This document shows positions 1 through 64,000 of a DNA stretch of 64,000 nucleotides, one piece after another. Under the pieces are notes generated by a model. It saw only the letters and a list, made by a program, of their open reading frames with translations, searched no databases and was not told the origin of the DNA. Source of the DNA: Methanolobus profundi (lineage in GTDB: Archaea > Halobacteriota > Methanosarcinia > Methanosarcinales > Methanosarcinaceae); assembly GCF_900114835.1 (NCBI RefSeq), contig NZ_FOUJ01000001.1, positions 682,001 to 746,000 of the forward strand, read 5' to 3'. The first letter of the stretch is position 1, and every line of letters begins with the position of its first letter. A program made the position numbers and the translations under genes.

Positions 1-974
1 AAATCATGTTCACAAGTATTGTCCATGTACTGCCAGCAAGTATCACCCTTGCGATCCTGTATCTCAATAGTTATGTCAGTGTTAGTATCAGTACAGATGT
101 TATATCCCGCACGTTCAAGTGCATGTGATGTCCAGATGAATTCTGTATTGTTACCTCCTATGAGAGAGACAGTTCCTTTTTTTTCAGGAGAGATGATGAA
201 TGTTCCTTTTTTCTTGTCAAAATGAACTCCTCCCATTTCAAAAGCTGATCCAAAAACACCTTTCAAAATAAGGTCTTCAGGAGCCCCTGAGTAAAAATCA
301 CCATGTTTATTGAAAAGCCATATCTTATCGGCTGTTCGCATTGCAATATCAAGATCATGTATCGATAGGAGAACAGCTCTGCCAGGGTGTCTTGATAGTG
401 ATTTCAGAATTCGCATTATTTCTATTTTATGTGGCAGATCAAGAAATGCAGTCGGTTCATCAAGAACAAGTACGGACGGGTCCTGTGCCAGACCGCGTGC
501 GATCATTACTTTTTGTTTTTCTCCATCACTTAGTTCTGACACGTAACGTGAGGAAAGTTCACTGGCACCAACTGCTGTCAATGAGTAGGATACCATTTCC
601 TTATCTTTTTCTGATAAAGTACCTGACCATCCAGTATACGGATAGCGGCCTAATGCTACAATGTCAGATGCTTTAAAATGTGAGACTGATATCTGTGATG
701 TCAGTACCACACTTAGTACCCTCGCTTTTTCTATAGCATTGAAATCATTCAGTAATTTACCTGCAAGATGTATATCTCCGGAAATGCAGGATTGCATGCC
801 TATAAGTGTTCTTATCAATGTGGATTTTCCAGCTCCATTTGGACCTATAAGGCATACAAGTTCCCCTGGCATGAGACTCAGATTAAGGTTTTTGGACACT
901 ATTGTCGGCTCCTTGTTCCTGTGTTTATATCCAATTGAAAGTTCTGAGGTTGATATCAAAGGTACTTCTTTCAT
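1..974 (-). CDS. btuD: Corrinoid/iron-chelate ABC importer, ATP-binding subunit (BtuD/FecE-like), 3' end cut by window edge
   Basis: ATPase of a type II (FecCD/BtuCD-class) importer. The frame opens at ATG 974, overlapping the permease stop as ATGA, and runs off the left edge, so the C-terminus is missing. Visible motifs: Walker A GPNGAGKST (residues 44-52), a variant signature LSDGE (148-152) in place of LSGGQ, Walker B VLVLDEPT with D172/E173, and the H-loop His206. After the usual ABC core (about 240 residues) the protein continues for at least another 80 residues, longer than a plain BtuD, and this extension resembles no catalytic domain I recognise. Operon context (permease, lipoprotein binding protein and cbiZ upstream) argues for a corrinoid substrate; a siderophore is the alternative. 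Family assignment is firm, substrate is inferred. Confidence 0.88.
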   Translation of the reverse strand, partial: MKEVPLISTSELSIGYKHRNKEPTIVSKNLNLSLMPGELVCLIGPNGAGKSTLIRTLIGMQSCISGDIHLAGKLLNDFNAIEKARVLSVVLTSQISVSHFKASDIVALGRYPYTGWSGTLSEKDKEMVSYSLTAVGASELSSRYVSELSDGEKQKVMIARGLAQDPSVLVLDEPTAFLDLPHKIEIMRILKSLSRHPGRAVLLSIHDLDIAMRTADKIWLFNKHGDFYSGAPEDLILKGVFGSAFEMGGVHFDKKKGTFIISPEKKGTVSLIGGNNTEFIWTSHALERAGYNICTDTNTDITIEIQDRKGDTCWQYMDNTCEHD

Positions 975-2071
975 ACAGATACACCTCTTCCAATTTTATT
1001 TCCGTATAATATTACCCATATAATGACAGGTGCACCAAGCATGGATGTAACTGAACTCAATGGCAAAGTAAGACTACTTCCTGGGAGATGTGCTATCATA
1101 TCTGCAAATAATGCCAGGCTTGCACCTAGTAATGTACATCCGGGAACCAGTATCCTGTGATCAGCGGTAACAAAAATACCTCTGCAAAGATGAGGGACAG
1201 CCACTCCCAGAAAAGTAATTGGACCACAGAATGCAGTTACTACTCCTGCCAGAAGTGCTGTGATAACGATAAGGTAACTACGTGTTCTGTTGAAGTTCAT
1301 GCCCATACTGGTAGCATATTCTTCACCCAAAAGCAATGCATTAAGTGGTTTTGTCAATAGGAACGAGAATATCAAAGCAAGTATTATTACAGGAACAAGA
1401 ATACTGACCTCTGCCCATCTGATATCAAAAGTACCAAACGTCCACTCTGAGAATGCTTTTACTTTTTCAGGATCACTGAAGTGTATCAGAATAGTAACAA
1501 GAGAATTCGTAATATAGCCAAACATCAGTCCTAAAATGAGAATAGTTACATTGCTCTCTATTTTCCGTGATACGAAAAGAACTATCATCAACACAGCTGA
1601 AGAACCAATGAAAGCTGCCATAGCAACTGTGGCACTACCTAAAAAACCAAAGGCACGAAGCATTTGTGGGAGTGTTGTTGCAGACACCCCTCCGAATAGA
1701 AGAATTACAATTGCCACTCCGAGACTTGCACCCGAACTGATACCAAGAATAAAAGGTCCTGCAAGAGGATTTCTGAACAAGGTTTGCATCAGAAGACCTG
1801 CAACAGCAAGAGCTGCTCCTCCAAAAGCTGCTGCTAATGCCCTTGGAAGTCGCAGATCCATAATTATGATATTTGACGGATCATTTAGTGGAATATTTCC
1901 AAATAATACTGAAAAAGTTTCCTCTAAAGGTATATTCACTGACCCCAGGACCAGATCAAGTGTAAAGAATAAGCACAATGCGATAAGGAGGGTGAACAGG
2001 ATAAGTGTTGTCCTCTGTAAGCCATTGAATTGTATTTGCTTATTCAGGCTTCGTTTTTCAGTTTTTTTCAT
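971..2071 (-). CDS. btuC: FecCD/BtuC-type ABC importer permease
   Basis: Integral membrane permease of 366 residues, about ten predicted transmembrane helices, the usual size for the family. Family motifs visible: LRLPRALAAAFGGAALAVAG followed by RNPLAGPFILGISSGAS near residues 75-140, and a C-terminal GPITFLGVAVPHLCR segment that corresponds to the coupling region contacting the ATPase. The start overlaps the end of the binding-protein gene by 4 bases and its own stop overlaps the ATPase start by 4 bases, so the three are translationally coupled. With the neighbouring cbiZ, corrinoid (cobinamide/cobalamin) import is the best inference; the sequence alone does not separate it from ferric-siderophore permeases. 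Confidence 0.92.
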   Translation of the reverse strand: MKKTEKRSLNKQIQFNGLQRTTLILFTLLIALCLFFTLDLVLGSVNIPLEETFSVLFGNIPLNDPSNIIIMDLRLPRALAAAFGGAALAVAGLLMQTLFRNPLAGPFILGISSGASLGVAIVILLFGGVSATTLPQMLRAFGFLGSATVAMAAFIGSSAVLMIVLFVSRKIESNVTILILGLMFGYITNSLVTILIHFSDPEKVKAFSEWTFGTFDIRWAEVSILVPVIILALIFSFLLTKPLNALLLGEEYATSMGMNFNRTRSYLIVITALLAGVVTAFCGPITFLGVAVPHLCRGIFVTADHRILVPGCTLLGASLALFADMIAHLPGSSLTLPLSSVTSMLGAPVIIWVILYGNKIGRGVSV

Positions 2072-3246
2072 TCTATCCTCTTATGGTAAACCAGTTCATG
2101 GTCTGGTACTAGTTCCGGATGGAACATCTTAACGAAATCTGCTAATACAAGATCTGGTCTCACAATGCCGGATTCATAATAATCATTCCCTCCATTTTCA
2201 TTGATCCTATAGTAACTAGTATAGACATTTCCATTATTCACAGATCCGAATTCAAGATAAAGCACGTCTTCAGCTTCAAGCTCTTCTGTGTTGTTCCACA
2301 TTCCTGATGAGATCCAGTAATCAGCTTCTTTGCCCTGATCGAACACTGCTTCAAAATCAAGGGTCACTGTTGCTGTATTGTTGTTATCAGACCAGAAGTA
2401 AACAGCTCCGGCATCATCGATATATTGGGCTATCAGACTGTTCCCACCAGGCACATACCATGTACCTTGCCATGCCATACCGCTCATGACCACGGGTCTA
2501 TCTTCAATGGACCTTGTGACCTTGACCATTTCATTATAGTCACTGGCGACCTGGTCAAAGTATTCACTAGCATCTTCTTCTGCATTGAAGAACAATGATA
2601 TGAACTTGATCCATTCTGCCTGACCGAGTGCTGATGTTTCTTTATATTCATCGACAACAACAGGTTTGAGTCCAAGGTCGATCAGGTTATCAATGTGATC
2701 ATCATCGTACGGAATTCCAGTTGTAAGGGTAAAGATCACATCTGGTTCTATTTTGATCATTGCTTCGGTATTCATATAGCTGCCTGTTCCTACCTCATCT
2801 ATGGTTTCGTTTTCTATCATCTGTCTTACAGGGATAGAATTAATGTAGGCAAAAGAACTAACAGCTTTGATCGTGTCCGTTTTACCTATGATCTCTAGAG
2901 CTGGCAGATGGGTTGTGGAAAGAGCAGCTACACTCTCAACAGGAATTTCGACAACGATGGAATCCGGATCATGTTCCGGTACAGGAGTTCCTTTTTGCAC
3001 CAGTACATATGAATATTCATTGTCATTATCTTGTTCTGTCACGGTTACAAGTTTGTAGTTGTTATGATACTCTACTGAAAAGTCCTGTGCATATTCTATG
3101 TTGATCTTATGTGGAAAATAATCCATTGAAGAATTGTAATCATCATCTATCAGACTATTTTCTTCCTGACTACTATCTCCGATACATCCCGAAAAAAGAA
3201 TGCATGTTGCTAGTATAAGTAAAATAAAAACATGATGCTTTTTCAT
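2068..3246 (-). CDS. btuF: Substrate-binding lipoprotein of corrinoid/iron-chelate importer (BtuF/FecB-like)
   Basis: Cell-surface binding protein of 392 residues. The N-terminus is a lipoprotein signal: a KK start, a hydrophobic stretch, and lipobox LFSGC with the modified Cys near residue 21, followed by an acidic/Ser linker. The mature part has the Peripla_BP_2 layout: VAALSTTHLPALEIIG in the N-terminal lobe, a second segment around MIKIEPDVIFTLT, and a helical backbone joining two lobes. An internal VEIPVESVAALSTT segment is the usual entry strand of FecB/BtuF proteins. It precedes and overlaps the permease gene by 4 bases, and cbiZ lies 34 bases upstream. Corrinoid specificity is inferred from cbiZ. 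Confidence 0.88.
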   Translation of the reverse strand: MKKHHVFILLILATCILFSGCIGDSSQEENSLIDDDYNSSMDYFPHKINIEYAQDFSVEYHNNYKLVTVTEQDNDNEYSYVLVQKGTPVPEHDPDSIVVEIPVESVAALSTTHLPALEIIGKTDTIKAVSSFAYINSIPVRQMIENETIDEVGTGSYMNTEAMIKIEPDVIFTLTTGIPYDDDHIDNLIDLGLKPVVVDEYKETSALGQAEWIKFISLFFNAEEDASEYFDQVASDYNEMVKVTRSIEDRPVVMSGMAWQGTWYVPGGNSLIAQYIDDAGAVYFWSDNNNTATVTLDFEAVFDQGKEADYWISSGMWNNTEELEAEDVLYLEFGSVNNGNVYTSYYRINENGGNDYYESGIVRPDLVLADFVKMFHPELVPDHELVYHKRIE

Positions 3247-3280
3247 TCAACCGTTCTCCCTTATGATCTAAAATATCGTT

Positions 3281-4498
3281 TCAATTATTATCACTGAACT
3301 TTTTGTCTGGAGCACACTGTCCATTTTTTATGATCCATGCAGTTACGTACACCCAGTTATCAAGTATGGATTCTTTTTCATTGAGAAGCTTGTTAAATGG
3401 TGGATAGTTTTCAACCGGCAGTATCTCGGGGATACCCTTGATCAATGAAAAAGCAGCTCTCTTTCCGGCTGTTTCAGGCAGTAATCCCCACGATATCTCA
3501 TCAACAATGTGAAGCACTGATGTCGTTATACTTACAAGTGCAGGGTCCTTTGAAATTGTTTTAAGCTCATCTATAAATCTACTTTTTCGATTTTCCCCGG
3601 TCATAGAGGAAGCTTCTTTCCAGTATCTGTTCTCATCGATCCCAAATCTTTCAAGTCGTACAAGCATATTACACTGTGAATAAGGTGTCAGATCAGATTG
3701 TTGTGCAAGAGCTTTTTTTGTAGCTTCAGTAACACATTTACCGATGAGTTCTCCAAGTTTGGAATGTTTTCCGGCATCATCGAGATATATGGAGCTACTA
3801 TTATCAGATACCACGGCGATCATATCCGTTCCTGACCCTGTGGCTATTCCATTTGAATACTGGCTTGGGGCCATGAGTTCCTGTACTGCAACTGCTTTAG
3901 CTTCACTTGCTGTAGTGACTGCATTTACCATAGCATAATGTGGGACATTTGCATTGATGATCAAAATAGTATTGATGGTCCCGGGGATCATGGTGAACTG
4001 GCCATTTTCTTGATAATAGGATGCAGGATCACCCGGTCTTCCACCATTAACTTCAATCCCTCCTGTAATTACGGCTGTTACTTCGAGGTTTCTAAAACTA
4101 TGGGTTGTTATTGCAACATTTTTCATATTGGCTGCCGTCATAAGACCAGTGGAGGTTAAAGGTTCCAGACCCAGTTCTTCTGCAATTATCGCAGCATATG
4201 CTGAAATACTCCCGCCCTCAAGTGAGGAGACCTCATGATCTACATCTGATCCGTGCATCACCTGATGATTATAGATATATCGGATATCTTCTCTATAGCC
4301 GCCATTTAACCAGGATGTAGTAAGGGTTTTTCTTCCAGGTGGCAATTCTACTATTATTGATCTCTCATGACGGAATATAAGTTCTCCACCTGATGTTTGC
4401 CATAAGAGATCTTTTGTGGTCTCTCTATCTTTTTCCATTCTATTTGACTTGTATACTCGTGATGCAACTCTATCTTTTTCATCAGTTTTTCCATTCAT
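3281..4498 (-). CDS. cbiZ: Adenosylcobinamide amidohydrolase (CbiZ)
   Basis: CbiZ cleaves the aminopropanol side chain from adenosylcobinamide to give adenosylcobyric acid, letting archaea salvage incomplete corrinoids through their own pathway. The 405-residue protein carries the characteristic sequence block AVITGGIEVNGGRPGDPASY, then IPGTINTILIINANV, AVTTASEAKAVAVQEL and the Gly-rich ATGSGTDMIAVV. The CbiZ core spans about residues 25-270; the remaining ~135 C-terminal residues form a helical extension without a recognised fold. It is the first gene of the four-gene minus-strand operon that continues into the importer, which matches the known pairing of CbiZ with BtuFCD in methanogens. A weak GGTGG Shine-Dalgarno precedes the ATG. 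Confidence 0.9.
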   Translation of the reverse strand: MNGKTDEKDRVASRVYKSNRMEKDRETTKDLLWQTSGGELIFRHERSIIVELPPGRKTLTTSWLNGGYREDIRYIYNHQVMHGSDVDHEVSSLEGGSISAYAAIIAEELGLEPLTSTGLMTAANMKNVAITTHSFRNLEVTAVITGGIEVNGGRPGDPASYYQENGQFTMIPGTINTILIINANVPHYAMVNAVTTASEAKAVAVQELMAPSQYSNGIATGSGTDMIAVVSDNSSSIYLDDAGKHSKLGELIGKCVTEATKKALAQQSDLTPYSQCNMLVRLERFGIDENRYWKEASSMTGENRKSRFIDELKTISKDPALVSITTSVLHIVDEISWGLLPETAGKRAAFSLIKGIPEILPVENYPPFNKLLNEKESILDNWVYVTAWIIKNGQCAPDKKFSDNN

Positions 4499-4507
4499 GT
4501 GACCACC

Positions 4508-4544
4508 GTTTCACAAGGTTTGTTTTTCTGAACAGTTGTGAAAC
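4508..4544 (-). promoter_or_regulatory. Hairpin in cbiZ leader, next to the ribosome-binding site
   Basis: A perfect 9-bp inverted repeat (GTTTCACAA / TTGTGAAAC) with a 19-base loop lies directly upstream of the cbiZ Shine-Dalgarno (4503-4507) in the minus-strand leader. A second, weaker stem built on CCAGG/CCTGG lies at about 4550-4573. The leader is roughly 80 nt if the TATA box at 4603-4612 is used. It may be an RNA control element or a DNA operator. No cobalamin-riboswitch core was recognised. Confidence 0.45.
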
Positions 4545-4602
4545 CATCTGGCCAGGATCTTCGCCCCTGGTCCGGAATTACTAGGTAGCGTCTGGAAAAA
4601 GG

Positions 4603-4612
4603 TATATTTATA
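4603..4612 (-). promoter_or_regulatory. TATA box for the cbiZ-btuFCD operon
   Basis: Read on the minus strand this is TATAAATATA, a near-ideal archaeal TATA box. It places transcription start around 4580 and gives a leader of about 80 nt before the cbiZ ATG at 4498. Confidence 0.6.
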
Positions 4613-4769
4613 GAGTTGATTTTTCCACATATATGTTAGCATAATAACTAATATGGGGGATAGCTATCTTTTCATCGATAGTAAATTCATGGAAAATGCA
4701 GGAATTTTGCTTTTCTAAGGCAGCTATTATTAGTTCAGAAAATATGTTAATGTGGGGAATGCCATATTT

Positions 4770-5066
4770 TTAAATGAGAAAAAGATTTTGAAGAATATGC
4801 AATTCCATATATGATAATTCTTTGTCATTATTCATGTTGTTATCAGTTCTTTTTGTTAATGAGAACACATGACTTTTGCCATAGATATTTCTTTTAACGA
4901 GATCTGCATCTTCTAAGATGCGGATGTGTTTGGAAATACTTGTACCTGAAACTCCCAATTCACTAGCAAGTTCTGTTATGTGCATATCTTTGGCAGAGAG
5001 GGCTTGTAGTATTTTTACTCTTTTTTCGTTGACAATTGCTTTTGTAAACGTATCATTCTTACTCAT
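4770..5066 (-). CDS. ArsR-family winged-helix transcriptional regulator
   Basis: Small DNA-binding protein of 98 residues from the chosen ATG. The wHTH is clear: NEKRVKILQALSAKDMHITE, then the recognition helix region VSGTSISKHIRILEDADLVK and a wing around NIYGKSHVFSLT. No metal-binding Cys pair of the classical ArsR/SmtB type is present in the helix. An in-frame start exists 39 bases upstream (5105), but only the ATG at 5066 has a Shine-Dalgarno (AGGTG, 7-base spacing). It sits between the corrinoid operon and the methyltransferase/CooC cluster and is flanked by copies of TTAGTTCA, so it is the likely regulator of one or both. Its effector is unknown. Confidence 0.85.
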   Translation of the reverse strand: MSKNDTFTKAIVNEKRVKILQALSAKDMHITELASELGVSGTSISKHIRILEDADLVKRNIYGKSHVFSLTKRTDNNMNNDKELSYMELHILQNLFLI

Positions 5067-5540
5067 ATAAGTGCACCTGCATACTTTGAATTTAGTATGT
5101 GCCAAATGTAACTACTTTTCGATCAGTGAATTAACTTTTGATAAAAAATGCTGTTTATATTATATAAAATACTAAATTTTCGTTATAGTTCTTAGCTTAT
5201 ATCCTAAATGAGCACGTTCTCTACATCATATTTGTGTTTATAGTTATAATGAACTAAATGAAGTATTCCCTAGTTCATGTACTGATCCCGGGAAAAGTTA
5301 GTTCAAATTGATTTTGAATTTTTGCATTTGTCTTTTTTGATCCCATCTTTTGTATATTGTAACTGAGTATTTTTAAGCGGTTCACGTTGTTAATACATAT
5401 ATTTATATTCAATGGCTCATTGTGTTATTTTCAATAATAAAAATAACAAAAAAACAGATTAATTTTATCTTTCATAACACTCATCGGTATGATTATTTTA
5501 AATTCAGATGATCCCGGAGCACTATATGGAGGTATTTTGA
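5067..5540. other. Intergenic region with regulatory motifs
   Basis: AT-rich divergent spacer. A TATA-like stretch at about 5155-5168 fits the minus-strand ArsR gene, and one at 5397-5409 fits the plus-strand methyltransferase gene, giving it a leader of about 110 nt. It contains TGAACTAA (5250-5257), CTAGTTCA (5270-5277) and TTAGTTCA (5298-5305); the first two form an inverted repeat ATGAACTA/TAGTTCAT with a 14-base spacer. No credible gene was seen in it. Confidence 0.6.
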
Positions 5541-6383
5541 ATGGAACACGGAAAAATAGACTGGAATAAAGTATGGAAGGATCTCATGACCGCCCAGCAG
5601 GCAGCAAACAAAGAGATCGAGGACAACCTGTGGAATAAGAGGAACAATGCAGAGAGATTCTGGAAAAGATCCCAGGAAAACTCAGAGAGAACACAATTAA
5701 CTCTGGAAGAACTACCGCTTACACCGAGATCCCGGGTATTGGATATTGGTGCAGGACCTGGAAGACTTTCAATACCTATAGCAGAAAGAGTTGCACATGT
5801 AACCGCCGTGGAACCTGCAGAAGGTATGAAATATCTGCTTCTTAAAAATATTGATGAAAAAGGAATAACCAATCTGGAATGCGTCAGCAAACGCTGGGAA
5901 GATATTGACGTAGAAAATGATCTTAATGGTCCTTATGACATTGTCATTGCATCATTCTCTCTTGGGATGCCTGACATAAAAGATGCAATTCAGAAAATGG
6001 AACAGGCTTCTTCCAAACATGTTTACCTCTACTGGTTTGCAGGAACAACGCCATGGGAAGAACATTCTGTAGGTCTCTGGCCATATCTGTATGGAACCAG
6101 TTACACCTGTGGACCAAAATGCGATGTATTGTACAATGTTCTCTACGATATGGGTATTTATCCTGATATGCATGTATTTCCACTGGAATACACTAACAAT
6201 TTTGGATCCATGGATGATGCTATGGATTTCTTCAGATCAAGATACACGATCGAAACACAGGAGCAGGAAACTATTCTTTACAACTATCTCAGGGATGAGC
6301 TCTCATGGGAAGATGGTCAGATCACTGAAAAAGGTGATTCTACACGTGTCAGGATCTGCTGGGAAAAGAAAGAGAACAACTAA
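5541..6383 (+). CDS. Class I SAM-dependent methyltransferase
   Basis: Cytosolic methyltransferase of 280 residues. Motif I is VLDIGAGPGRLSIPIAERV (about residues 65-84), followed by the acidic end of strand beta2 (TAVEPAEGM) and a motif IV-like YDIVIASFSLGM. The C-terminal third is family-specific and contains aromatic and acidic residues. Substrate cannot be read from the sequence. A strong GGAGGT lies 7 bases before the ATG. It is the first gene of a nine-gene plus-strand run, and its stop codon overlaps the ribosome-binding site of the CooC-type gene, so the two are probably co-translated. This pairing suggests a role in maturing or modifying a metal-containing cofactor or ligand (inference). 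Confidence 0.85.
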   Translation: MEHGKIDWNKVWKDLMTAQQAANKEIEDNLWNKRNNAERFWKRSQENSERTQLTLEELPLTPRSRVLDIGAGPGRLSIPIAERVAHVTAVEPAEGMKYLLLKNIDEKGITNLECVSKRWEDIDVENDLNGPYDIVIASFSLGMPDIKDAIQKMEQASSKHVYLYWFAGTTPWEEHSVGLWPYLYGTSYTCGPKCDVLYNVLYDMGIYPDMHVFPLEYTNNFGSMDDAMDFFRSRYTIETQEQETILYNYLRDELSWEDGQITEKGDSTRVRICWEKKENN

Positions 6384-6395
6384 GGAGCTGATGTT

Positions 6396-7160
6396 TTGAA
6401 AATACTGATATGCGGAAAAGGCGGATGTGGAAAAAGTACATTAACAGCCTTGATGGCTCAGACAATGTCAAAAGAAGGGTACAATGTACTTGTGGTTGAT
6501 AATGATGAGTCTAACTTTGGACTTCACAGGCAATTGGGACTGGAACTACCAGAGGATCTCCTGAATTATTTCGGCGGGAAAAAGGACCTCGTTGAAAGAA
6601 TGAAAGCTTCTTTTTCAACTGGTGAAGAGGTTAAATTCTTTGATAAAAGATGGGAAATTGCGGATATACCAGAAGAATATGTCTCAAAAACAGACAATAT
6701 TTCATTGATGTCTGTTGGAAAGATCCACGATTTTGGAGAAGGGTGTGCCTGTCCAATGGGAGTTCTTTCAAAACATTTGCTCAAGAACATAGATGTTGGA
6801 AGTAATGACATTGTTCTGGTTGACACTGAAGCCGGAATTGAACATTTCGGAAGAGGAGTAGAAGAAGGATGTGATGCATTGTTAATGGTCATTGATCCTT
6901 CCTATGAATCCATCTGTCTATCTGATAAAATAAGTAGCCTGGCAGAATCAGCTGGAAAGGACCTCTACTATGTATTGAACAGAGTAGAAGGAAAAACTAA
7001 AACGGTCCTTTGCGAAAAAGTTCCTGAAGATCGCATTCTTGCAACTTTGCCGGTAATTGTTTCTGTGTTCAAGGCCGGACTGCTTGGTGAGAAATTCCAG
7101 GTGGATGTGCCAGAGGTTAGTGAAATTTGCACTTTTTTGAAGAAGATAGATAGTACTTAA
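6396..7160 (+). CDS. cooC: CooC-type P-loop ATPase (nickel/metallocentre maturation family)
   Basis: MinD/CooC-class ATPase of 254 residues. It has the deviant Walker A GKGGCGKST (residues 7-15) with the signature Lys8, a switch I region VVDNDESNFGLHRQLG, and Walker B-like VDTEAGIEHFGRG. The key feature is the CxC in GEGCACPMG (Cys117/Cys119), which corresponds to the metal-binding cysteines of CooC proteins that help insert nickel into CO dehydrogenase. The start is TTG at 6396 with AAGGAG 8 bases upstream; no better ATG is in frame. There is no CODH gene in this window, so the client is unknown. The neighbouring importers suggest the metal or cofactor arrives through them (inference). Confidence 0.85.
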   Translation: MKILICGKGGCGKSTLTALMAQTMSKEGYNVLVVDNDESNFGLHRQLGLELPEDLLNYFGGKKDLVERMKASFSTGEEVKFFDKRWEIADIPEEYVSKTDNISLMSVGKIHDFGEGCACPMGVLSKHLLKNIDVGSNDIVLVDTEAGIEHFGRGVEEGCDALLMVIDPSYESICLSDKISSLAESAGKDLYYVLNRVEGKTKTVLCEKVPEDRILATLPVIVSVFKAGLLGEKFQVDVPEVSEICTFLKKIDST

Positions 7161-7251
7161 AATAAGACTGGTTTTGCAGGAGGATCCAGTAACTATTGTT
7201 TTACGACCTAATAGTGAAGATCCTGGAAAACCAATACGAAAGAGGATTATT

Positions 7252-7848
7252 ATGTACTTAAAGCAATTTGTTGTTGGTATAAGCTTGCTGGTTCTTTTAG
7301 TTGCTACTGTTGGCTTTACTTCCTGTTCTGAGATAATTGATGTTGAACGCCATCTCCCCTCTGATCTTTCAGAGGGAGAAATAGCAGAGATCACACTGGA
7401 GATCACAGGAGAAAGTCCTTTTATGGTAGGTATAGTGGAAACTATTCCCCAGGGCTTCACTTTTCCTGAAAGTGATCAGGAGGTATCTGATTCTGGAGCA
7501 TTTAAGATCGACAGAGATGCCGGAAAAATATCATTTTCAGTAAGTGACAGTAGTGAAGTCACATATTATGTGATCCCTTCGGAGGACACTGAAAACACGT
7601 TTGAAGGATACTGGGTCGATCTGCTTTATCAGACACAGGAATTGAACGAAGGAAAAGAAAGATGGATCACAGTAACTGATCCCAATTCAGCTTCGAACGT
7701 ACAGAACTCCGGTGAAGATAATTCAGGAGATACTACGACCGATGTAGAATCCAGTGTGCCTGGTTTTAGTTTACTTGTATCTTCTGTTTCACTTTTTGCA
7801 TGTGTTCTCTTTTTAAGGAAGAACAATTCAGGAGAGGATGAAGAATGA
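7252..7848 (+). CDS. Surface-anchored protein with PGF-CTERM-like tail
   Basis: Exported protein of 198 residues with an N-terminal signal/anchor (YLKQFVVGISLLVLLVATVG), a beta-rich extracellular domain of about 120 residues, an acidic/Ser/Thr linker, and a C-terminal PGF motif followed by a transmembrane helix and basic residues, the layout of archaeosortase-processed proteins. The extracellular domain resembles Ig-like/cohesin-type modules but is not one I can name. An upstream TTG (7174) is in frame; ATG 7252 is preferred because it has AGAGG 6 bases upstream and begins directly with the signal sequence. Its stop overlaps the next gene's start by 4 bases, tying it to the binding protein. 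It may act as a surface receptor for the importer (inference). Confidence 0.75.
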   Translation: MYLKQFVVGISLLVLLVATVGFTSCSEIIDVERHLPSDLSEGEIAEITLEITGESPFMVGIVETIPQGFTFPESDQEVSDSGAFKIDRDAGKISFSVSDSSEVTYYVIPSEDTENTFEGYWVDLLYQTQELNEGKERWITVTDPNSASNVQNSGEDNSGDTTTDVESSVPGFSLLVSSVSLFACVLFLRKNNSGEDEE

Positions 7849-9116
7849 GCAAAATGAGGTATTTATTGATCGGAATGATAATACTTGCTTGCTCATTTTC
7901 TTCCATGAACAATGCTGTTGCTATGTATTCCACTCTTCCGTGTGATGATGGGGACGGAGTATTGACCGAAACTGAAGTTTCAGATGCAGTATGTGATTAT
8001 ATGCTTGAAGACAGCAGTTATACTCTCGATGAGGTTGGAGATGCTTCATATATACTTACATTCTGGGATGGAAAACCAAAAACTGTTACTGACAGTCATG
8101 AAAGAGAAGTCACTTTTTACAGGCCGGTAGAAAGAATAATAACTACAAATCCGGATAATTCCAGGTTCACGATTGCACTAGGGTATCTTGATAAACTTGT
8201 TTCCACAGATGAGTGCACATGTGACGGATGCGTACTTCCAAGAGACTCAAATGATGAAAAGATCGTTGTAGATGCCTGGGAAGCTCTCCAGACATACGAT
8301 AGTGGTCAGCTTGATGATCTTCCCGAGACCAATACCCGTAAAGAGATCGATTATGAGACAATGGCAATACTTCAGCCGGATGTTGTTTTAGACGCTAAAT
8401 GGTATAATCGTGGAGACCTGATCCAAGAAAAAGTGGGATGTCCATGTGTGGTTACAGGATCTGGTTTCACATTTGAAGAGAACTATGAGCAAATAGAGTT
8501 ACTGGGCAATGTATTTGATGAAGAAGAAAGAGCTGATGAATTGGTTTCATTCATAAAGTCCAAAGTTGAGATTATCAGCTCGGTTACCTCTGAGATAGAT
8601 GAAAGTGAAAAACCGATCGTGTATTTTGCACCAAGAGGGGCTACAAAAGGTTTCTATGATGCTGTTGAAGGAAGGGATTTTACCCGAACTGAAGCGGTAT
8701 ATGAATCATTGACCATTGCTGGCGGGATAAATATTGCAGAGAACTGCACGGGTGATGAGATAAATGTTGCACCTGAGCAAATTGTTGTATGGGAGCCGGA
8801 AGTTATCTTTGTTGCAAAGAATACATGGGATGGGGAAAGTGGTGTTGGTTTTGTAACTGAGACGCCCGAATTGTCAGAAATTCCTGCTGTAGAAAATGAG
8901 CAGGTCTATGATTGTTTCTATCCTTACTGCAGGGGCAGACCAATTGACCGAAGCTTATTGAATATGTTTTACATGGCAAAACGACTGCATCCGGAAGAGT
9001 TCAGTGACCTTGACATGGAAGCTGAAGGAAACGAGATCTATAAGGAACTACTGGGAGTTGATGGAATGTTCACCGAGCTTGCTGAATATCAGACCTTTGT
9101 AAAAGAAGTGTATTGA
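7845..9116 (+). CDS. Cysteine-rich substrate-binding protein of FecB/BtuF class with N-terminal EF-hand-like segment
   Basis: Secreted binding protein, 423 residues, with a cleavable signal ending near NNAVA. Right after it comes DDGDGVLTETEV, an EF-hand/dockerin-like calcium-loop pattern, then a conserved spacer and the Peripla_BP_2 fold starting at REVTFYRPVERIITTNP. Unusually for this family it is rich in cysteines: DECTCDGC, GCPCVV, NCTGDE and DCFYPYCRGRP. These could form disulfides or bind a metal cofactor. It overlaps the PGF-tailed gene by 4 bases and is followed by a permease and an ATPase gene, forming importer 1. The ligand is unknown; an iron, nickel or corrinoid chelate is plausible. 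Confidence 0.82.
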   Translation: MSKMRYLLIGMIILACSFSSMNNAVAMYSTLPCDDGDGVLTETEVSDAVCDYMLEDSSYTLDEVGDASYILTFWDGKPKTVTDSHEREVTFYRPVERIITTNPDNSRFTIALGYLDKLVSTDECTCDGCVLPRDSNDEKIVVDAWEALQTYDSGQLDDLPETNTRKEIDYETMAILQPDVVLDAKWYNRGDLIQEKVGCPCVVTGSGFTFEENYEQIELLGNVFDEEERADELVSFIKSKVEIISSVTSEIDESEKPIVYFAPRGATKGFYDAVEGRDFTRTEAVYESLTIAGGINIAENCTGDEINVAPEQIVVWEPEVIFVAKNTWDGESGVGFVTETPELSEIPAVENEQVYDCFYPYCRGRPIDRSLLNMFYMAKRLHPEEFSDLDMEAEGNEIYKELLGVDGMFTELAEYQTFVKEVY

Positions 9117-9204
9117 ACTGCCCTGTAAAATATGATAATTTCAGGGAAGGGAGCAATTGCAACCGATCTGCATGCGAACTTCCCTCTTATTTTTAGGTGA
9201 AAAT

Positions 9205-10326
9205 ATGCTAAAGCTATTTGAAAAAATATCCGCACATAATACTGAACAGCTAAGTAGCTCTGCTAATGAGCAGCGATCCGATGCAAGGGATAACTACCAG
9301 CGCTATGTGGGACGAAAAATAATTCTCATAATTTGCATGTTCGCTCTTGTTATTTTTCTGGGAGCATTCTTCGTGACCATAGGTCCTCTTGAAGTATCGG
9401 TTCCTGAGGTCTACAAAATACTATTTTCCAGATACTTCCCTGATATGTTCGTAACAGCGGGTCTTCCTTCGCAAGTTGTCTGGAATATTCGTTTACCCCG
9501 GATCGTTGCTGGTATCATGGCAGGTTTTGGTCTGGGAATATGTGGATGTGTAATGCAATCCGTTCTAAAAAATCCCCTGGCAAGTCCATTTACACTTGGT
9601 ATTTCTTCAGGGGCAAGTTTTGGAGTGGCTGTAGCTGCTGTTCTGGGAGTTGGTATAATAAATGGTCCTTATATGCTTGTAGGTAATGCTTTTTTATTTG
9701 CTATGCTGTGCTCTTTGTTCATTATTGCTCTTTCAAGTCTCAAAGGAGCTACTTCAGAAACCCTTATACTTGCAGGAATTGCAATAAATTACCTTTTCAG
9801 TTCCCTTACTGATCTGTTCCAGTATTTTGCAACGGATGAGCAGCTTCGTCTTATGGTAAGCTGGGGAATGGGAGACCTGTCTGCTTTTTCCTGGAGTAAT
9901 TTCCTGCTGCTACTATGTGTTTTTCTTTTTTGTGCTCCCTTGCTGTACTTAAAAGCGAATGATCTGAACATCATGGTGATCGGAGATGAAAATGCAAAAA
10001 GTCTCGGTATTGATGCTAATAAGGTCAGAATGTTCTGTATGCTGCTTTCAAGCCTTTTAATTGCGACAATTGTCTGTTTTACAGGAACTATCGCTTTTAT
10101 AGGACTGGTAGCACCGCATATGGCACGCATGGTAATAGGTTCTGATCACAAATACCTTTTCCCGGCTTCGGGTTTGCTAGGCGCATTGATCCTGATATCT
10201 GCTGATGTTACTGGTATGAACGTGATAAGACCAACGATCATTCCTACTGGTATAATGACCTCTCTGCTGGGAGTACCGTTCTTTATGTACCTAATACTCA
10301 AAAGAAAACGGAAGGAGTTCTGGTAA
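9205..10326 (+). CDS. FecCD-type ABC importer permease (importer 1)
   Basis: Membrane permease of 373 residues with about ten helices after a hydrophilic N-terminal stretch of some 35 residues. Family motifs: VVWNIRLPRIVAGIMAGFGL, VLKNPLASPFTLGISSGAS and the C-terminal TIAFIGLVAPHMARM coupling region. An alternative TTG start at 9157 also has a ribosome-binding site (AAGGGAG); the ATG at 9205 with AGGTGA is preferred because the extra 16 residues are not typical. Its gene ends one base before the ATPase start, so the two are coupled. Sister of the permease at 11161, suggesting an internal duplication of the transporter set. Confidence 0.9.
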   Translation: MLKLFEKISAHNTEQLSSSANEQRSDARDNYQRYVGRKIILIICMFALVIFLGAFFVTIGPLEVSVPEVYKILFSRYFPDMFVTAGLPSQVVWNIRLPRIVAGIMAGFGLGICGCVMQSVLKNPLASPFTLGISSGASFGVAVAAVLGVGIINGPYMLVGNAFLFAMLCSLFIIALSSLKGATSETLILAGIAINYLFSSLTDLFQYFATDEQLRLMVSWGMGDLSAFSWSNFLLLLCVFLFCAPLLYLKANDLNIMVIGDENAKSLGIDANKVRMFCMLLSSLLIATIVCFTGTIAFIGLVAPHMARMVIGSDHKYLFPASGLLGALILISADVTGMNVIRPTIIPTGIMTSLLGVPFFMYLILKRKRKEFW

Positions 10327-10327
10327 T

Positions 10328-11149
10328 ATGGTTACAGTGAATATTAATGAGATCTGCTTTGGATACAGCAGCACAAAAATACTTGATAATGTCTCAGTTG
10401 ATATTGACAGATCAAGCTTTGTCAGTATTGTAGGACCAAATGGAGCAGGTAAATCAACGTTGCTCAAGTGTGTTAACAAACTCTTGGAACCCGGGTCAGG
10501 AATGATCATTGTTGATAATAACAATGTTCAGGAAATGAAACGAATGGAAGTGGCAAGAAATGTTGCCTATGTTCCTCAGAGTTCGAACAGAGTCTTTCCT
10601 ACAACTGTTTTTGAAACTGTGATGATGGGAAGACGTCCTCATCTCGGATGGTTCAGTAATGAAACTGACAAAGAGAGGGTATGGCAGATCCTTGAAGAAA
10701 TGGGTCTTGATGATCTTGCCTTACGCAATTTTGACGAACTGAGTGGAGGTCAACAGCAGAAGATCCTGATCGCAAGAGCTCTGGCACAGGAGACAGGGGT
10801 CATTCTTCTTGATGAACCCACAAGCAATCTGGATATCTGGCATCAGCTTGACGTGATGGAAAATGTACGTTCTCTTGTCAATAACAAGAACGTGACCGCT
10901 TTGATGGTCGTTCACGATCTCAATATGGCTTCCAAATATTCAGACAGGATCCTAATGATGAAAAATGGGAAGATCGTGTCTGCGGGTGATCCGGCTTCAG
11001 TACTAACATGCGAGAATATTGAAAATGTGTATGGCGTTGAAGCACATGTCCATGAGCATGCGGGAATACCATATGTTATGCCTCTTAAGCAAGTCAGAAT
11101 AGCTGCTGATGCCTGCCTGATGAACCAGGAACATGAGATCAGAACTTAA
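10328..11149 (+). CDS. FecE-type ABC importer ATP-binding protein (importer 1)
   Basis: ATPase of 273 residues. Walker A is GPNGAGKST (about residues 38-46), the Q-loop lies in AYVPQSSNRVFP, signature LSGGQQQK, Walker B VILLDEPTSNLD and the H-loop VVHDLNMA. The C-terminal ~45 residues (after VLTCENIENVYG) include several His residues (AHVHEHAG), as in many iron-chelate ATPases. It starts one base after the permease stop and 11 bases separate it from the next permease gene. Drives import by the permease at 9205; whether it also serves the second permease is unknown. Confidence 0.93.
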   Translation: MVTVNINEICFGYSSTKILDNVSVDIDRSSFVSIVGPNGAGKSTLLKCVNKLLEPGSGMIIVDNNNVQEMKRMEVARNVAYVPQSSNRVFPTTVFETVMMGRRPHLGWFSNETDKERVWQILEEMGLDDLALRNFDELSGGQQQKILIARALAQETGVILLDEPTSNLDIWHQLDVMENVRSLVNNKNVTALMVVHDLNMASKYSDRILMMKNGKIVSAGDPASVLTCENIENVYGVEAHVHEHAGIPYVMPLKQVRIAADACLMNQEHEIRT

Positions 11150-11160
11150 GGGGAATTGAA

Positions 11161-12243
11161 ATGTTCGAAGGTTTTAGAAAAGGCGTTCTTTCAAAGAGCG
11201 AATTCGAAGCAAATATTGAAACGTTCTCTGATATCAGAAAATATGGAGTTCTTTTCATTTTTTTCCTGATATTATTATTTGCAGCAGCATTTGCCATGTT
11301 ATTGGGAGCCTATGACATCTCATTTACAGATGTCTATGCTACCATATTTGCGAATATTAACCCATATGGAGATGTTTCTGGTGTCAGTAAATTGCATAAT
11401 ACTATAATATGGAATATTCGTCTTCCAAGAATAATACTTTCAATAACTGTGGGAGCTGCACTTGCAAGTTCAGGTGCTGTTTTTCAGGGTTGTTTCCGTA
11501 ATCCTCTTGTCGAACCTTATATTCTAGGTGTTTCATCCGGTGCTGCATTTGGTGCAGCACTTGGGATCGTTTACCCCGATGTTTTCAGTTCGGTCCAGAT
11601 ATCAGCATTCATATTTGGTTCTTTAGCAGTACTGGCTGCTTATATGCTTGCAAGGACACGAGGTCAGACGCCAATAATAACCCTGATACTTGGCGGAGTT
11701 ATAATAGGTTCCATATTTTCAGCACTTGTATCCCTGTTAAAATACATGGCAAATGATTCAGCATTACGTGAGATCGTATTCTGGCTAATGGGAGGGTTCT
11801 ACTATGCAACCTGGCAGGATGTTTTTGTCACTGTTCCGATTGTATTCATTTCATTTTTGATAATGTGGATATATTCATGGAAACTCAATATTCTGTCTAT
11901 GGGGGATGAAGAAGCAAAGGCATTGGGAGTGAATTCTGAAAGGTCAAAATTGGTCGTAATTACTATTGCAACACTTGTAACTGCAGTTGCTGTTTCCACT
12001 GTTGGCATAATTGCATGGGTCGGGCTTATGATGCCACATGCTGCCAGGATGATACTGGGACCTGACAACAGGTTTGTGATTCCATCTGCTGCGATGCTTG
12101 GAAGTATCTACCTTATTGTCTGTGATACAATGGCAAGAACACTGACTACTTCAGAGATTCCTGTAGGCATCATAACATCGATAGTCGGTGCACCGTATTT
12201 GTGTTATCTTCTGCGAAACAAAGGAAGATCATTATTGGGGTGA
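11161..12243 (+). CDS. FecCD-type ABC importer permease (importer 2)
   Basis: Second permease of the cluster, 360 residues, about ten helices. It shows the same family landmarks as its neighbour: IIWNIRLPRIILSITVGAAL, CFRNPLVEPYILGVSSGAA and a C-terminal IIAWVGLMMPHAARM. GGGGAATTGAA upstream supplies a good ribosome-binding site for ATG 11161. Sequence is clearly different from the permease at 9205, so the two importers probably differ in substrate or binding partner rather than being a recent duplicate. Confidence 0.92.
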   Translation: MFEGFRKGVLSKSEFEANIETFSDIRKYGVLFIFFLILLFAAAFAMLLGAYDISFTDVYATIFANINPYGDVSGVSKLHNTIIWNIRLPRIILSITVGAALASSGAVFQGCFRNPLVEPYILGVSSGAAFGAALGIVYPDVFSSVQISAFIFGSLAVLAAYMLARTRGQTPIITLILGGVIIGSIFSALVSLLKYMANDSALREIVFWLMGGFYYATWQDVFVTVPIVFISFLIMWIYSWKLNILSMGDEEAKALGVNSERSKLVVITIATLVTAVAVSTVGIIAWVGLMMPHAARMILGPDNRFVIPSAAMLGSIYLIVCDTMARTLTTSEIPVGIITSIVGAPYLCYLLRNKGRSLLG

Positions 12244-12247
12244 TCAC

Positions 12248-13027
12248 ATGTTGAAAGTAAAAAATATCCATTTTAATTATGGAAACACCCCGGTCCTAAA
12301 TGACCTGTCTTTCAACGTTGAAGAAGGACAATTATGCGGACTTTTCGGGCCGAATGGTTGCGGTAAAACAACCCTGTTCAAATGCTGTATGAATTTCTTG
12401 AAGTATAAAGAAGGTGCTGTGGTCATGGATGGCGTGGACATTAGTGAATGCAAGATCGAAGATATGGCCAAGATCGTTGCTTATGTTCCACAGGAACATA
12501 AACCACCTTTTCCCTATCTTGTGAAAGAAGTCGTTCTAATGGGAAGGACCCCGCATCTTGGTGGATTTTTTGGCATCAGTAAGAATGATAAAGAAAAAGC
12601 ATGGGATGCACTGAAACTACTTGATATTACTCATCTTGCAGATATTCCTTATAATCAGCTATCTGGAGGACAACGCCAGATGGTACTGATCGCAAGGGCG
12701 ATCGCACAGGAAACACGAATTATTTTTCTGGATGAACCTACATCAGCCCTGGATTTCAGTAACCAGATGCGGATATGGGACTTAATGAGGAAAGTCAAAG
12801 AACAGGGAATAACCATCCTTGCATGTAGCCACGACCCTAATCATGTATCCTGGTTTTGCGATAAGGTGGTGGTTATGAACAGGGACGGTATCCTCTGTCA
12901 GGGTACTCCACATGATGTGATCACCGAATCCGTGCTTAACGATGTTTATCAGGATATGTGTACCGTCAGATCATTCGATGGTGTCAAAATGGTGCTTCCA
13001 AGAAGTGTTTCCAGTAGGTTTGGATAA
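12248..13027 (+). CDS. FecE-type ABC importer ATP-binding protein (importer 2)
   Basis: ATPase of 259 residues. Walker A is GPNGCGKTT, with a Thr variant and Cys in the loop; Q-loop AYVPQEHKPPFP, signature LSGGQRQM, Walker B IIFLDEPTSALD, and the H-loop CSHDPNHV. A longer frame begins at 12188 inside the permease gene, but ATG 12248 has GGGGTGA just upstream and matches the family N-terminus (LKVKNIHFNYG). Four bases separate it from the permease stop. It completes importer 2 with the permease at 11161 and the binding protein at 13059. Confidence 0.92.
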   Translation: MLKVKNIHFNYGNTPVLNDLSFNVEEGQLCGLFGPNGCGKTTLFKCCMNFLKYKEGAVVMDGVDISECKIEDMAKIVAYVPQEHKPPFPYLVKEVVLMGRTPHLGGFFGISKNDKEKAWDALKLLDITHLADIPYNQLSGGQRQMVLIARAIAQETRIIFLDEPTSALDFSNQMRIWDLMRKVKEQGITILACSHDPNHVSWFCDKVVVMNRDGILCQGTPHDVITESVLNDVYQDMCTVRSFDGVKMVLPRSVSSRFG

Positions 13028-13058
13028 CCATAGAATATTTTTTTATAGAGGATTTAAA

Positions 13059-14306
13059 ATGAGATTAAAGTTACAGTATATTGCAGTATTGGGTCTTTTA
13101 CTGTGCATTCTGCTAAGTGTTGGGTGCACTGAAAATGTGACCGATAATAGTATTGTGGCAGAAGATGCTACAAATGAAGAACAATACAGAACAGTTGTTG
13201 ATAGCCGTGGTGTCGCGGTTGAGGTTCCGGTGAACATTGAACGCGTTGCTACTGTTAGTGATGGCCTAGTCGAAGGTGTCATGACATCCATTGGTGTCCA
13301 GGATACTCTGGTTGGGGTCGGTTCGAGCTGTCTTCAACGTAATTTTAATTATTCTTATGAAACCGTTGGTGGCGAAACATATGAATATGAAAATGGGATG
13401 AACCCGGTAACATATCTTAATCCATGGATCATGGAACTTCCACTCTTTGTTTCCTCTGGTTCTGCAGTGAACTACGAAACACTTGCAAGTCTTGAACCAG
13501 ATGTTGTGATCGTAAGAATTGGAAGCTGTTCCTTGCGATACATAGAGGATGAGAGTACACAAAAAAGTATCGAAACAATGGAATCACTTGGTGTACCGAT
13601 AGTTGTTCTATATGATCCGAATTGTTATGATTCTCCAGATATGGCTACCATCTCTGATGAGATCAACATAATTGGACAGGTATTTGGAAAAGAATATGAA
13701 ACTCAGATCATTGCCGATTACCTAGAAGAACAGGTAAGTTTTGTCAGTGAAAGGACACAGACCATACAGGAAGAAGAAAAGCCTGAAGTACTGATATTCG
13801 GTGCATCTCCAAAAGCACGCGGAGAAGGTGGAGCCGGACAGATATTTGGACTTGATACTCTTGAATCCTTCTTTATTGAGGATATAGTAAATGCAAACAA
13901 TGCTTTCCAGGAAGAAGGATATTTCAAAACAGTAAGTGCAGAACACATGCTGGCATTAAACCCTGATGTTATCGTTCTATGCACAGCTTCAGGATATCAT
14001 CCACCACTTGAACTTTATGAAGCACCCTATTACCAGAGCCTACAGGAGATGGATGCGATCAAGAATAGAAAGGTAGTAGCTCTCCCCTGGTCACCATGTA
14101 ATTGCGCAAAAAGGCTTGAGTATCCTATAGATGTGATGGTAATTGCAACAGGAACATATCCTGAACTGTTTGAGGACGTGGAGCTTGATGAATGGCTTAT
14201 TGAATTCTACCAGAATGTCTATGGTGTTGATGTTGAAACCGCAAAAGAATTACGTTCAGCACAATGGATGGAATGGACTATAGATGAATGCCCGAGTTGT
14301 TCCTGA
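13059..14306 (+). CDS. Cysteine-containing substrate-binding lipoprotein (importer 2)
   Basis: Binding protein of 415 residues. Signal peptide with lipobox LLSVGC, so it is lipid-anchored outside the membrane. The Peripla_BP_2 fold starts at TVVDSRGVAVEVPVNIERVA. Extra cysteines are scattered through both lobes (SSCLQRN, GSCSLRY, PNCYD, SPCNCAKRL) and the protein ends in CPSCS, a feature shared in spirit with the binding protein of importer 1. ATG 13059 has AGAGGA 6 bases upstream; a longer frame from 12942 overlaps the ATPase gene and lacks the signal at its N-terminus. It is the last gene of the run and is followed by a strong terminator. Confidence 0.87.
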   Translation: MRLKLQYIAVLGLLLCILLSVGCTENVTDNSIVAEDATNEEQYRTVVDSRGVAVEVPVNIERVATVSDGLVEGVMTSIGVQDTLVGVGSSCLQRNFNYSYETVGGETYEYENGMNPVTYLNPWIMELPLFVSSGSAVNYETLASLEPDVVIVRIGSCSLRYIEDESTQKSIETMESLGVPIVVLYDPNCYDSPDMATISDEINIIGQVFGKEYETQIIADYLEEQVSFVSERTQTIQEEEKPEVLIFGASPKARGEGGAGQIFGLDTLESFFIEDIVNANNAFQEEGYFKTVSAEHMLALNPDVIVLCTASGYHPPLELYEAPYYQSLQEMDAIKNRKVVALPWSPCNCAKRLEYPIDVMVIATGTYPELFEDVELDEWLIEFYQNVYGVDVETAKELRSAQWMEWTIDECPSCS

Positions 14307-14315
14307 TATAGTATG

Positions 14316-14339
14316 ATCCATGTTAGCAATAACATGGAT
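14316..14339. terminator. Convergent hairpin terminator
   Basis: Perfect 10-bp stem ATCCATGTTA / TAACATGGAT with loop GCAA, followed by ATTTTATTTATTT. It separates the plus-strand importer cluster from the minus-strand peptide/nickel importer operon. Confidence 0.75.
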
Positions 14340-14346
14340 ATTTTAT

Positions 14347-15147
14347 TTATTTATCATCAAAAGATGTATTATTAAATGTTCCAGTGCTTGCCGACAAAAG
14401 CAGTGACTTTGTGTACTCATGACAACAATCGGAGATTATCTGTTCTCTGGAACCGTATTCAACTATCTTTCCCTCTTTCATTACAGCAATATTATCTGAT
14501 ATATACGCTGCTGCTGCAATATCGTGTGTGATGAACATGAACGTGATACCTGTTCTTTCCTTCATATCAAGCATCAGGTTGAGGATATCAACTCCAATGG
14601 AGGCATCCAGCATGGATATTGGCTCATCGGCAATTATCATGTCAGGTTCTGTGATCATTGCCCTTGCAATTGCAACTCTCTGACGCTGCCCTCCGCTAAG
14701 GGTATGTGGGTATTTGTGAAGGAAGCTCTCAACAGGTGTGAGTCCAACAGATTCAAGAGCAAGAACGATCCTGTTCCTGTCAAAATTCTTCCTGTTCTGA
14801 ATAATGCAGGGTTCTGCCACAAGTTGTTCAACTGTCATCATGTGGCTCAGTGAGTCATAGGGGTCCTGGAATATTACCTGAACAATGGGCTTTCCATTTT
14901 GTGATGAACTATTGTCGATATCGGCAAAAGAGATATTTCCTGAACCTGGCTTCAACAGACCCAGTATCAGTTTACCAAGAGTTGTCTTGCCACTGCCGCT
15001 TTCACCGATGATCCCAAGCACCTCGCCTTTTTTCACAGTAAGCGAAACATTATCAAGAGCTTTAACCTCTGGCTCATTCCTGAACATGCCTTTTCTCTTG
15101 AACACCTTGCTGACATTGTCTATTTTTATGAGGCAGGAATTGTCCAT
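14347..15147 (-). CDS. Opp/Dpp/Nik-type ABC importer ATP-binding protein F
   Basis: Second ATPase of a peptide- or nickel-type importer, 266 residues. Walker A GESGSGKTT, Q-loop VIFQDPYDSLS, signature LSGGQRQR, Walker B MIIADEPISMLD, H-loop FITHDI. It is shorter than typical OppF and lacks the long C-terminal oligopeptide-transporter domain, closer to the NikE pattern. The start at 15147 has GGAG 8 bases upstream; in-frame starts at 15153 and 15180 overlap the previous gene and are poorer. It is the last gene of the fmdE-opp operon. Substrate (peptide, nickel or a metallophore) is not determined by sequence. Confidence 0.9.
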   Translation of the reverse strand: MDNSCLIKIDNVSKVFKRKGMFRNEPEVKALDNVSLTVKKGEVLGIIGESGSGKTTLGKLILGLLKPGSGNISFADIDNSSSQNGKPIVQVIFQDPYDSLSHMMTVEQLVAEPCIIQNRKNFDRNRIVLALESVGLTPVESFLHKYPHTLSGGQRQRVAIARAMITEPDMIIADEPISMLDASIGVDILNLMLDMKERTGITFMFITHDIAAAAYISDNIAVMKEGKIVEYGSREQIISDCCHEYTKSLLLSASTGTFNNTSFDDK

Positions 15148-15152
15148 GATCA

Positions 15153-16106
15153 TCACTCCAGATGGCATTCCATATGACATGCCACTTTCACATTACCTGT
15201 ACATTCCGGAGGTCTGACCGTCCTGCATATATCTGAGACTTTGTCACAACGTTCCATGAACTCACATACCTCGTACTTCTTCAAAGTTGAAGGAGGAGTG
15301 CCTGAAATTCCCTTCACTCTTACTGGTTCACACATCAAAGGCAATCTTGAGGCCAGAAGTTTTTGAGTATACGGATGAACAGGATCGTTAAGGATCTCAT
15401 CCCTTGTCCCTGTTTCAACGATCCTTCCCGCATACATGATGTAGATCCTGTCACATATCCTTGAGATCGTATGGAGATCATGGGAAATTACAAGCATGGA
15501 TGTGTTCTTTTGTTGTACCACGTCCTTTAGAAGAGTTGTAATTTTCAATTGTACCGTTGCGTCCAATGCAGTGGTTGGTTCGTCCGCAATTATTAGCTCA
15601 GGAGAGAGGAGCATTGAAAGTGCGATCATAATTCTCTGTCTCTGTCCGCCACTGAACTCATACGGGCAGGAATTCATCCTTAAAGGATCGATCCCTACCA
15701 TTTCCAGTGATCTTGCAGTCAACGAAAGCATTTCCTGCCGGGACATATCAGTATGAGCTTTAATTGTCTCAAAGAACTGGGACCTTATTTTCACAAGCGG
15801 GTCAAGTGCATTCATGGAGGATTGAGGTACAGATCCTATGTGTTTTCCTCTAATATTGCGCATCCTTTCCTTTTTGAGATTATCAATTCTTTCTTCCATG
15901 AAACTGATATTTCCTGACATCTCCCTGTTCCGGGAATTAATATCGAGGACTGTCATTGCAAGTGTGGATTTTCCTGATCCGGATTCACCTATCAGTCCTA
16001 CGATCTCACCTTTGTTTATGTTGAGGTCCACGTTCTTGAGAACATGATGTACTCCTTCCTTTGTTGAGAAATTGACTGATAATTCTTTAACATCCAGCAA
16101 TGGCAT
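15153..16106 (-). CDS. Opp/Dpp/Nik-type ABC importer ATP-binding protein D
   Basis: First ATPase, 317 residues, full OppD/DppD length. Walker A GESGSGKSTL, the Q-loop region SVPQSSMNALDP, signature FSGGQRQR, Walker B LIIADEPTTALD, H-loop VISHDL. The C-terminus carries the oligopeptide-transporter C-terminal region with HPYTQKLLASRLP and four cysteines in the last ~40 residues, the pattern that binds an iron-sulfur cluster in some peptide-importer ATPases. ATG 16106 overlaps the preceding stop as TGATG with AAGGTGA upstream; a GTG at 16109 is less likely. Confidence 0.9.
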   Translation of the reverse strand: MPLLDVKELSVNFSTKEGVHHVLKNVDLNINKGEIVGLIGESGSGKSTLAMTVLDINSRNREMSGNISFMEERIDNLKKERMRNIRGKHIGSVPQSSMNALDPLVKIRSQFFETIKAHTDMSRQEMLSLTARSLEMVGIDPLRMNSCPYEFSGGQRQRIMIALSMLLSPELIIADEPTTALDATVQLKITTLLKDVVQQKNTSMLVISHDLHTISRICDRIYIMYAGRIVETGTRDEILNDPVHPYTQKLLASRLPLMCEPVRVKGISGTPPSTLKKYEVCEFMERCDKVSDICRTVRPPECTGNVKVACHMECHLE

Positions 16107-16930
16107 CACTTATCACCTTCCAATGCCTGTCCTACAAGTACAAAAGAAAGTACCAGCAGGGTGATACAAACCCCGGCAGGCATTAACCACCACATCCAGG
16201 CATCCGTGAAGAACACCAGCGGATATGAGATCGCATATTTTATCATTGTTCCCCAGCTTGGATATGAAGGGTCTCCAAGGCCCAGAAAAGCAAGTCCTGA
16301 TTCTGAAAGTATGGCCCTGATGGATTGCATGACAATAGTTGTGATCATGATAGGATACAGGTCTGGAACTATGTGTCTTTTGATCACATACCAGTTTCCT
16401 GCACCACTGATCCTGGCAAAGTCCACGTGACCTGAGACCCTTAATGTCCTTGTCTGTGCTCGTGTGATCCTTGCACCAACTGGCCATCCCATTACAATGA
16501 GAATGAAAATAATGTTCCAAAGACTTGGCCTCAGGTATGCTGCAAGTATAAGGATCAATGGCAGGTCAGGGATCATAAGGAAGATATCGACCCCTCTCAT
16601 CATGACCCTGTCTAAATTCCCACCGGTATATCCTGAAAAAACACCTGCCAGAGTTCCTATTATTAAGACACCAGAGGATACGATCAACGCAACTGCGAGG
16701 GAAGTCCTTGCTCCATATAATAGGTTACTGAATATGTCCCTTCCAACATCATCAGTGCCCAGCAGATGTTCACTGTTCGGCTCTAGCAGAGGCCTGCTCG
16801 ATATATCATCAGGGGAATAAGATGTAAGGAATGGTGCTGCAATAGCAATGAAAATAAAAGAACAGAGTATAGCAAGTCCGCTAATACCCTTTGGGCTTTT
16901 TAATCTCTGGACCACTGTTATTTCGTGCAT
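16106..16930 (-). CDS. Opp/Dpp/Nik-type ABC importer permease C
   Basis: Permease of 274 residues with about six helices and an N-terminal cytoplasmic segment. The family motif LLGTDDVGRDIFSNLLYGARTS is at about residues 57-78, and the coupling-loop signature is ARISGAGNWYVIKRHIVPD. It ends FLGLGDPSYPSWG in the region before the last helices, as in DppC/NikC. ATG 16930 has GGAGTGA upstream; GTG 16936 lies inside that ribosome-binding site. Stop and start with the neighbouring B and D genes overlap or nearly touch, showing a tight operon. Confidence 0.9.
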   Translation of the reverse strand: MHEITVVQRLKSPKGISGLAILCSFIFIAIAAPFLTSYSPDDISSRPLLEPNSEHLLGTDDVGRDIFSNLLYGARTSLAVALIVSSGVLIIGTLAGVFSGYTGGNLDRVMMRGVDIFLMIPDLPLILILAAYLRPSLWNIIFILIVMGWPVGARITRAQTRTLRVSGHVDFARISGAGNWYVIKRHIVPDLYPIMITTIVMQSIRAILSESGLAFLGLGDPSYPSWGTMIKYAISYPLVFFTDAWMWWLMPAGVCITLLVLSFVLVGQALEGDK

Positions 16931-16932
16931 TT

Positions 16933-17928
16933 TCACTCCTGCCCTGCTCTTCCGTCAATAAAGGAACATGCAATATCAGCTGCATAGTTACATGCCAGCA
17001 CTACCAGTGACATGAAGATGAAAGCTCCCTGAAGTACCGGATAATCACGTTCTATGAATGAATTATACACCAGCATTCCCATTCCCGGATACGAGAACAC
17101 GGTTTCGATAAATACTGCACCTGCCACCATAAAACCAAGCATTGCTGCTATCTGATTGATCACAGGCACGATTGAATTGATGAGTATATGTTTTTTTATT
17201 GTCCGTTCTTTAAGTCCTCTGGACTCTGCCATGAGCACATATGGTTTTCCAAGTTGCTGGACACAGACATTCCTCACAAGCAGGTATGTACCCGGCATTT
17301 CAAATGCAGTAAGGCAGAGCATTGGCAATGTAAGATGAGAAAGAATGTCCATTGCATGGTCAATGGGTCCTGCATAATCCATGTATGGGGTTATTGCTCC
17401 TGAAGTTGGGAACCATCCTGTTTTGTATCCGAATACAAATATCATAATAGCTCCGAGGAAAAATGCAGGTATCGACCTGAAGAATGGCATTATTACAAGA
17501 AGTGCATGGTCCAGTTTTCCTCCGCGTCTCCAGGCAGATTCAAGACCGGTCATGATCCCAAAGGTCGTTGAAAGCAAAAGAGCAGTGCCCATGAGCAGTA
17601 TTGTCCACGGAAGCCTTCCAATCAGAATGTCAACTACCGGAACATTGTAGAATATGGAATGACCGAGATCAAAGTGGAATGCATCTGAGATGTAATGTAT
17701 GAACTGAATATGAAGCGGATCGTTGAGGTGATAGTAATCCATCAATTTGTATTTCATTTCCTCATCAATGACCACTGGCAGATCTGAGCCCTGGCTGCCT
17801 GTGATACTGAGCAATGGTCCTCCGGGCATGACCCGGGGAAGAAAGAAATTAATTGCAAGGATCAGGAAAAAAGTGATGGCATACTCCAGTCCTCTGGATA
17901 TTATATGACCAGACCTTTTCCTGTCCAT
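16933..17928 (-). CDS. Opp/Dpp/Nik-type ABC importer permease B
   Basis: Permease of 331 residues with the N-terminal helix, an extracellular loop, and five further helices. Family landmarks: FFLPRVMPGGPLLSITG, YHLNDPLHIQFIHY followed by DLGHSIFYNVPVVDIL, and the coupling-loop segment ESRGLKERTIKKHILINS. AGGAGAGATAAAGG supplies the ribosome-binding site. Pairs with permease C; length and layout fit DppB/NikB. Confidence 0.91.
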   Translation of the reverse strand: MDRKRSGHIISRGLEYAITFFLILAINFFLPRVMPGGPLLSITGSQGSDLPVVIDEEMKYKLMDYYHLNDPLHIQFIHYISDAFHFDLGHSIFYNVPVVDILIGRLPWTILLMGTALLLSTTFGIMTGLESAWRRGGKLDHALLVIMPFFRSIPAFFLGAIMIFVFGYKTGWFPTSGAITPYMDYAGPIDHAMDILSHLTLPMLCLTAFEMPGTYLLVRNVCVQQLGKPYVLMAESRGLKERTIKKHILINSIVPVINQIAAMLGFMVAGAVFIETVFSYPGMGMLVYNSFIERDYPVLQGAFIFMSLVVLACNYAADIACSFIDGRAGQE

Positions 17929-17957
17929 TGTCCTTTATCTCTCCTGCTTGATCCTGT

Positions 17958-19688
17958 CTAGCGCTTCCCGTGACGGATCAGAACAAAGGCACATGCAAGG
18001 ATCGCAACAGAGCCGAGTATTCTTATACCGGCAACTGAACTCTCTGTTGTTCCTTCAGCAGTATCATCATTGTCCCCATTCCATGTTCCATAGATGAAAA
18101 CAAGTTTGTTGTATTCGGTTGGTACTCCGCCACCTACTCCGCCATCCGTGTAGAAGAAACCGGTTACTGTGTCCTTGCTGGTTGCACTGTAAACGTTCCT
18201 GTACATGATGGGGATCGTTGGGACATTGTCAGCTACAAGGACCTGCATCTCATCAACAAGTTCCTTACGCTTATCTTCATCCATTGTGCTCATCTGCTCT
18301 TCTGCAAGGGCCATGTACTCTGAATTGTTCCATCCTGTTGATGTCGGGAATGAGTTCAGCATTCTGGCAGGATCTGTGGATGTGCCATGTGAATAGATCG
18401 CAAGATCAAAGTTACCTGCACCAACCAGTCCGTCAACGGTCTTGGTGTCTCCTGGTTTAAGAGTGATCCCAATACCAATTTCTTTCAGGTATGTCTGGAC
18501 AAGTTCTGCGATCCTCTGGCTCTGCTGGTCAGATGAATATAATAACTGGAACTCAAGTGGATTGCCTTCTGCATCCAGTCTTACTCCGTCACTGTTAGTT
18601 TCGGAATACCCTGCATCATCCAGCATCTGATTAGCTGTATCGATATCATATTCATACTGAGCTACATCAGGATTGTACCAGCTTGAATAAGGAGGAACGT
18701 ATCCAGGATTTCCTTCAATTCCACCACCATGGAGCACCCTGCTTTCAATATCTGAACAGTTCATAGAATAGTAGATAGCCTGACGAACCGTTGTGTCATT
18801 TAGTATTGTGTTCGAAGGGATGTTGAATCTCAGGCGGTAGACCCAGTAGCCTGGTCCGCTGATAACTTCCATGTTGTCAGACTCATCAAGTGCCTGGACC
18901 TGATCAAGAGTAAGACCGGATTCATCCACTTCACCTGTCTTCAGGGAAATAACAACATCGGATGTTTTGACATAGATAAGAGTATCAATTATTGGCTCTC
19001 CAAGGAAATAATTCTTGTTAGCTGTGTATTTGTAAGACTGCTGGTCTGTGTCATAATCTTCAAGAATGAAAGGTCCTGTGCCTATTGCAGCCTCATCTTC
19101 CATATATTTACTTGGATCCTCCACATTCTCCCAGATGTGTTCTGGCATGATCGGGATGACCGCTGCAACCTGTTGCATAAATGGTGCGTATGGATAGTTC
19201 AGTGTGATAACAACAGTATGATCATCAAGAGCTTCAACACTGTTTATGACACCGGTGTTGTACCAGCTTGAACCTATTGGACTTATTGATGCCTTTCCTT
19301 TGATGTAGTCCATTGTAAATACAACATCATCTGCTGTGAATGGTTCACCGTCATGCCAGTTTACTCCTTCTCTCAGGTGGAATGTCCATTCCAGACCGTC
19401 ATCGGAGCTTTCCCATGACTCCGCAAGCAGGCCTGTGAATTCCCCTGATCCCTCCGGCCATACGAGTGTATCAAAACAGTAGCTTGTCATTATGTAGCCG
19501 GGACCACGTGGATAGAATGTCAGTGGAGAAGGAAAACCCCAGTCTGCGGTTGAACTTGTGCCCCAGCTGGCAGTAAATACTCTTTCCTGGCTGCTATCAT
19601 CGCCGGAAGCGGATGCAGGTACGAATAATACTGTGCTGACCAGAAGTAAAGAGATGAAGAGAGAAATTGATATTTCACTCAATTTCAT
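17958..19688 (-). CDS. Opp/Dpp/Nik-type solute-binding protein (SBP_bac_5)
   Basis: Exported binding protein of 576 residues: signal peptide ending near VPASASG, then the SBP_bac_5 fold with FHLREGVNWHDGEPFTADDV, a family hallmark, at about residues 110-130. A C-terminal hydrophobic helix (about 18 residues) ending in basic RHGKR anchors it to the membrane, as is common for archaeal binding proteins. ATG 19688 lies two bases after the fmdE-like stop with AGAGGATGG upstream; ATG 19697 in frame is possible. Position directly behind the fmdE-like gene suggests the ligand is linked to molybdenum/tungsten or peptide metabolism, but this is inference. Confidence 0.9.
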   Translation of the reverse strand: MKLSEISISLFISLLLVSTVLFVPASASGDDSSQERVFTASWGTSSTADWGFPSPLTFYPRGPGYIMTSYCFDTLVWPEGSGEFTGLLAESWESSDDGLEWTFHLREGVNWHDGEPFTADDVVFTMDYIKGKASISPIGSSWYNTGVINSVEALDDHTVVITLNYPYAPFMQQVAAVIPIMPEHIWENVEDPSKYMEDEAAIGTGPFILEDYDTDQQSYKYTANKNYFLGEPIIDTLIYVKTSDVVISLKTGEVDESGLTLDQVQALDESDNMEVISGPGYWVYRLRFNIPSNTILNDTTVRQAIYYSMNCSDIESRVLHGGGIEGNPGYVPPYSSWYNPDVAQYEYDIDTANQMLDDAGYSETNSDGVRLDAEGNPLEFQLLYSSDQQSQRIAELVQTYLKEIGIGITLKPGDTKTVDGLVGAGNFDLAIYSHGTSTDPARMLNSFPTSTGWNNSEYMALAEEQMSTMDEDKRKELVDEMQVLVADNVPTIPIMYRNVYSATSKDTVTGFFYTDGGVGGGVPTEYNKLVFIYGTWNGDNDDTAEGTTESSVAGIRILGSVAILACAFVLIRHGKR

Positions 19689-19690
19689 CC

Positions 19691-20332
19691 TTACCATCCT
19701 CTGTTGTATTCTTCATAACATGGGATGCAGGTATATTCACCATTCTGGATCTTTGCTCTGGATTCTGCCATCATTTCACCGCATTTGCTACACTGAAGAG
19801 AATTGAATATCCTTGCTTTTCCCGGTATCTCTGCATCAACGAATTTGACCTCGAACATCTCGTCAACAGGAGTGTTCCTCATTGTTACTGAGATGCCATC
19901 CATTCTTTCCCTGAATTCCTTTGCCTCTTCATCAGTTGCAGAACCTGACATTACTTTAGGACGAAGTTCACTTACTTTCGGGTCGATGTTGTCAATATTA
20001 AAACTGGCTTTCAGAGCTACTCTAACAGCTTTTTTACTGTCACGACAGATGAATGTGAATACCTGTTTTGCATGGTCCTTGTAAATGAGATTACCTTTTC
20101 CTATTGTGCAGCCTGTAAGTACCTGTACTGCATCAACTCCGCAGGCATCATTCTCCACAATGGTGACAAGTTCCTCGTCAATATCTCTTTCTGTTTCCAG
20201 CGCTTCTATACCTGCTTTTGCTGCAATGTAGCCAATGGTAAGCCCCGGACATACGTGTCCGTGGAACTTTGCAGCATCTTCAAAGGAAGCAATTTCTCTT
20301 GTAGTGTTTTGGGTAGAATCTTCTGATGACAT
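19691..20332 (-). CDS. fmdE: FmdE-family protein with C-terminal zinc-ribbon-like segment
   Basis: 213-residue protein of the formylmethanofuran dehydrogenase subunit E family. The family core begins FEDAAKFHGHVCPGLTIGYI, with the metal-binding His/Cys of GHVCPG, followed by VENDACGVDAVQVLTGCT. The C-terminus has CSKCGEMM and CIPCYEEY, a four-Cys zinc ribbon. FmdE co-purifies or is encoded with the Mo/W formylmethanofuran dehydrogenase in some methanogens, but its role is not settled. An in-frame ATG at 20365 exists; 20332 is chosen because the longer form adds atypical residues. No Shine-Dalgarno is seen, so the transcript may be nearly leaderless. First gene of the opp-type operon. Confidence 0.87.
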   Translation of the reverse strand: MSSEDSTQNTTREIASFEDAAKFHGHVCPGLTIGYIAAKAGIEALETERDIDEELVTIVENDACGVDAVQVLTGCTIGKGNLIYKDHAKQVFTFICRDSKKAVRVALKASFNIDNIDPKVSELRPKVMSGSATDEEAKEFRERMDGISVTMRNTPVDEMFEVKFVDAEIPGKARIFNSLQCSKCGEMMAESRAKIQNGEYTCIPCYEEYNRGW

Positions 20333-20544
20333 GATAATCACAGAATGTAAAATACAATAATACATTTAATAGTTTTCGTGTTATTTGTTTTTACTTATTT
20401 CTAATAATAATGTCTAAAATGTGATGTGGTATTAGTTTAATGCCATTATAAGTTGAATAATATTTGAAACGTAATATCAAACTTACTAATATATGAATGA
20501 AAAAAGAGAAAATAGCAGATCGACTTGAATTACTTTACGAACTA

Positions 20545-21165
20545 TCAGGGAGAGCTATTTTCCTCATACATTTTAGCAAGAGGATCTTTTCCTTTCGGGA
20601 ACATTGCTCCAAATGGTTCGAATTTCCCAAGTTCTTCAACCGTACAAAAATGCATTCCTTTGTCTGCTCCCATCATCATTAAAGGACGGGCTTTGTTCAC
20701 ATTGCACAGACCATCCTTTCCATATACCTCATCAGCAACTTCAAGATGGACAACTTTACCCATTATCAATATGTAATTCGTCTCTTCATACATCTTGAAC
20801 AGTTCACATTCCATCCAGGCATAACATCCTTTTATTCCAGGAGCTCTGATTCTTTTAGAGGGCTTTTCCTCAAGGCCTGCTATCTCAAACTCGTCTTCAT
20901 CTGCTGGAAATGCTCTGGCTGTTGGTATGACCTTGTCCGCAAACTCATCACCTGCAAGGTTGACAACGAATTCTCCTGTATCCCTGATATTATCAAGGGT
21001 ATCTCTTCTTTTTGCAGTTGCTATACATATGAGGTCAAGGGGCCTGAGCACTGGCATTATACAACCATATGGAGCAATGTTCCTGATGCCATCTTTACTC
21101 ATTGTAGATATGAAAGCAACTGGCAAAGGCATTACTGATTCTCTTTTGAAAGGTTTTAGTTCCAT
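20545..21165 (-). CDS. Flavin reductase-like FMN-binding protein
   Basis: 206-residue protein of the DIM6/NTAB flavin reductase-like split-barrel family. The N-terminus reads LPVAFISTMSKDGIRNIAPYG, the family's FMN-binding strand region, followed by LDLICIATAKRRDTLDNIRD and TGEFVVNL. The C-terminal segment MGADKGMHFCTVEELGKFEPF is typical of the archaeal subfamily. It may use FMN or F420-related electron donors; substrate is unknown. ATG 21165 follows AAAGGTGA; the GTG further upstream is part of that ribosome-binding site. A TATA box (minus strand) at about 21207-21215 gives a short leader. Confidence 0.86.
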   Translation of the reverse strand: MELKPFKRESVMPLPVAFISTMSKDGIRNIAPYGCIMPVLRPLDLICIATAKRRDTLDNIRDTGEFVVNLAGDEFADKVIPTARAFPADEDEFEIAGLEEKPSKRIRAPGIKGCYAWMECELFKMYEETNYILIMGKVVHLEVADEVYGKDGLCNVNKARPLMMMGADKGMHFCTVEELGKFEPFGAMFPKGKDPLAKMYEENSSP

Positions 21166-21720
21166 TGTGTTCACCTTTGAAATGTGTGGTTACTTATCAC
21201 AATACAATATATAATACTTATTTGTTGTTATTTTTTTATCAATTAGTAATATTGATATACAAAGAATTCCTATTATGGCATGAGCAGGTCAAATAGGGTA
21301 GTAAAGTAATCAAGAAGTTCTCCAAAATGATCTACATGTCAGCTTAAGTAAATGGCTCATGAAGTCTTATTTGATCTGTTCATATTGGCCAATTAGTGTA
21401 CCACTACCTTCCGGAGATTGGCCAATTCTCCTATGCATCGATCATATTCTCAAAGGAACTTCCAGTCCGGCTGCATAATTATTGTTCATCAAAGCTACTA
21501 CTACTGTAACAAATATTGATTCTAGTTCATCTTAACCATTATATTCATGTAGTATGCATGTCATGTTGGCGCATACCTTAGTATACACTTCAAATATTCA
21601 CATACCTCTCTGGATGTTCAAATCAAGTCCTCTTGCTGACGAAAAGAATATGTATTTGCAAAAAGGTTTAAACACTGAAAGATGTACTCCTAAGAGAGGA
21701 TATTTTGCGGAGATTTTCCT
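21166..21720. other. Intergenic region with paired ATTGGCCAAT palindromes
   Basis: Divergent spacer between the flavin reductase-like gene and the PaaK-type ligase gene. It holds two copies of the 10-bp palindrome ATTGGCCAAT (21384-21393 and 21417-21426), 33 bp centre to centre. No coding frame is convincing. The region just upstream of 21721 (GCGGAGA) is the ligase ribosome-binding site. Confidence 0.6.
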
Positions 21721-23022
21721 ATGAGATACTGGCAGCCAAAATACGAGACTATGAAAAAGGACGAACTTGCCGAATTACAACTGAAACGCTTGAAGAAGAC
21801 GGCTGCAGCAGTCTATAATAATGTTCCTTTTTACAAAGATAAGTTCAAACAGCTTGGTATAGGTCCTGATGACATCAGGTCACTGGATGATATAAGCAAA
21901 TTACCGACGACCAGAAAGACAGACCTCAGGGACAATTATCCTTTCGGGCTCTTTGCTGTCCCGAAAAAGGATGTTGTGAGGATACACGCATCTTCTGGTA
22001 CCAGTGGAAAGCCAACTGTTGTCGGTTACACTAAGAATGATATCGAGAACTGGTCAGACCTTATGGCAAGGAACCTCACAATGGCAGGTCTTGACAGTAA
22101 TGATGTTTTCCAGAACGCTGTTAACTATGGACTCTTCACAGGTGGTCTTGGTTTCCACTATGGTGCCGAAAGAATGGGTGCCATGACCGTGCCAAGTGGT
22201 ACCGGAAATACTGCAAGACAGCTTGAAATGATGATAGACTTCGGTGTTACTGCAGTTCATTGTACTCCTTCTTATGCTCTTTATCTTGCTGAGACTGCCA
22301 AAGAGATGGACATCGTTGACAAACTCTCCCTCAGGGTAGGTTGTTTTGGTGCTGAACCATGGTCAGCCAATACCAGAAAACAACTTGAGAATGCTCTGGA
22401 CATAAAGGCCTATGATTCCTATGGTCTCTCTGAGCTTATGGGTCCCGGAGTTGCTTTTGAATGTGAGGAGCAGGATGGGCTTCACATATGGAGCGACCAT
22501 TTCTATGTAGAGATCCTTGATGAGAATGGTGAGCAGGTTGCAGAAGGTGAGAAAGGAGAACTTGTACTCACATCCCTTACAAAGGAAGCATTACCAATTA
22601 TCAGATACAGGACCGGTGACATTACAAGATTGCTTGAAAGCGAGTGCTCCTGTGGTCGTACAACACCACGTATATCAAGGCTTCTGGGAAGGGCTGACGA
22701 TATGCTCATTGTCAGAGGCATAAACGTGTTCCCGTCACAGATAGAGGATGTAATTGTAAACATTCCTGAGGTCACAGAGCATTTCCAGGTCATCCTTGAC
22801 AGGAACGCCAAGATGCTCGATGAGATCACTGTGAGGGTGGAGCTTGATGATAATGCATTTACAGGCGAGCTCAAAGACCTTGCTGCTGTTCGCAAACATG
22901 TTGAGAACGAACTTAAGAGTGTGCTCAATATCAGGACAAATGTGGAATTGACCGAGAAAGGTAATATCCCACGTACAGCAGGTAAGTCTAAGAAGGTAAT
23001 TGACAAAAGGGATGCTCTGTGA
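21721..23022 (+). CDS. paaK: Phenylacetate-CoA ligase (PaaK family)
   Basis: AMP-forming aryl-CoA ligase of 433 residues, the usual PaaK length. AMP-binding motif SSGTSGKPTVVGYT (about residues 91-104), YDSYGLSELMGPGVAFEC as the adenylate-binding A5 region, and IIRYRTGDITRL. The C-terminal domain has RADDMLIVRGINVFPSQIED, the PaaK hinge signature. It likely activates phenylacetate or indoleacetate with ATP and CoA, working with 2-oxoacid oxidoreductases in aromatic amino acid metabolism. GCGGAGA lies before the ATG. The DUF2099 gene follows 75 bases downstream. Confidence 0.93.
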   Translation: MRYWQPKYETMKKDELAELQLKRLKKTAAAVYNNVPFYKDKFKQLGIGPDDIRSLDDISKLPTTRKTDLRDNYPFGLFAVPKKDVVRIHASSGTSGKPTVVGYTKNDIENWSDLMARNLTMAGLDSNDVFQNAVNYGLFTGGLGFHYGAERMGAMTVPSGTGNTARQLEMMIDFGVTAVHCTPSYALYLAETAKEMDIVDKLSLRVGCFGAEPWSANTRKQLENALDIKAYDSYGLSELMGPGVAFECEEQDGLHIWSDHFYVEILDENGEQVAEGEKGELVLTSLTKEALPIIRYRTGDITRLLESECSCGRTTPRISRLLGRADDMLIVRGINVFPSQIEDVIVNIPEVTEHFQVILDRNAKMLDEITVRVELDDNAFTGELKDLAAVRKHVENELKSVLNIRTNVELTEKGNIPRTAGKSKKVIDKRDAL

Positions 23023-23097
23023 GCATATCCTTTCAATGATCCTATCTATTAATTCTATTTATTATCTTATTGTAACTATCTCTTAAAGGTGAAATGT

Positions 23098-23946
23098 ATG
23101 CCACATGTTATGGAAATACTTGGAAAGGCCAGAGTTGTTGTTGAGAATGGAGAAGTTGTAGAGGTAAGCGAGCCACTTATTAGTTGGTGTCCTATTTTTG
23201 ACAAGACACGTGGTATTACTGAGATCACTAAAGAAGAGATAAAGAAGAATATGGAATTCCGTATAAGGGATTTCGGGCTTTTCACCAGCAAACGTCAACT
23301 TGACATGGATATCTTTGTAGGTTTCGGTGCATCTGAGACCATGATGACAGGTCTTAAACGTGGACTTCTTGATACAACGGTCACTGCATGTGATGGTGCA
23401 GGCAGCGTTATTTCCAATAATCCAAACCTCGTACAGGGAATGGGTGCACGCATCTCAGGTCTTGTTGAGACCGAACCCATCGATGAGACCATCAATGGTA
23501 TAAATGAACGTGGAGGCATTGTCCTTGATCCTTCAACTGCCAGAGTAGATCCTGTTGCAGCTGCAAGGAAAGCAGCAGAACTCGGTTATAAGAAAATAGC
23601 TGTGACCGTGGTCTTCCCGGAAACTGCAAAACAGCTAAGGGAACTTGAAGCTGAAATGGATCTTGAACTTACGATAATTGGTGCACACGTTACAGGCATA
23701 GGCAAAGAATTCGCACAGGAACTTCTGAATAACGTGGATATCGTTACCAGTTGTGCTTCAAAGAACATACGTGAACTTGTAACACCACTTGTTCAGGTGG
23801 GAAGTGCAGTACCACTTTTTGGAATTACACAGAGAGGAAAAGAGTTGCTGCTTGAGAGAGCAAAGGAAGTTGAAGCTCCTTTATTTGTAAGTTCTGCAAA
23901 ACTGCCTTCATTGCCTGAAGAAAAACAGCCAAGAGAACTGGTTTGA
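23098..23946 (+). CDS. DUF2099 family protein (methanogenesis marker protein 8-like)
   Basis: 282-residue protein resembling the methanogen-restricted DUF2099/marker-8 family. Recognised stretches: EFRIRDFGLFTSKRQLDMDI, VGFGASETMMTGLKRGLL, CDGAGSVISNNPNLVQGMG, GARISGLVETEPIDETI and GGIVLDPSTARVDPV. Function is unknown; it is used as a phylogenetic marker of methanogenesis. ATG 23098 sits behind AAAGGTGA; a GTG at 23089 is inside that site. It follows the PaaK-type gene in the same direction. Whether it is the single marker-8 copy of the genome or a paralogue cannot be decided here. Confidence 0.8.
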   Translation: MPHVMEILGKARVVVENGEVVEVSEPLISWCPIFDKTRGITEITKEEIKKNMEFRIRDFGLFTSKRQLDMDIFVGFGASETMMTGLKRGLLDTTVTACDGAGSVISNNPNLVQGMGARISGLVETEPIDETINGINERGGIVLDPSTARVDPVAAARKAAELGYKKIAVTVVFPETAKQLRELEAEMDLELTIIGAHVTGIGKEFAQELLNNVDIVTSCASKNIRELVTPLVQVGSAVPLFGITQRGKELLLERAKEVEAPLFVSSAKLPSLPEEKQPRELV

Positions 23947-24008
23947 TCCCAGTTATCTCAGTTCTTTCTTTATTTTTATAACTCTGATGATCTCGTTTAC
24001 AGGGATCA

Positions 24009-24434
24009 TCATTCTTCAGGAATATCCAGTTTGTTCTTCTTCCTGTAGGTCATACCATTGAATATTGCAACCGTATCTCCCTTATCGTCTGTTATATTCA
24101 CAACATAGGTTGAGATCTTCGGGTTGATGGATGTTTCCTTTGCCTCGGCATAAAGGTTTCCTTCAAATGCGGCTTTAACAAAGGATATATCAGCATTGAT
24201 AGCAACAGCAACGTTCCCATAGGAGTTGGATGCAGCGGCAAAGGCCATATCTGCCAGTGTGAAGATGGCACCACCGTGTACCGTTCCCAGGATATTATGA
24301 TGTCTTTTCTCGATCTTCATCTCTGCTTTAGCATAGCCTTTAGAGACCTCGGTTATTGTCATGCCGGAATTTGAGGCAAAGCATTCCTGTGAGAAGTATC
24401 TTTTAATATCTTCCATATTTTCCGTATTATCCAT
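24009..24434 (-). CDS. PaaI-type hotdog thioesterase
   Basis: Acyl-CoA thioesterase of 141 residues with the PaaI/HGG motif HNILGTVHGGAIFTLADMAF; the VHGG loop and the following acidic Asp are the catalytic region. INADISFVKAAFEG forms the second strand set typical of the fold. ATG 24434 has GAGGA 5-6 bases upstream and is preferred over ATG 24446. It lies convergent to the PaaK-type/DUF2099 pair and could hydrolyse aryl-CoA thioesters (inference). A stem GATGATC/GATCATC at 23986-24010 overlaps its 3' end and may help termination. Confidence 0.88.
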   Translation of the reverse strand: MDNTENMEDIKRYFSQECFASNSGMTITEVSKGYAKAEMKIEKRHHNILGTVHGGAIFTLADMAFAAASNSYGNVAVAINADISFVKAAFEGNLYAEAKETSINPKISTYVVNITDDKGDTVAIFNGMTYRKKNKLDIPEE

Positions 24435-24642
24435 ATTCTTCCTCATTTGAATGATAATCTCTCTTCTGTGTTCTTCTGGTACTTAGCAATTATCCGCATG
24501 ATATGTCAGGTGTATCTCACCTGTATCAATGGCAGTTCCCTGAAGTAGTGAATAAAGATGAAGTAGCATGATAAGAAAGAAATGATGGCAGGTAAAAAAA
24601 GTATAATGATCATCTCCTGCCAGAAAAATGATGGCTGCACTA

Positions 24643-25083
24643 TCAATAGCTTACCATATCACGGTGAGCGAATCCCTTTGTGTAATCAAGGTAATACGCT
24701 TTGACCGGCTCTACTTTGAACAGAACGTGTTCGACCTCTGCTGGAATGTCTTTGACGAAAGGGAATTTCTCAAGCATTATGTCGAATACCTTGCCAGTTT
24801 CTTCTTCATCGGTAACGATAGAGGCCTTGCCTTCCATCTGAACACCTGTGATCTCCATGACATTTACTTTGTCATCATCCACTGTATAGGCCACAAAAGG
24901 GTTGTTCTCTATATTGGTAACCTTACGTGTGGTCTTTGCAGTGCTAAAATAAACGACTGCACCATCAGATGCATAGGCTACGGTATGTACCATTGGTTTA
25001 CCATCCTTGTCCACTGTCCCAAGGTTCAACCAGTCATGGTCTTTCAGGCATTCTATTATCTTCTGTTCGATCTCTTCTGACAT
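24643..25083 (-). CDS. Pyridoxamine 5'-phosphate oxidase-like FMN-binding protein
   Basis: 146-residue split-barrel protein. LNLGTVDKDGKPMVHTVAYA and VVYFSTAKTTRKVTNIENNP are the PNPOx-like flavin-binding strands; the later part carries [16 protein letters not shown]. Such small archaeal members usually bind FMN or F420 and are general reductases or stress proteins; none of the residues defining true PdxH were seen. GGGAG upstream of the ATG. Monocistronic; a possible terminator stem GGCAGG/CCTGCC lies at about 24588-24624. Confidence 0.85.
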   Translation of the reverse strand: MSEEIEQKIIECLKDHDWLNLGTVDKDGKPMVHTVAYASDGAVVYFSTAKTTRKVTNIENNPFVAYTVDDDKVNVMEITGVQMEGKASIVTDEEETGKVFDIMLEKFPFVKDIPAEVEHVLFKVEPVKAYYLDYTKGFAHRDMVSY

Positions 25084-25360
25084 TTTCTTACACTCCCATA
25101 TGTTACTAACAAATAAATTATGATGATCTATCTTAAATATCTTTTTAGATGCATGTTATTTGTAGGTGTGTCTGATGTTATTCACAACATATTTGACTAT
25201 CTGTTGAACAATTATTCAATGCCGATCAGTGTATACTCATACTATTAATGCCTGGTCCTGTCTGACAATATAGTTCGTAAAGATACAAATAGAATGATTA
25301 ATCATGATAAATAGCAGAAACATTTATATGCTTTCAAATGTATGTATATCATGATAAAAC

Positions 25361-25474
25361 ATGACAGAATATTACGCTACAAATGATCAGTACAGTTTTG
25401 GTACAATGTTCGTCTCTCTCACAGTCGCTTTGTTGACATACTATTCATTCCTTCACTACCATGGTGTAGTCTAA
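25361..25474 (+). CDS. Tiny predicted membrane protein (37 residues)
   Basis: Short frame MTEYYATNDQYSFGTMFVSL continuing into a hydrophobic stretch and ending HYHGVV before TAA. It has one plausible transmembrane helix flanked by polar, Tyr-rich ends. A TATA-like TTTATATG at 25323-25330 places transcription start about 10-25 bases upstream, fitting a short or leaderless transcript; no Shine-Dalgarno is seen. A perfect hairpin follows 60 bases downstream. It lies in an 850-base stretch without other genes. Not recognised as a known family; existence is supported by promoter, hydrophobic profile and downstream structure only. Confidence 0.5.
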   Translation: MTEYYATNDQYSFGTMFVSLTVALLTYYSFLHYHGVV

Positions 25475-25487
25475 GGTCCAAATTGTA

Positions 25488-25582
25488 CCACACAGAATTA
25501 AGAATGGGTCTAGTCGGGAATAAGTGTAGAAAAGAGCAAATGGATAATCCATCATCCATTTGCTAACTTTTCAATTGTGTGG
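25488..25582 (+). ncRNA. Structured element downstream of the tiny ORF (terminator or small RNA)
   Basis: Inner perfect stem of 10 bp, AGCAAATGGA (25535-25544) with TCCATTTGCT (25555-25564), loop of 10, followed by AACTTTT. An outer pair CCACACA (25488-25494) with TGTGTGG (25576-25582) encloses it. This may be a terminator or the 3' part of a structured transcript. Confidence 0.4.
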
Positions 25583-25805
25583 CAGTTGATTATAAGTAAA
25601 CCCCTATTTCGTATCGATCATCAAATCTCTCTTTAACCATATAGTCCCCCATATGAACTATTCTTTATGATAATTCCTGTTTTGAATGCTTAACTTATCT
25701 GGAACAGAGTATACTTGTTCTCCTATGCTCATTTGTGATATATGCTGCCTGATTTTTTAATACAATTATATTTTAAGCAGATATTTTTGGAATCAACACA
25801 AAAAG

Positions 25806-25813
25806 TTTATATA
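25806..25813 (+). promoter_or_regulatory. TATA box for the histidine kinase gene
   Basis: TTTATATA, giving a predicted start near 25835 and a leader of about 100 nt that contains a 7-bp hairpin, CCGGTCA/TGACCGG, at 25883-25901. The remaining bases of 25583-25934 show no gene. Confidence 0.5.
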
Positions 25814-25934
25814 GTTCAAGGTAATTGCTTATTCAGTAAAATTTAAATGTGCATCTGATCATACGTTGATATGAATCACATGCCGGTCACTTGCTGACCG
25901 GAAATATGATGCGTGGAGTACGGGGGTACTAGCA

Positions 25935-27584
25935 TTGATAGATAAGAATATGACAGATGATCCTGACGTTTCAGACAGGTCTGATCATCTAAAAAGAGAA
26001 TTATTTCAAAAGACAGCTCTACTTTCAGGCTTACTTCGATCTGTACCTGACCTTGTTTTCTTCAAAGATACAGATGGCGTATTCCTTTCATGCAATGAGA
26101 TGTTCGCACAGTGTATCGGCAAACCGGTCAGCGAGATAATAGGTCAGACAAGTCATGATCTGTTTGACAGGAACCGTGCAGATTTCTTTCGCTCAAATGA
26201 TAAAAGGGTCCTTGAGACCGGTCAGTCCTCAAAAAGTGTGGAATGGATCGATTGTGCAAGCGGGGACCGTATACTTCTTGAGACATATAAGACCCCCATT
26301 CTTACAGAAGAGAATGAGCTCATTGGTGTTGTAGGAGTTGGGAGGGATATCACTGAGCGCAAGCATGCTGAAGATGAATTACAGGATAAGAAGAATGAGT
26401 TGTTCCAGATAGTCAATGGAAGTCCCATACCTGCTTTTGTGATAAACAAGGACCATAACATCATCTACTGGAACAGGGCATGTGAAAAAGCAACAGGTAT
26501 CAAGGCACATGAGGTAATAGGTACCAGGGATTCATGGATGGCCTTCTACAAAGAAGAGCGTCCGGTGCTTGCTGATCTTGTAGTGGATAATTCTCTGGAG
26601 AACATCGATAAGCTCTATGAGAACAATAAACTTACACCATCCTTTGTTGAAGGTGGATATCAGGCAGAAGCTTTCTTCCCATTGCTCAACAAATGGATAC
26701 TTCTTACAGCTGCACCTATCAGAGATCATAACAATGATATAATGGGTGCGATCGAGACATTGCAGGATATCACTATCTCCAAGCAGGCCGAAAAGGCGAT
26801 ACTTGATGCAAAGATGCTTGCAGAGAACACTTCCCGTACAAAGAGCGAGTTCCTTTGTAACATGAACCATGAACTGAGAACCCCATTGAACCTTATACTG
26901 GGATATGCTGATCTGCTCCTTGCCCAGGAGACCGGTCAGCTAAATGAAGAACAGAAACATTTCACGGAGATCATCAAATTTGCAGGTTCGCGTTTTCTTG
27001 ATCTTGTAGACTCATTGATATATATTGCTGAGATCGAGGAAGGAAAGATGGAACTTGATATCGAGATGTTCTCACTTCCGGCCATGATGTCCGATGTAAA
27101 AAGGATGCTTGGTCCAAATGCTTTCAAGAAGGGTGTGAAACTGGAATTCGATATAGATACCCATGTAAGTGTTGTCTACGCTGATAAGTCAAAGATCAAG
27201 ACGATGTTACATCATCTGATAAGCAACGGGATAAAATTCACACCTGCAGGTGGTACTGTCTCTGTTATTGTAAGACAGAATGAGAGTAATGACCTTCATA
27301 TGATAGTAAAGGACAATGGCATCGGCATATCAGAAGAAGACCAGAAAAGACTATACAATGCCTTTGTACAGCTTGATGGTTCTCTTAACAGGAAGTTCGA
27401 GGGTACAGGTCTTGGACTGAGCATTGTCAAGAAGTTCGTTGAAGTACATGGAGGTCACATCGATCTGGAAAGCGATCCTGGAAAAGGAAGTACATTCGAA
27501 GTGATACTACCTTTGTCCGATCAGGAACCTGATAATTCCATGAACAGTATCTGTGATTATAGTAGTTTCCCGGGTGAACACTGA
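25935..27584 (+). CDS. PAS-PAS sensor histidine kinase
   Basis: Soluble sensor kinase of 549 residues without membrane helices. PAS 1 lies at about residues 25-140 and ends in a PAC segment LIGVVGVGRDITERKHAEDE; PAS 2 at about 145-275 ends GAIETLQDITISKQAEKA. HisKA follows with phospho-acceptor His312 in NMNHELRTPLNLILGYADLL, then HATPase_c with the N box, G1 DNGIGISEED and G2 GTGLGLSIVKKFVEVHGG. No receiver domain and no adjacent response regulator gene. Start TTG 25935 has GGGGG upstream; ATG 25950 is an alternative. It senses a cytoplasmic signal; which one is unknown. Confidence 0.9.
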   Translation: MIDKNMTDDPDVSDRSDHLKRELFQKTALLSGLLRSVPDLVFFKDTDGVFLSCNEMFAQCIGKPVSEIIGQTSHDLFDRNRADFFRSNDKRVLETGQSSKSVEWIDCASGDRILLETYKTPILTEENELIGVVGVGRDITERKHAEDELQDKKNELFQIVNGSPIPAFVINKDHNIIYWNRACEKATGIKAHEVIGTRDSWMAFYKEERPVLADLVVDNSLENIDKLYENNKLTPSFVEGGYQAEAFFPLLNKWILLTAAPIRDHNNDIMGAIETLQDITISKQAEKAILDAKMLAENTSRTKSEFLCNMNHELRTPLNLILGYADLLLAQETGQLNEEQKHFTEIIKFAGSRFLDLVDSLIYIAEIEEGKMELDIEMFSLPAMMSDVKRMLGPNAFKKGVKLEFDIDTHVSVVYADKSKIKTMLHHLISNGIKFTPAGGTVSVIVRQNESNDLHMIVKDNGIGISEEDQKRLYNAFVQLDGSLNRKFEGTGLGLSIVKKFVEVHGGHIDLESDPGKGSTFEVILPLSDQEPDNSMNSICDYSSFPGEH

Positions 27585-27591
27585 GTTCACC
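27573..27591. terminator. Hairpin at the convergent gene ends
   Basis: Perfect 7-bp stem GGTGAAC / GTTCACC with loop ACTGA, containing the kinase stop codon and followed by TTTC. It lies between the kinase and the JAMM-protease gene. Confidence 0.55.
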
Positions 27592-27593
27592 TT

Positions 27594-27995
27594 TCAGACA
27601 AGTTCATCATCCTCTATCTCAACGTCCAGCACATCCAGTGATATTTCCTCACCGCTGCCGCTGAAACATTTCCAGTTATCAGGGCCGAATGGATGACCCA
27701 CTATTATATGGTGGTTCCCTGTTTTGCTGAACAGACGCAGATCTGCTTTTGAAGGCCTGATCACAGAACTTGGGTGACTGTGTACAGAACCCACTGCTGA
27801 GATATTTGGCATCATGAAGAGCTTAAGGACCGCATTGACCTCACTGGACTCAGTTCCCGGAAGGATAAGAATATCGGTTATGATGCCGTCCTTTGCCTGT
27901 AAAAGACCAGCGAACTCATTAGGAAATGTTGACTTGCTGGCTTCCATTATGAAGTTCAGTGTCTCCCTTGCAATTCCCTTGATCATCATCTTCAT
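27594..27995 (-). CDS. JAMM/MPN-family metalloprotease
   Basis: 133-residue stand-alone JAB domain. The full JAMM zinc motif is present: Glu27 (NEFAGLL), His72-x-His74-Pro in VGSVHSHPSS, and Ser82-x-x-Asp85 in RPSKADLRLF. Such archaeal enzymes remove ubiquitin-like SAMP modifiers or act in sulfur-carrier processing. No SAMP gene is adjacent. ATG with AGGAT upstream. Divergent from the malic enzyme gene, sharing a short promoter region. Confidence 0.87.
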   Translation of the reverse strand: MKMMIKGIARETLNFIMEASKSTFPNEFAGLLQAKDGIITDILILPGTESSEVNAVLKLFMMPNISAVGSVHSHPSSVIRPSKADLRLFSKTGNHHIIVGHPFGPDNWKCFSGSGEEISLDVLDVEIEDDELV

Positions 27996-28091
27996 TCTTT
28001 ATCCTATTCATGGAGAACATATAACTTTTTTGAGAAGCATATAGCATAAGGAGTTACGTGTGTTCTATTAATATTACAAGGAGCAGGTGTC

Positions 28092-29342
28092 ATGAAAATG
28101 GATAAAGGGATCTCAATGTGTAAAGAAGGCGATAATACTCTTGGTGAAAGGTCGCTGGAGCTCCATGAAAGTGCCGGGGGAGTTATAGGGATATGCGGCA
28201 AGGTTCCCCTTGATAATGTGGAGGATCTGAGCCTTGCATATACCCCAGGTGTTGCCGAACCCTGCAGAAGGATAGCTGAAGACCCTGATCAGGTCTACAG
28301 GTATACAATGAAAAAGAACTCTGTGGCTGTTATATCTGATGGATCCGCAGTTCTTGGCCTTGGTAATATCGGACCACTTGCAGCTTTACCTGTTATGGAG
28401 GGAAAAGCATTGATCTTCAAGGAGCTTGCAGGTATCGATGGAGTTCCCATATGTCTTGATACGAATGATCAGGAAGAGATCATCCGGACGATCAGGAACA
28501 TTGCACCTGTATTCGGTGGTATCAATCTTGAGGATATAAGTGCTCCCAGATGTTTTGATATAGAGGGGAGACTTCGTTCAGAACTACCAATACCCGTATT
28601 CCATGATGATCAGCACGGAACTGCAGTGGTTGTCATTGCAGGACTTATCAATGCTCTGAAGATCGTTGGGAAAGAAATTGACAAAATAGATGTGGTTATC
28701 TCAGGGGCTGGAGCTGCCGGGAAAGCTATTGCCCTAAAGCTAATGTATGCAGGGGTCAGTTCTGAAAGACTTGTTGTCTGTGACAGCCGTGGTATAATTC
28801 ACAAAGGCCGAAAAGAAGGCATGAATCCGGAAAAAGAAGAGATTGCTGACCTGACAAATAAAAAGGGTATTTCAGGTACACTGGCAGACGCACTTATAGG
28901 TTCAGATGTTTTCATAGGCGTTTCCGCACCCGGGATAGTAAGTAAAGAGATGGCTTCATCCATGGCTAAGGATGCTATAATATTCGCAATGGCCAATCCT
29001 GTTCCTGAGATAATGCCTTCACTTGCAAAAGAGGCAGGTGCACGGATAGTTGCAACCGGTCGTTCAGATTGTCCTAACCAGATCAATAATTGCCTTGGTT
29101 TTCCGGGTCTGTTCCGTGGTGCTCTTGATACCTGTGCCAGTGATATAACCACTGAGATGGAGATGGCAGCAGTTTATGCACTTGCATCTATTGTAACGGA
29201 TGAAGAGCTCGATGAGAACTACATCATTCCCGGTCCCCTTGACAGAAGAGTTGTAAAAGCTGTTGCATCAGCAGTCGCTGCTGCAGCGATAAAAAGCGGT
29301 GTTGCAAGATCCTGTGAGTTCGATCAGGACCCTACTGTGTGA
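28092..29342 (+). CDS. Malic enzyme (malate oxidoreductase, decarboxylating)
   Basis: NAD(P)-dependent malic enzyme of 416 residues, short prokaryotic type. N-terminal domain: [20 protein letters not shown], and [20 protein letters not shown], the malate/metal-binding signature. Rossmann domain: [20 protein letters not shown] with the dinucleotide GxGxxG-type loop, ending near the C-terminal [10 protein letters not shown]. Converts malate to pyruvate and CO2 with reduction of NAD(P). AAGGAG is 9 bases before the ATG. Its stop abuts the convergent DUF92 gene. Confidence 0.93.
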
Positions 29343-30773
29343 TCAAACAATGATCAGGTAGAGTATACCTGAGATAATGGCTCCTGCAAAGGTCGCAACG
29401 AAGTTGACACCACTGTTAGTTAGAACACCTTTCTTCTGAAGTGTGGCTCCAAGGATACTGTCAACATTCGTTCCAAGGAAACCACCTGCTGTGGTGATGG
29501 CTATTACAAGGAATGCATCATCGACCTTTCCAAAGAGTACCGGAAGCACACCTATTATCATTGCTCCAAGGAGAGCTGCTATTTCACCAAGTACTGTGAC
29601 CGCTCCGTCAACTCCGGCCTTTGTGGGCTTGAGGGTTGTTATCATTATCGGCTGTGCATGGGCTGTGGTACCAACCTCACTTGCCAGTGTATCTCCGGTC
29701 GCTGTTGCTACGGTACCAAGATATGCAAAGATGATGAGTTCTGCATGTTGTGGATATATCCCATACAGGACCGCAAGTACCAGGGCAGCGGTACTGTTGC
29801 TGAAAACATTCTCATAGCTCCTGACACCACCTTTGGATTGTGCAAGACCTATGGATTCCTTGTATCTGTACTTATATTTGGTAAATCCCCCTCCAAGAAT
29901 GAAGAACGTCAACAGGAGGATGAACCAGAACAGTTCACTGAAAACTATTATCAACACTCCCAGAAGTGCTGCACTGAAAAGTGCTGAAAGGTCTGCTATC
30001 TTTGTCCTGTATGCCAGATAGCCAAGTATGATCGAAAAGACAAGTGCGAAGATCATCTGTTGTGGCGGTACCGAATATCCAAAGGAACTGAAGAGCCACA
30101 TCATCATTCCAGAACCAAGTGGCACCGATAGATTATTATCGATGTTAGATGGGATCGACTCAAAAAGTGCGCCTGTTATGGAACCGATAACTGCCAGGAA
30201 GACTATCATGTTGATACTGACAGCGCTTTCTTGCCAGTACATGAGCCAGATACCAGCGAAGTATGCTGTTATTATCCCGACTCCCAGAAGTACGATACTG
30301 GAAGGCAACAGGTATCCTTCATATGCCTCTTCCCCTGCCGCTCCGATGCGAAGTGTCTGCAGCTTCTTCCTGTGTCTCATGAAGTTTGCTGCACTTGTTC
30401 CGAAGGTAGATATCGCAATGGCACCTGCAATAACATATAATGGTAAATGGTATGTAGTGAATTTCAGTAGTGAGCTTATCAGCATCAATATGAATACAGA
30501 TATCGCGAGGTTCTTTGCGCTCCTGAGCCCTTGGTTTATATTGTCAGAAAGCATCTCGCGGGAGCCCGGGAGTGGTTTCATGTACAGGTACCTGCAGATG
30601 CGTGAATCTTCCGGAAGGAATGTTAGTCCCATAACTACCAGAAAGCTAAGAAATAGAAGGATCTCAGAACTAATAAATGGAAATAGCAATATTAAGAGGC
30701 CAAAGGCAGCATGAAGTAATTGTCTTCTGTACTCATGCTCCATTTCATCAAATAGTCCAAGAATGCCTTCCAT
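29343..30773 (-). CDS. Fused polyprenol-kinase-like / DUF92 (VTE5-VTE6-like) membrane protein
   Basis: Polytopic membrane protein of 476 residues, roughly 13-15 helices. The C-terminal half (about 225-476) is DUF92: SVPLGSGMMMWLFSSFGYS, ILGGGFTKYKYRYKESIGLA, GTVATATGDTLASEVGT and GGFLGTNVDSILGATLQKKG. The N-terminal half (about 1-210) starts RRQLLHAAFGLLILLFPF and resembles the dolichol/phytol-kinase fold. DUF92 includes plant VTE6 (phytyl-phosphate kinase) and the N-half family includes VTE5 (phytol kinase); both activities in one chain would rephosphorylate an isoprenoid alcohol (inference). No convincing Shine-Dalgarno; TATA-like ATATATAGG (minus) at about 30815-30825 gives a short leader. 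Confidence 0.82.
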   Translation of the reverse strand: MEGILGLFDEMEHEYRRQLLHAAFGLLILLFPFISSEILLFLSFLVVMGLTFLPEDSRICRYLYMKPLPGSREMLSDNINQGLRSAKNLAISVFILMLISSLLKFTTYHLPLYVIAGAIAISTFGTSAANFMRHRKKLQTLRIGAAGEEAYEGYLLPSSIVLLGVGIITAYFAGIWLMYWQESAVSINMIVFLAVIGSITGALFESIPSNIDNNLSVPLGSGMMMWLFSSFGYSVPPQQMIFALVFSIILGYLAYRTKIADLSALFSAALLGVLIIVFSELFWFILLLTFFILGGGFTKYKYRYKESIGLAQSKGGVRSYENVFSNSTAALVLAVLYGIYPQHAELIIFAYLGTVATATGDTLASEVGTTAHAQPIMITTLKPTKAGVDGAVTVLGEIAALLGAMIIGVLPVLFGKVDDAFLVIAITTAGGFLGTNVDSILGATLQKKGVLTNSGVNFVATFAGAIISGILYLIIV

Positions 30774-31125
30774 GTTTATCGGTTATGCCTTTTTATTAGT
30801 GTAGGATTCTTATTAACCTATATATTGATACTGTTACATCAAATATTATTATATTAATATATTTTCCTGTAATAAAACCAATTATAGTCTCCTGTTATTA
30901 ATGTGATCATGTTGAATGATCGCTACACTATGGTAATACATAAAACATGCCATGCTAATACATGACACTGTTTAAACAAATATATTCAAATAATAGTAAC
31001 CCTTAAAAACACAGATCGATGCGGATATAAGGGACTTTCTCTCTTCAAGAGAATAATTTCGTTTTCAGGTGGCTCTGTGCGATTATTACCTGTTATTTGC
31101 ATTATTATTTTATGAAGGTATCTCT
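30774..31125. other. AT-rich divergent spacer
   Basis: Holds the putative promoter of the DUF92 gene (minus strand, about 30815-30825) and of the XRE-cupin gene (plus; TATA-like stretches near 31000 and 31025). A hairpin TTCTCT/AGAGAA with loop CTTCA is at 31037-31053. No gene was seen. Confidence 0.5.
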
Positions 31126-31680
31126 ATGCAGGAAAAGATCAAAGAAATCGCAGCTCGTGTAAGGGAATTACGTGACATCTCAGATATTTCCGTTGAGGAA
31201 ATGGCTAAGGAACTGGAACTGCCTGTTGACACATATTCCAGGTATGAGAATGGGGAAGAGGACATACCTGCAAGTATCCTCCTTGAGATCGCCCAACATC
31301 TCAATGTAGATATGTCAGTACTGCTTACCGGTGAAGCGCCAAGGATGCGTGTTTTCTCAGTAACCCGTAAGGACAAAGGTGTAAGTGCTGAACGTCGTAA
31401 GGACTACAAGTACCAGAACATCGCTGCTAATTTCGCACACAAGAAGGCTGAGCCTTTTGTCGTCAGGGTAGACCCAAAATCGGAAGGAACACCTGTCTCA
31501 ATGAACTCCCATCCCGGACAGGAATTCGACTATGTGCTTGAAGGGACCCTGAAAGTGATAATTCACGGTAACGAGCTTGTCCTTGAAGAAGGAGATTCTA
31601 TTTTCTTTGATTCCAGCTATGAACATGGCATGCAGTCAGTGGGTGGAAAACCTGCGAAGTTCCTGGCCGTGATCCTTTAA
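31126..31680 (+). CDS. XRE-family regulator with C-terminal cupin
   Basis: 184-residue regulator. HTH_XRE at about residues 5-65 ([40 protein letters not shown]), linker, then a cupin with [20 protein letters not shown] and [19 protein letters not shown]. This class often controls the neighbouring acyl-CoA synthetase gene and may sense an acyl-CoA or small acid. ATG 31126 has GAAGG upstream; an upstream start at 31069 adds a non-conserved leader. It is followed 29 bases later by the acyl-CoA synthetase gene, so the two may be co-transcribed. A second copy of the arrangement is at 42189-44865. Confidence 0.9.
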
Positions 31681-31709
31681 TTATATTTATAGATCCATGA
31701 GGAGGCAGT

Positions 31710-33386
31710 ATGACTTCATTACTTGACCGATATATTTCACGTATTGAATACGATTCCTACGAAGATTTCAAAACGAATTTCAAGATCAACATCCCTGATA
31801 ATTTCAATTTTGCATATGATGTTGTTGATGTTTACGCAGCAGAGCAGCCTGATAAGAAGGCTCTGATCTGGTGTGACGACAACGGCGATGAGAAGATATT
31901 CACATTCAAAGATCTTGAGTATTATAGTAATAAGACGGCAAATATGCTCAAAGACCTTGGTGTAAGGAAGGGCGATAACGTAATGCTTATGCTCAAGAGC
32001 CGTTACGAGTTCTGGTTCTGTCTGCTTGCACTTCACAGGATAGGCGCTATTGCAGTTCCTGCAACCCACATGCTCACAAAGAAGGATGTTGTCTACAGGG
32101 TAGAGCGTGCAATTATCAATACTGTAATATGTGCACCCGATGAAGGTATCCTTGATTATGTTGACGAGGCTTATGATGAGGTAAGCAGCATACTGAAGAA
32201 CCGTCTTGTCATTGGCCTAGAGAGGGAAGGATGGCTTGGTTTCACCGAAGAGATGGAAAAAGCATCAGAGGACTTTGAGCGTCCAACAGGTGAGGAAGCA
32301 ACAGCAAACACTGATATCCTCCTGAACTATTTCTCATCAGGGACCACCGGGTTCCCGAAAATGGTACAGCACAGCTTCACCTATCCACTTGCACACATCA
32401 TTACCGCAAAGTACTGGCAGAATGTAACAGATGATGGTCTTCACTATACAGTTGCAGATTCCGGCTGGGCAAAATGTGTATGGGGTAAGATCTACGGTCA
32501 GTGGATAGCAGGTAGTGCTGTCTTTGTCTATGACTATGAAAGATTCAGTGCTGACAGGATGCTTGAGAACGCTATCAAGTACGGTGTAACAACATACTGT
32601 GCTCCACCAACTATCTACAGGTTCCTTATCAGGGAAGACCTTAGCAAGTACGACTTTAGCTGCCTGAAATACTGCGTCACAGCAGGTGAGCCACTCAACC
32701 CTGAGGTCTATGAACAGTTCTACAAGATAACAGGTATGAAGCTCATGGAAGGGTTCGGGCAGACAGAAACAGTTGTTTCAGTTGCTACATTCCCATGGCT
32801 TGAGCCAAAACCAGGTTCAATGGGTAAACCATCACCAGAATATGATATTATGCTCTTGAACGGTGAAGGCAAACCATGTGAAGCAGGTGAAGAAGGTGAG
32901 ATCTGCATTGACACAAGTTTCGGCAATCCACCTGGAATATTCACAGGATACCGCTCCGATGAGTATCTGACCTCCAGGGTCTGGCATGATGGATACTATC
33001 ACACCGGTGACATGGCATGGAAGGATGAGGACGGTTACTACTGGTTCGTAGGACGTGCCGATGATATCATAAAGACATCCGGCTACCGTGTTGGTCCTTT
33101 TGAAGTTGAGAGTGCACTTATTGAGCACCCTGCTGTACTTGAATGTGCTATCACAGGTGTTCCTGACCCTGTAAGAGGACAGGTCATCAAAGCAACCATA
33201 GTTCTTACAAAGGACTACACAGCAGGAGATGAGCTTAAGAAAGAGCTCCAGGATCACGTAAAGAGGGTCACTGCACCATACAAGTATCCACGTGTTGTGG
33301 AATTTGTACCTGAACTTCCAAAGACCATCAGTGGAAAGATCAGACGTGTTGAGATCCGTGACCACGATAAGGAAGGTACCCAGTAA
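31710..33386 (+). CDS. Medium-chain acyl-CoA synthetase (AMP-forming)
   Basis: 558-residue acyl-CoA synthetase of the MACS type characterised in methanogens, which prefers branched acids such as 2-methylbutyrate. P-loop-like [19 protein letters not shown], adenylate signature [33 protein letters not shown] and the hinge [19 protein letters not shown]; catalytic Lys in the C-terminal [15 protein letters not shown] + acid + CoA give acyl-CoA + AMP + PPi. AGGAGG before the ATG. Position before VorDA(BC) fits reductive carboxylation of branched acyl-CoA to 2-oxoacids for amino acid synthesis (inference). Confidence 0.92.
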
Positions 33387-33501
33387 CTTTCCTTTTTTAT
33401 TTGAAATTCAGCCCGGACCATAAAGTAGATAGATATTCCGTCTCTTTATGGACTATTCCATCCGGCATATTATTTTTAAACTTAAAATGAGGCATTGTAT
33501 T

Positions 33502-33735
33502 ATGTCAGGCAAGAAAGAACCATATCCGGTTATCAATATCATTGAGTGTAAAGCCTGCGGACGTTGTATTGTTGCATGTCCAAAAGGTGTCCTTAAGATG
33601 AGCGAAGAGCTCAACGAGAGAGGATATCACTATATAGAGTATGCAGGCGAGGGCTGTACAGGTTGTGCCAATTGCTATTATACCTGTCCTGAGCCGCTTG
33701 CCATAGAGATACACATTCCGCTTAAAGATGAATGA
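33502..33735 (+). CDS. vorD: 2-oxoacid:ferredoxin oxidoreductase delta subunit (two [4Fe-4S] ferredoxin)
   Basis: 77-residue ferredoxin subunit with two cluster motifs: [14 protein letters not shown] and [17 protein letters not shown] 33502 follows GAGG at about 9 bases; a longer in-frame start at 33448 reaches into a region with a hairpin (CCATAAAG/CTTTATGG, 33418-33451) and is unlikely. First gene of vorDA(BC); electrons from oxidation or to reductive carboxylation pass through it. Confidence 0.9.
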
Positions 33736-33750
33736 ACTTAAGGTGAGAAC

Positions 33751-34812
33751 ATGGCAACACAATTAGTAAAAGGTAACACAGCAGCTGTCATAGGTGCATT
33801 ATACGCTGGCTGTGACTGTTATTTCGGTTATCCTATCACCCCTGCAAGTGAGATCCTGCAGGAGGCTTCCAAGTATTTCCCAATGCTTGGAAGAAAGTTC
33901 GTACAGGCAGAATCTGAAGAGGCTGCCATAAATATGGTCTACGGTGCAGCATCCACTGGTCACAGGGTCATGACAGCATCATCAGGTCCGGGAATAAGTC
34001 TTAAGCAGGAAGGTGTTTCCTATCTTGCAGGCGCTGAACTTCCATGTGTCATCGTTGACATTATGAGAGCAGGTCCGGGACTTGGTAACATCGGTCCTGA
34101 ACAGGGTGACTATAGTCAGGTCGTCAAAGGCGGAGGACACGGTAACTACAAGAACATAGTTCTGGCCCCGAACTCCGTACAGGAAATGTGCGATATGGTC
34201 ATCGAGGGCTTTGAACTTGCTTTCAAGTACCGCAATCCTGTTGTTGTACTGGCTGATGGTGTACTTGGTCAGATGGTCGAGTCCCTGCAGTTCCCGGAGG
34301 TCTCTGTCAGACCTGAGATCGATAATGAATGGGCTGTCAGCGGTACCGCAGAAACCAAAGATAATCTTGTTACATCCATCTTCCTTGATTTCAACCAGCT
34401 TGAGGAATTCAACTATGAGCTCCAGGAAAAGTACGCGACAATAGAGGAACAGGAAGTCGAGTACGAGGATTATATGGCAAAGGATGCATCGATAATCCTT
34501 GTTTCATACGGTATCAGCAGTCGTATATGCAGGTCTGCTGTTGATCAGGCAAGGAAAGAAGGTATCAATGTCGGACTTTTCAGACCAAAGACCCTCTTCC
34601 CGTTCCCGAAGAATGAACTAAAGGCAATAGCCGATTCAAGAGAATGCACATTCGTCTCTGTGGAGATGAGCAACGGTCAGATGCTTGAGGACATTAAACT
34701 GGCAATTGAATGCAGCAGACCAACAGAACTTGTGTACCGTCTGGGTGGAAATCTCATAACAATGGACCAGGTCCTTGAAAGAATAAGGGAAATTGCAGGC
34801 AGGGAGGAATAA
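33751..34812 (+). CDS. vorA: 2-oxoacid:ferredoxin oxidoreductase alpha subunit
   Basis: 353-residue alpha subunit. [20 protein letters not shown] is the family N-terminal motif, followed by [19 protein letters not shown] and [20 protein letters not shown]; the [12 protein letters not shown]-like segment ends the first domain. Gene order D-A-B and the acyl-CoA synthetase upstream favour a 2-oxoisovalerate or 2-oxoglutarate-type enzyme rather than pyruvate oxidoreductase. Substrate choice between Vor and Kor is not decided by the sequence. AAGGTGAG before ATG. Confidence 0.9.
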
Positions 34813-34814
34813 AG

Positions 34815-36236
34815 ATGGCTGAGAAAGTTATCAAAAATGCAGGTCTGTATTCAGAGTTCTCCCGTAAGGGTGGTGCAGCACCAACAGCAACCCATTACTG
34901 TCCGGGATGCGGACACGGTGTTATCCACAAACTTATCGGTGAGGCAATGCATGACCTTGAGATACAGGACCGCAGTGTCATGATAAGTCCTGTAGGCTGT
35001 GCGGTTTTCGCTTACTACTACTTTGACTGTGGAAACATCCAGGTAGCACACGGTCGTGCTCCGGCTGTCGGTACTGGTGTCTCCAGAGCACAGGATGACT
35101 CTGTTGTTATCGCTTACCAGGGAGATGGCGACCTTGCATCCATTGGTCTTAATGAGACATTGCAGGCAGCCAACCGTGGCGAGAAGATGGCTGTATTCTT
35201 CGTGAACAACACTGTCTATGGTATGACCGGTGGCCAGATGGCACCTACAACCCTGATCGGTGAGAAGACCGTCACATGTCCTGATGGAAGGGATCCAAGG
35301 TTCGCAGGTTATCCACTGCACATGTGTGAGCTTATAGACAACCTGAGAGCTCCTGTCTTCATCGAGAGAGTATCGGTTTCAGATATATCACACATAAGAA
35401 AAGCACGTAAGGCTATACGCAAGGCTCTTGAGATCCAGCGTGATGGCAAAGGATATGCATTCGTAGAGATCCTTTCCACATGTCCGACAAACCTCAGGCA
35501 GAACTCCGAGCAGAGCACTGCTTTTGTGAACGAGCAGATGGAAGAGGAATTCCCACTTGGTAACTTCAGGGACCTTTCCGATGAGACAGAATCTCTTCTC
35601 AGGGATGACAGTGTCTTTGATAAGAAGTCAATTGATGACCTTTTCAACCTTGAGACCGAGTCAGCACCTGATGCAAGAATTGATCCATCATTCCCGGAGG
35701 TACAGGTAAAGGCAGCAGGTTTCGGTGGACAGGGTGTCCTGAGCATGGGTCTGACCCTTGCACACGCAGGATGCGATGCACAGCGCTTTGTTTCATGGTA
35801 TCCTTCATACGGACCTGAGCAGAGAGGTGGAACATCCAACTGTTCAGTTGTTGTCTCAGGCGAGTCCGTAGGTTCCCCTGTGGTCTATACACCGGATGTA
35901 CTTGTAGCAATGAACCGTCCTTCACTGGAGAAGTTCGCTGTTGATGTAAGGGAAGGAGGTTACATTCTCTATGATTCAACAATAGGCGAATGCGATATTC
36001 CTGAAGGTGTCACAGCTATTGCAGTTCCGGCAGTGAAGATCGCCGGAGATGCAGGTTCAGAGAAAGCTGCAAATACTGTCATGCTGGGAGTCATTATGGC
36101 ACTTGGTATCACAGGACTTGAGGAGGAACACTTCAAGTCTGCACTTGCAGAGACATTCTCCAAGAAACCAAAGCTCATTCCGCTGAACCATGCAGTTCTT
36201 GAGGCAGCAGCAGCCTGGGCAAAAGAGAACATTTGA
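34815..36236 (+). CDS. vorBC: 2-oxoacid:ferredoxin oxidoreductase, fused beta and gamma subunits
   Basis: 473-residue protein joining two subunits that are usually separate. The beta part (about 1-290) binds thiamine diphosphate: [39 protein letters not shown] and [20 protein letters not shown]. The gamma part (about 295-473) starts [20 protein letters not shown] and contains [20 protein letters not shown]. The fusion is seen in other Methanosarcinales VorB/C-type enzymes. The gene starts 2 bases after vorA ends. Confidence 0.9.
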
Positions 36237-36278
36237 GATAGAGTATCTCTAAATTACAGGCAGGTAACTAATACCTGC
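36235..36278 (+). terminator. Tandem hairpins at the end of vorDA(BC)
   Basis: Stem GAGATA/TATCTC (36235-36249) includes the stop codon; a second perfect 7-bp stem GCAGGTA/TACCTGC (36260-36278) is followed by TTTCCTTTTTT. Likely operon terminator. Confidence 0.65.
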
Positions 36279-36347
36279 TACATTTCCTTTTTTGAAGATA
36301 AGTTTTTAATAGCTGTAAGTCCCCTTTTATTATGGGAGCGGTAAAAA

Positions 36348-36740
36348 ATGGCTGAAAGCAATGTATTAGAAGCTAATGATTCCAACTGGGAAGAACTCCT
36401 TGAGAACCAGGAGAAACCAATGGTAGTTATGTTCTATCTTCCCACATGTACCCATTGTAAGGAAATAGAACCATATTTCAGGGATTATTCTAACGAGTTC
36501 CATGAATCCTGCACTTTCGTCAGGATGAATGGTATGGACAGTCCCATGACTGCAAGGAAATATGGTGTACGGGGAACTCCGACATTCAAATTCTTCTGCA
36601 AAGGCAATGCAATTAAGGAAGAAGTAGGATTGGTCTATCCTTCGATACTCAGGAAATCTATCGAACAGCTCATAAAACATGGTGATGAATGCGTCCTGCA
36701 CACATCTCCTATGCCTGATGAAGTTTCACCTTACGAATGA
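36348..36740 (+). CDS. Thioredoxin-family protein with CTHC active site
   Basis: 130-residue protein with a thioredoxin fold. The redox pair is Cys34/Cys37 in FYLPTCTHCKEIEPYF, so CTHC replaces the canonical CGPC, which should raise the redox potential. YGVRGTPTFKFF carries the cis-proline loop. A C-terminal tail has another Cys (DECVLHTSPMP). Partner unknown. Its 3' end forms a hairpin with the convergent mutase gene. Confidence 0.88.
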   Translation: MAESNVLEANDSNWEELLENQEKPMVVMFYLPTCTHCKEIEPYFRDYSNEFHESCTFVRMNGMDSPMTARKYGVRGTPTFKFFCKGNAIKEEVGLVYPSILRKSIEQLIKHGDECVLHTSPMPDEVSPYE

Positions 36741-36757
36741 AAGGACAACCTTTCATT
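36736..36757. terminator. Convergent hairpin terminator
   Basis: Perfect 9-bp stem AATGAAAGG / CCTTTCATT with loop ACAA, overlapping the thioredoxin-like stop codon and lying before the convergent phosphoglycerate mutase gene. Confidence 0.65.
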
Positions 36758-36761
36758 ACAA

Positions 36762-37427
36762 TTATTCTTCTTTGATGAACTTGCCTTTTACGAACTGGTA
36801 ATATAGTGGCTTACCTGTCGCAAGCTCAAGCTTCGGTATATCCTCATCACTGATATTCTCGATGTATTTGACCACAGAGCGCAGGCTGTTGCCGTGAGCA
36901 GCGATCACAACATTCTTACCAGCTTCAAGTTCCGGCATTATCTTCTCTTCAAAATAAGGAATGGTGCGTTCATATGTATCTTTGAGACTCTCGCCACCAG
37001 GAGGCTGTACATCGTAGCTCCTTCTCCAGATAAAGACCTGTTCTTCCCCGTAAACGGTTTTAGCTTCCTGCTTGTTCTGTCCCTGAAGCTTACCATAGTA
37101 ACGCTCGTTCAGATGCTCGTCCGAGTATATGGGTATCTCGGAATCATCGAACCTTTCAGGATGATATGACCATTCGTCTCTTTTTTTGCTCTCATGAAGA
37201 AATATTCCTGTCTTCTTCTGTTTTGCAAGTATCAGGAAAAGTGTTTCCTGTGCTCTTGATAGTTTGGATGTGAAGGCAACATCGAGCTGCATATCTGCAA
37301 GTTCCTCTGCACAGTCCATTGCTTCCTGGATGCCTTTCTCACTTAGTGGTACATCCACCCATCCTGCAAATCTGTTCTCAAGGTTCCACCTTGACTGTCC
37401 GTGTCTTACCAGTATCAGATAATTCAT
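36762..37427 (-). CDS. gpmA: 2,3-bisphosphoglycerate-dependent phosphoglycerate mutase
   Basis: 221-residue histidine-phosphatase-superfamily mutase. Phospho-acceptor His9 in LVRHGQSRWNLENRFAGW, second catalytic His in AAHGNSLRSVVKYIE, and LNERYYGKLQGQNKQE, the active-site cap motif of dPGM. Interconverts 3- and 2-phosphoglycerate. Methanogens more often use the ApgM type, so this may be an extra or alternative enzyme. ATG 37427 has AGGGG upstream; a GTG precedes it by one codon. Confidence 0.9.
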   Translation of the reverse strand: MNYLILVRHGQSRWNLENRFAGWVDVPLSEKGIQEAMDCAEELADMQLDVAFTSKLSRAQETLFLILAKQKKTGIFLHESKKRDEWSYHPERFDDSEIPIYSDEHLNERYYGKLQGQNKQEAKTVYGEEQVFIWRRSYDVQPPGGESLKDTYERTIPYFEEKIMPELEAGKNVVIAAHGNSLRSVVKYIENISDEDIPKLELATGKPLYYQFVKGKFIKEE

Positions 37428-37506
37428 CACAAAACCCCTTTAACTCACATAATATCTTGGTTTAAGATTATTAAAGCTTTAAGTTGTGCTAAGGCAAATT
37501 TCATAA

Positions 37507-38391
37507 ATGTGCCCGAACATTAGTTCTCAAGCCATGAGTTCAGAAGACAAAGACTGGAGTTCGGAATTCTTCCCACTGGTAAGTCCTCCGCGAAAAGATG
37601 AGAATTACGGGACGTATTGTTTTGCATTCAGGGACCGCAAACTATTATTGCTGAAAGATATGGGTAATTTCAGGTTACCATCCCTTGAAGAAGCAGAGAA
37701 TATGGGTCTGGATATCCTGAGAAAGCAGTATCTTGGAGAACTCAGGGACATATCCTGTTTTTCTATGGAACTTGATGGGCCTGACGATGGTAATATGGAT
37801 GGGCAGGATGGTTCCAGTTTTGTGGGACTCCGTGAACTATCGGGTATTCTTGATGATCCTTTCATCTCACTGGCAGGAAAGGCTGTCCATATAATGGAAT
37901 GGGACAGGAACACTCTATTCTGTGGCAGGTGCGGTGCTTCAACAGAGCTCAAGGATAACGAAAGGGCTAAAGGATGTCCTGAATGTGGCTTCACTGCCTT
38001 CCCAAAGATCTCTCCTGCTATAATCGTGCTCATAGAGAAAGAGGACAGGTTATTGCTGGCCCGCTCCCCTCATTTTCCTGCTGGCAGGTATAGTATCATT
38101 GCAGGATTTGTGGAACCAGGGGAATCTATCGAACAGGCAGTGGTACGTGAAGTAATGGAAGAGGTAGGAATATCGGTCAGGAACGTCAGATATTTCGGTA
38201 GCCAGCCATGGCCTTATCCTGATTCTCTCATGTTAGGTTTCACCGCTGAGCATTCAGAAGGTGAGATAAGGATCGATGGTGTTGAGATAGAGGATGCCGG
38301 ATGGTATACAAAAGATGAGATCCCGAACATTCCGGGGACAGAAAGTATATCCGGGCAGCTGATCCATCATTTTATCAATAAGCATTCCTGA
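37507..38391 (+). CDS. nudC: NADH pyrophosphatase-type Nudix hydrolase (NudC)
   Basis: 294-residue protein. An N-terminal domain of about 130 residues is followed by a zinc ribbon, CGRCGASTEL and CPECGFTAFP, then a Nudix domain with the complete box GFVEPGESIEQAVVREVMEE plus VGI, and the NudC-specific SQPWPYPDSLM. Hydrolyses NAD(H) or NAD-capped RNA to NMN and AMP. No Shine-Dalgarno is seen at ATG 37507 or at the in-frame ATG 37534; a weak TATA near 37467 suits a leaderless start. Confidence 0.9.
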   Translation: MCPNISSQAMSSEDKDWSSEFFPLVSPPRKDENYGTYCFAFRDRKLLLLKDMGNFRLPSLEEAENMGLDILRKQYLGELRDISCFSMELDGPDDGNMDGQDGSSFVGLRELSGILDDPFISLAGKAVHIMEWDRNTLFCGRCGASTELKDNERAKGCPECGFTAFPKISPAIIVLIEKEDRLLLARSPHFPAGRYSIIAGFVEPGESIEQAVVREVMEEVGISVRNVRYFGSQPWPYPDSLMLGFTAEHSEGEIRIDGVEIEDAGWYTKDEIPNIPGTESISGQLIHHFINKHS

Positions 38392-38392
38392 G

Positions 38393-39931
38393 CTAGATCT
38401 TTATTTTCAATGGTATCGAGAATGAGAAAGTACTTCCTTCCCCTTTCTTGCTCTCAACTCCAATAGTGCCTTTGTGCATCTCAACGAACCTTTTTGATAT
38501 CATAAGTCCAAGGCCGGTACCTTTGTATTTTTGTATACTATCCGATCTCAATTGAACGAATGGACTGAAAATGTCTTTTGTTCCTTCTTTGTCCATTCCG
38601 GGGCCTGTATCCCTTATTGTAAAAATGATATTATTATCATCCTTTTCTACGCTAAGCTCGATCATCCCGTTCTCCGGAGTGAACTTGACAGCATTTCCTA
38701 AAAGGTTATAGAGTATCTGTTTTATCTTGATCCTGTCAGCTTCAAAGGTCAGATCATAAGGTATGTCAGATATCCTCAGATCGATCGTCTTCCGTAGTGC
38801 CAGTGGATACATCACATTTTTCACATCGGTTATGATCGAAATAGCATCTATTATTTCATAGTCAAGCTCTATCTTACCTGCTTCTATCTTTGAATTGTAG
38901 AGTATGTTGTTGATTAGATTAAGAAGGTGTTTTCCACTGCTCTGGATGTTCTCAAGGTACTTTTTCTGTGTGTCTGAGAGGTCCCCGGTCTTAGGATACA
39001 GGAGAAGTTCGGTGAATCCAATTATGGAAGTAAGTGGTGTTCTCAGCTCATGGTTAATTCCGGTAAAAAGTTCGTTCTGTGCAAGACTGGCAGCTTCCAG
39101 TGATATCTTTTCCTGTAGAAGGACCTCTTCTTTGATCCGAAGGTCTGTGACGTCATTGAAGATGACAGCGAAGAACCCCTTTTTAGGTGAGAAAGCAGAT
39201 ATATCATAATATTTGTGCAGTTGTTCTGAGTATTCTTCTAAGTGTACAGGTTCCATTGTAAGAGCAACCTGACCATAGGTCTTTATGAAACAGCTATTCT
39301 CTATTCCGGGGATCACTTCAGTGACCTTTTTTCCGATTATATCCTCTGCTTTTAGGCCAGTGTCCCGTTCAAATGCGTTATTGACACTTGTAAATATATA
39401 ATCAACTGGATCGCCATGCTCATCGGTCACGATCTTATGTAGTGCAAATGCATTGAGCGAGTTATCAAAGATCCCTGAGTAGCCGGTGTTATCATCAGGT
39501 AACAGGGTGTCCGGACCGATCTTATCTGTATATATCTCATTGCTTCTATTCTCATGGAGAAGTCTGTATAGCTGTCCCTCTACCTTTTTCTCTTTGGTGA
39601 TATCCCTGATATGCTCAACTACTTTGCTGATCTCCCCGTTGTTGTCCAATATGGGGTATGCCCTGTAATCGACCCACTTGTCAAGGAATTCGATATATTT
39701 CTCAATATGTGAACTCTTTCCTGTCTTGAAAGTCATGGCAGTGGCACAAATATCGCATGGCTCATCTTTACCTATGAGCTCGTAACATGTGCTGTTGTTT
39801 ATCTCATCATGACCTTTATTCAAAAGATTGCACAATTCCTCATTGTAACTAATAGTATTATTATTGCTGTCCTTTATTCTGACAGCATGAGGTACTGTTC
39901 TTAGTATATCCTCTATGTCTGAGATCCTCAA
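38393..39931 (-). CDS. PAS-PAS sensor histidine kinase
   Basis: 512-residue soluble kinase. PAS 1 at about 1-115 contains paired cysteines (EPCDICATAM) and ends VVEHIRDITKEKK; PAS 2 at about 150-270. HisKA: His294 in TGINHELRTPLTSIIGFTEL; HATPase_c: IRDTGPGMDKEGTKDIFSP and YKGTGLGLMISKRFVEMHKG. The EPCDxC pattern recurs in the kinase at 47321, suggesting a shared metal-, heme- or redox-linked PAS type (inference). Start is TTG at 39931 with GGGGGAGGA immediately upstream, too close to be a standard ribosome-binding site, so the true start is uncertain. Its stop is one base from the convergent nudC end. Confidence 0.88.
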   Translation of the reverse strand: MRISDIEDILRTVPHAVRIKDSNNNTISYNEELCNLLNKGHDEINNSTCYELIGKDEPCDICATAMTFKTGKSSHIEKYIEFLDKWVDYRAYPILDNNGEISKVVEHIRDITKEKKVEGQLYRLLHENRSNEIYTDKIGPDTLLPDDNTGYSGIFDNSLNAFALHKIVTDEHGDPVDYIFTSVNNAFERDTGLKAEDIIGKKVTEVIPGIENSCFIKTYGQVALTMEPVHLEEYSEQLHKYYDISAFSPKKGFFAVIFNDVTDLRIKEEVLLQEKISLEAASLAQNELFTGINHELRTPLTSIIGFTELLLYPKTGDLSDTQKKYLENIQSSGKHLLNLINNILYNSKIEAGKIELDYEIIDAISIITDVKNVMYPLALRKTIDLRISDIPYDLTFEADRIKIKQILYNLLGNAVKFTPENGMIELSVEKDDNNIIFTIRDTGPGMDKEGTKDIFSPFVQLRSDSIQKYKGTGLGLMISKRFVEMHKGTIGVESKKGEGSTFSFSIPLKIKI

Positions 39932-40201
39932 TCCTCCCCCAATAACCCAAATATCCAGTTATAAAATTAATGTAAAGTGTATGCAGATAGTACTTCTATC
40001 CAGATAGTAATACTTCTATGAAGAGTTCTACTATATATATTGTGCTCGAAATAGATATCAAATAATTATTTGATGCATATGGATCCGTGTGATGTGCTGG
40101 CTTTTTTTCAAGTGCACAATATTTATAATCTCTGATCGCAGATAATTAGCAAGAGATCAGAATGTGAATGGTGGTAAAACCTAAAAGAAGGTGTCAGATC
40201 G

Positions 40202-42154
40202 GTGTTTAAAAGAATTATCTATATCACGATATTGTTTATCGCATGCATATCACTTGTGCAGACATGCGCAGCATTGACCTATTCCGGTGGTGGGGAATGG
40301 AACTATTCTGAAGAGATATTTATTGAGGAGAATTCCGGGAATGCTCTGGTGAACTATCAGATCCCTGTTATCCTCAACAGTTCTAACTTTGACTTCTCTG
40401 TTGCTCGTTCAGGTGGAGAGGACCTGCGTTTCACATCCGGTGACAAGCAGTTACAACACTGGGTAGAGGAATGGAATACCAAAAAGGAGGAAGCTGTCGT
40501 ATGGGTGGAGGTACCTTCCATTTCAGCTGATGGTACTGCAAAGATAACAATGTATTATGGTAATCCTGAGGCAGCGGATATCAGCAGCGGACCGGCAACT
40601 TTTGATCTATATGATGATTTTGGCAGTTCAGGTCTCTTTGGTAACTGGGAGAGCTTCACAAACGGAGGAAGTGATATTAAAGTCACTGCCGGTGTATGCA
40701 CTTTAATAGTGCCAAAATTCCATCCTGAGGACGTTGCAACCATCAAATCCAAGGATGAGTTCTCTGTGAACTCTATGTTCGTTGTCAAGAGGAAGAAAAC
40801 AACAACTGGTACTGATACTCGTGGTCCTGTACTGATGCAGGGTTTTGTGGATCCTCAAAGAGAGACCAAGAACCAGATACTGACCAGCAGCGAACTTGAG
40901 AATGAGACAAAGGTGACATGGGTACTTGAAAATGACAAGAGTGATTCACGTTATTACCCTAAGGACCTGACAAATATCGACGTGACCGAGGGTGACTGGT
41001 ATACTATCGGTGTTGCCTGGTACATGGAAGATGAACTGGGAAAGGTCGCCTGGTATAAGAACGGTGTCAGGGACAGTAAGATGGACCTTGAGTCCACAGA
41101 AGAGGATAATTACATTCCTGTCACTGACATGAAGGCATATTACTACACAGGCACCTATTCTGATGTATCTGACAATACTGGTTCTTCATCTATTGACTAT
41201 GCCTATGTGCGTAAATTCGTTTATCCTGAACCTTCAGTGATGTTCACAAGTACCATGGCAGATGAGGATGAGACTGTAGCAGAGGCAGAGCCTGTGAGGA
41301 TCAATATAACTCCTGCCAGTGGTCTGATAAGTGCTATTCGTATCTTCAATTCAACAGACTATGATGATGATACCGTAGCTGAGCTCAAGGACAGTGGACT
41401 TAACACTATCATGTTGCTCACAGATGGTGATGATGTATGGAACCTTGAAAGGTTTGTCAAGACAGCTCATGATAATGACATGCAGGTCTATGCAATGATA
41501 TTCAATGACCCTAAGAGCGAGTCGGATGAGGATAATTCCGTATATGTGAAGGGTGTACTGGAACAGGTCCTTGACTACAACGAGAAATCACTCTCGGCTT
41601 TCGATGGTGTTGACATTGCCCTTGATCCATGCAGCGAGGACCTTGGAGAGGCATGTGCACTCAATCTGATGCTTCTGGAAGATGTCCGTGAGATGACAGG
41701 TAGTGAGCTTGCGATTGCTGTTGATATGCCTGCATCATATACACAGACCGATGTATCTGAGATCGCAGAGACTGCGGACCTCATAATCCTTCAGACCTAT
41801 TCTCTTGAAGGGGAGAACCCTGATGCCAAAGATGATGTGATCGATTCGGTTGCTTCCAGAATGGGTGAGATAAGGGTATCTGATGGAAAGGCCCTGATCG
41901 GTATATCAGTTACTGAGGACTTCATGACAGATGCAGATGTACAGACATTGCTCGAGGAACTACAGGATTATTACACCAATGATACTGCTTTCCTTGGTAC
42001 ATCAATAGCTGTCTATGAAGAGTATGAGGGGTATAGCATGCTCCCGGAGAAAACTGAAGAGACTGAGAGTACAGGAATACCTGGATTCACCGGTCTGCTC
42101 GCAGCCGTTGGACTACTGGCAGTCACTTACAGACAGAAAAAGAGGATGATGTGA
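40202..42154 (+). CDS. Secreted DUF2341 protein with barrel-like domain and PGF-CTERM anchor
   Basis: 650-residue exported protein. Signal peptide to about residue 24, then DUF2341 (NYQIPVILNSSNFDFS, WVEVPSISADGTAKITMYYG), followed by a concanavalin-like region to about 350. The next domain (about 365-620) has alternating strands and helices with repeated DD/E motifs, such as FDGVDIALDPCSEDLGEAC, reminiscent of a TIM-barrel glycosidase-like fold, but I cannot assign an activity. The tail GIPGFTGLLAAVGLLAVTYR with basic residues is a classic PGF-CTERM sorting signal. Start is GTG with AAGGTG upstream. Probably a surface protein. Confidence 0.82.
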   Translation: MFKRIIYITILFIACISLVQTCAALTYSGGGEWNYSEEIFIEENSGNALVNYQIPVILNSSNFDFSVARSGGEDLRFTSGDKQLQHWVEEWNTKKEEAVVWVEVPSISADGTAKITMYYGNPEAADISSGPATFDLYDDFGSSGLFGNWESFTNGGSDIKVTAGVCTLIVPKFHPEDVATIKSKDEFSVNSMFVVKRKKTTTGTDTRGPVLMQGFVDPQRETKNQILTSSELENETKVTWVLENDKSDSRYYPKDLTNIDVTEGDWYTIGVAWYMEDELGKVAWYKNGVRDSKMDLESTEEDNYIPVTDMKAYYYTGTYSDVSDNTGSSSIDYAYVRKFVYPEPSVMFTSTMADEDETVAEAEPVRINITPASGLISAIRIFNSTDYDDDTVAELKDSGLNTIMLLTDGDDVWNLERFVKTAHDNDMQVYAMIFNDPKSESDEDNSVYVKGVLEQVLDYNEKSLSAFDGVDIALDPCSEDLGEACALNLMLLEDVREMTGSELAIAVDMPASYTQTDVSEIAETADLIILQTYSLEGENPDAKDDVIDSVASRMGEIRVSDGKALIGISVTEDFMTDADVQTLLEELQDYYTNDTAFLGTSIAVYEEYEGYSMLPEKTEETESTGIPGFTGLLAAVGLLAVTYRQKKRMM

Positions 42155-42167
42155 GTTACACATCATC
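42145..42167. terminator. Convergent hairpin terminator
   Basis: Perfect 9-bp stem GATGATGTG / CACATCATC, loop AGTTA, followed by TTTTTATTTTT. It separates the secreted-protein gene from the convergent acyl-CoA synthetase gene and includes the stop codon of the former. Confidence 0.75.
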
Positions 42168-42188
42168 ATACTATTTTTATTTTTAAGT

Positions 42189-43841
42189 TTATACCTGTTC
42201 TTCATTCCTTTTTTCCAGAAGCTCTACTGCCATATCCCTTAGCTTGAACTTCTGTACTTTTCCACTTGCAGTAAGCGGATAGTCATCAATGAAGAAGACA
42301 TGTTTTGGTACCTTATAACGTGCGATCTTTGAAAGACTGTAGTCCCTGACATCTTCTTCAGTGAGATCAGTACCTTCATCTGTCACTATGAATGCACCTA
42401 CTATCTCACCATATTTCTCATCAGGGATACCAACTACCTGAGCACTCTTGACACCTGGCATGGTGAAAAGGAATTCCTCTATCTCCCTTGGATAGATGTT
42501 CTCTCCACCACGGATTATCATGTCCTTGATACGGCCTGTGATCTTGTAGTATCCATCTTCATCAACTGTTGCAAGGTCACCACTGTGAAGCCATCCGTCC
42601 TTGTCGATAGCAAGTTCTGTCATTTCAGGCATCTTGTAGTATCCTTTCATGACATTGTAACCACGGCAGCAGATCTCTCCCTGTTCATTCGGTCCTACGG
42701 TTTCCCCTGTCTCAGGGTCCACGATCTTGACATCTATCTCAGGCATAGCAGTACCAACTGTACTTACACGGCGGTCAATGGCATCATCAGTACTTGTCTG
42801 GGTGAACACAGGTGAAGCTTCGGTGAGTCCGTATGCGATAGTTATGTCCTTACAGTGCATATCATCGATAACACGTTTCATTGCCTCGATCGGACATGGT
42901 GAACCTGCCATGATACCGGTCCTCAATGAGGAAAGGTCGAACATCTTGAACATCGGGTGGCTGAACTCTGCAATGAACATTGTCGGCACACCGTAAAGTG
43001 CTGTACACTTCTCTTTCTGTACCGCTGCCAGTACCATTAGTGGGTCGAAGAGCTCAAGCAGTACAAGCGTTCCTCTATGGGTCAGGGTTGCCATCACTCC
43101 AAGCACTATGCCGAAACAGTGGAAGAGCGGTACTGGCAGACAGAGCCTGTCCTTCTCGGTGAACTTTTGTCTTTCTCCGATATAGTATCCATTGTTAACT
43201 ATATTGTAATGTGTGAGCATGACACCTTTTGGGAAGCCAGTGGTCCCGGAAGTGTATTGCATATTGATGACATCATCCTTGTCCAGTGTCTTCATGATGC
43301 TTCTGATCTGCTCATCATCGCTGTGCTGTCCAAGCAGGAAGAGCTCTCTTGTACTGTACATTCCCCTGTGCTTTTCCTGTCCGATGAAAATAACATTCTT
43401 AAGGTGTGGGAAATTCTCGCTCTTAAGGCTTCCACGGCTCTGGGTCTTAAGTTCAGGAACAAGCTCATAGATTGTCTCAAGGTAACTTACATCCCTGAAA
43501 CCATCGATTATGGCAATGGCCTTCAGGTCCGCCTGTTTCATCACATACTCAACTTCGTGGATCTTGTAGGCGGTGTTCACTGTAACGAAGACCGCACCTA
43601 TCTTCGCTGTGGCAAAAAGGAAGGTCAGCCAGTCAGGTACATTGGTAGCCCATATACCTACATGGTCACCTTTTCCTATACCAATTTCCAGCAGGCCTTT
43701 GGCCAGCATATTGACGCGTTCATCGAATTCCTTGTAGGTGAATCTCAGATCCCTGTCAGGATAGACCAGAAACTCTCTGTTCGGGTCTTTCATAACCTGT
43801 TTCTCAAAGAAGTCACCAACTGTATCATTTGTAAAAGGCAT
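42189..43841 (-). CDS. AMP-forming acyl-CoA synthetase
   Basis: 550-residue fatty-acyl-CoA-ligase-like enzyme. Adenylation motif [58 protein letters not shown] and hinge [20 protein letters not shown]; the catalytic Lys in [15 protein letters not shown]. Sequence is clearly different from the synthetase at 31710, so substrate is probably a different acid. GGAG lies before the ATG. Third gene in a minus-strand operon: XRE-cupin, thioesterase, synthetase. Confidence 0.92.
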
Positions 43842-43859
43842 GATAAATCTCCATGGGTC

Positions 43860-44276
43860 TTATTTACAACTATCACTCTCTTCCTGAAGGTGTTCTCCGA
43901 GTTCTTTTCTTATGTCATCAGGTATTGGGGCTGATCTCTGATTGATGAAATCGTAATGGACTATGGTAGACCTGCCAATTGCCCCCTTTCTTCCGTTCTG
44001 CCATGCTTCCTGTGTGACCACAAAAGAGGAGTTCCCTATCCTTGAGACATAGGTGATTATCTCGACATCGGATCCGTAGAACATCTCTCCTACGTAATCA
44101 TATTCTGTCCTTGCCATGATGAGCTTCCAGTTCTCATAGCTCAGGTCAAGGTCAGGGGTAAATAGCCTGAAAACAGGGTTACGTGCCTGTTCGAACCATA
44201 TGGCAATGGCAATGTTGTTAGCGTGTTTCAATCCATCAATGTCGCCGAATCTTGGAGTAACAGTTGTTTTGAACAT
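43860..44276 (-). CDS. 4HBT-family acyl-CoA thioesterase
   Basis: 138-residue hotdog protein. RFGDIDGLKHANNIAIAIWF is the 4-hydroxybenzoyl-CoA thioesterase pattern with the catalytic Asp, followed by YVGEMFYGSDVEIITYVSRI. It lies 14 bases after the XRE-cupin stop and 18 bases before the synthetase start. An in-frame start at 44330 overlaps the regulator gene; 44276 matches the family N-terminus better, although its ribosome-binding site is weak. Probably trims or proofreads the acyl-CoA produced by the adjacent ligase (inference). Confidence 0.87.
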   Translation of the reverse strand: MFKTTVTPRFGDIDGLKHANNIAIAIWFEQARNPVFRLFTPDLDLSYENWKLIMARTEYDYVGEMFYGSDVEIITYVSRIGNSSFVVTQEAWQNGRKGAIGRSTIVHYDFINQRSAPIPDDIRKELGEHLQEESDSCK

Positions 44277-44289
44277 ATTGATCTTCTTC

Positions 44290-44865
44290 TTAGTAAGGTG
44301 CGTATACGACTGCCAGTATCTTTGCTTCACTGTCTACTGCATGAACATGATGAGGGACAATGGAATCATAGTAGATGCTGTCTCCTGTTGAAAGTGTGAA
44401 GCTGTCCTTTCCGTAAAGGATCTCTATCTGACCGTTGAGGACGTATATGAACTCCTCTCCTTCATGTGATGACTGCTTTGCTTCACCGGACTGTGCTGGG
44501 TGTACATCTATGATGAAAGGTTCCATGTGCCTGTCTGCTTTATCAGCAGCAAGTGAGAAGAAGTCAAGTGTGCTCTTTTCACATGGATCGCAGTTTCCGG
44601 AGAAACGGACAACTTTACCTGATCCGCCACTTTTTGTAACTACAGGTCCGCTCTGAGGTGCATCATCAAGGAAAGTCCCAAGACGTACTCCTAGTGCCCT
44701 TGCGATCTGCATCAATGGTGTCAGTGAAGGTACAAGTGCACCATCTTCAAGTTGTTCTATGAGTTCGGTACTTGTGTTGCTGCTGGCTGCAAGCTCTTCC
44801 ACGGACATCTCTTTTGTTTCACGTATCTGGCGTATCTTATTACCCAATATGTTCTTTTCTGCCAT
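44290..44865 (-). CDS. XRE-family regulator with C-terminal cupin
   Basis: 191-residue regulator: HTH_XRE (about 8-65; [20 protein letters not shown]), a linker with a small Cys pair ([13 protein letters not shown]), then a cupin ([40 protein letters not shown]). Same architecture as the protein at 31126 but distinct in sequence. GAGGAAAAAAG precedes the ATG. It heads the regulator/thioesterase/synthetase operon and is likely its local regulator. Confidence 0.9.
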
Positions 44866-44987
44866 CTTTTTTCCTCATTGTCAAAACGTGTTCTATGGCT
44901 TATGATATGTTAAGTTAAAAAAGTATTGATTTATCATTAACATTTATAGTTGGTATTCAACTGATAATGAATTATCAATGTTTTGTA

Positions 44988-45284
44988 TCAGATATCGCCG
45001 GAGATCATTGCTTTATGATATGCCATTGACAACAGGCCATTGACGAGATCGCTTGCTTCCTGCTCAGAATCCACCATCCTTATAGTGACCTGGCCATTGC
45101 GGAAGAAGTTCATTTCTTTTATTCCGCTTTTCACAACGACCATACCCAGATTCTCAGAGTATTTCCCATCAAGGTATTTTGACAGGAGCACAAGGTCAGG
45201 TTCTTCATCGAGATGTGCAATTATCCTCAACTTCCATGGATCTGCTATACATGGCAGAACTGTTTCTATATGATCTACTTGCAT
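44988..45284 (-). CDS. Small conserved-looking protein of unknown function
   Basis: 98-residue soluble protein. The middle reads LVLLSKYLDGKYSENLGMVV, and the end ITIRMVDS-like QVTIRMVDSEQEASDLVNGL. This resembles a small alpha/beta module that in methanogens precedes iron-sulfur-cluster domains, but here there is no cysteine motif beyond a single CIAD, so I do not name the family. No good Shine-Dalgarno is present. Divergent from the HyuA-like gene; the 124-base spacer could hold promoters for both. Confidence 0.7.
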   Translation of the reverse strand: MQVDHIETVLPCIADPWKLRIIAHLDEEPDLVLLSKYLDGKYSENLGMVVVKSGIKEMNFFRNGQVTIRMVDSEQEASDLVNGLLSMAYHKAMISGDI

Positions 45285-45366
45285 CTACTGTAACCCAGTA
45301 TCTAATATGCAGGAAGTATTTAAAAAATTATTGAAGCGAATATGCTTAAATAGCTCACCATCATTG

Positions 45367-45375
45367 TATATATAT
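45367..45375 (+). promoter_or_regulatory. TATA box for the HyuA-like gene
   Basis: TATATATAT, about 25 bases before a predicted start near 45396, giving a short leader that contains GGGTGA before the ATG at 45409. Confidence 0.5.
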
Positions 45376-45408
45376 GTAGTACAATTTCTTTAAAACGGGT
45401 GATAAGAA

Positions 45409-47343
45409 ATGCACTTTGGTCTTGGTATCGATGCTGGTGGGACATATACAGATGCAGTACTTATAAGAGGCTCAGACGGAGCCATCGTGGATTCAAAGAA
45501 AGCTTTTACAACATATCCTGACCTTCAGGTAGGAATAAAGAACGTTCTGTATTCACTTGATCAGGAAATACTAAAGAGTGTTAATCTTGTGTCGGTTTCG
45601 ACCACACTTTCAACAAATTCTCTTCTGGAGGGGACCGGAACTAATGTTGGTCTTATCATAGTAGGTGAGAAGCCGGCCCAGACCGAGTTTCCCACACAGT
45701 ACATGATGTGTGTTGAAGGTGGACATGATACCAGGGGTGATGAAGCCTGTGAACTTGACATCTGTTCAGTGGAGGATTTCATTGAAACTACAAGATCAAA
45801 GGTATCTGCGTATGCAGTTTCTGCTTATTTTGGTGTTCGTAATCCTGAACATGAACTGAAGGTAAAAGAGTTCATTATGGAAAAGACCGGAATGCCGGTG
45901 GTCTGTGGACATGAGCTTTCCCAGGAACTCGGTGCATACGAAAGGGCTGTGACCGCTGTCCTGAATGCCCAGCTGATCCCTATAACGTACCAGTTCGTCA
46001 ATTCAGTTGTTAAAGATATCAGAGGCCGTGGAATTGAAGCCCGTCTTCTCATGCTCAAATGTGATGGTTCTGTCTATAACCTTGAAGATGCACTGGAAAG
46101 ACCAATAGAGACCATATTCTCCGGACCTGCTGCAAGTCTTCTCGGAGCTTCCTATCTCTCAAAGATGGAAACATGTGCTGTGATAGATATTGGAGGCACA
46201 AGTACTGATGTTTCCATGTTGTACAATGGTGTCCCGGAAATAAGTTCCTCAGGTGCGACCGTAGGTGGCTGGAAGACCCGTGTAAGGGCAATGAAGATGG
46301 AAACCTCTGCAACAGGTGGTGACAGTCACATATGGGTAACTGAAAGCAAGGTCCATGTTGGTCCCAGAAGGGTAATTCCTCTATGTGTTGCATCTAAGAT
46401 GTATCCTGACCTTTCTAACAAGCTCAAAAGAAGCAAGGTGATATCCAGAAATCTAATGGACGAGAACTATCAGCCTACCAAGTTCTTTGTCAGGAGCGAT
46501 TATGAGGCTTCGGACCTTGATAAGGATGAAAAGGAAGTTCTTTCTTTCATGGGCAGTGACCCGGTATCGGCTGTAGAGCTGTCCGGTATGCTTAACAGAA
46601 CAGTTGCTACAAATGTCTTTGACTCCCTCGTTCAGAAAAGACTTATTCAGGGAATAGGCTTCACACCTACCGATGCTCTGCATGTGCTTGGAGTGTATAC
46701 CAAATGGGATGTTGATGCTTCTGAGACAGGTGCAATGAACCTTGCAAGATATGTTACCAAAGGAAAGTATGATCTCTGTACACATGTGAGAGAACTAGTT
46801 GCAAAGAACATGGCAGCAGACCTTATGTCCTACATACTCCCACATCATCCTTCGGGTATGATAGCAGACCTGTTGAGCCATGAATATCCCGCAAAGTTCA
46901 AAGTTGAATTGCCGGTCGTTCTTCTAGGAGGACCTTCACAGGCATATGGAAGTGAACTGCGGTCCCTTATCGAGGCAGATGTTGTAGTACCGGAATTCGC
47001 AGATGTGGGTAATGCTGTAGGGGCTCTTGCAGGAAAAGGTGTCAAAAGGATCGAGATCATGATAATGCCTGCATCAATAGAGAATCCTGATGAGGATTTC
47101 CTTGTATTCTCTCCGGTTGGCAGGGAGCGTTTCCAGAGATATGGAGATGCAGTTGAATTCGCTACAGGTCTTGGTAAAGAGCTTGTACTTGATTACGAGA
47201 GCCGTTGCGGTATACTGGAACAGGATACTAAGATATCTGTTTCAAAAAAGACGACATCGCCTGATAACTGGTCACATCCTCCTCTTGAGACAAGGGTGAC
47301 AATTGTCGGTGTAGGGAATCCTATGATGATCCTGAAGGATTAG
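45409..47343 (+). CDS. Hydantoinase/oxoprolinase-family (HyuA-like) protein
   Basis: 644-residue member of the HyuA ASKHA-type ATPase family. N-terminal phosphate-binding loop GIDAGGTYTDAVLIRGSDGA, NSLLEGTGTNVGLIIVGEKP, ETIFSGPAASLLGASYLSK, and the second phosphate loop AVIDIGGTSTDVSMLYNGVP. About residues 360-450 carry a helical insertion with a winged-helix flavour before the C-terminal PSGMIADLL and LGGPSQAYGSELRS. In methanogens such proteins are sometimes linked to corrinoid-protein reactivation or hydantoin/oxoproline chemistry; no partner subunit (HyuB) is adjacent. Its 3' end overlaps the convergent kinase gene by 23 bases. Confidence 0.87.
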   Translation: MHFGLGIDAGGTYTDAVLIRGSDGAIVDSKKAFTTYPDLQVGIKNVLYSLDQEILKSVNLVSVSTTLSTNSLLEGTGTNVGLIIVGEKPAQTEFPTQYMMCVEGGHDTRGDEACELDICSVEDFIETTRSKVSAYAVSAYFGVRNPEHELKVKEFIMEKTGMPVVCGHELSQELGAYERAVTAVLNAQLIPITYQFVNSVVKDIRGRGIEARLLMLKCDGSVYNLEDALERPIETIFSGPAASLLGASYLSKMETCAVIDIGGTSTDVSMLYNGVPEISSSGATVGGWKTRVRAMKMETSATGGDSHIWVTESKVHVGPRRVIPLCVASKMYPDLSNKLKRSKVISRNLMDENYQPTKFFVRSDYEASDLDKDEKEVLSFMGSDPVSAVELSGMLNRTVATNVFDSLVQKRLIQGIGFTPTDALHVLGVYTKWDVDASETGAMNLARYVTKGKYDLCTHVRELVAKNMAADLMSYILPHHPSGMIADLLSHEYPAKFKVELPVVLLGGPSQAYGSELRSLIEADVVVPEFADVGNAVGALAGKGVKRIEIMIMPASIENPDEDFLVFSPVGRERFQRYGDAVEFATGLGKELVLDYESRCGILEQDTKISVSKKTTSPDNWSHPPLETRVTIVGVGNPMMILKD

Positions 47344-50116
47344 ATCGGGGTGTTTTCTTTTTTGCAGGGAGTTTGACATGGACCTTTGTTCCTACTCCTT
47401 CTACACTCTCTATCCATAGAGTTCCACCGTGATCCTCTGCTATCCTTTTACAGATATTGAGACCGATGCCTGCTCCTCCGTACCTCCTTGTGAGGGAACC
47501 ATCAAGCTGGTAGAAGCTATCAAAGGTCCTGAGTATCTTTGTCTCAGGGATACCTATGCCGGTATCTTCAATGACAACGTGGATGCTGTTCCCTTCATTA
47601 TGTCCGCGAATGTCTATTCTTCCATTGGATTGTGTGAACTTGAAAGCATTATCCAGAAGGTGGATGAACAACTCGCTGAGATAGTTGGGATCTCCGCTGA
47701 TAAAATAGAGCTCATCAGGAAGATCAGTATTTACAGTGAGCATCTTGTCCTTGTTCTCCATGGCTATGACCGAAAGTGAGTTCTCTATTATGGGTTTGAT
47801 CGGTATGGTACTGAAATCGTAACTGAAGTTCTTTGCTCCAAGAGAGCTCATGAAAAGAAGGGATTCTATCAGACGTTTCAACTGGGTAGAATTACTATTG
47901 ACAACGTTCATCGCCCTTTTCTGTTCATTGTTGAGTGGTCCGAGGATCTCGTCACCTACAAGTTCGCTGAAACCCATTATGGATATCAGAGGGGTCTTTA
48001 GTTCATGGCTAATCGTGGAAAGGAAGTTGTTCTTCATCTCATCAAGTGAATGAAGTTCGTCATTAGCTCTTGAAAGTTCAGTATTGATCTCCCTGAGCTT
48101 TTGATTGTACTTTTTCAGTTCATCCTCAGATCTCTTGAGCAATATCATTCCTGCTACCATCTGTGTGATTATCGCAAGTTGTCTGGCATCCGAAACTGTG
48201 TATTCTCTTTCCTTGTTCGCCATGGCCGCAAATCCCACAACATCATCTTCATTCAGTATGGGTACCGCAAGGAAGGAACCAATGGACAGTTTCCAGAAAA
48301 AGGCACGATCAGAAGAATATATGTCTTCCATAGGTCCGTGGATGACAACTGTTTTCTTGCCCTGGTAGAACTTAGGCCACATACTTGTGTTCTCAAGCAG
48401 GGACAGGAATATCTCTTCATTTATGTCATTAGCTGATAACAGGTCTGCAGGACTTACATCCGTGGTGAGCCTGTTGTTCTCCTCATCGAAGAAACCAAGG
48501 AAACCAGCACTGCTTTCTGTAAGTTTCATACATTCTTCCAGCGCAAATGATTTGATCTCATCGATCTCGAGTATGTTCATCTGGCTTAGTTCATGAAGTG
48601 TCTCTAGACATGATTCATCCAGAAGCAGGGCTTCTTCTGCTCTTTTAAGCTCTGTCAGATCATTGAGGATGAATATAACACCGTTCTCGGTCTTGGTGAA
48701 ATAGAATGCTACCTGTCTCAGGGTTCCATCCCTGCATGTCAGGTTCCATTCACCGCTAAGGCCTGTGTCCTTTGTTCTGAACACATTTGTCCAGTTATCT
48801 TTAACGATCTTTCTGGATGCGGGATCTGGATAGGCGTTCATCCACCACTCATCGATGGTAGGTATGTCCTCTATGGTATAGCCCAGCATCTCTGTAAGCT
48901 TGTTATTTATATATTCGAAGCTACCCTCGGAATCCATTATTGCAATTGGTAAAGGTGAGCTGTCAATGAGCTTCTTGAAGTTCTCCTCGTTCTTCTTCAA
49001 TTCTCTTTCTTTTTCTTTTATCTCTGTGATATCATGAGCTATCTCCAGGCGGGCATCACGCCCATCCGGCCATTTGATGATCCTGTCGGATATAAGATAG
49101 TCCCGTGATGCTATTGGATTATGGTATTCCCACTTGTATGCCTTGTTCCTGTTCTCCAGGATGATGGGATTCGTGCAGAAATCACAGGGTTCTTCAGCAC
49201 CTTGCATTATCTCATAACATTTACGGCCAACGACATCTTTTTCCAGTATCTTGCTCATGAACTTGTTCACATAGAGGATCTCGTGGTTATGCGGGTCAGA
49301 GACGTAGATAGGGTCATCTATACTGTCAAATACTGACAGCAATTGCTGTCTTTCAACATCCAGTTCCTCTGCAACTGCCTTTTTCCTGAAAGCCAGCCCC
49401 AGCATGTTAGAAAAGGTACGCAGAGCCTCAATATCACTTTCATCCCAGCCACCGGTATCCTGAATATTATCGAATCCGATAAAGCCAGCAAGTTCTCCTT
49501 CTATCTTGAAAGGAAGGACTATGAGCGATCTGATAGCCTGCCCTGCAAGTAGTTCTTTCTCAGGTTCAGCTTCAGCTGGTAATTCATCAAGGTCTTTGAT
49601 GTGGATTATCTCATCATTGTAAAGTTTGTCAGTCCACCACTTGTACATGGACCTTGGCAGATCCTGAAGATGATCTTTCTGGGATCCCACTCCATCGGCA
49701 CACCATTCATGTGTATTGTCTACGAGGTCATTGTTGGTCTGGAACCTGAAAACATATGCACGGTCTGCATTGCACATGTTTCCGAGGAGTTTCAGGGATC
49801 CATTTATCTTTTCATCAAGATCGTCTGAGAACGCAAGTAAAGAGGATATCTGTGATAATGTACTCTCAACCCTGTATTTTAACAATAGATTCTCATGTGA
49901 GATCTCATTCTTCTTTACCTCGGTCTCAAGTTCTTTTTTTAAACTTTTAACCATCAGGGTATGCATGAGAATGAAGCCTGTAAGGACTACAAGGAAGAAT
50001 ATACACTCAGGTCTTCGTGCATCCGGGCTGGTATATATATGTAAAAAAATGATGGCGAGGATCGCAAAGAAGAGAATGGATACCAGTGAGAGTTTGCTCT
50101 TGACCTTGTTTTTCAT
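47321..50116 (-). CDS. Large GAF-PAS-PAS-GAF sensor histidine kinase
   Basis: 931-residue kinase. Two N-terminal membrane helices (about 9-29 and 36-54) with a short external loop; GAF 1 about 90-250; PAS 1 about 258-375, with EEPCDFCTNPIILENRNKAY; PAS 2 about 380-500; GAF 2 about 510-670; coiled-coil; HisKA with His704 in STISHELKTPLISIMGFSEL; HATPase_c with IEDTGIGIPETKILRTFDSF and GGAGIGLNICKRIAEDHGG. No response regulator adjacent. The EPCDxC segment is shared with the kinase at 38393. TATA-like TTTATATACT (minus) near 50195 gives a leader of about 50 nt. Confidence 0.9.
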   Translation of the reverse strand: MKNKVKSKLSLVSILFFAILAIIFLHIYTSPDARRPECIFFLVVLTGFILMHTLMVKSLKKELETEVKKNEISHENLLLKYRVESTLSQISSLLAFSDDLDEKINGSLKLLGNMCNADRAYVFRFQTNNDLVDNTHEWCADGVGSQKDHLQDLPRSMYKWWTDKLYNDEIIHIKDLDELPAEAEPEKELLAGQAIRSLIVLPFKIEGELAGFIGFDNIQDTGGWDESDIEALRTFSNMLGLAFRKKAVAEELDVERQQLLSVFDSIDDPIYVSDPHNHEILYVNKFMSKILEKDVVGRKCYEIMQGAEEPCDFCTNPIILENRNKAYKWEYHNPIASRDYLISDRIIKWPDGRDARLEIAHDITEIKEKERELKKNEENFKKLIDSSPLPIAIMDSEGSFEYINNKLTEMLGYTIEDIPTIDEWWMNAYPDPASRKIVKDNWTNVFRTKDTGLSGEWNLTCRDGTLRQVAFYFTKTENGVIFILNDLTELKRAEEALLLDESCLETLHELSQMNILEIDEIKSFALEECMKLTESSAGFLGFFDEENNRLTTDVSPADLLSANDINEEIFLSLLENTSMWPKFYQGKKTVVIHGPMEDIYSSDRAFFWKLSIGSFLAVPILNEDDVVGFAAMANKEREYTVSDARQLAIITQMVAGMILLKRSEDELKKYNQKLREINTELSRANDELHSLDEMKNNFLSTISHELKTPLISIMGFSELVGDEILGPLNNEQKRAMNVVNSNSTQLKRLIESLLFMSSLGAKNFSYDFSTIPIKPIIENSLSVIAMENKDKMLTVNTDLPDELYFISGDPNYLSELFIHLLDNAFKFTQSNGRIDIRGHNEGNSIHVVIEDTGIGIPETKILRTFDSFYQLDGSLTRRYGGAGIGLNICKRIAEDHGGTLWIESVEGVGTKVHVKLPAKKKTPRSNPSGSS

Positions 50117-50361
50117 TTTTCATCACTATGATACAATGTATAAATGCAGATGCGCCTCAACATTATAATGAATTTATGCTCCACTTTTTCTTTTTAGTAT
50201 ATAAATTTGTTTAAAACAATATGGAATATGTATATTTTATGGGGAATAAATTAAAAAATTTATGTGGCGTATGTTTATTTTAATATCTGTTAAAGATCCG
50301 TCCGTCATCTTTTTATTTAGAATGAATATCAAATGCCCTTTTTTGTGGGGATGCGAAGTAA

Positions 50362-50369
50362 TATATAAG
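50362..50369 (+). promoter_or_regulatory. TATA box for the sirtuin gene (leaderless transcript)
   Basis: TATATAAG lies about 22-29 bases before ATG 50391, so transcription should begin at or next to the start codon; no Shine-Dalgarno is present. Confidence 0.6.
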
Positions 50370-50390
50370 TCTGAAATGTAAAATATTATT

Positions 50391-51125
50391 ATGGAAAGGT
50401 TGGTCGATCTCCTGAAAAGTTCAAAGAACACTGTTTTTCTGAGTGGGGCCGGTATATCTACTCTTTCAGGTATTCCTGATTTCAGAGGAAGTAATGGTAT
50501 ATACAAAAAGTTCGATGCCAACAGGATATTCGATATCGACTGTTTCTATAATGACCCTGCTTATTTCTACACACATGCCAGGGACTTCATCTACAACCTT
50601 GACAGCAAAGAACCCAATATCATCCATAAGACCCTTGCTTTCCTTGAGAAAGAAGGATATATCCAGGCTCTCATCACTCAGAATATAGACCTTCTTCATC
50701 AGAAGGCGGGCTCGGTCAATGTTATCGAGGTACATGGTTCACCTTCCATTCATAAGTGTCTTTCATGTGACCTGAAGTATTCCTATGATGATGTTCGTGA
50801 GATCCTGAAAGATGAAGAAGTTCCTTATTGTAGTGAATGTGGTGGTCTGATCAAACCTGATATCACATTTTTTGGTGAGATGCTGGACCAGGATGCTTTT
50901 ACAAGGGCTATGGATGCAAGCGCAAAGGCAGACCTTTTCGTGGTCATTGGTTCTTCACTGGTAGTTCATCCGGCTGCTACACTTCCAATGCTGGCACTAA
51001 AAGGAGGAGGAAAACTTGTGATAGTAAATAATATGGAAACACCTCTGGATGGTCATGCATACCTGAGATATGATGATCTTGGCGAGGTATTCGAGTACCT
51101 GTCAGATCACTTCAGAGAAAGATAA
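50391..51125 (+). CDS. SIR2-family NAD-dependent protein deacylase
   Basis: 244-residue sirtuin. NAD-binding GAGISTLSGIPDFRGSNGIY, TQNIDLLHQKAGS with the conserved QNID, catalytic His115 in VIEVHGSP, and a zinc module with CLSC and CSECGG, followed by KPDITFFGEML. Removes acetyl or acyl groups from lysine using NAD. Such enzymes can reactivate acyl-CoA synthetases, which are plentiful in this window (inference). Overlaps the convergent TfoX-like gene by 19 bases. Confidence 0.93.
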   Translation: MERLVDLLKSSKNTVFLSGAGISTLSGIPDFRGSNGIYKKFDANRIFDIDCFYNDPAYFYTHARDFIYNLDSKEPNIIHKTLAFLEKEGYIQALITQNIDLLHQKAGSVNVIEVHGSPSIHKCLSCDLKYSYDDVREILKDEEVPYCSECGGLIKPDITFFGEMLDQDAFTRAMDASAKADLFVVIGSSLVVHPAATLPMLALKGGGKLVIVNNMETPLDGHAYLRYDDLGEVFEYLSDHFRER

Positions 51126-51361
51126 TACTCTTTAAGAGCTTTCTTTTCTTCTTCAGGAAGATGATGCCAGCGTATACCCTGAATTGCTCCTTCAAGAGCA
51201 TAGAGCTTGTTAATACAGGAACTTTCATCTATTATCAGAAGTCTTTCAAAGGTCTTCCTGCTTCCAAGTTCAATGAGGTCGGCCGGTGTCTCCACTCCGG
51301 CCTCTAAAAGTTGTTCTTCGACCTTTTTGCCTATATTTGGCATTTTTGTAAGGTCACCCAT
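51107..51361 (-). CDS. TfoX C-terminal-domain protein
   Basis: 84-residue helical protein. MPNIGKKVEEQLLEAGVETP is the helix-hairpin-helix-like motif of TfoX C-terminal domains, followed by DLIELGSRKTFERLLII and EGAIQGIRWHHLPEEEKKAL. Stand-alone domain without the N-terminal TfoX part. AGGTGA is upstream of ATG 51361; a TTG one codon earlier is possible. Function unknown. Next to, and co-oriented with, the pirin-type gene. Confidence 0.82.
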   Translation of the reverse strand: MGDLTKMPNIGKKVEEQLLEAGVETPADLIELGSRKTFERLLIIDESSCINKLYALEGAIQGIRWHHLPEEEKKALKEYYLSLK

Positions 51362-51375
51362 CAAGTCACCTGCTC

Positions 51376-52077
51376 TTAATAGTTCCCAGCGGCATCCACA
51401 AGGACAAAGAGCGCATCAGCATCTGCTTTGATGATGACCTCTTCATTCTGGTTAATGCGTATCTGGTCGTTCTTATCAAGTTTCTCTCCGCAGACATCTA
51501 TCACGCCTTCGATAACATAGATGAATATGTATCTGGAAATGTCGGACAGAATGTCCACGGTCTTACCTTCTTCCAGTTTTGTCATGAAGACAGTTGAATT
51601 TGCACGTAGTTTGACAGCACCAGGATAACCCTGACCTGCTATAGCAACAAGCTCATTCTTCCGTGCATCCATGTCAAAGTTCTCTTTTCTGCATGCAGGT
51701 TTCATGTTCTGCATTAATGGATCGATCCACATCCTGCAGAGATGTGTATCATTGCCTGTGAGGTTCATTCCTGAGAAAGAAACACCAGTGCCTGTTGAGA
51801 GTACCTGTACATCACCGGATTTGAGAACATCTTTTGTTCCTGTACTGTCCTCATGGGTAAGTTCTCCTTCAAGGACTATGGTGATGATCTCTTTATCGTT
51901 GACGGATTCTGTACTGAATGCTTTTCCTGCTTTCAGTGTATCATCATTGAATACCTTCAGGTCACCGAAATGTGTGTTCTTCATATCCAGGTAGTCCGAA
52001 TATGAGAAAAGCCAGTAACTGTTCTGTGAGTCGTTATTAACAAGATGTCTTTCGTCTGCTTTGACTATCTTTATCAT
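51376..52077 (-). CDS. Pirin/YhhW-type cupin protein
   Basis: 233-residue bicupin of the pirin-like quercetinase family. It starts IKIVKADERHLVNNDSQNSY, with the first cupin reading HFGDLKVFNDDTLKAGKAF and VLEGELTHEDSTGTKDVLKS. The usual metal-binding His set of YhhW (HPHRGFE pattern) is not obvious, so catalytic ability is doubtful. A longer frame starts at 52140; 52077 matches the family N-terminus and length. Confidence 0.83.
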   Translation of the reverse strand: MIKIVKADERHLVNNDSQNSYWLFSYSDYLDMKNTHFGDLKVFNDDTLKAGKAFSTESVNDKEIITIVLEGELTHEDSTGTKDVLKSGDVQVLSTGTGVSFSGMNLTGNDTHLCRMWIDPLMQNMKPACRKENFDMDARKNELVAIAGQGYPGAVKLRANSTVFMTKLEEGKTVDILSDISRYIFIYVIEGVIDVCGEKLDKNDQIRINQNEEVIIKADADALFVLVDAAGNY

Positions 52078-52267
52078 TGTGATCTTTCCCTGTTTTTTGC
52101 TTAATCTGACAACAGGGTTCAAGTATTTGACCCTTACCATTTTGAGGTCCTGTGCGGGAATGCATGGTAAAGCCTAAAGATAAAGAAAAGACAAAAAAGA
52201 TCCTGATCTCAGCAGACCTATCAGAAAAGCAACTTGTTATAAATAAGAAAAAGGTAAGATGTGCTGC

Positions 52268-52771
52268 TTATTCTGTTGCGGCAGCACGAAGGAAAGTAAG
52301 CTCGAGTACTCCGTTCCTGTAACTTGCGACCATGCTCTCAGGGTCAACGTCACATGGCAGGTCAATGACACGGGAATATCCTGTATCGGAAGTTATGACA
52401 GAGAGTTCTACGTGTGAAGCATATGGATAATACTCTATCTCTTCTTCCTCTACCCCAAGGTCTGCAAGCAGGATCACCTGATCTTCGGCCTCAGAGACAT
52501 CGATGAAAGGTTCCTGGTTAAAGATATAGAAATCTCCCTCGCCCTCATCTTCATATTCCACTGATCCAGGCTCTCCCTGTCCCTTGAAACCAAAGAAAAA
52601 TGGCTTTTTCCCTGGCTGGTTGATAATTGTAAAGCCCTGTATCACTGGTTTTCCATCATTTTCACCAATATTATTTGCGAACATTTCCATAATGTGCTCT
52701 ATCAGTTCATCAATGCTGGTTATCTTATCTTGCGAGTCATCATCACTGGAGTAATGATCTTTGTCGTTCAT
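52268..52771 (-). CDS. Hsp20/GvpH-like small heat-shock protein
   Basis: 167-residue protein. The C-terminal ~85 residues form an alpha-crystallin-like domain (EPFIDVSEAEDQVILLADLG, SVITSDTGYSRVIDLPCDVD, YRNGVLELTFLRA); the GVLELTF motif is the Hsp20 hallmark. The N-terminal half is acidic with a Gly/Phe-rich PGKKPFFFGFKGQGEPG stretch, as in archaeal GvpH-like proteins. ATG 52771 has AGAGGACG upstream; TTG 52792 is less likely. Upstream lie a TATA box (about 52869-52878) and repeated GTTCTA motifs. Probably a stress-induced chaperone. Confidence 0.87.
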   Translation of the reverse strand: MNDKDHYSSDDDSQDKITSIDELIEHIMEMFANNIGENDGKPVIQGFTIINQPGKKPFFFGFKGQGEPGSVEYEDEGEGDFYIFNQEPFIDVSEAEDQVILLADLGVEEEEIEYYPYASHVELSVITSDTGYSRVIDLPCDVDPESMVASYRNGVLELTFLRAAATE

Positions 52772-52884
52772 TTCTACGTCCTCTTTTTCCAAGACCTGTG
52801 TTCATACACTTTCATTGAAATCTTAAATTATCATATATTCTTAATCGTTCTATATTATGCGAACAAGCACTATAAATATCCTGC

Positions 52885-52922
52885 GTTCTAAAAAATAAAA
52901 GGTTGTAAGCTCTGTTCTAAAA
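52885..52922 (-). promoter_or_regulatory. Direct repeats upstream of the hsp20-like gene
   Basis: Two copies of GTTCTAAAA (52885-52893 and 52914-52922), 29 bp apart, immediately upstream of the minus-strand TATA (about 52869-52878), plus GTTCTA at 52847-52852. Candidate heat-shock regulator sites. Confidence 0.4.
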
Positions 52923-53039
52923 TCACATTCAGAAGACATGTGTTATTAATGATGATCTAAGCTGGCCGATCAACTATTTATTTGTGTACCGAGTTTAAGA
53001 GAACCAGAACTATATATTAGATCAAAATGAGGGAGATCA

Positions 53040-54302
53040 ATGGTGTCAAAAACACTTCCATTCACACAGGAAAAGATAACAGAGATAATCGAAAAGTACC
53101 CAACCCCATTCCATGTATATGATGAGAAAGCGATCATCGAGAATGCAAGGAAGCTGAAGGAAGCCTTCAGAGATGTTAATGGTTTCAAGGAATATTTTGC
53201 AGTAAAAGCATTACCTAATCCTTATATCATGAAGTTGCTCAAGGCCGAGGGCTTTGGTGCTGATTGTAGTTCCTTGCCTGAACTTCTGCTTGCGGAAAAG
53301 ACGGGCATAGTTGGCGAGAACATAATGTTCAGTTCCAATGACACTCCGGCAGAGGAGTTCATCAAGGCAAAGGAACTGGGAGCGATCATCAACCTGGATG
53401 ATATCAGCCACATAGAATATCTTGAAGAGACTGCCGGCCTGCCTGAGATCGTCTGCTGCCGCTACAATCCCGGTCCACTTAAGGAAGGGAATGCTATCAT
53501 CGGTAACCCGGAAGAGGCAAAGTACGGTTTTACAAGAGAGCAGCTCTTTGAAGGCTATCGTGTCATGAAGGAAAAGGGTGTCAAAAGGTTCGGTATGCAC
53601 ACAATGGTGGCTTCCAATGAACTTGACCCTGAATATTTCATCGAGACCGCAAAGATCCTTTTCGAGCTTATAGCTGAGCTTTCAAAGGAGCTTGATATCA
53701 AGTTCGACTTTGTGAACCTTGGAGGCGGTATCGGTATACCATACAGACCTGAGCAGGAACAGGTGCCTTACCATGTCATCGCCAGAGGCGTCAGCAAGGC
53801 ATATGATGAGACGATAAGGGCAAATGGTCTTCATCCTTTGAAGATATTCCTGGAATGTGGAAGGGTTATCACAGGACCATATGGCTACCTTGTTACCAGT
53901 GTCCGTCATATGAAGCATATCTACAAGGATTATGCCGGTACCGATGCATGTATGGCAAATCTCATGCGTCCTGCACTCTATGGCGCTTACCATCACATAA
54001 CTGTTCTTGGAAAGGAGAATGAAGAAGCTACACATCTCTATGATGTTACAGGCTCTCTCTGTGAGAACAATGACAAGTTCGCCATTGACAGACTTCTGCC
54101 TGAGCTTACAAGAGGCGATGTGCTTGTAATTCATGATGCAGGTGCACATGGTCATGCAATGGGTTTCAACTATAATGGAAAACTGAGGTCAGCAGAGATA
54201 CTTCTAAGACCTGATGGAAGTTTTGTCCAGATAAGAAAAGCTGAAACAATTGAAGACTATTTTGCAACGCTGGATATGGAAGGACTTACCAGCTTTGAAT
54301 GA
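53040..54302 (+). CDS. lysA: Diaminopimelate-decarboxylase-family PLP enzyme (LysA-like)
   Basis: 420-residue fold-type III PLP enzyme. Schiff-base Lys56 in YFAVKALPNPYIMKLL, DFVNLGGGIGIPYRPEQE, ECGRVITGPYGYLVTSV, and TGSLCENNDKFAIDRLLPEL with the second-site Cys in the active site. It has the DapDC/ornithine-decarboxylase layout. Methanogens make lysine through diaminopimelate, so LysA is the best guess; a carboxynorspermidine- or DAP-like variant is possible. GAGGGAGATCA before the ATG. A strong terminator follows. Confidence 0.9.
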   Translation: MVSKTLPFTQEKITEIIEKYPTPFHVYDEKAIIENARKLKEAFRDVNGFKEYFAVKALPNPYIMKLLKAEGFGADCSSLPELLLAEKTGIVGENIMFSSNDTPAEEFIKAKELGAIINLDDISHIEYLEETAGLPEIVCCRYNPGPLKEGNAIIGNPEEAKYGFTREQLFEGYRVMKEKGVKRFGMHTMVASNELDPEYFIETAKILFELIAELSKELDIKFDFVNLGGGIGIPYRPEQEQVPYHVIARGVSKAYDETIRANGLHPLKIFLECGRVITGPYGYLVTSVRHMKHIYKDYAGTDACMANLMRPALYGAYHHITVLGKENEEATHLYDVTGSLCENNDKFAIDRLLPELTRGDVLVIHDAGAHGHAMGFNYNGKLRSAEILLRPDGSFVQIRKAETIEDYFATLDMEGLTSFE

Positions 54303-54322
54303 ATATTGGCTTCAATATTCAT
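54299..54322 (+). terminator. Rho-independent-like terminator after lysA-like gene
   Basis: Perfect 10-bp stem ATGAATATTG / CAATATTCAT, loop GCTT, followed by TTTTTTTATT. It begins within the stop codon of the decarboxylase gene. Confidence 0.8.
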
Positions 54323-54474
54323 TTTTTTATTCAACTATTATATTTAGTGACATTGTAAGTGTATTATTACTATCTCATTTTTGATGTAATGTTCATGATA
54401 ATTTCATAACATACTTATACGTGTCCATTAACCTGCTATGCTAGTGCAGATCCTATTTATGAAAAACTGGTGAT

Positions 54475-56067
54475 ATGATGAACAAAGTACCAATAACGTT
54501 ATTCTTTATCTTGTCTATTTTGCTTTCCTTTATGGTGGCGCCGGCAAGTGCTGTATCGTCCAATAATGAAAAAGTCCCTGTTCTTATTAAATTCAAAGGT
54601 CAGTCCGATGCCCAGCTTGTAAAGGCCAATGGTGGTAATATCAAGTACGAGTATGATGTGGTCTCCGCTATTGCTGCAGAGCTTCCTCAGAAGGCTATCG
54701 ATGCTCTTTCTAAGAATCCGAATGTCGAACTTATAGAACCTGATGGCATTGCTCAGATCACAGCAGAGACCACTCCATGGGGTATCGACAGGGTAAATGC
54801 ACCTGGTGCCCAGGCCCTTGGTATTACCGGAAGTGGTGTCAAGGTAGCTGTTATCGATACAGGTGTCGATTACACTCACCCTGACCTTGCAGCCAACTAT
54901 CTTGGTGGTTATGATTACGTTAACGGTGATAATGATCCAATGGATGACCACAGCCACGGAACCCACGTCGCAGGTACCGTCCTTGGTATCGACAATGAGG
55001 AAGGTGTCCTTGGAGTTGCTCCTAATGCAGGTTTCTATGCCCTTAAGGCAGCAGACGCATCCGGTTCAGTTTCATACAGTGACCTGATCGCATCCATCAA
55101 CTGGGCAGTTAACAATGATGCAGATGTAATTACAATGAGCCTTGGAGGTTCATATTCCTCAACACTCAAAACAGCATGTGACAATGCATACAACAGTGGT
55201 GTTGTAGTTGTTGCAGCAGCCGGTAACACAGGTGGCTCTGTTATCTATCCTGCAGGATATGATTCAGTTATCGCTGTATCCGCAACTGATTCGAACGATG
55301 TGAAGGCATCATGGTCATCATACGGTTCACAGGTTGAACTTGCAGCGCCTGGTGTATCCATATACTCCACAATGCCTGGTTCTTCATACGGATACAAGAG
55401 CGGTACAAGCATGGCAACACCTCACGTGACCGGTGTAGTGGCTCTCCTTCTCAGTACTGATGTATCAGGAACTACCCTTGACCTTGATAACGATGGCACA
55501 TGGGACCCTGCAGAGGTACGTGCAAGACTCCAGAGCACAGCTACCGATATTGGTGATGCAGGTAAGGATACTTATTATGGATACGGACTTGTGAATGCTC
55601 TTGCAGCAGTCTCAGACCTCGACCAGGCTCCTGCTACAGAGGACCCTGCTACCGAAGACCCTGCAACAGAGGTGCCTGCTACAGAAGACCCTGTTACTGA
55701 TCCAGTTGCAGATCCTGTAGTAACAATGCATCTTAGTGATCTTACAGTTGACACTACTTACACTGTAAAGGCAAAGAAACATATCTTTGCATATGCAACC
55801 TCAACAGCTACCGTAGTTGACGCTGACAATAATCCTGTTTCCGGTGCAACGGTCTCAGGTGACTGGAGCGGTCTTGTATCAGGAAGTGTCACTGCCGTGA
55901 CCGACCAGAACGGTGTTGTAACATTCCAGTCAAGTCAGTTGAAGAACCCTTCAGGCAGCTTCATCTTCACAGTGACCGATGTCACGCTCGATGGTTATGA
56001 GTACGATGCAAGCGAGAATGCCTGTGACAGTACAGCAAGTGTTCTCTTCACTGAATCCCTGAAGTAA
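54475..56067 (+). CDS. Secreted subtilisin-like serine protease
   Basis: 530-residue S8 family protease. Signal peptide to about residue 25, inhibitor I9 prodomain (about 33-95), then the catalytic domain with Asp128 in VIDTGVDYTHPDL, His161 in HSHGTHVAGTV and Ser312 in SGTSMATPHVTGVV. A Thr/Pro linker (TEDPATEDPATEVPATEDP) joins a C-terminal Ig-like domain of about 110 residues with VVDADNNPVSGATVSGDWSG. It degrades extracellular proteins or processes surface proteins. Ribosome-binding site GGTGAT is close to ATG 54475. Confidence 0.93.
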   Translation: MMNKVPITLFFILSILLSFMVAPASAVSSNNEKVPVLIKFKGQSDAQLVKANGGNIKYEYDVVSAIAAELPQKAIDALSKNPNVELIEPDGIAQITAETTPWGIDRVNAPGAQALGITGSGVKVAVIDTGVDYTHPDLAANYLGGYDYVNGDNDPMDDHSHGTHVAGTVLGIDNEEGVLGVAPNAGFYALKAADASGSVSYSDLIASINWAVNNDADVITMSLGGSYSSTLKTACDNAYNSGVVVVAAAGNTGGSVIYPAGYDSVIAVSATDSNDVKASWSSYGSQVELAAPGVSIYSTMPGSSYGYKSGTSMATPHVTGVVALLLSTDVSGTTLDLDNDGTWDPAEVRARLQSTATDIGDAGKDTYYGYGLVNALAAVSDLDQAPATEDPATEDPATEVPATEDPVTDPVADPVVTMHLSDLTVDTTYTVKAKKHIFAYATSTATVVDADNNPVSGATVSGDWSGLVSGSVTAVTDQNGVVTFQSSQLKNPSGSFIFTVTDVTLDGYEYDASENACDSTASVLFTESLK

Positions 56068-56094
56068 GGTCACTGACCAGCCTATAATAATTGA

Positions 56095-56112
56095 CCCGGA
56101 TCTCTATCCGGG
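56095..56112 (+). terminator. Hairpin terminator after the subtilase gene
   Basis: Perfect 7-bp GC-rich stem CCCGGAT / ATCCGGG with loop CTCT, followed by TTCCTTTTTATTTTTGTTTC. Confidence 0.85.
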
Positions 56113-56313
56113 ACATTCCTTTTTATTTTTGTTTCTTTTCCCGATGATCATATTGATCGATAGTGTTTTCTGTTATTATCCAGTCAAAAACATTGTGTGA
56201 ATGCTATGTACATGGATCATCTATTCTTTTCGATCGACATGGAATGTTCCATGCTGTATCTAATTCCCGGCATGGTTAATACTCAGGGAGTTAATCTCTG
56301 AATGGTGATTCAT

Positions 56314-56706
56314 ATGGAGATCAGGACAGTAAAGAGGACCGAGCTGATAGATATCACTGACATGGTCAGGAAAGAGGTTGCTGATAGCGGGATCCTCAAT
56401 GGTATATGTGTGGTCAGCACAAAGCATACAACAACATCTGTCATTGTCAACGAGAATGAGTCAGGTCTTGTATCTGATATTCTGAAAATGCTGGAAAAGC
56501 TCGTACCGTCACATGCAGGCTATGCCCATGACAGGATAGACAATAATGCTGATTCCCACCTGAAGGCCGTCCTTCTTGGAAGCAGCGAGATGATACCGGT
56601 GGTCAATGGGACACTAGTGCTTGGCACATGGCAGAGCATCTTCCTCGCAGAACTGGATGGTCCCAGGACAAGAGACGTCACTGTCACTGTCATCAGCAGT
56701 GAGTGA
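56314..56706 (+). CDS. UPF0047/YjbQ family protein
   Basis: 130-residue YjbQ-type protein. [20 protein letters not shown] and [20 protein letters not shown] carry the conserved His/Asn cluster; [19 protein letters not shown] is the C-terminal signature. Family members have thiamin-phosphate-synthase-like activity in vitro and a suspected phosphate-metabolite role. ATG 56314 has GGTGAT upstream; ATG 56302 in frame is an alternative. Confidence 0.9.
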
Positions 56707-56804
56707 GATGGGTTCGATATTCGATATGTGCTGTATCATCAGGTAGAACAGCCAGAGAAAGAAATAAAAAATAGAATTAAAAATGTGGGTAAAGAGTGAA
56801 AAGC

Positions 56805-57005
56805 TCACTCTTCTGATTTCTCGTAGTCAACGTGTGCGTAGAAGCACCTTTTTGGAGTACAGACGGCATCTGTGCTCTTGAGCTGCTTGAGTATTTTGCT
56901 GACCTCTTTGCTCTCAAGTCCTGTTGCTTCAGCGATCTCGCCAGGTCTCATTGGTTTTGCTGCATCTTTAAGTGCGTCGAGTACTTTCTGTTCATCGTCT
57001 GCCAT
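56805..57005 (-). CDS. Small winged-helix DNA-binding protein
   Basis: 66-residue wHTH: EQKVLDALKDAAKPMRPGEI followed by the recognition helix region SKEVSKILKQLKSTDAV and a wing KRCFYAHVDY. Two cysteines (VCTPKRC) sit between helix and wing and could bind metal or sense redox. AGGAG precedes the ATG. Target unknown. Confidence 0.8.
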   Translation of the reverse strand: MADDEQKVLDALKDAAKPMRPGEIAEATGLESKEVSKILKQLKSTDAVCTPKRCFYAHVDYEKSEE

Positions 57006-57093
57006 AGTTCATTTCTCCTGTAGTTTATTGAAATAAGTGTGATAAAGGAATGATATGATGATATGATCACATTTCTGAATGACCGGCTTTTTC

Positions 57094-57510
57094 TCATTCA
57101 AATGAATTGCTTATCTTTTCTGCCAGCTCAGGAAGCTTATCTGTGGAAGGGTGCAGTTCTACGATGGTATGCATGTTACCTTCCCCATCCCCTGCACGCC
57201 TTGGTATGATATGGACGTGCACGTGTGGTACTGTCTGCCCCGCTATTTCCCCATTGTTGATACCTATGTTCATTCCTTCAAGCCCAAGTGTACTTTCTAC
57301 TGTTCTGGCAATTTTGTTCACTGAGCTAAAGAGTGCTGCTGCCTCTTCCTCATTCATATCGGTGAACCTGCCAAAGTGCTTCTTCGGAAGAACGATGGTA
57401 TGTCCTTCAGAGCAGGGATAAATATCCAGAAAAGCATAGACAAAGTCGTCCTCATATACCTTATGTGACGGGATCTCACCGGCAACTATCTTGCAGAATA
57501 GACAATCCAT
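57094..57510 (-). CDS. HIT-family nucleotide hydrolase
   Basis: 138-residue HIT protein. N-terminal zinc-like CLFCKIVAGEIPSHKVYEDD, GHTIVLPKKHFGRFTDMNEE, and the histidine triad in QTVPHVHVHIIPR. Hydrolyses adenosine-type phosphoramidates or dinucleotides. ATG 57510 follows AGAGGGTGAT; a GTG at 57519 is in frame but overlaps that site. Confidence 0.92.
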   Translation of the reverse strand: MDCLFCKIVAGEIPSHKVYEDDFVYAFLDIYPCSEGHTIVLPKKHFGRFTDMNEEEAAALFSSVNKIARTVESTLGLEGMNIGINNGEIAGQTVPHVHVHIIPRRAGDGEGNMHTIVELHPSTDKLPELAEKISNSFE

Positions 57511-57612
57511 GTGTATCACCCTCTTCTTTGATCTTTTCGATATTTAATGATTTTTGTTGATGCTTTTAATGCATACATCACATTGGCAGTAGAAGTAGAA
57601 CGAAAAATGATA

Positions 57613-59325
57613 TCACATTTTAACAGGTATCGTGAAAATAAAAGTACTACCCTTGCCCTCTTCACTCTCGACCGTGATCTGGCCTCCGTGCATCTCTACG
57701 AACTGTTTGACGATGGCAAGTCCAAGTCCGGTTCCTTTGTAGTGGCCGTTAGAAGAGGATGTGGCCTGTTTATATGGCTCGAAGATGGTGTGTTGCTTAT
57801 CAGATGGAATTCCTATGCCAGTGTCTGATATGGATATCTGTATACTATCATCGAGCAGTTTTGAACTGATATCTATTCTTCCATTCTCAGGAGTGAATTT
57901 GATAGCATTGCTCAGAAGGTTATACATTATCTGCTTCATCTTGATCCTGTCAGCATAGATCTCCACACCATCAAGGTCTACATCTGATCTTAGCTCTATG
58001 GATCTGGTTTCTGATACTGGTTCTATAAGTGAGAATACTTCATCGATAAGTTCCTTCGGGAAAAATCTGTCAGGCTCGAATTCCATCTGTCCTGATTCGA
58101 TCTTTGAATTATCAAGGATATTGTTGATAAGTTCCAGCAGGTGCTCACCACTGGTTCTGATATTTTGAACGAATTTACTTTGATCCTCGTTGAGCTCTCC
58201 GAAATTCCTCTCAGCCAGGATATCTGAAAAACCGATAATAGAACTAAGGGGTGTTCGCAGTTCATGGCTCATATTAGCAAGGAACCTGCCTTTTACTTCG
58301 CTGGATTCCTCGGCCAGTTCCTTGTCCTTGAAAAGACCCAGTTCCGTTTCTTTGCGTATTGTGACATCCCTGCCGATGAACAGAAGGCCCATAAGCGAAC
58401 CTTTTGGAGTGTATATCGGGGCTCTGATGATCTCAACGATCTCACGTTTTCCTCCGTCAGCATAGATGATCTCTTTTTCATCTACAGATATCTCACCCTT
58501 TTCGAGTACAGCTTTTTCCTGCTCATTGAATGCATCTGCCAGTTCCCTGTCCAGAAGTTCGTAGTCGTTCTTTCCTATGATATCTTCTTTCTTCGCACCA
58601 AGGAATCTTTCATATTTGGGATTGCATTCGATATAGATACCATTTTCATCCTTCAATGAAACAAGATCAGGTATTGTGTTCACCAGTGCACGGAGTTCTG
58701 TTGCACTTTCCATGAGTTCCTGTTCGGATCTTTTACGTATACTGAACTGTCCTATACTCTCTGCGATAATGTTCAGAAGGCTCTTTTCCTCATCCAGCAG
58801 ACAATTTTCCCCGGCCTCTGCATTCTCTTCGGAATAACATACCTCTATGAATCCTGCATGCCATCCGTTAACGACTATATTCTGGGACAGCCTGACGCCG
58901 GTCTCTGTGAAACGGTCTGAACGTACATGCATCTCTCCCATAACTATACGCACACCAGTGAGGTCCAGATACTGCCATGTGGAGATGATGCTGTTTGCTA
59001 TCCTTTTAAGCGTATCTTCAATAGGATGGTTCTCTCCTATTATCTCTGATATCTGGTAGAGGCATTCAAGTTCTTTCACCTTTTCATCAAGTCCGGCACC
59101 TATTGTATTGAGTCGTTTGACCATTTGCGAAAGTGTGATGCCGGATATCAAAAAGAGGATTATGACCATTGATCTGACATAGAGCTCATGGGGTGGTATG
59201 TCCGTGATCATCAATTCCTGCACAGAGCCCTCATAATAGAAATAGTGGTCTAAAACAGAATCAAGGAGCCAGAAAAGGATTCCGAATACCACGGATACAA
59301 GGATTATCTTATGATCAGAGCGCAT
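57613..59325 (-). CDS. Membrane PAS sensor histidine kinase
   Basis: 570-residue kinase. Two transmembrane helices (about 7-25 and 50-68) with a short external loop, a coiled-coil, a GAF-like region (about 80-205) and one PAS (about 210-325; VSLKDENGIYIECNPKYERF). HisKA: His354 in ANMSHELRTPLSSIIGFSDI; HATPase_c: ISDTGIGIPSDKQHTIFEPY and YKGTGLGLAIVKQFVEMHGG. No response regulator in the window. It probably senses a signal in or at the membrane. Confidence 0.9.
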   Translation of the reverse strand: MRSDHKIILVSVVFGILFWLLDSVLDHYFYYEGSVQELMITDIPPHELYVRSMVIILFLISGITLSQMVKRLNTIGAGLDEKVKELECLYQISEIIGENHPIEDTLKRIANSIISTWQYLDLTGVRIVMGEMHVRSDRFTETGVRLSQNIVVNGWHAGFIEVCYSEENAEAGENCLLDEEKSLLNIIAESIGQFSIRKRSEQELMESATELRALVNTIPDLVSLKDENGIYIECNPKYERFLGAKKEDIIGKNDYELLDRELADAFNEQEKAVLEKGEISVDEKEIIYADGGKREIVEIIRAPIYTPKGSLMGLLFIGRDVTIRKETELGLFKDKELAEESSEVKGRFLANMSHELRTPLSSIIGFSDILAERNFGELNEDQSKFVQNIRTSGEHLLELINNILDNSKIESGQMEFEPDRFFPKELIDEVFSLIEPVSETRSIELRSDVDLDGVEIYADRIKMKQIMYNLLSNAIKFTPENGRIDISSKLLDDSIQISISDTGIGIPSDKQHTIFEPYKQATSSSNGHYKGTGLGLAIVKQFVEMHGGQITVESEEGKGSTFIFTIPVKM

Positions 59326-59551
59326 GAATGGTCTTAATTATGCGTAAAGATTTATTTTTTTATTTGGATACATATCTGCTTATCTTTGTAATGATATATA
59401 AAAATACGACTTAGTTTTAGTTGGCTAACAGTATTTTTCTTTGTATGATATGAATGTGTTTGAATATCAATGCAATAAAGTACCGATATGTTCACAGTCT
59501 GCTTTTATATGGACATTGTCTTTTTATGATGTACATATATGTTCCTTTAAT

Positions 59552-60211
59552 ATGGTATCGGGTATTGGAAGGCCGGACATCAAGAAGTTAGTTCCGTTAG
59601 TTGTGGCTATTCTTGCAATTCTCTCTTTCTCTAACCTTTCACTTGCTGAAATGACGGATGGTCTCAGGGACGAGCTGGATAAGCGAGAGATACTGCCATC
59701 ACTGGCGGATCGGGATCCGGACAACAGCAAGTACAATAGTGTGTCTTCAGGTTCCACAACAACTTCCAATTCTGGTAGTGGTTCCGGTTCTATTTCCAGT
59801 AAAGAGGTCGCAGGAGCTTACACAAAACCTGCAAGTACAGACCTCTACAGCCAGATGGAAAGATATGCTGGCTATTATAATGCCGGTATCAACGATGTTC
59901 CGGATGTGGTCAAGAAGGTCGCAGGAGATGATGTAATTCTTCTGGATATCGACATGAACGACAACAGCAACCTGATGATCAAGGTCGTTACAAAGGATGG
60001 TCTTATAACCGAGTTCCGAAAGCTCTCCTCAGCAGAGAACATCGATCCAACGGTAACGGTCACAGGTAACGAGAACGCTATTCGTGGCATTCTTAAAAAT
60101 GATGACCCTGTCGGATATCTTGGAATGGCCCTTGATAATGGTTCAATTGATATTGAATGTAAGGGCTTTTTGAAGAAGGCTGCGCTTGCAGGTTTGAAGG
60201 CGGTGGCTTGA
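59552..60211 (+). CDS. Exported protein with SCP2-like domain
   Basis: 219-residue protein. N-terminal signal-like helix (KKLVPLVVAILAILSFSNLS), a Ser/Gly/Thr-rich linker (about 60-92), then a domain ending DPTVTVTGNENAIRGILKND, with VGYLGMALDNGSIDIECKGF, resembling the SCP2 sterol-carrier fold. Exported SCP2-like proteins are uncommon in archaea. No Shine-Dalgarno; TATA-like TTTATATGG lies near 59503. A longer frame starts at 59441 but would bury the signal helix behind 37 residues. Function unknown; lipid binding is inferred. Confidence 0.7.
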   Translation: MVSGIGRPDIKKLVPLVVAILAILSFSNLSLAEMTDGLRDELDKREILPSLADRDPDNSKYNSVSSGSTTTSNSGSGSGSISSKEVAGAYTKPASTDLYSQMERYAGYYNAGINDVPDVVKKVAGDDVILLDIDMNDNSNLMIKVVTKDGLITEFRKLSSAENIDPTVTVTGNENAIRGILKNDDPVGYLGMALDNGSIDIECKGFLKKAALAGLKAVA

Positions 60212-60570
60212 ATCAGTACTTTTGATTATTTATTCCTGCATTAATTTGTCCACGAGTTGGAAAGAACCTCATATGGAGATAAGAATTGATCGATCTGTAG
60301 AGATCCTCTCATTCACATTTCCCTCCTCCTCCTCGTTCTCACTGGACTCTCCAAGGTAGTCGATTTTCCCCTCTCCCCCAAACCCCCTCACCCCTTTTTT
60401 TTTAATTAACAGGACACCCCATAGTAATTGACTTCTCCTCCTCATTTTTCAAAAACCCTGTTTTTATTCTAAGATCGGTCAGTTGTGCCAGATCTCATTA
60501 AGCAGAGATCCTAAATATCTTCGGTTCGTTTTTTCTTTGCCTGTACATCATTTAAAGATCACGATTTCTC
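60212..60570 (+). other. Spacer with pyrimidine tract and CTGTAGAGATCCT motif
   Basis: Contains CTGTAGAGATCCT (60295-60307), GCAGAGATCCT (60502-60512) and a long C/T-rich tract from about 60320 to 60400 that includes a run of nine T. No coding frame was recognised. Confidence 0.5.
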
Positions 60571-61320
60571 ATGACCCGAAGATCCCAGTTCCAAACTCGC
60601 ACAGAAGTTCTCAACATTCACACCGACACCGAAGGCACATTCATAGAACGCCCGAACCGTTTCCTTGCCATTGTAGAGATAGATAACAATGGCACGAAAA
60701 CCCAGGAGAAGGTCCATGTTCATGATCCCGGCAGACTTCTCGACATACTCTATCCCGGTAACAGGGTGCTTTTACGAAAAGCCTCCAATCCCAACAGGAA
60801 GACCGGATGGGACATGATAGCCGGCATATCCGGTGACAACTGGATACTCATCAACTCCGCATTCCACAGGCAGATATCGGAATGGGTATTGGAGAATGGG
60901 ATAATTGAAGAGTTAAGTGATAATGACAGTATCCTTCCCGAGCAGAAATATGGTGACAGCAGGCTTGACTATCTCCTTTTGAAAGATGGACAGAGCACAT
61001 GGATAGAGGTCAAGGGCTGTACACTTGCCGAAGGCAGTGTAGCGTCTTTCCCGGATGCACCGACCACACGTGGAAAGCGTCATCTTGAGGAACTGATAAA
61101 GGCAAGGTCGGAAGGTCATGATGCTGCAGCTATCATACTTGTTCTCAGACCGGAGGCGGAGTGCTTCACTGCCAATGGTATCATCGATCCTGCATTTGCC
61201 CGGACATTCGAGGAAGCCCTGAAAGCCGGTGTCAAAGTGTTCCCGCTTCAGTTCTCATTTGAAGATGGCAATATACGTTATCTGTCACAACTTCCGCTAT
61301 GTGATAAGGTTCTGTATTGA
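60571..61320 (+). CDS. sfsA: SfsA family protein
   Basis: 249-residue SfsA protein. Core stretches: FIERPNRFLAIVEI, VHVHDPGRLLDILYPGNRVL, DSRLDYLLLKDGQSTWIEVK with the restriction-nuclease-like D...ExK arrangement, and SFPDAPTTRGKRHLEELIKA. Proposed nucleic-acid-binding nuclease; its bacterial name reflects a maltose-gene phenotype. No Shine-Dalgarno; possibly leaderless. Confidence 0.92.
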   Translation: MTRRSQFQTRTEVLNIHTDTEGTFIERPNRFLAIVEIDNNGTKTQEKVHVHDPGRLLDILYPGNRVLLRKASNPNRKTGWDMIAGISGDNWILINSAFHRQISEWVLENGIIEELSDNDSILPEQKYGDSRLDYLLLKDGQSTWIEVKGCTLAEGSVASFPDAPTTRGKRHLEELIKARSEGHDAAAIILVLRPEAECFTANGIIDPAFARTFEEALKAGVKVFPLQFSFEDGNIRYLSQLPLCDKVLY

Positions 61321-61596
61321 TATCATAAAAAGGAAGATCATCTTCGTAGAAATTCTGGTTATATAAGTGAAACAACATTGAGCCCTGTAGAGATCCTGTA
61401 AATTCCAGCTTCAAAGTCAACAACTATCAATTGCCGAATAAAGTCAATTGTTTTCGATCAGTGGTAATGGAACATACCGCCTGCGACGGATGGTTGTAAT
61501 GCTCTTTGTTTCCAATTTGTTCTTTGAATAATTTTAATAAATACAAAGATGCAACGACAATCGTTGTGCTAACAAGAGATCATGAATAACTAAACC

Positions 61597-61621
61597 GACC
61601 CGAAAGGTCCGGCGAAGCCGG
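61597..61621. repeat. GC-rich tandem hairpins, copy 1
   Basis: GACC-CGAAA-GGTC followed by CCGGC-GAA-GCCGG. Its inverse complement recurs at 61897-61920, so the two copies are in opposite orientation about 290 bases apart. Confidence 0.55.
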
Positions 61622-61896
61622 CACGGTCCGAAAAGATGAAAATAATCGATCTACTGAACTTTACCTCTATATTCAAATGAGGATCTCTACAGAGTCCAAC
61701 ATTGCTCTTTTAATTTCCACAAAAATAACCTGCGATCTAAAAACAAAATAACCATCCTCCGAAAGCGGCACATTCCTGTGATGCTATGCAGAAGATGCTT
61801 CCACATACTTGCATTTATACTGAGATCTCTGCAGAATGCCTGCAAAGAAAGTACAATGCATTATGCAGATAATTCTGTATCTTCTTATGGGAAAGC

Positions 61897-61920
61897 GCCG
61901 GCTTCGCCGTACCCTTCGGG
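61897..61920. repeat. GC-rich tandem hairpins, copy 2 (inverted)
   Basis: GCCGGCTTCGCCG then CCC-TTC-GGG; 13 bases match the reverse complement of copy 1, and the flanking TTCGGG also matches. Confidence 0.55.
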
Positions 61921-62021
61921 ATCGTTCAAGCTATCCGTGGCCTGCGATCGACCATATCGATCTGACCAGGCCGACCTGCTGTGTTAGAGTTTAAATGGCA
62001 GGAATTCTACAGAGCCGGAAA

Positions 62022-63371
62022 TCATTTTTCATTGACCATCCAGCAGTGGCAATTTGGCTGGAAGATATCCCCGTGTGCAAAATTAGCTGCGATACAACTT
62101 CCTCTGCAAACAGGAAGCCATTTGCATTCCTGACATGTTCCCTTCATATCCGTTGCTTTCAGGCTCCTGAAATAATTGAGGAAACGGGAATTATCCCAGA
62201 TCCATTTGAAATCATGTTCCCTGATATTCTCTGCATCTGCTCCTGAGAAGTAGTTGCATGGAAGTACCTCTCCACTTGAATTCACAGTACAGTAGGATAT
62301 GGCTCCATCACATCCTATTCTGGTATCACCATCTATTCCCTGCTCAGGTGGAGGGCTGAAAGTGCATTCGAACTCCATTGGTGCAATGTTGAGACCGTCC
62401 TCATCTCTCTTTGAATGCAGGAACTCCGTCAGTTCTTTCATCCTCGCAGGTGAAACTTCCAGTTCATCCGCATACTTCCCACGTCCGAACGGCACGAAAG
62501 GGAGGATACGGAATGTCTGTACTCCCATATCCTTTGCCATTTCGTAGATACGGGGAACATTATCAATGTTCATTGTCGTCACGGTCACAGCCAGTGTAAC
62601 AGGAACACCTGCTTCTTTCAGGAGTTCTATACCTTTCTTCGTTCTCATCCAGGAACCGGGATGCTGCCTGAACTCATCATGAATGGCAGGCTCTGAAGAA
62701 TCAAAACTGACCTGCATGGAAGCACCTATATCCGAAAGTCTCTTCGCAGCATTCTCATCTATCATGGTGCCATTGGTAGCTACCTGTATCAGAAGACCTT
62801 TTTGCGCAGCGTATCCGGCAATATCAAAAAAGTCATCCCTGACCATTGGCTCACCGCCACTGAGGATAAGTTGTCTCACTCCGTGATCTGCGAACTGGTC
62901 AATAAGCCTGCAACATTCATCAAGGCTTAACTCATTCCTGCCTGCTTCTCCTGCACTTACAACACAATGCTTACATCGAAGGTTGCACCTTGAAGTAAGA
63001 TCCCAGAGAACACCTGCAGGTGCAGGTACTTTCCAGTAGTTCAGTCGTCCTCCGCGCCACCAGAGCACTCCATCCTTTGTAAGGTTCTCGAGCAGAGGTG
63101 CACTCATACCAAGAACATTTTCTCGCTCGGTCTTATATGATCTTGATATCTCCGTGATCACCTCATCCAGTGTCCTGTAGCCGTCACAGAGCTTCAGCAT
63201 CCAGAAGGCTGCCTCGTTCAGTTCACTCTCCTGTCCGTTCAATGGGTTCTTCATCGTCCAGAGCTCATCCTCTTTTTTGATGCGAAAGGGGAAATAAGGG
63301 ACAAGCTCACCGCTATCCGCGATAGAAAAAGCACCGGGAACATGTCCCGGTCTATTTGTCTCTAAACTCAC
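62022..63371 (-). CDS. Radical SAM/SPASM peptide-modifying enzyme with PqqD-like N-terminus
   Basis: 449-residue enzyme. Residues ~28-105 look like a PqqD/RRE winged-helix peptide-recognition domain (LNEAAFWMLKLCDGYRTLDE, VITEISRSY). The radical SAM core has the CX3CX2C cluster Cys129/133/136 in TSRCNLRCKHCVVSAGEAG, then SGGEPMVRDDFFD. The C-terminal ~120 residues hold a SPASM-type region with auxiliary-cluster cysteines (GCDGAISYCTVNSSGEVLPC, CQECKWLPVCRGSC, CHCW). This is the architecture of enzymes that crosslink ribosomal peptides. Its start overlaps the stop of the Cys-Pro repeat gene by 4 bases, marking that protein as the likely substrate (inference). Confidence 0.9.
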   Translation of the reverse strand: MSLETNRPGHVPGAFSIADSGELVPYFPFRIKKEDELWTMKNPLNGQESELNEAAFWMLKLCDGYRTLDEVITEISRSYKTERENVLGMSAPLLENLTKDGVLWWRGGRLNYWKVPAPAGVLWDLTSRCNLRCKHCVVSAGEAGRNELSLDECCRLIDQFADHGVRQLILSGGEPMVRDDFFDIAGYAAQKGLLIQVATNGTMIDENAAKRLSDIGASMQVSFDSSEPAIHDEFRQHPGSWMRTKKGIELLKEAGVPVTLAVTVTTMNIDNVPRIYEMAKDMGVQTFRILPFVPFGRGKYADELEVSPARMKELTEFLHSKRDEDGLNIAPMEFECTFSPPPEQGIDGDTRIGCDGAISYCTVNSSGEVLPCNYFSGADAENIREHDFKWIWDNSRFLNYFRSLKATDMKGTCQECKWLPVCRGSCIAANFAHGDIFQPNCHCWMVNEK

Positions 63372-64000
63372 TTTACTTCTCCGAGCAGCACCAGTGTCTT
63401 CTTTCTCCAGTCGTTGATCCTTGACTCTGAGAGACCCAGGGTATCCGAGAGTTGACTGATGTTCTTCTGGTTCTCTGTTGCCTTCAGGAAATCGCCCAGG
63501 GTTGAAATGGACCTTGCCTTAAAAAGCGCTGCGATCTCCGGACCAATTCCAACTATCTCTATTATATCTGTCTTCAGTGTGATTATCGGATGTCTCACAC
63601 GGATGTCAGGCGTATATGGCAATGGGTCCGGTCCCGGCAGACAGGAGAGTCCCGGTGATGGCGGACATGCTATATACGGTGAAGGAGGGCAGGATAGCAT
63701 TGGTGATGGCGGACAGATGAAGTCCGGTGCAGGCGGGCAGATGAATGGAGCTGGCGGGCATGCGAAGTGTGGTGATGGCGGACATATCAGATGAGGTGAT
63801 GGTGGACAGATGAAAGGAGCTATCCAGCATGTGATCGGACATGTGACCGCAGTACCAATACCAACAGCAGCAAACGCATTGATGATACTTGCTCTCCAGC
63901 GTGAATAGTGTGGGTTCGCAGCATAGAGATCATCAAGTGAATCAAGAACTGCATCCCGCATATCGCTGAAATCGGAACTTGATACCAGATGTGTTGTAAG
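63368..64000 (-). CDS. Cys-Pro-Pro repeat protein, probable radical-SAM substrate (5' end beyond window)
   Basis: Counting from the internal ATG at 63961, 197 residues. Residues 25-40 are hydrophobic (IINAFAAVGIGTAV), then cysteines at 41 and 45, then eight repeats beginning at Cys 52, 60, 68, 75, 83, 91, 99 and 107. The pattern is CPP(S/A)P plus two or three variable residues, the last decayed to CLPGP. After a Pro-rich hinge, residues ~130-197 form a helix-hairpin-helix-like domain (IVGIGPEIAALFKARSISTL). The frame stays open upstream of 63961 to the window edge and ATG 63961 has no Shine-Dalgarno, so the N-terminus probably lies outside. Not a family I recognise; a modified-peptide precursor or metal-binding scaffold is inferred from the adjacent enzyme. 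Confidence 0.75.
   Translation of the reverse strand, partial: LTTHLVSSSDFSDMRDAVLDSLDDLYAANPHYSRWRASIINAFAAVGIGTAVTCPITCWIAPFICPPSPHLICPPSPHFACPPAPFICPPAPDFICPPSPMLSCPPSPYIACPPSPGLSCLPGPDPLPYTPDIRVRHPIITLKTDIIEIVGIGPEIAALFKARSISTLGDFLKATENQKNISQLSDTLGLSESRINDWRKKTLVLLGEVK
63629..63808 (-). repeat. In-frame 24-bp tandem repeat encoding CPP(S/A)P units
   Basis: Eight imperfect units of 24 bases, one of them 21 bases, inside the Cys-Pro repeat gene. On the plus strand the recurring core is GGTGATGGCGGACA. Length changes are in multiples of three, so the frame is kept. Confidence 0.8.

Follow-up and report, generated by a model that had tools for sequence, protein, structure and literature searches.

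A CooC-like ATPase gene grouped with a methyltransferase and exchangeable metal-complex importers in Methanolobus profundi and other genomes

Genes of the CooC-like ATPase clade represented in Methanolobus profundi are grouped with importer genes beyond chance. In the window (the whole 64,000-nucleotide stretch of DNA analyzed here), the ATPase gene belongs to a run of nine ORFs between positions 5541 and 14306, all on the forward strand, and the ORF list, Pfam and NCBIfam agree with the preliminary description that they encode a methyltransferase (MT), the CooC-like ATPase, a PGF-type surface protein and two FecBCD-type importers (Table 1). The nine genes lie where that description placed them, but the edge it drew around the cassette does not hold, with further importer sets on both flanks (1-5105 and 14347-21174). 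We posit that the cassette serves as an accessory route for acquiring a metal chelate, most likely of nickel, in which the MT acts on the ligand and the CooC-like ATPase receives the metal, a reading to which we give an even chance of being right.

Table 1. Features of the cassette and its surroundings (window positions)
Feature	Position	Strand	Basis
Separate left operon: ABC ATPase, FecCD, FecB, CbiZ/CbiS-like amidohydrolase, ArsR	1..5105	-	NCBIfam
Probable promoter	5379..5414	+	block GGTTCACGTTGTTAATACATA, then TATA-like stretch, conserved 5' of MT
MT, class I SAM-dependent methyltransferase	5541..6383	+	PF13649 (Methyltransf_25/23 match)
CooC-like ATPase (CbiA/ParA-type)	6396..7160	+	signature-Lys P-loop, Cys117-x-Cys119
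Small secreted protein, C-terminal VPGF and hydrophobic stretch (PGF-type anchor)	7252..7848	+	translation, DNA
FecB-type binding protein 1 (Peripla_BP_2)	7845..9116	+	PF01497 134.5 bits
FecCD permease 1	9205..10326	+	PF01032 289.8 bits
ABC ATPase 1 (ABC_tran)	10328..11149	+	PF00005 118.8 bits
FecCD permease 2	11161..12243	+	PF01032 314.5 bits
ABC ATPase 2 (ABC_tran)	12248..13027	+	PF00005 112.9 bits
FecB-type binding protein 2, lipobox-like start, motif SPCNCAKRLEYPID	13059..14306	+	PF01497 59.4 bits
Terminator-like hairpin 3' of cassette	14316..14339	+	weak, since 7 hairpins were found vs 8.3 expected in shuffles
Convergent Opp/Nik-type importer (OppF, OppD, OppC, OppB, OppA)	14347..19697	-	all below NikABCDE cut-offs
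FmdE-family protein, C4 zinc finger	19691..20365	-	PF02663 150.2 bits
Flavin-reductase-fold protein	20545..21174	-	PF01613 85 bits

The grouping emerged from a survey, within a radius of 8 kb, of the surroundings of 88 genes related to the CooC-like gene, drawn from 77 genomes. ORFs were called by a simple script and labelled by their phmmer matches (E 1e-5) to seeds taken from the window and the loci, and three tandem CooC genes at G271:C37 were counted once. FecB genes fall within this radius at 28 loci, against 2.74 genes expected, and OppA genes at 27, against 1.26, where the expected numbers derive from family counts per genome with genes treated as evenly spread. Any importer at all is found at 48 of the 88 loci and at 24 of the 26 that hold the closest relatives; 40 loci, including 26 of the 32 in the middle similarity class, have none within 8 kb, many loci ending at contig ends, which cut some of these short. 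Neither FecB nor OppA was found at 14 control loci of the other CooC clade, hand-picked from the paralogue list. Conserved gene order, chosen beforehand as the test of the preliminary description, is borne out: two genera have the complete series MT-CooC-PGF-FecB-FecC-FecA, at seven of the 88 loci between them, and CooC-importer linkage extends to 22 of 30 genera. The MT gene lies directly 5' of CooC at 13 of the 88, an order kept across genera, PGF precedes FecB at nine loci, and an importer lies within 8 kb at 12 of the 20 loci fetched for the MT. On the tree, the linked state requires 20 changes, 13 of them forced by starred branches, so linkage recurs in separate lineages. Among Clostridia and Lachnospiraceae, importers stand beside CooC only at L223 and L251 and were not found at L239, L240, L246, L254 and L259; a plasmid search gave one distant match.

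The proposal of a module with two dedicated importers is too narrow, because the importer behind the constant MT-CooC pair is exchangeable: it is of the FecBCD type in most cases, congeners included, and of the Opp type in G201. The ATPase gene is not always intact: three near relatives have stop codons within it. Within the cassette, "translational linkage" of MT and CooC is also too strong a term for 12 nt between the MT stop and a TTG start that has its own GGAG; the surface protein and first FecB ORFs, for their part, overlap by 4 nt. Four listed ORF starts (7174, 9157, 12188 and 12942) are probably too early, and translations and DNA place them near 7252 (the surface protein, with GAGG on its 5' side), 9205, 12248 and 13059. 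The GGTTCACGTTGTTAATACATA block precedes the MT gene at six of seven compared loci (the window, L066, L067, L068, L069 and L186) and is absent at L074. We rejected it as a shared operator: it is conserved among congeners, yet the genome holds one exact site and one with two mismatches, so no regulon can be named.

CooC is the nickel-insertion ATPase of CO dehydrogenase. The window ATPase has the GKGGxGKS loop and the Cys117/Cys119 pair originally ascribed to it, both invariant among 24 relatives; in the P-loop these are G7, K8, G9, G10, G12 and K13, the signature-Lys GKGGxGK. Its best PDB match in a profile search is CooC (3kje, E 1.7e-29), with C117 and C119 aligned to the CxC of that protein, and Foldseek also ranks CooC first, at 25% identity in the alignment; CooC does not appear among the best 50 VIA-align rows for the model, where the leading entries, BchL, NifH and MinD, reach Z 20-23. 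The protein shares with CooC the MinD-like fold, the signature-Lys P-loop and Cys-x-Cys, but it is encoded beside importers and an MT, with no CO dehydrogenase in the window. As the preliminary description had it, no such gene is near: across the whole genome no CO dehydrogenase-type gene adjoining the CooC-like gene was found, and PF03063 matches either sit on different contigs or, where they share its contig, lie at distances of about 250-280 kb, the nearest at about 250 kb. Archaeal CooC paralogues present in the same genomes form a separate clade on the tree, apart from that of the window ATPase.

By its motifs, the MT is a class I SAM-dependent methyltransferase of a family without a name: it exceeds the cut-off of PF13649 (40.5 bits), and D68, G70, G72 and G74 of motif I are kept in 68 distinct relatives. 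The predicted structure (pLDDT 89.7) is closest to the S-methyltransferase TmtA (Z 18.3, rmsd 3.6, 240 aligned), but rows within 1 Z, including UbiG and others, are tied, so we claim no substrate class. The score with the model for the corrinoid-protein-associated methyltransferase CpaM stays far below the cut-off (NF043040, 34.4 bits against 180).

Both importer sets are complete, each with a binding protein, FecCD permease and ATPase, and like other FecBCD/BtuFCD-type chelate importers they exceed the Pfam cut-offs for PF01497, PF01032 and PF00005; unlike them, they are joined to an MT and CooC, and their genes reach no NCBIfam equivalog cut-off. The SPCNCAKRLEYPID motif of FecB2 recurs in relatives, solved FecB-type structures labelled nickel-binding (4ino/4ls3) are weak matches, and the surface protein matches no Pfam or NCBIfam family. 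The left operon carries a third FecBCD set, on the strand opposite to the cassette. The Opp/Nik-type importer on the right, which is also a neighbour in G130, belongs, as does the replacing importer in relatives, to the same family as NikABCDE and Cnt (staphylopine), but it differs from NikABCDE in its scores and in the ligand residues. Its OppA falls short of the NikA equivalog cut-off (TIGR02294, 175.8 bits against 393); of the positions that we take to be NikA ligand residues, His416, Arg137 and Arg97 are not kept and Trp100 is, a comparison made unsure by the distance of the aligned sequences.

The neighbors of relatives favor nickel over cobalt or iron. NikR genes adjoin four of the 88 CooC loci, against about 0.7 expected from a rough analyst-chosen density of 1.5 genes per 2.4 Mb; at each of the four, at least one copy has His-x-His and Cys at the positions that align with those of E. 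coli NikR, and one neighbor exceeds the NikR model cut-offs. In a bacterial, Desulfatirhabdium-like genome, the set MT-FecB-FecC-FecC-FecA, with its doubled FecC, stands 5' of genes for a histidine kinase and for the catalytic subunit of a CO dehydrogenase (TIGR01702, 594 bits, cut-off 478). Nickel also draws on CooC being the best solved relative of the ATPase and on the existence of solved FecB-type structures with a nickel-binding label. Mere presence was rejected as evidence both for NikR, which 287 of 294 genomes have, so that its position alone informs, and for PF03063, found in 231 of 294 and also covering hybrid-cluster proteins. Against nickel weigh the small share of loci with NikR (4 of 88), the 40 loci that lack an importer within 8 kb, the NikA positions not kept in the OppA of the window, the corrinoid-type matches of the importer genes together with the nearby CbiZ-like gene, the broken CooC genes of three near relatives and the absence of CooC from the 50 VIA-align rows. 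On balance a metal role is supported and, of the metals first suggested for complex uptake, nickel is favored over cobalt or iron.

The same importers could instead serve corrinoid or tetrapyrrole salvage, carrying corrinoids or nickel/cobalt tetrapyrroles whose ring the MT would methylate, with the ATPase serving cobalt or ring chemistry. The importer genes have models for BtuC and for corrinoid ATPases near the top of their NCBIfam matches (for ABC ATPase 1 the best is PRK09536), all below cut-off; a CbiZ/CbiS-like gene and the third FecBCD set adjoin the cassette, and CobN/BchH-type chelatase genes occur at four CooC or MT loci (L081, L116, L210 and L219). Yet CbiZ lies near CooC at one of the 88 loci, NikR and CO dehydrogenase stand beside relatives, and the replacing importers are of the Opp type, for which we know of no corrinoid role, which leaves this explanation unlikely. 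The equivalog cut-offs for vitamin B12 BtuFCD itself are not reached (BtuC 216 and 298 bits against 461, corrinoid ATPase 254 against 537).

Siderophore-like uptake, in which the flavin reductase would act on Fe(III) chelates by reducing them and the ATPase would have been repurposed as an iron or Fe-S carrier, draws on the classical association of the FecBCD class with iron chelates, on the labelling of the best PDB relative of FecB1 (2etv) as an iron(III) binding protein and on flavin-reductase relatives within 8 kb of CooC at nine loci; with the ATPase's best solved relative being the nickel-handling CooC, and with NikR as a neighbor, we find it more doubtful still. That the genes have no joint function, metal-uptake genes merely sharing an island with an ordinary CooC that serves CO dehydrogenase from afar, would fit the 40 importer-free loci and genomes that hold nickel enzymes in any case, but is rendered quite improbable by the enrichment (about tenfold for FecB, twentyfold for OppA, against none of 14 controls), by the MT-CooC order kept across genera and by the separate CooC clade in the same genomes.

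We found no description of the CooC-MT-importer set in full-text literature, a body that mostly excludes subscription journals; the accessible parts of PMC12350162, PMC13056359, PMC6344411 and PMC2667541 hold no precedent, and in those of PMC7883539 and PMC9765008 "CooC" matches only words such as cooccur. In this literature, Methanothermobacter under nickel limitation is reported to raise NikR1 together with an ABC transporter and a protein resembling CobN1. Clade B Ni-CO dehydrogenase operons are described in the accessible text as mostly without maturases such as CooC (PMC13056359), and their loci carry NitT/TauT-type ABC importers; there, as proposed here, an importer is genetically coupled to nickel delivery, but it is of another family, and the accessible text mentions no MT (PMC6344411).

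Under the favored nickel-chelate reading, FecB-type proteins at the cell surface would bind a metal-ligand complex, which FecCD/ATPase pairs, or the Opp-type importer in relatives, would bring in. The cytosolic MT would then methylate the ligand, which could (i) finish a home-made chelator or (ii), slightly likelier, disable the chelate and so release the metal. The CooC-like ATPase would take the metal at a Cys-x-Cys site to which both subunits contribute when ATP closes the dimer, presumably as in CooC, and might pass it to nickel enzymes. A bolder version, which we consider unlikely, is that of an undescribed nickelophore pathway in archaea and some anaerobic bacteria, in which a dedicated MT family would build or dismantle a nickel chelate, FecBCD or Opp importers would carry it interchangeably, and a special CooC clade would receive the metal straight from its ligand, so that uptake and insertion are coupled.

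Methane-making enzymes depend on nickel, and methanogens and acetogens have a large need for it; to our knowledge, little is known of how they acquire nickel in complexed form and where they direct it inside the cell. A CooC-like gene alone does not imply CO dehydrogenase maturation, and the conserved association of metal-complex importers with a methyltransferase and an ATPase that resembles nickel chaperones suggests undescribed nickel scavenging. If this is true, a module in which a CooC-type chaperone and a methyltransferase accompany chelate importers would offer a testable answer on nickel uptake and routing, and would point to a methyltransferase family for metal handling.

In the cassette (see the table), the gene for a class I SAM methyltransferase (MT) is separated by 12 nt from that for the CooC-like ATPase, whose TTG start is preceded by GGAG, and the gene for the surface protein overlaps the first FecB gene by 4 nt. 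The adjoining left-hand set is a probable corrinoid salvage operon. Elsewhere in the 3.1 Mb genome (G000; the window is on contig 7) lie two CbiM-type genes (nickel/cobalt importers) and one NikR gene, which makes the cassette a probable supplement to the metal supply rather than its sole source.

The cassette and its neighbors in the window
Feature	Coordinates	Strand	Content
Cassette	5541-14306	+	MT, CooC-like ATPase, small PGF-type surface protein, FecB, FecCD, ATPase, FecCD, ATPase, FecB (nine genes, in order)
Left neighbor	1-5105	-	Third FecBCD set, CbiZ/CbiS-like amidohydrolase gene, ArsR regulator
Right neighbor		convergent to cassette	Opp/Nik-type importer, FmdE-family gene, flavin-reductase gene

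The CooC-like gene is 89% identical to that of Methanolobus bombayensis, its nearest named relative, and the host is thus likely to be a methylotrophic methanogen resembling Methanolobus. In a profile search of solved structures, CooC was the best match to the ATPase (E 1.7e-29), and Foldseek placed the CooC structure 3kje at rank 1; the 50 matches listed by VIA-align included BchL, NifH, and MinD and lacked CooC. Across 24 relatives, no change is seen at the P-loop Lys, at Cys117/Cys119, or at most positions of DESNxGLH and AGIEHFGRG. In a quickly built tree of 151 sequences, with long branches flagged, 14 paralogs from the other CooC clade, our controls, fall to one side of a fully supported branch.

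Some match to the ATPase is present in 253/294 genomes of the phylum, although many of these genomes match only through weaker ATPases or members of the other CooC clade. Strong matches (>150 bits) define a set of 88 loci from 77 genomes and 30 genera. Within 8 kb of CooC, FecB occurs at 28 of these loci versus 2.74 expected, OppA at 27 versus 1.26 expected, and an importer of any kind at 48; at the other 40, no importer was found within that distance. Neither FecB nor OppA lies near any of the 14 controls. Importer linkage spans 22 of the 30 genera (FecB/FecC in 15, Opp in 14) and, by bit score to the window CooC, amounts to 24/26 loci at ≥300, 6/32 at 250-300, and 18/30 below 250. The same 8 kb hold MT at 21 loci, a second methyltransferase family (Methyltransf_2) at 12, and a flavin reductase at 9. 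In five Methanosarcina loci (L194, L196, L198, L199, and L201), a flavin reductase follows the CooC-clade gene and a heavy-metal P-type ATPase is nearby; the identification by family search covers L194 only.

MT lies immediately 5′ of CooC at 13 of the 88 loci, and the whole order MT-CooC-PGF-FecB-FecC-FecA recurs at seven (the window, L066, L067, L068, L071, L072, and L073), as well as in named loci of M. bombayensis and Methanococcoides alaskense. In the congener G201, the genes after the same MT-CooC pair are, in order, OppA, one for a methyltransferase of weak similarity, OppB, OppC, and OppD, and locus L118 carries MT-PGF-FecB-FecC-FecA without CooC. Together, these orders argue that the MT-CooC pair is the more constant component and that the importer is exchangeable. 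Loci of Methanophagales (ANME-1), Methanocellaceae, Thermoplasmatota, Clostridiales, and Lachnospiraceae likewise have CooC embedded in or adjacent to a FecBCD or Opp operon. Locus L124 (G271:C37) has a tandem run of three CooC-clade genes.

The structure predicted for MT shows an ordinary class I fold, for which many structural neighbors tie in score, and the protein scores below all cut-offs of the NCBIfam models. Across 68 distinct relatives, motif I and several Trp/Asn positions outside it are kept, and no Cys is. An importer lies within 8 kb at 12 of the 20 loci fetched as MT loci, including L124, where CooC is also present. A gene resembling an S-layer-domain surface protein (PF07752) adjoins MT at L071, L072, L073, L074, L118, L119, and L190. 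The putative methylation target may be a chelator.

As to the metal, NikR genes within or beside four CooC loci (about 0.7 expected within 8 kb) point to nickel, as do the relation of the ATPase to CooC and a Desulfatirhabdium-like deltaproteobacterial locus (L303, G296:C308, 162-9371) in which MT-FecB-FecC-FecC-FecA precedes a histidine kinase gene and then the gene for a catalytic subunit of CO dehydrogenase that scores over its cut-off. A corrinoid or tetrapyrrole substrate would accord with BtuC-type scores of the importer genes, which fall under the cut-off, with the CbiZ-like neighbor in the window, CbiZ being near CooC at 1 of the 88 loci, and with CobN/BchH-type genes at L081, L116, L210, and L219; at L210 and L219, these chelatase genes adjoin FecB genes near CooC. 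In favor of iron is the label carried by the best PDB relative. On comparison, the NikA nickel-site residues are mostly absent from the window OppA. Methanothermobacter under nickel limitation is reported to raise NikR1, a CobN1-like protein, and an ABC transporter (PMC12350162), a response that would fit if these genes belong to the cassette families.

Some results weigh against this picture. Besides the 40 loci with no importer nearby, in-frame stops interrupt CooC at different positions in three near relatives, G201, G191, and G073 (L010, L011, and L015), whose adjoining MT genes have none, and the close CooC form is absent from 7 of the 13 genomes of the genus; the stops and absences argue that the system is dispensable. 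Seven CooC-clade loci, of ANME-1 type where named, place CooC near mtr genes instead, and thus the clade is not bound to import alone; mtr genes lie beside the CooC-clade gene at the ANME-1-type loci L227, L233, L234, L243, and L258.

We favor a reading of the cassette as a conserved accessory module that combines metal-chelate uptake with a chaperone, with nickel as the favored candidate metal. Its components are all known, and our full-text literature search, which took in few subscription journals, found no description of the MT-CooC-importer combination; the most interesting point of the cassette is the chemistry of MT.

Follow-up and report, generated by a model that had tools for sequence, protein, structure and literature searches.

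The analysed window, a 64,000-nucleotide stretch of the Methanolobus profundi genome (G000:C7:682001-746000), ends on the right within a pair of minus-strand genes. These encode a radical SAM enzyme and a protease with a Cys-rich tail, with the following features:

62022..63371, minus strand: RRE-radical SAM-SPASM enzyme gene, 449 aa, GTG start (Pfam, 18-member family, AlphaFold2)
63054..63302, minus strand: N-terminal RRE (PqqD-like winged helix), residues 24-106 (Pfam PqqD and strand/helix order of the model)
62496..63020, minus strand: radical SAM core with CxxxCxxC (C129, C133, C136), residues 118-292 (Pfam and 18-member alignment)
62043..62312, minus strand: SPASM domain with seven auxiliary-cluster Cys (Pfam; all seven invariant in 18 members)
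63368..64000, minus strand: 3' part of the M4 protease gene, the remaining 1479 bases lying beyond the window edge
63857..64000, minus strand: Peptidase_M4_C, end of the thermolysin alpha-helical domain, to residue 541
63623..63841, minus strand: Cys-repeat tail, residues 547-619 (synonymous codon turnover in 36/36 invariant Cys/Pro columns)
63371..63574, minus strand: C-terminal helical (HHH/DUF4332-like) domain, residues 636-703 (sub-threshold DUF4332 and model helices)

The two genes overlap by 4 bases (63368-63371), as an earlier note on this DNA had reported. That note took the repeat protein for a small precursor starting at 63961, a reading that had to be abandoned: 63961 is an internal Met of the protease frame, which has no stop before the right window edge. 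In the whole genome the gene spans G000:C7:745368-747479, with its true start at C7:747479, and encodes a 703-aa M4 protease. A protease or exporter had also been suggested as possibly lying beyond the edge; a protease is present, in the same protein as the supposed precursor, and an exporter was not found.

The enzyme was correctly recognized from the start as a PqqD-like/radical SAM/SPASM protein. Pfam matches are Radical_SAM (PF04055, 1e-26), SPASM (4.8e-8) and PqqD (4.5e-5; 24.1 bits against a cut-off of 23.4), and PqqD (PF05402) is above cut-off in all five family members scanned, with homologues at 1.4e-9 to 6.5e-6. Both the CxxxCxxC motif (C129/C133/C136) and the seven SPASM Cys (C354, C372, C413, C416, C422, C426, C443) are invariant in 18/18 members, and the SPASM region follows the seven-Cys pattern CX..GX4C, CX2CX5CX3C, C. 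The CxxxCxxC core, seven-Cys SPASM domain and RRE are those of an RRE-dependent radical SAM/SPASM peptide maturase; in place of a short dedicated precursor with leader and core, the partner is a 703-aa protease.

In the AlphaFold2 model of the enzyme (pTM 0.79), the N-terminus forms three strands followed by three helices, as in RREs. The nearest solved structures are SuiB (best, Z 30), SkfB, anSME, PqqE and CteB. Because these matches span mainly residues 112-447, the assignment of the RRE fold draws on Pfam and the order of secondary-structure elements. No NCBIfam model claims the enzyme, whose matches to the AhbD, NirJ2 and mycofactocin profiles all fall short of the respective cut-offs (for the AhbD heme b synthase model TIGR04545, 226.8 bits against a curated 500). 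The Methanolobus genomes bearing the enzyme also encode a separate AhbD-like paralogue, and identity as an AhbD/NirJ heme enzyme was rejected on both grounds.

The protease and its Cys-repeat tail in Methanolobus

The partner is a thermolysin-family (M4) protease with an FTP and PepSY propeptide followed by Peptidase_M4 (PF01447, 1.9e-28) and Peptidase_M4_C (PF02868, 1.1e-35), and it carries the HEXXH, Glu and catalytic His of the family (HEWTH356, NESMS379, VHIN452). The protein starts MYEPVKKQKEILDGLKK, where no signal peptide was seen by eye (no predictor was used), and the short open frame upstream of the protease start holds no hydrophobic segment in 14/14 genomes. M4 enzymes without a signal peptide seem to be common in Methanosarcinaceae. 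At L069, L075 and similar Methanosarcina-type loci, M4 proteases of 770-790 aa were observed with no evident signal peptide, Cys tail or radical SAM neighbour.

The protease domain leads directly into the Cys repeat (residues 547-619), and a small helical domain follows, so that the repeat is internal, as originally described. The C-terminal domain has sub-threshold Pfam matches to DUF4332 (18.1 bits) and HHH_5, and its model contains five helices over residues 641-700 (pLDDT 61-88). In the AlphaFold model of the protease, made with 14 close sequences, the catalytic domain failed (mean pLDDT 44.5); the usable parts are the propeptide and the C-terminal helical domain, and no structure was predicted for the tail.

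Unit by unit, the tail reads CPIT, CWIAPFI, CPPSPHLI, CPPSPHFA, CPPAPFI, CPPAPDFI, CPPSPMLS, CPPSPYIA, CPPSPGLS and CLPGPDP. The Cys spacing of 8,8,7,8,8,8,8 given earlier is exact, and the eight CPP(S/A)P units described with it are seven CPP[SA]P units and a final CLPGP, preceded by two further Cys (CPIT, CWIAP) for a total of ten. All ten Cys are invariant among the 14 Methanolobus genomes with the tail. Extra units occur in three genomes, so repeat number varies within the genus, and the array is otherwise nearly constant across species. Since 36/36 invariant Cys/Pro columns use more than one codon across the 14 species, the protein sequence of the tail is under selection. Judged by this codon turnover, a chance origin of the repeat is excluded.

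Protease and enzyme are both present in 14/27 Methanolobus genomes and both absent from the other 13, and the 4-bp overlap is kept at 14/14 loci. Methanolobus vulcani, M. bombayensis and M. psychrotolerans are among the species with matching repeat loci. In at least six system-less genomes the flanking genes, for a 65-aa DxWC peptide and SfsA, are directly adjacent, which indicates that the pair is gained or lost together, as a single cassette.

The pairing outside Methanolobus

The DNA of 84,980 genomes was scanned for runs of three tandem CPP[SAG..]P units recurring every 8 residues, a search blind to the enzyme and biased toward CPP at this spacing. It returned 53 stretches, whose flanks were then tested against a profile built from the Methanolobus enzymes. 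Strong radical SAM neighbours (E 1e-99 to 2e-134) were found in four non-Methanolobus contigs, and all four repeats are protease tails. The carriers are astacins (M12A) in Chlorobiaceae (L127; PF01400, 4e-47) and Myxococcota (L129; 1e-45) and subtilases (S8) in two Deltaproteobacteria/Myxococcota MAGs (L108 and L130; PF00082, ~2e-25). Two Methanosarcina genomes were reached via the enzyme profile, and there the partner is a Cys-repeat subtilase (L198; tail fragment L099). Catalytic motifs are intact in all five outside carriers, as in the M4 protease of the window, and none of the five has an evident signal peptide at its start. The earlier note had named repeat homologues without a radical SAM neighbour as grounds for giving up the link; the partner is kept at 14/14 Methanolobus loci and at all other protease-tail loci. 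Its picture of a methanogen system is too narrow, the pairing being found in Chlorobiaceae and Myxococcota as well.

At the astacin and subtilase loci, the adjacent gene encodes a 38-55% identical RRE-radical SAM counterpart. In the enzyme tree there is one clade per protease fold, well separated from the AhbD-like paralogues, and the subtilase-linked clade mixes archaea and Myxococcota; the branches are long, so the sequence in which the three clades split is uncertain. In samples of a few hundred genomes per phylum the enzyme is rare: at E<=1e-95 it is absent from 392 other genomes of the phylum of the Myxococcota astacin carrier and from 295 of that of the Chlorobiaceae carrier, and it occurs in one genome beyond Methanolobus among 393 of the Methanolobus phylum. 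Among Methanosarcina it is found in 2/31. On a generous count, the lineages that can be called independent are Methanolobus, Methanosarcina, Chlorobiaceae and, within Myxococcota, two kinds; with five loci or lineages outside Methanolobus, several of them short MAG contigs, the association is strong and their number is not large.

Most of the 53 repeat stretches lack a radical SAM gene of the family and look like low-complexity or antisense frames; Pfam analysis of ten of these gave no protease. A Humidesulfovibrio locus (L128) was rejected as a further case, having only distant radical SAM genes and no repeat ORF. Plasmids contained no relative of the enzyme, and viral contigs only distant radical SAM proteins.

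Additional genes were observed at the two Myxococcota subtilase loci. A BTAD-type regulator lies upstream of the protease, and in both loci a conserved Cys-rich protein of 779-784 aa is encoded convergently with the radical SAM gene (L201:1964-4303, plus strand; L202:2005-4359, plus strand), with no Pfam match for the L201 copy. Directly downstream of the radical SAM gene and overlapping it, L201 also has a 151-aa ORF (4400-4855, minus strand) whose product resembles the N-terminal part of the subtilase next to it (32% over 53 aa, E 6e-6) and is possibly a stand-alone propeptide-like inhibitor.

Comparison of the carriers defines a shared unit, [I/V/L]-C-x-x-[A/G/S]-P. The +3 residue is A, G or S in 77/79 CxxxP units (24/26 distinct five-residue units), and +1 and +2 vary (P, Y, L, R, H, W and others). 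The rule of two Pro after each Cys, proposed from the window, is not general, as CYRAP, CRRAP and CLRGP occur in other carriers. The final unit before the linker tends to C-x-[A/P]-G-P (CLPGP, CLAGP, CAAGP, CWAGP), and the Chlorobiaceae tail has three CPPGI units besides. The two Methanosarcina genomes are 97% identical in the post-array sequence (DNA 96%) and 96% in the enzymes, whereas their arrays are almost wholly different (CPPAPKI/CPPGPIR versus CLRGPIQ). This contrast identifies the Cys, the small residue and the Pro as what is kept. The region after the array differs by carrier, being a helical domain in M4 and an FDPxC-type end in S8 and M12A.

A protease tail as the probable substrate, and competing readings

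The tail and a rare RRE enzyme are all that the three unrelated protease folds have in common, which argues that the enzyme acts on the tail; on these comparisons of genes, the tail is very probably its substrate. We consider it probable that the pair is a two-gene module, in which a dedicated RRE-radical SAM/SPASM enzyme installs Cys-centred crosslinks on the Cys-repeat tail of a protease. The earlier proposal of a RiPP-type enzyme working on a Cys repeat thus survives as to the repeat, very probably acted upon, and fails as to the classical small precursor, since the repeat belongs to a protease tail.

In such a module, the RRE would hold the substrate protein, probably by sequence beside the array (for example the C-terminal domain, or a C-terminus of the ...FDPxC type), and modification of the successive repeats, in the cytosol, would fall to the SPASM enzyme. 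The form of the Cys-x-x-small-Pro unit points to about one crosslink from Cys in each repeat. From what is conserved in the unit we infer the chemistry, most likely a thioether from the invariant Cys to a carbon of the +3 small residue or the +4 Pro, and likewise the role of the modified tail, which may serve the protease as a stiff rod or anchor devoid of thiols. Against the module, the enzyme core is by profile nearest to small-molecule heme-synthesis enzymes (AhbD, 226.8 bits, far under the cut-off), the presumed recognition sequence differs among carriers, and the loci outside Methanolobus are few.

The main rival keeps the enzyme-tail pairing and changes its outcome. The array would be the core peptide of a self-processing RiPP and the C-terminal domain its follower, with the fused protease as a built-in leader peptidase that releases the array as the product. 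The Methanosarcina arrays, which diverge like core peptides beside a 97% identical flank and 96% identical enzymes, speak for a released array, whereas the constancy of the Methanolobus array, nearly unchanged across species, speaks for a stiff, retained tail. Variation of repeat number in Methanolobus fits release, as do three protease types on one kind of array, if cleavage is their job, and in the Qhp system a subtilisin-like protease does cut a radical SAM-crosslinked protein (PMC7876137). However, no exporter or immunity gene recurs at the loci, and the active sites of the M4, astacin and subtilase carriers are normal, so that any substrate is conceivable. We regard this alternative as possible but rather unlikely.

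It is less likely still that the tail stays unmodified, as a metal- or heme-binding or disulfide region, and that the enzyme acts on another target. Cys-Pro dipeptides are known heme regulatory motifs, and the nearest profiles of the enzyme are heme enzymes. This reading was lowered by CYRAP, CRRAP and CLRGP in the other carriers, where Cys-Pro is not the rule. It also leaves one rare enzyme beside three protease folds hard to explain, the RRE points to a peptide substrate, and the cell has its separate AhbD-like paralogue.

Another small peptide as the substrate is very improbable. The candidate is the conserved 65-aa peptide encoded upstream on the same strand in 13/14 loci, but its distribution largely rules it out: it is present in 27/27 Methanolobus genomes, 13 of which lack the enzyme, as well as in three other genera, and it did not turn up at the Methanosarcina or bacterial loci. 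In M. profundi it lies ~3.3 kb past the right window edge (G000:C7:749273-749467, minus strand; L002:9273-9467). The peptide is acidic with two D-x-W-C motifs (IDTWC, VDAWC), the three other genera belong to the same family, and it has no Pfam match; it is possibly precursor-like or metal-handling. Anti-phage defence was set aside, as PADLOC gave only general viperin and subtilase matches.

Taken across domains, the pairing inclines us, by a small margin of belief, toward a system in which a radical SAM enzyme builds Cys-x-x-small-Pro crosslink arrays on unrelated protease tails, as a rigid rod or as a RiPP-like product with a fused leader peptidase. RRE-bearing radical SAM/SPASM enzymes are usually regarded as makers of small-peptide products; here one enzyme lineage appears as a modification tool for large proteases of three folds, moved between archaea and bacteria. 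If true, this would extend radical crosslinking to enzyme tails, offer a naturally occurring repeat substrate (C-x-x-[A/G/S]-P, as many as ~15 units) for studies of iterative radical chemistry, and name a two-gene module open to direct expression and testing. No description of such a protease-tail/radical SAM system was found among open-licence papers.

Relation to known systems

The protease shares the FTP-PepSY-M4-M4_C architecture, HEXXH and catalytic His of the thermolysin family M4, and differs in its lack of a signal peptide, its added Cys-repeat tail and helical domain, and its radical SAM partner. For the enzyme, the nearest curated sequence profiles are those of AhbD and NirJ2 (heme b synthase and relatives), from which it is set apart by scores below half the curated cut-off, an N-terminal RRE and the separate AhbD-like paralogue.

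Ranthipeptide and sactipeptide systems (CteB, SkfB, SCIFF, freyrasin) have in common with it the combination of RRE, radical SAM and SPASM and regularly spaced Cys donors, and CteB (5wgg) and SkfB (6efn) are among the best structural matches of the enzyme model. Enzymes of the ranthipeptide type form non-alpha thioethers at spaced Cys (PMC8326336). The substrates of these known systems are short leader-bearing precursors, whereas here they would be proteases of 470-703 aa, with Pro-rich units and no Asp/Thr acceptor series.

In the maturation of quinohemoprotein amine dehydrogenase (QhpD/QhpC/QhpE), the SPASM radical SAM enzyme QhpD introduces several Cys thioethers into a protein in the cytosol, and a subtilisin-like protease is encoded in the operon (PMC7876137). 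The likeness would lie in a SPASM enzyme that works on a protein rather than a small peptide, in the company of a protease. The Qhp substrate, a leader-bearing enzyme subunit with Asp/Glu acceptors, is a separate protein from the Qhp protease, whereas in the present case array and protease form one chain, with three protease folds involved.
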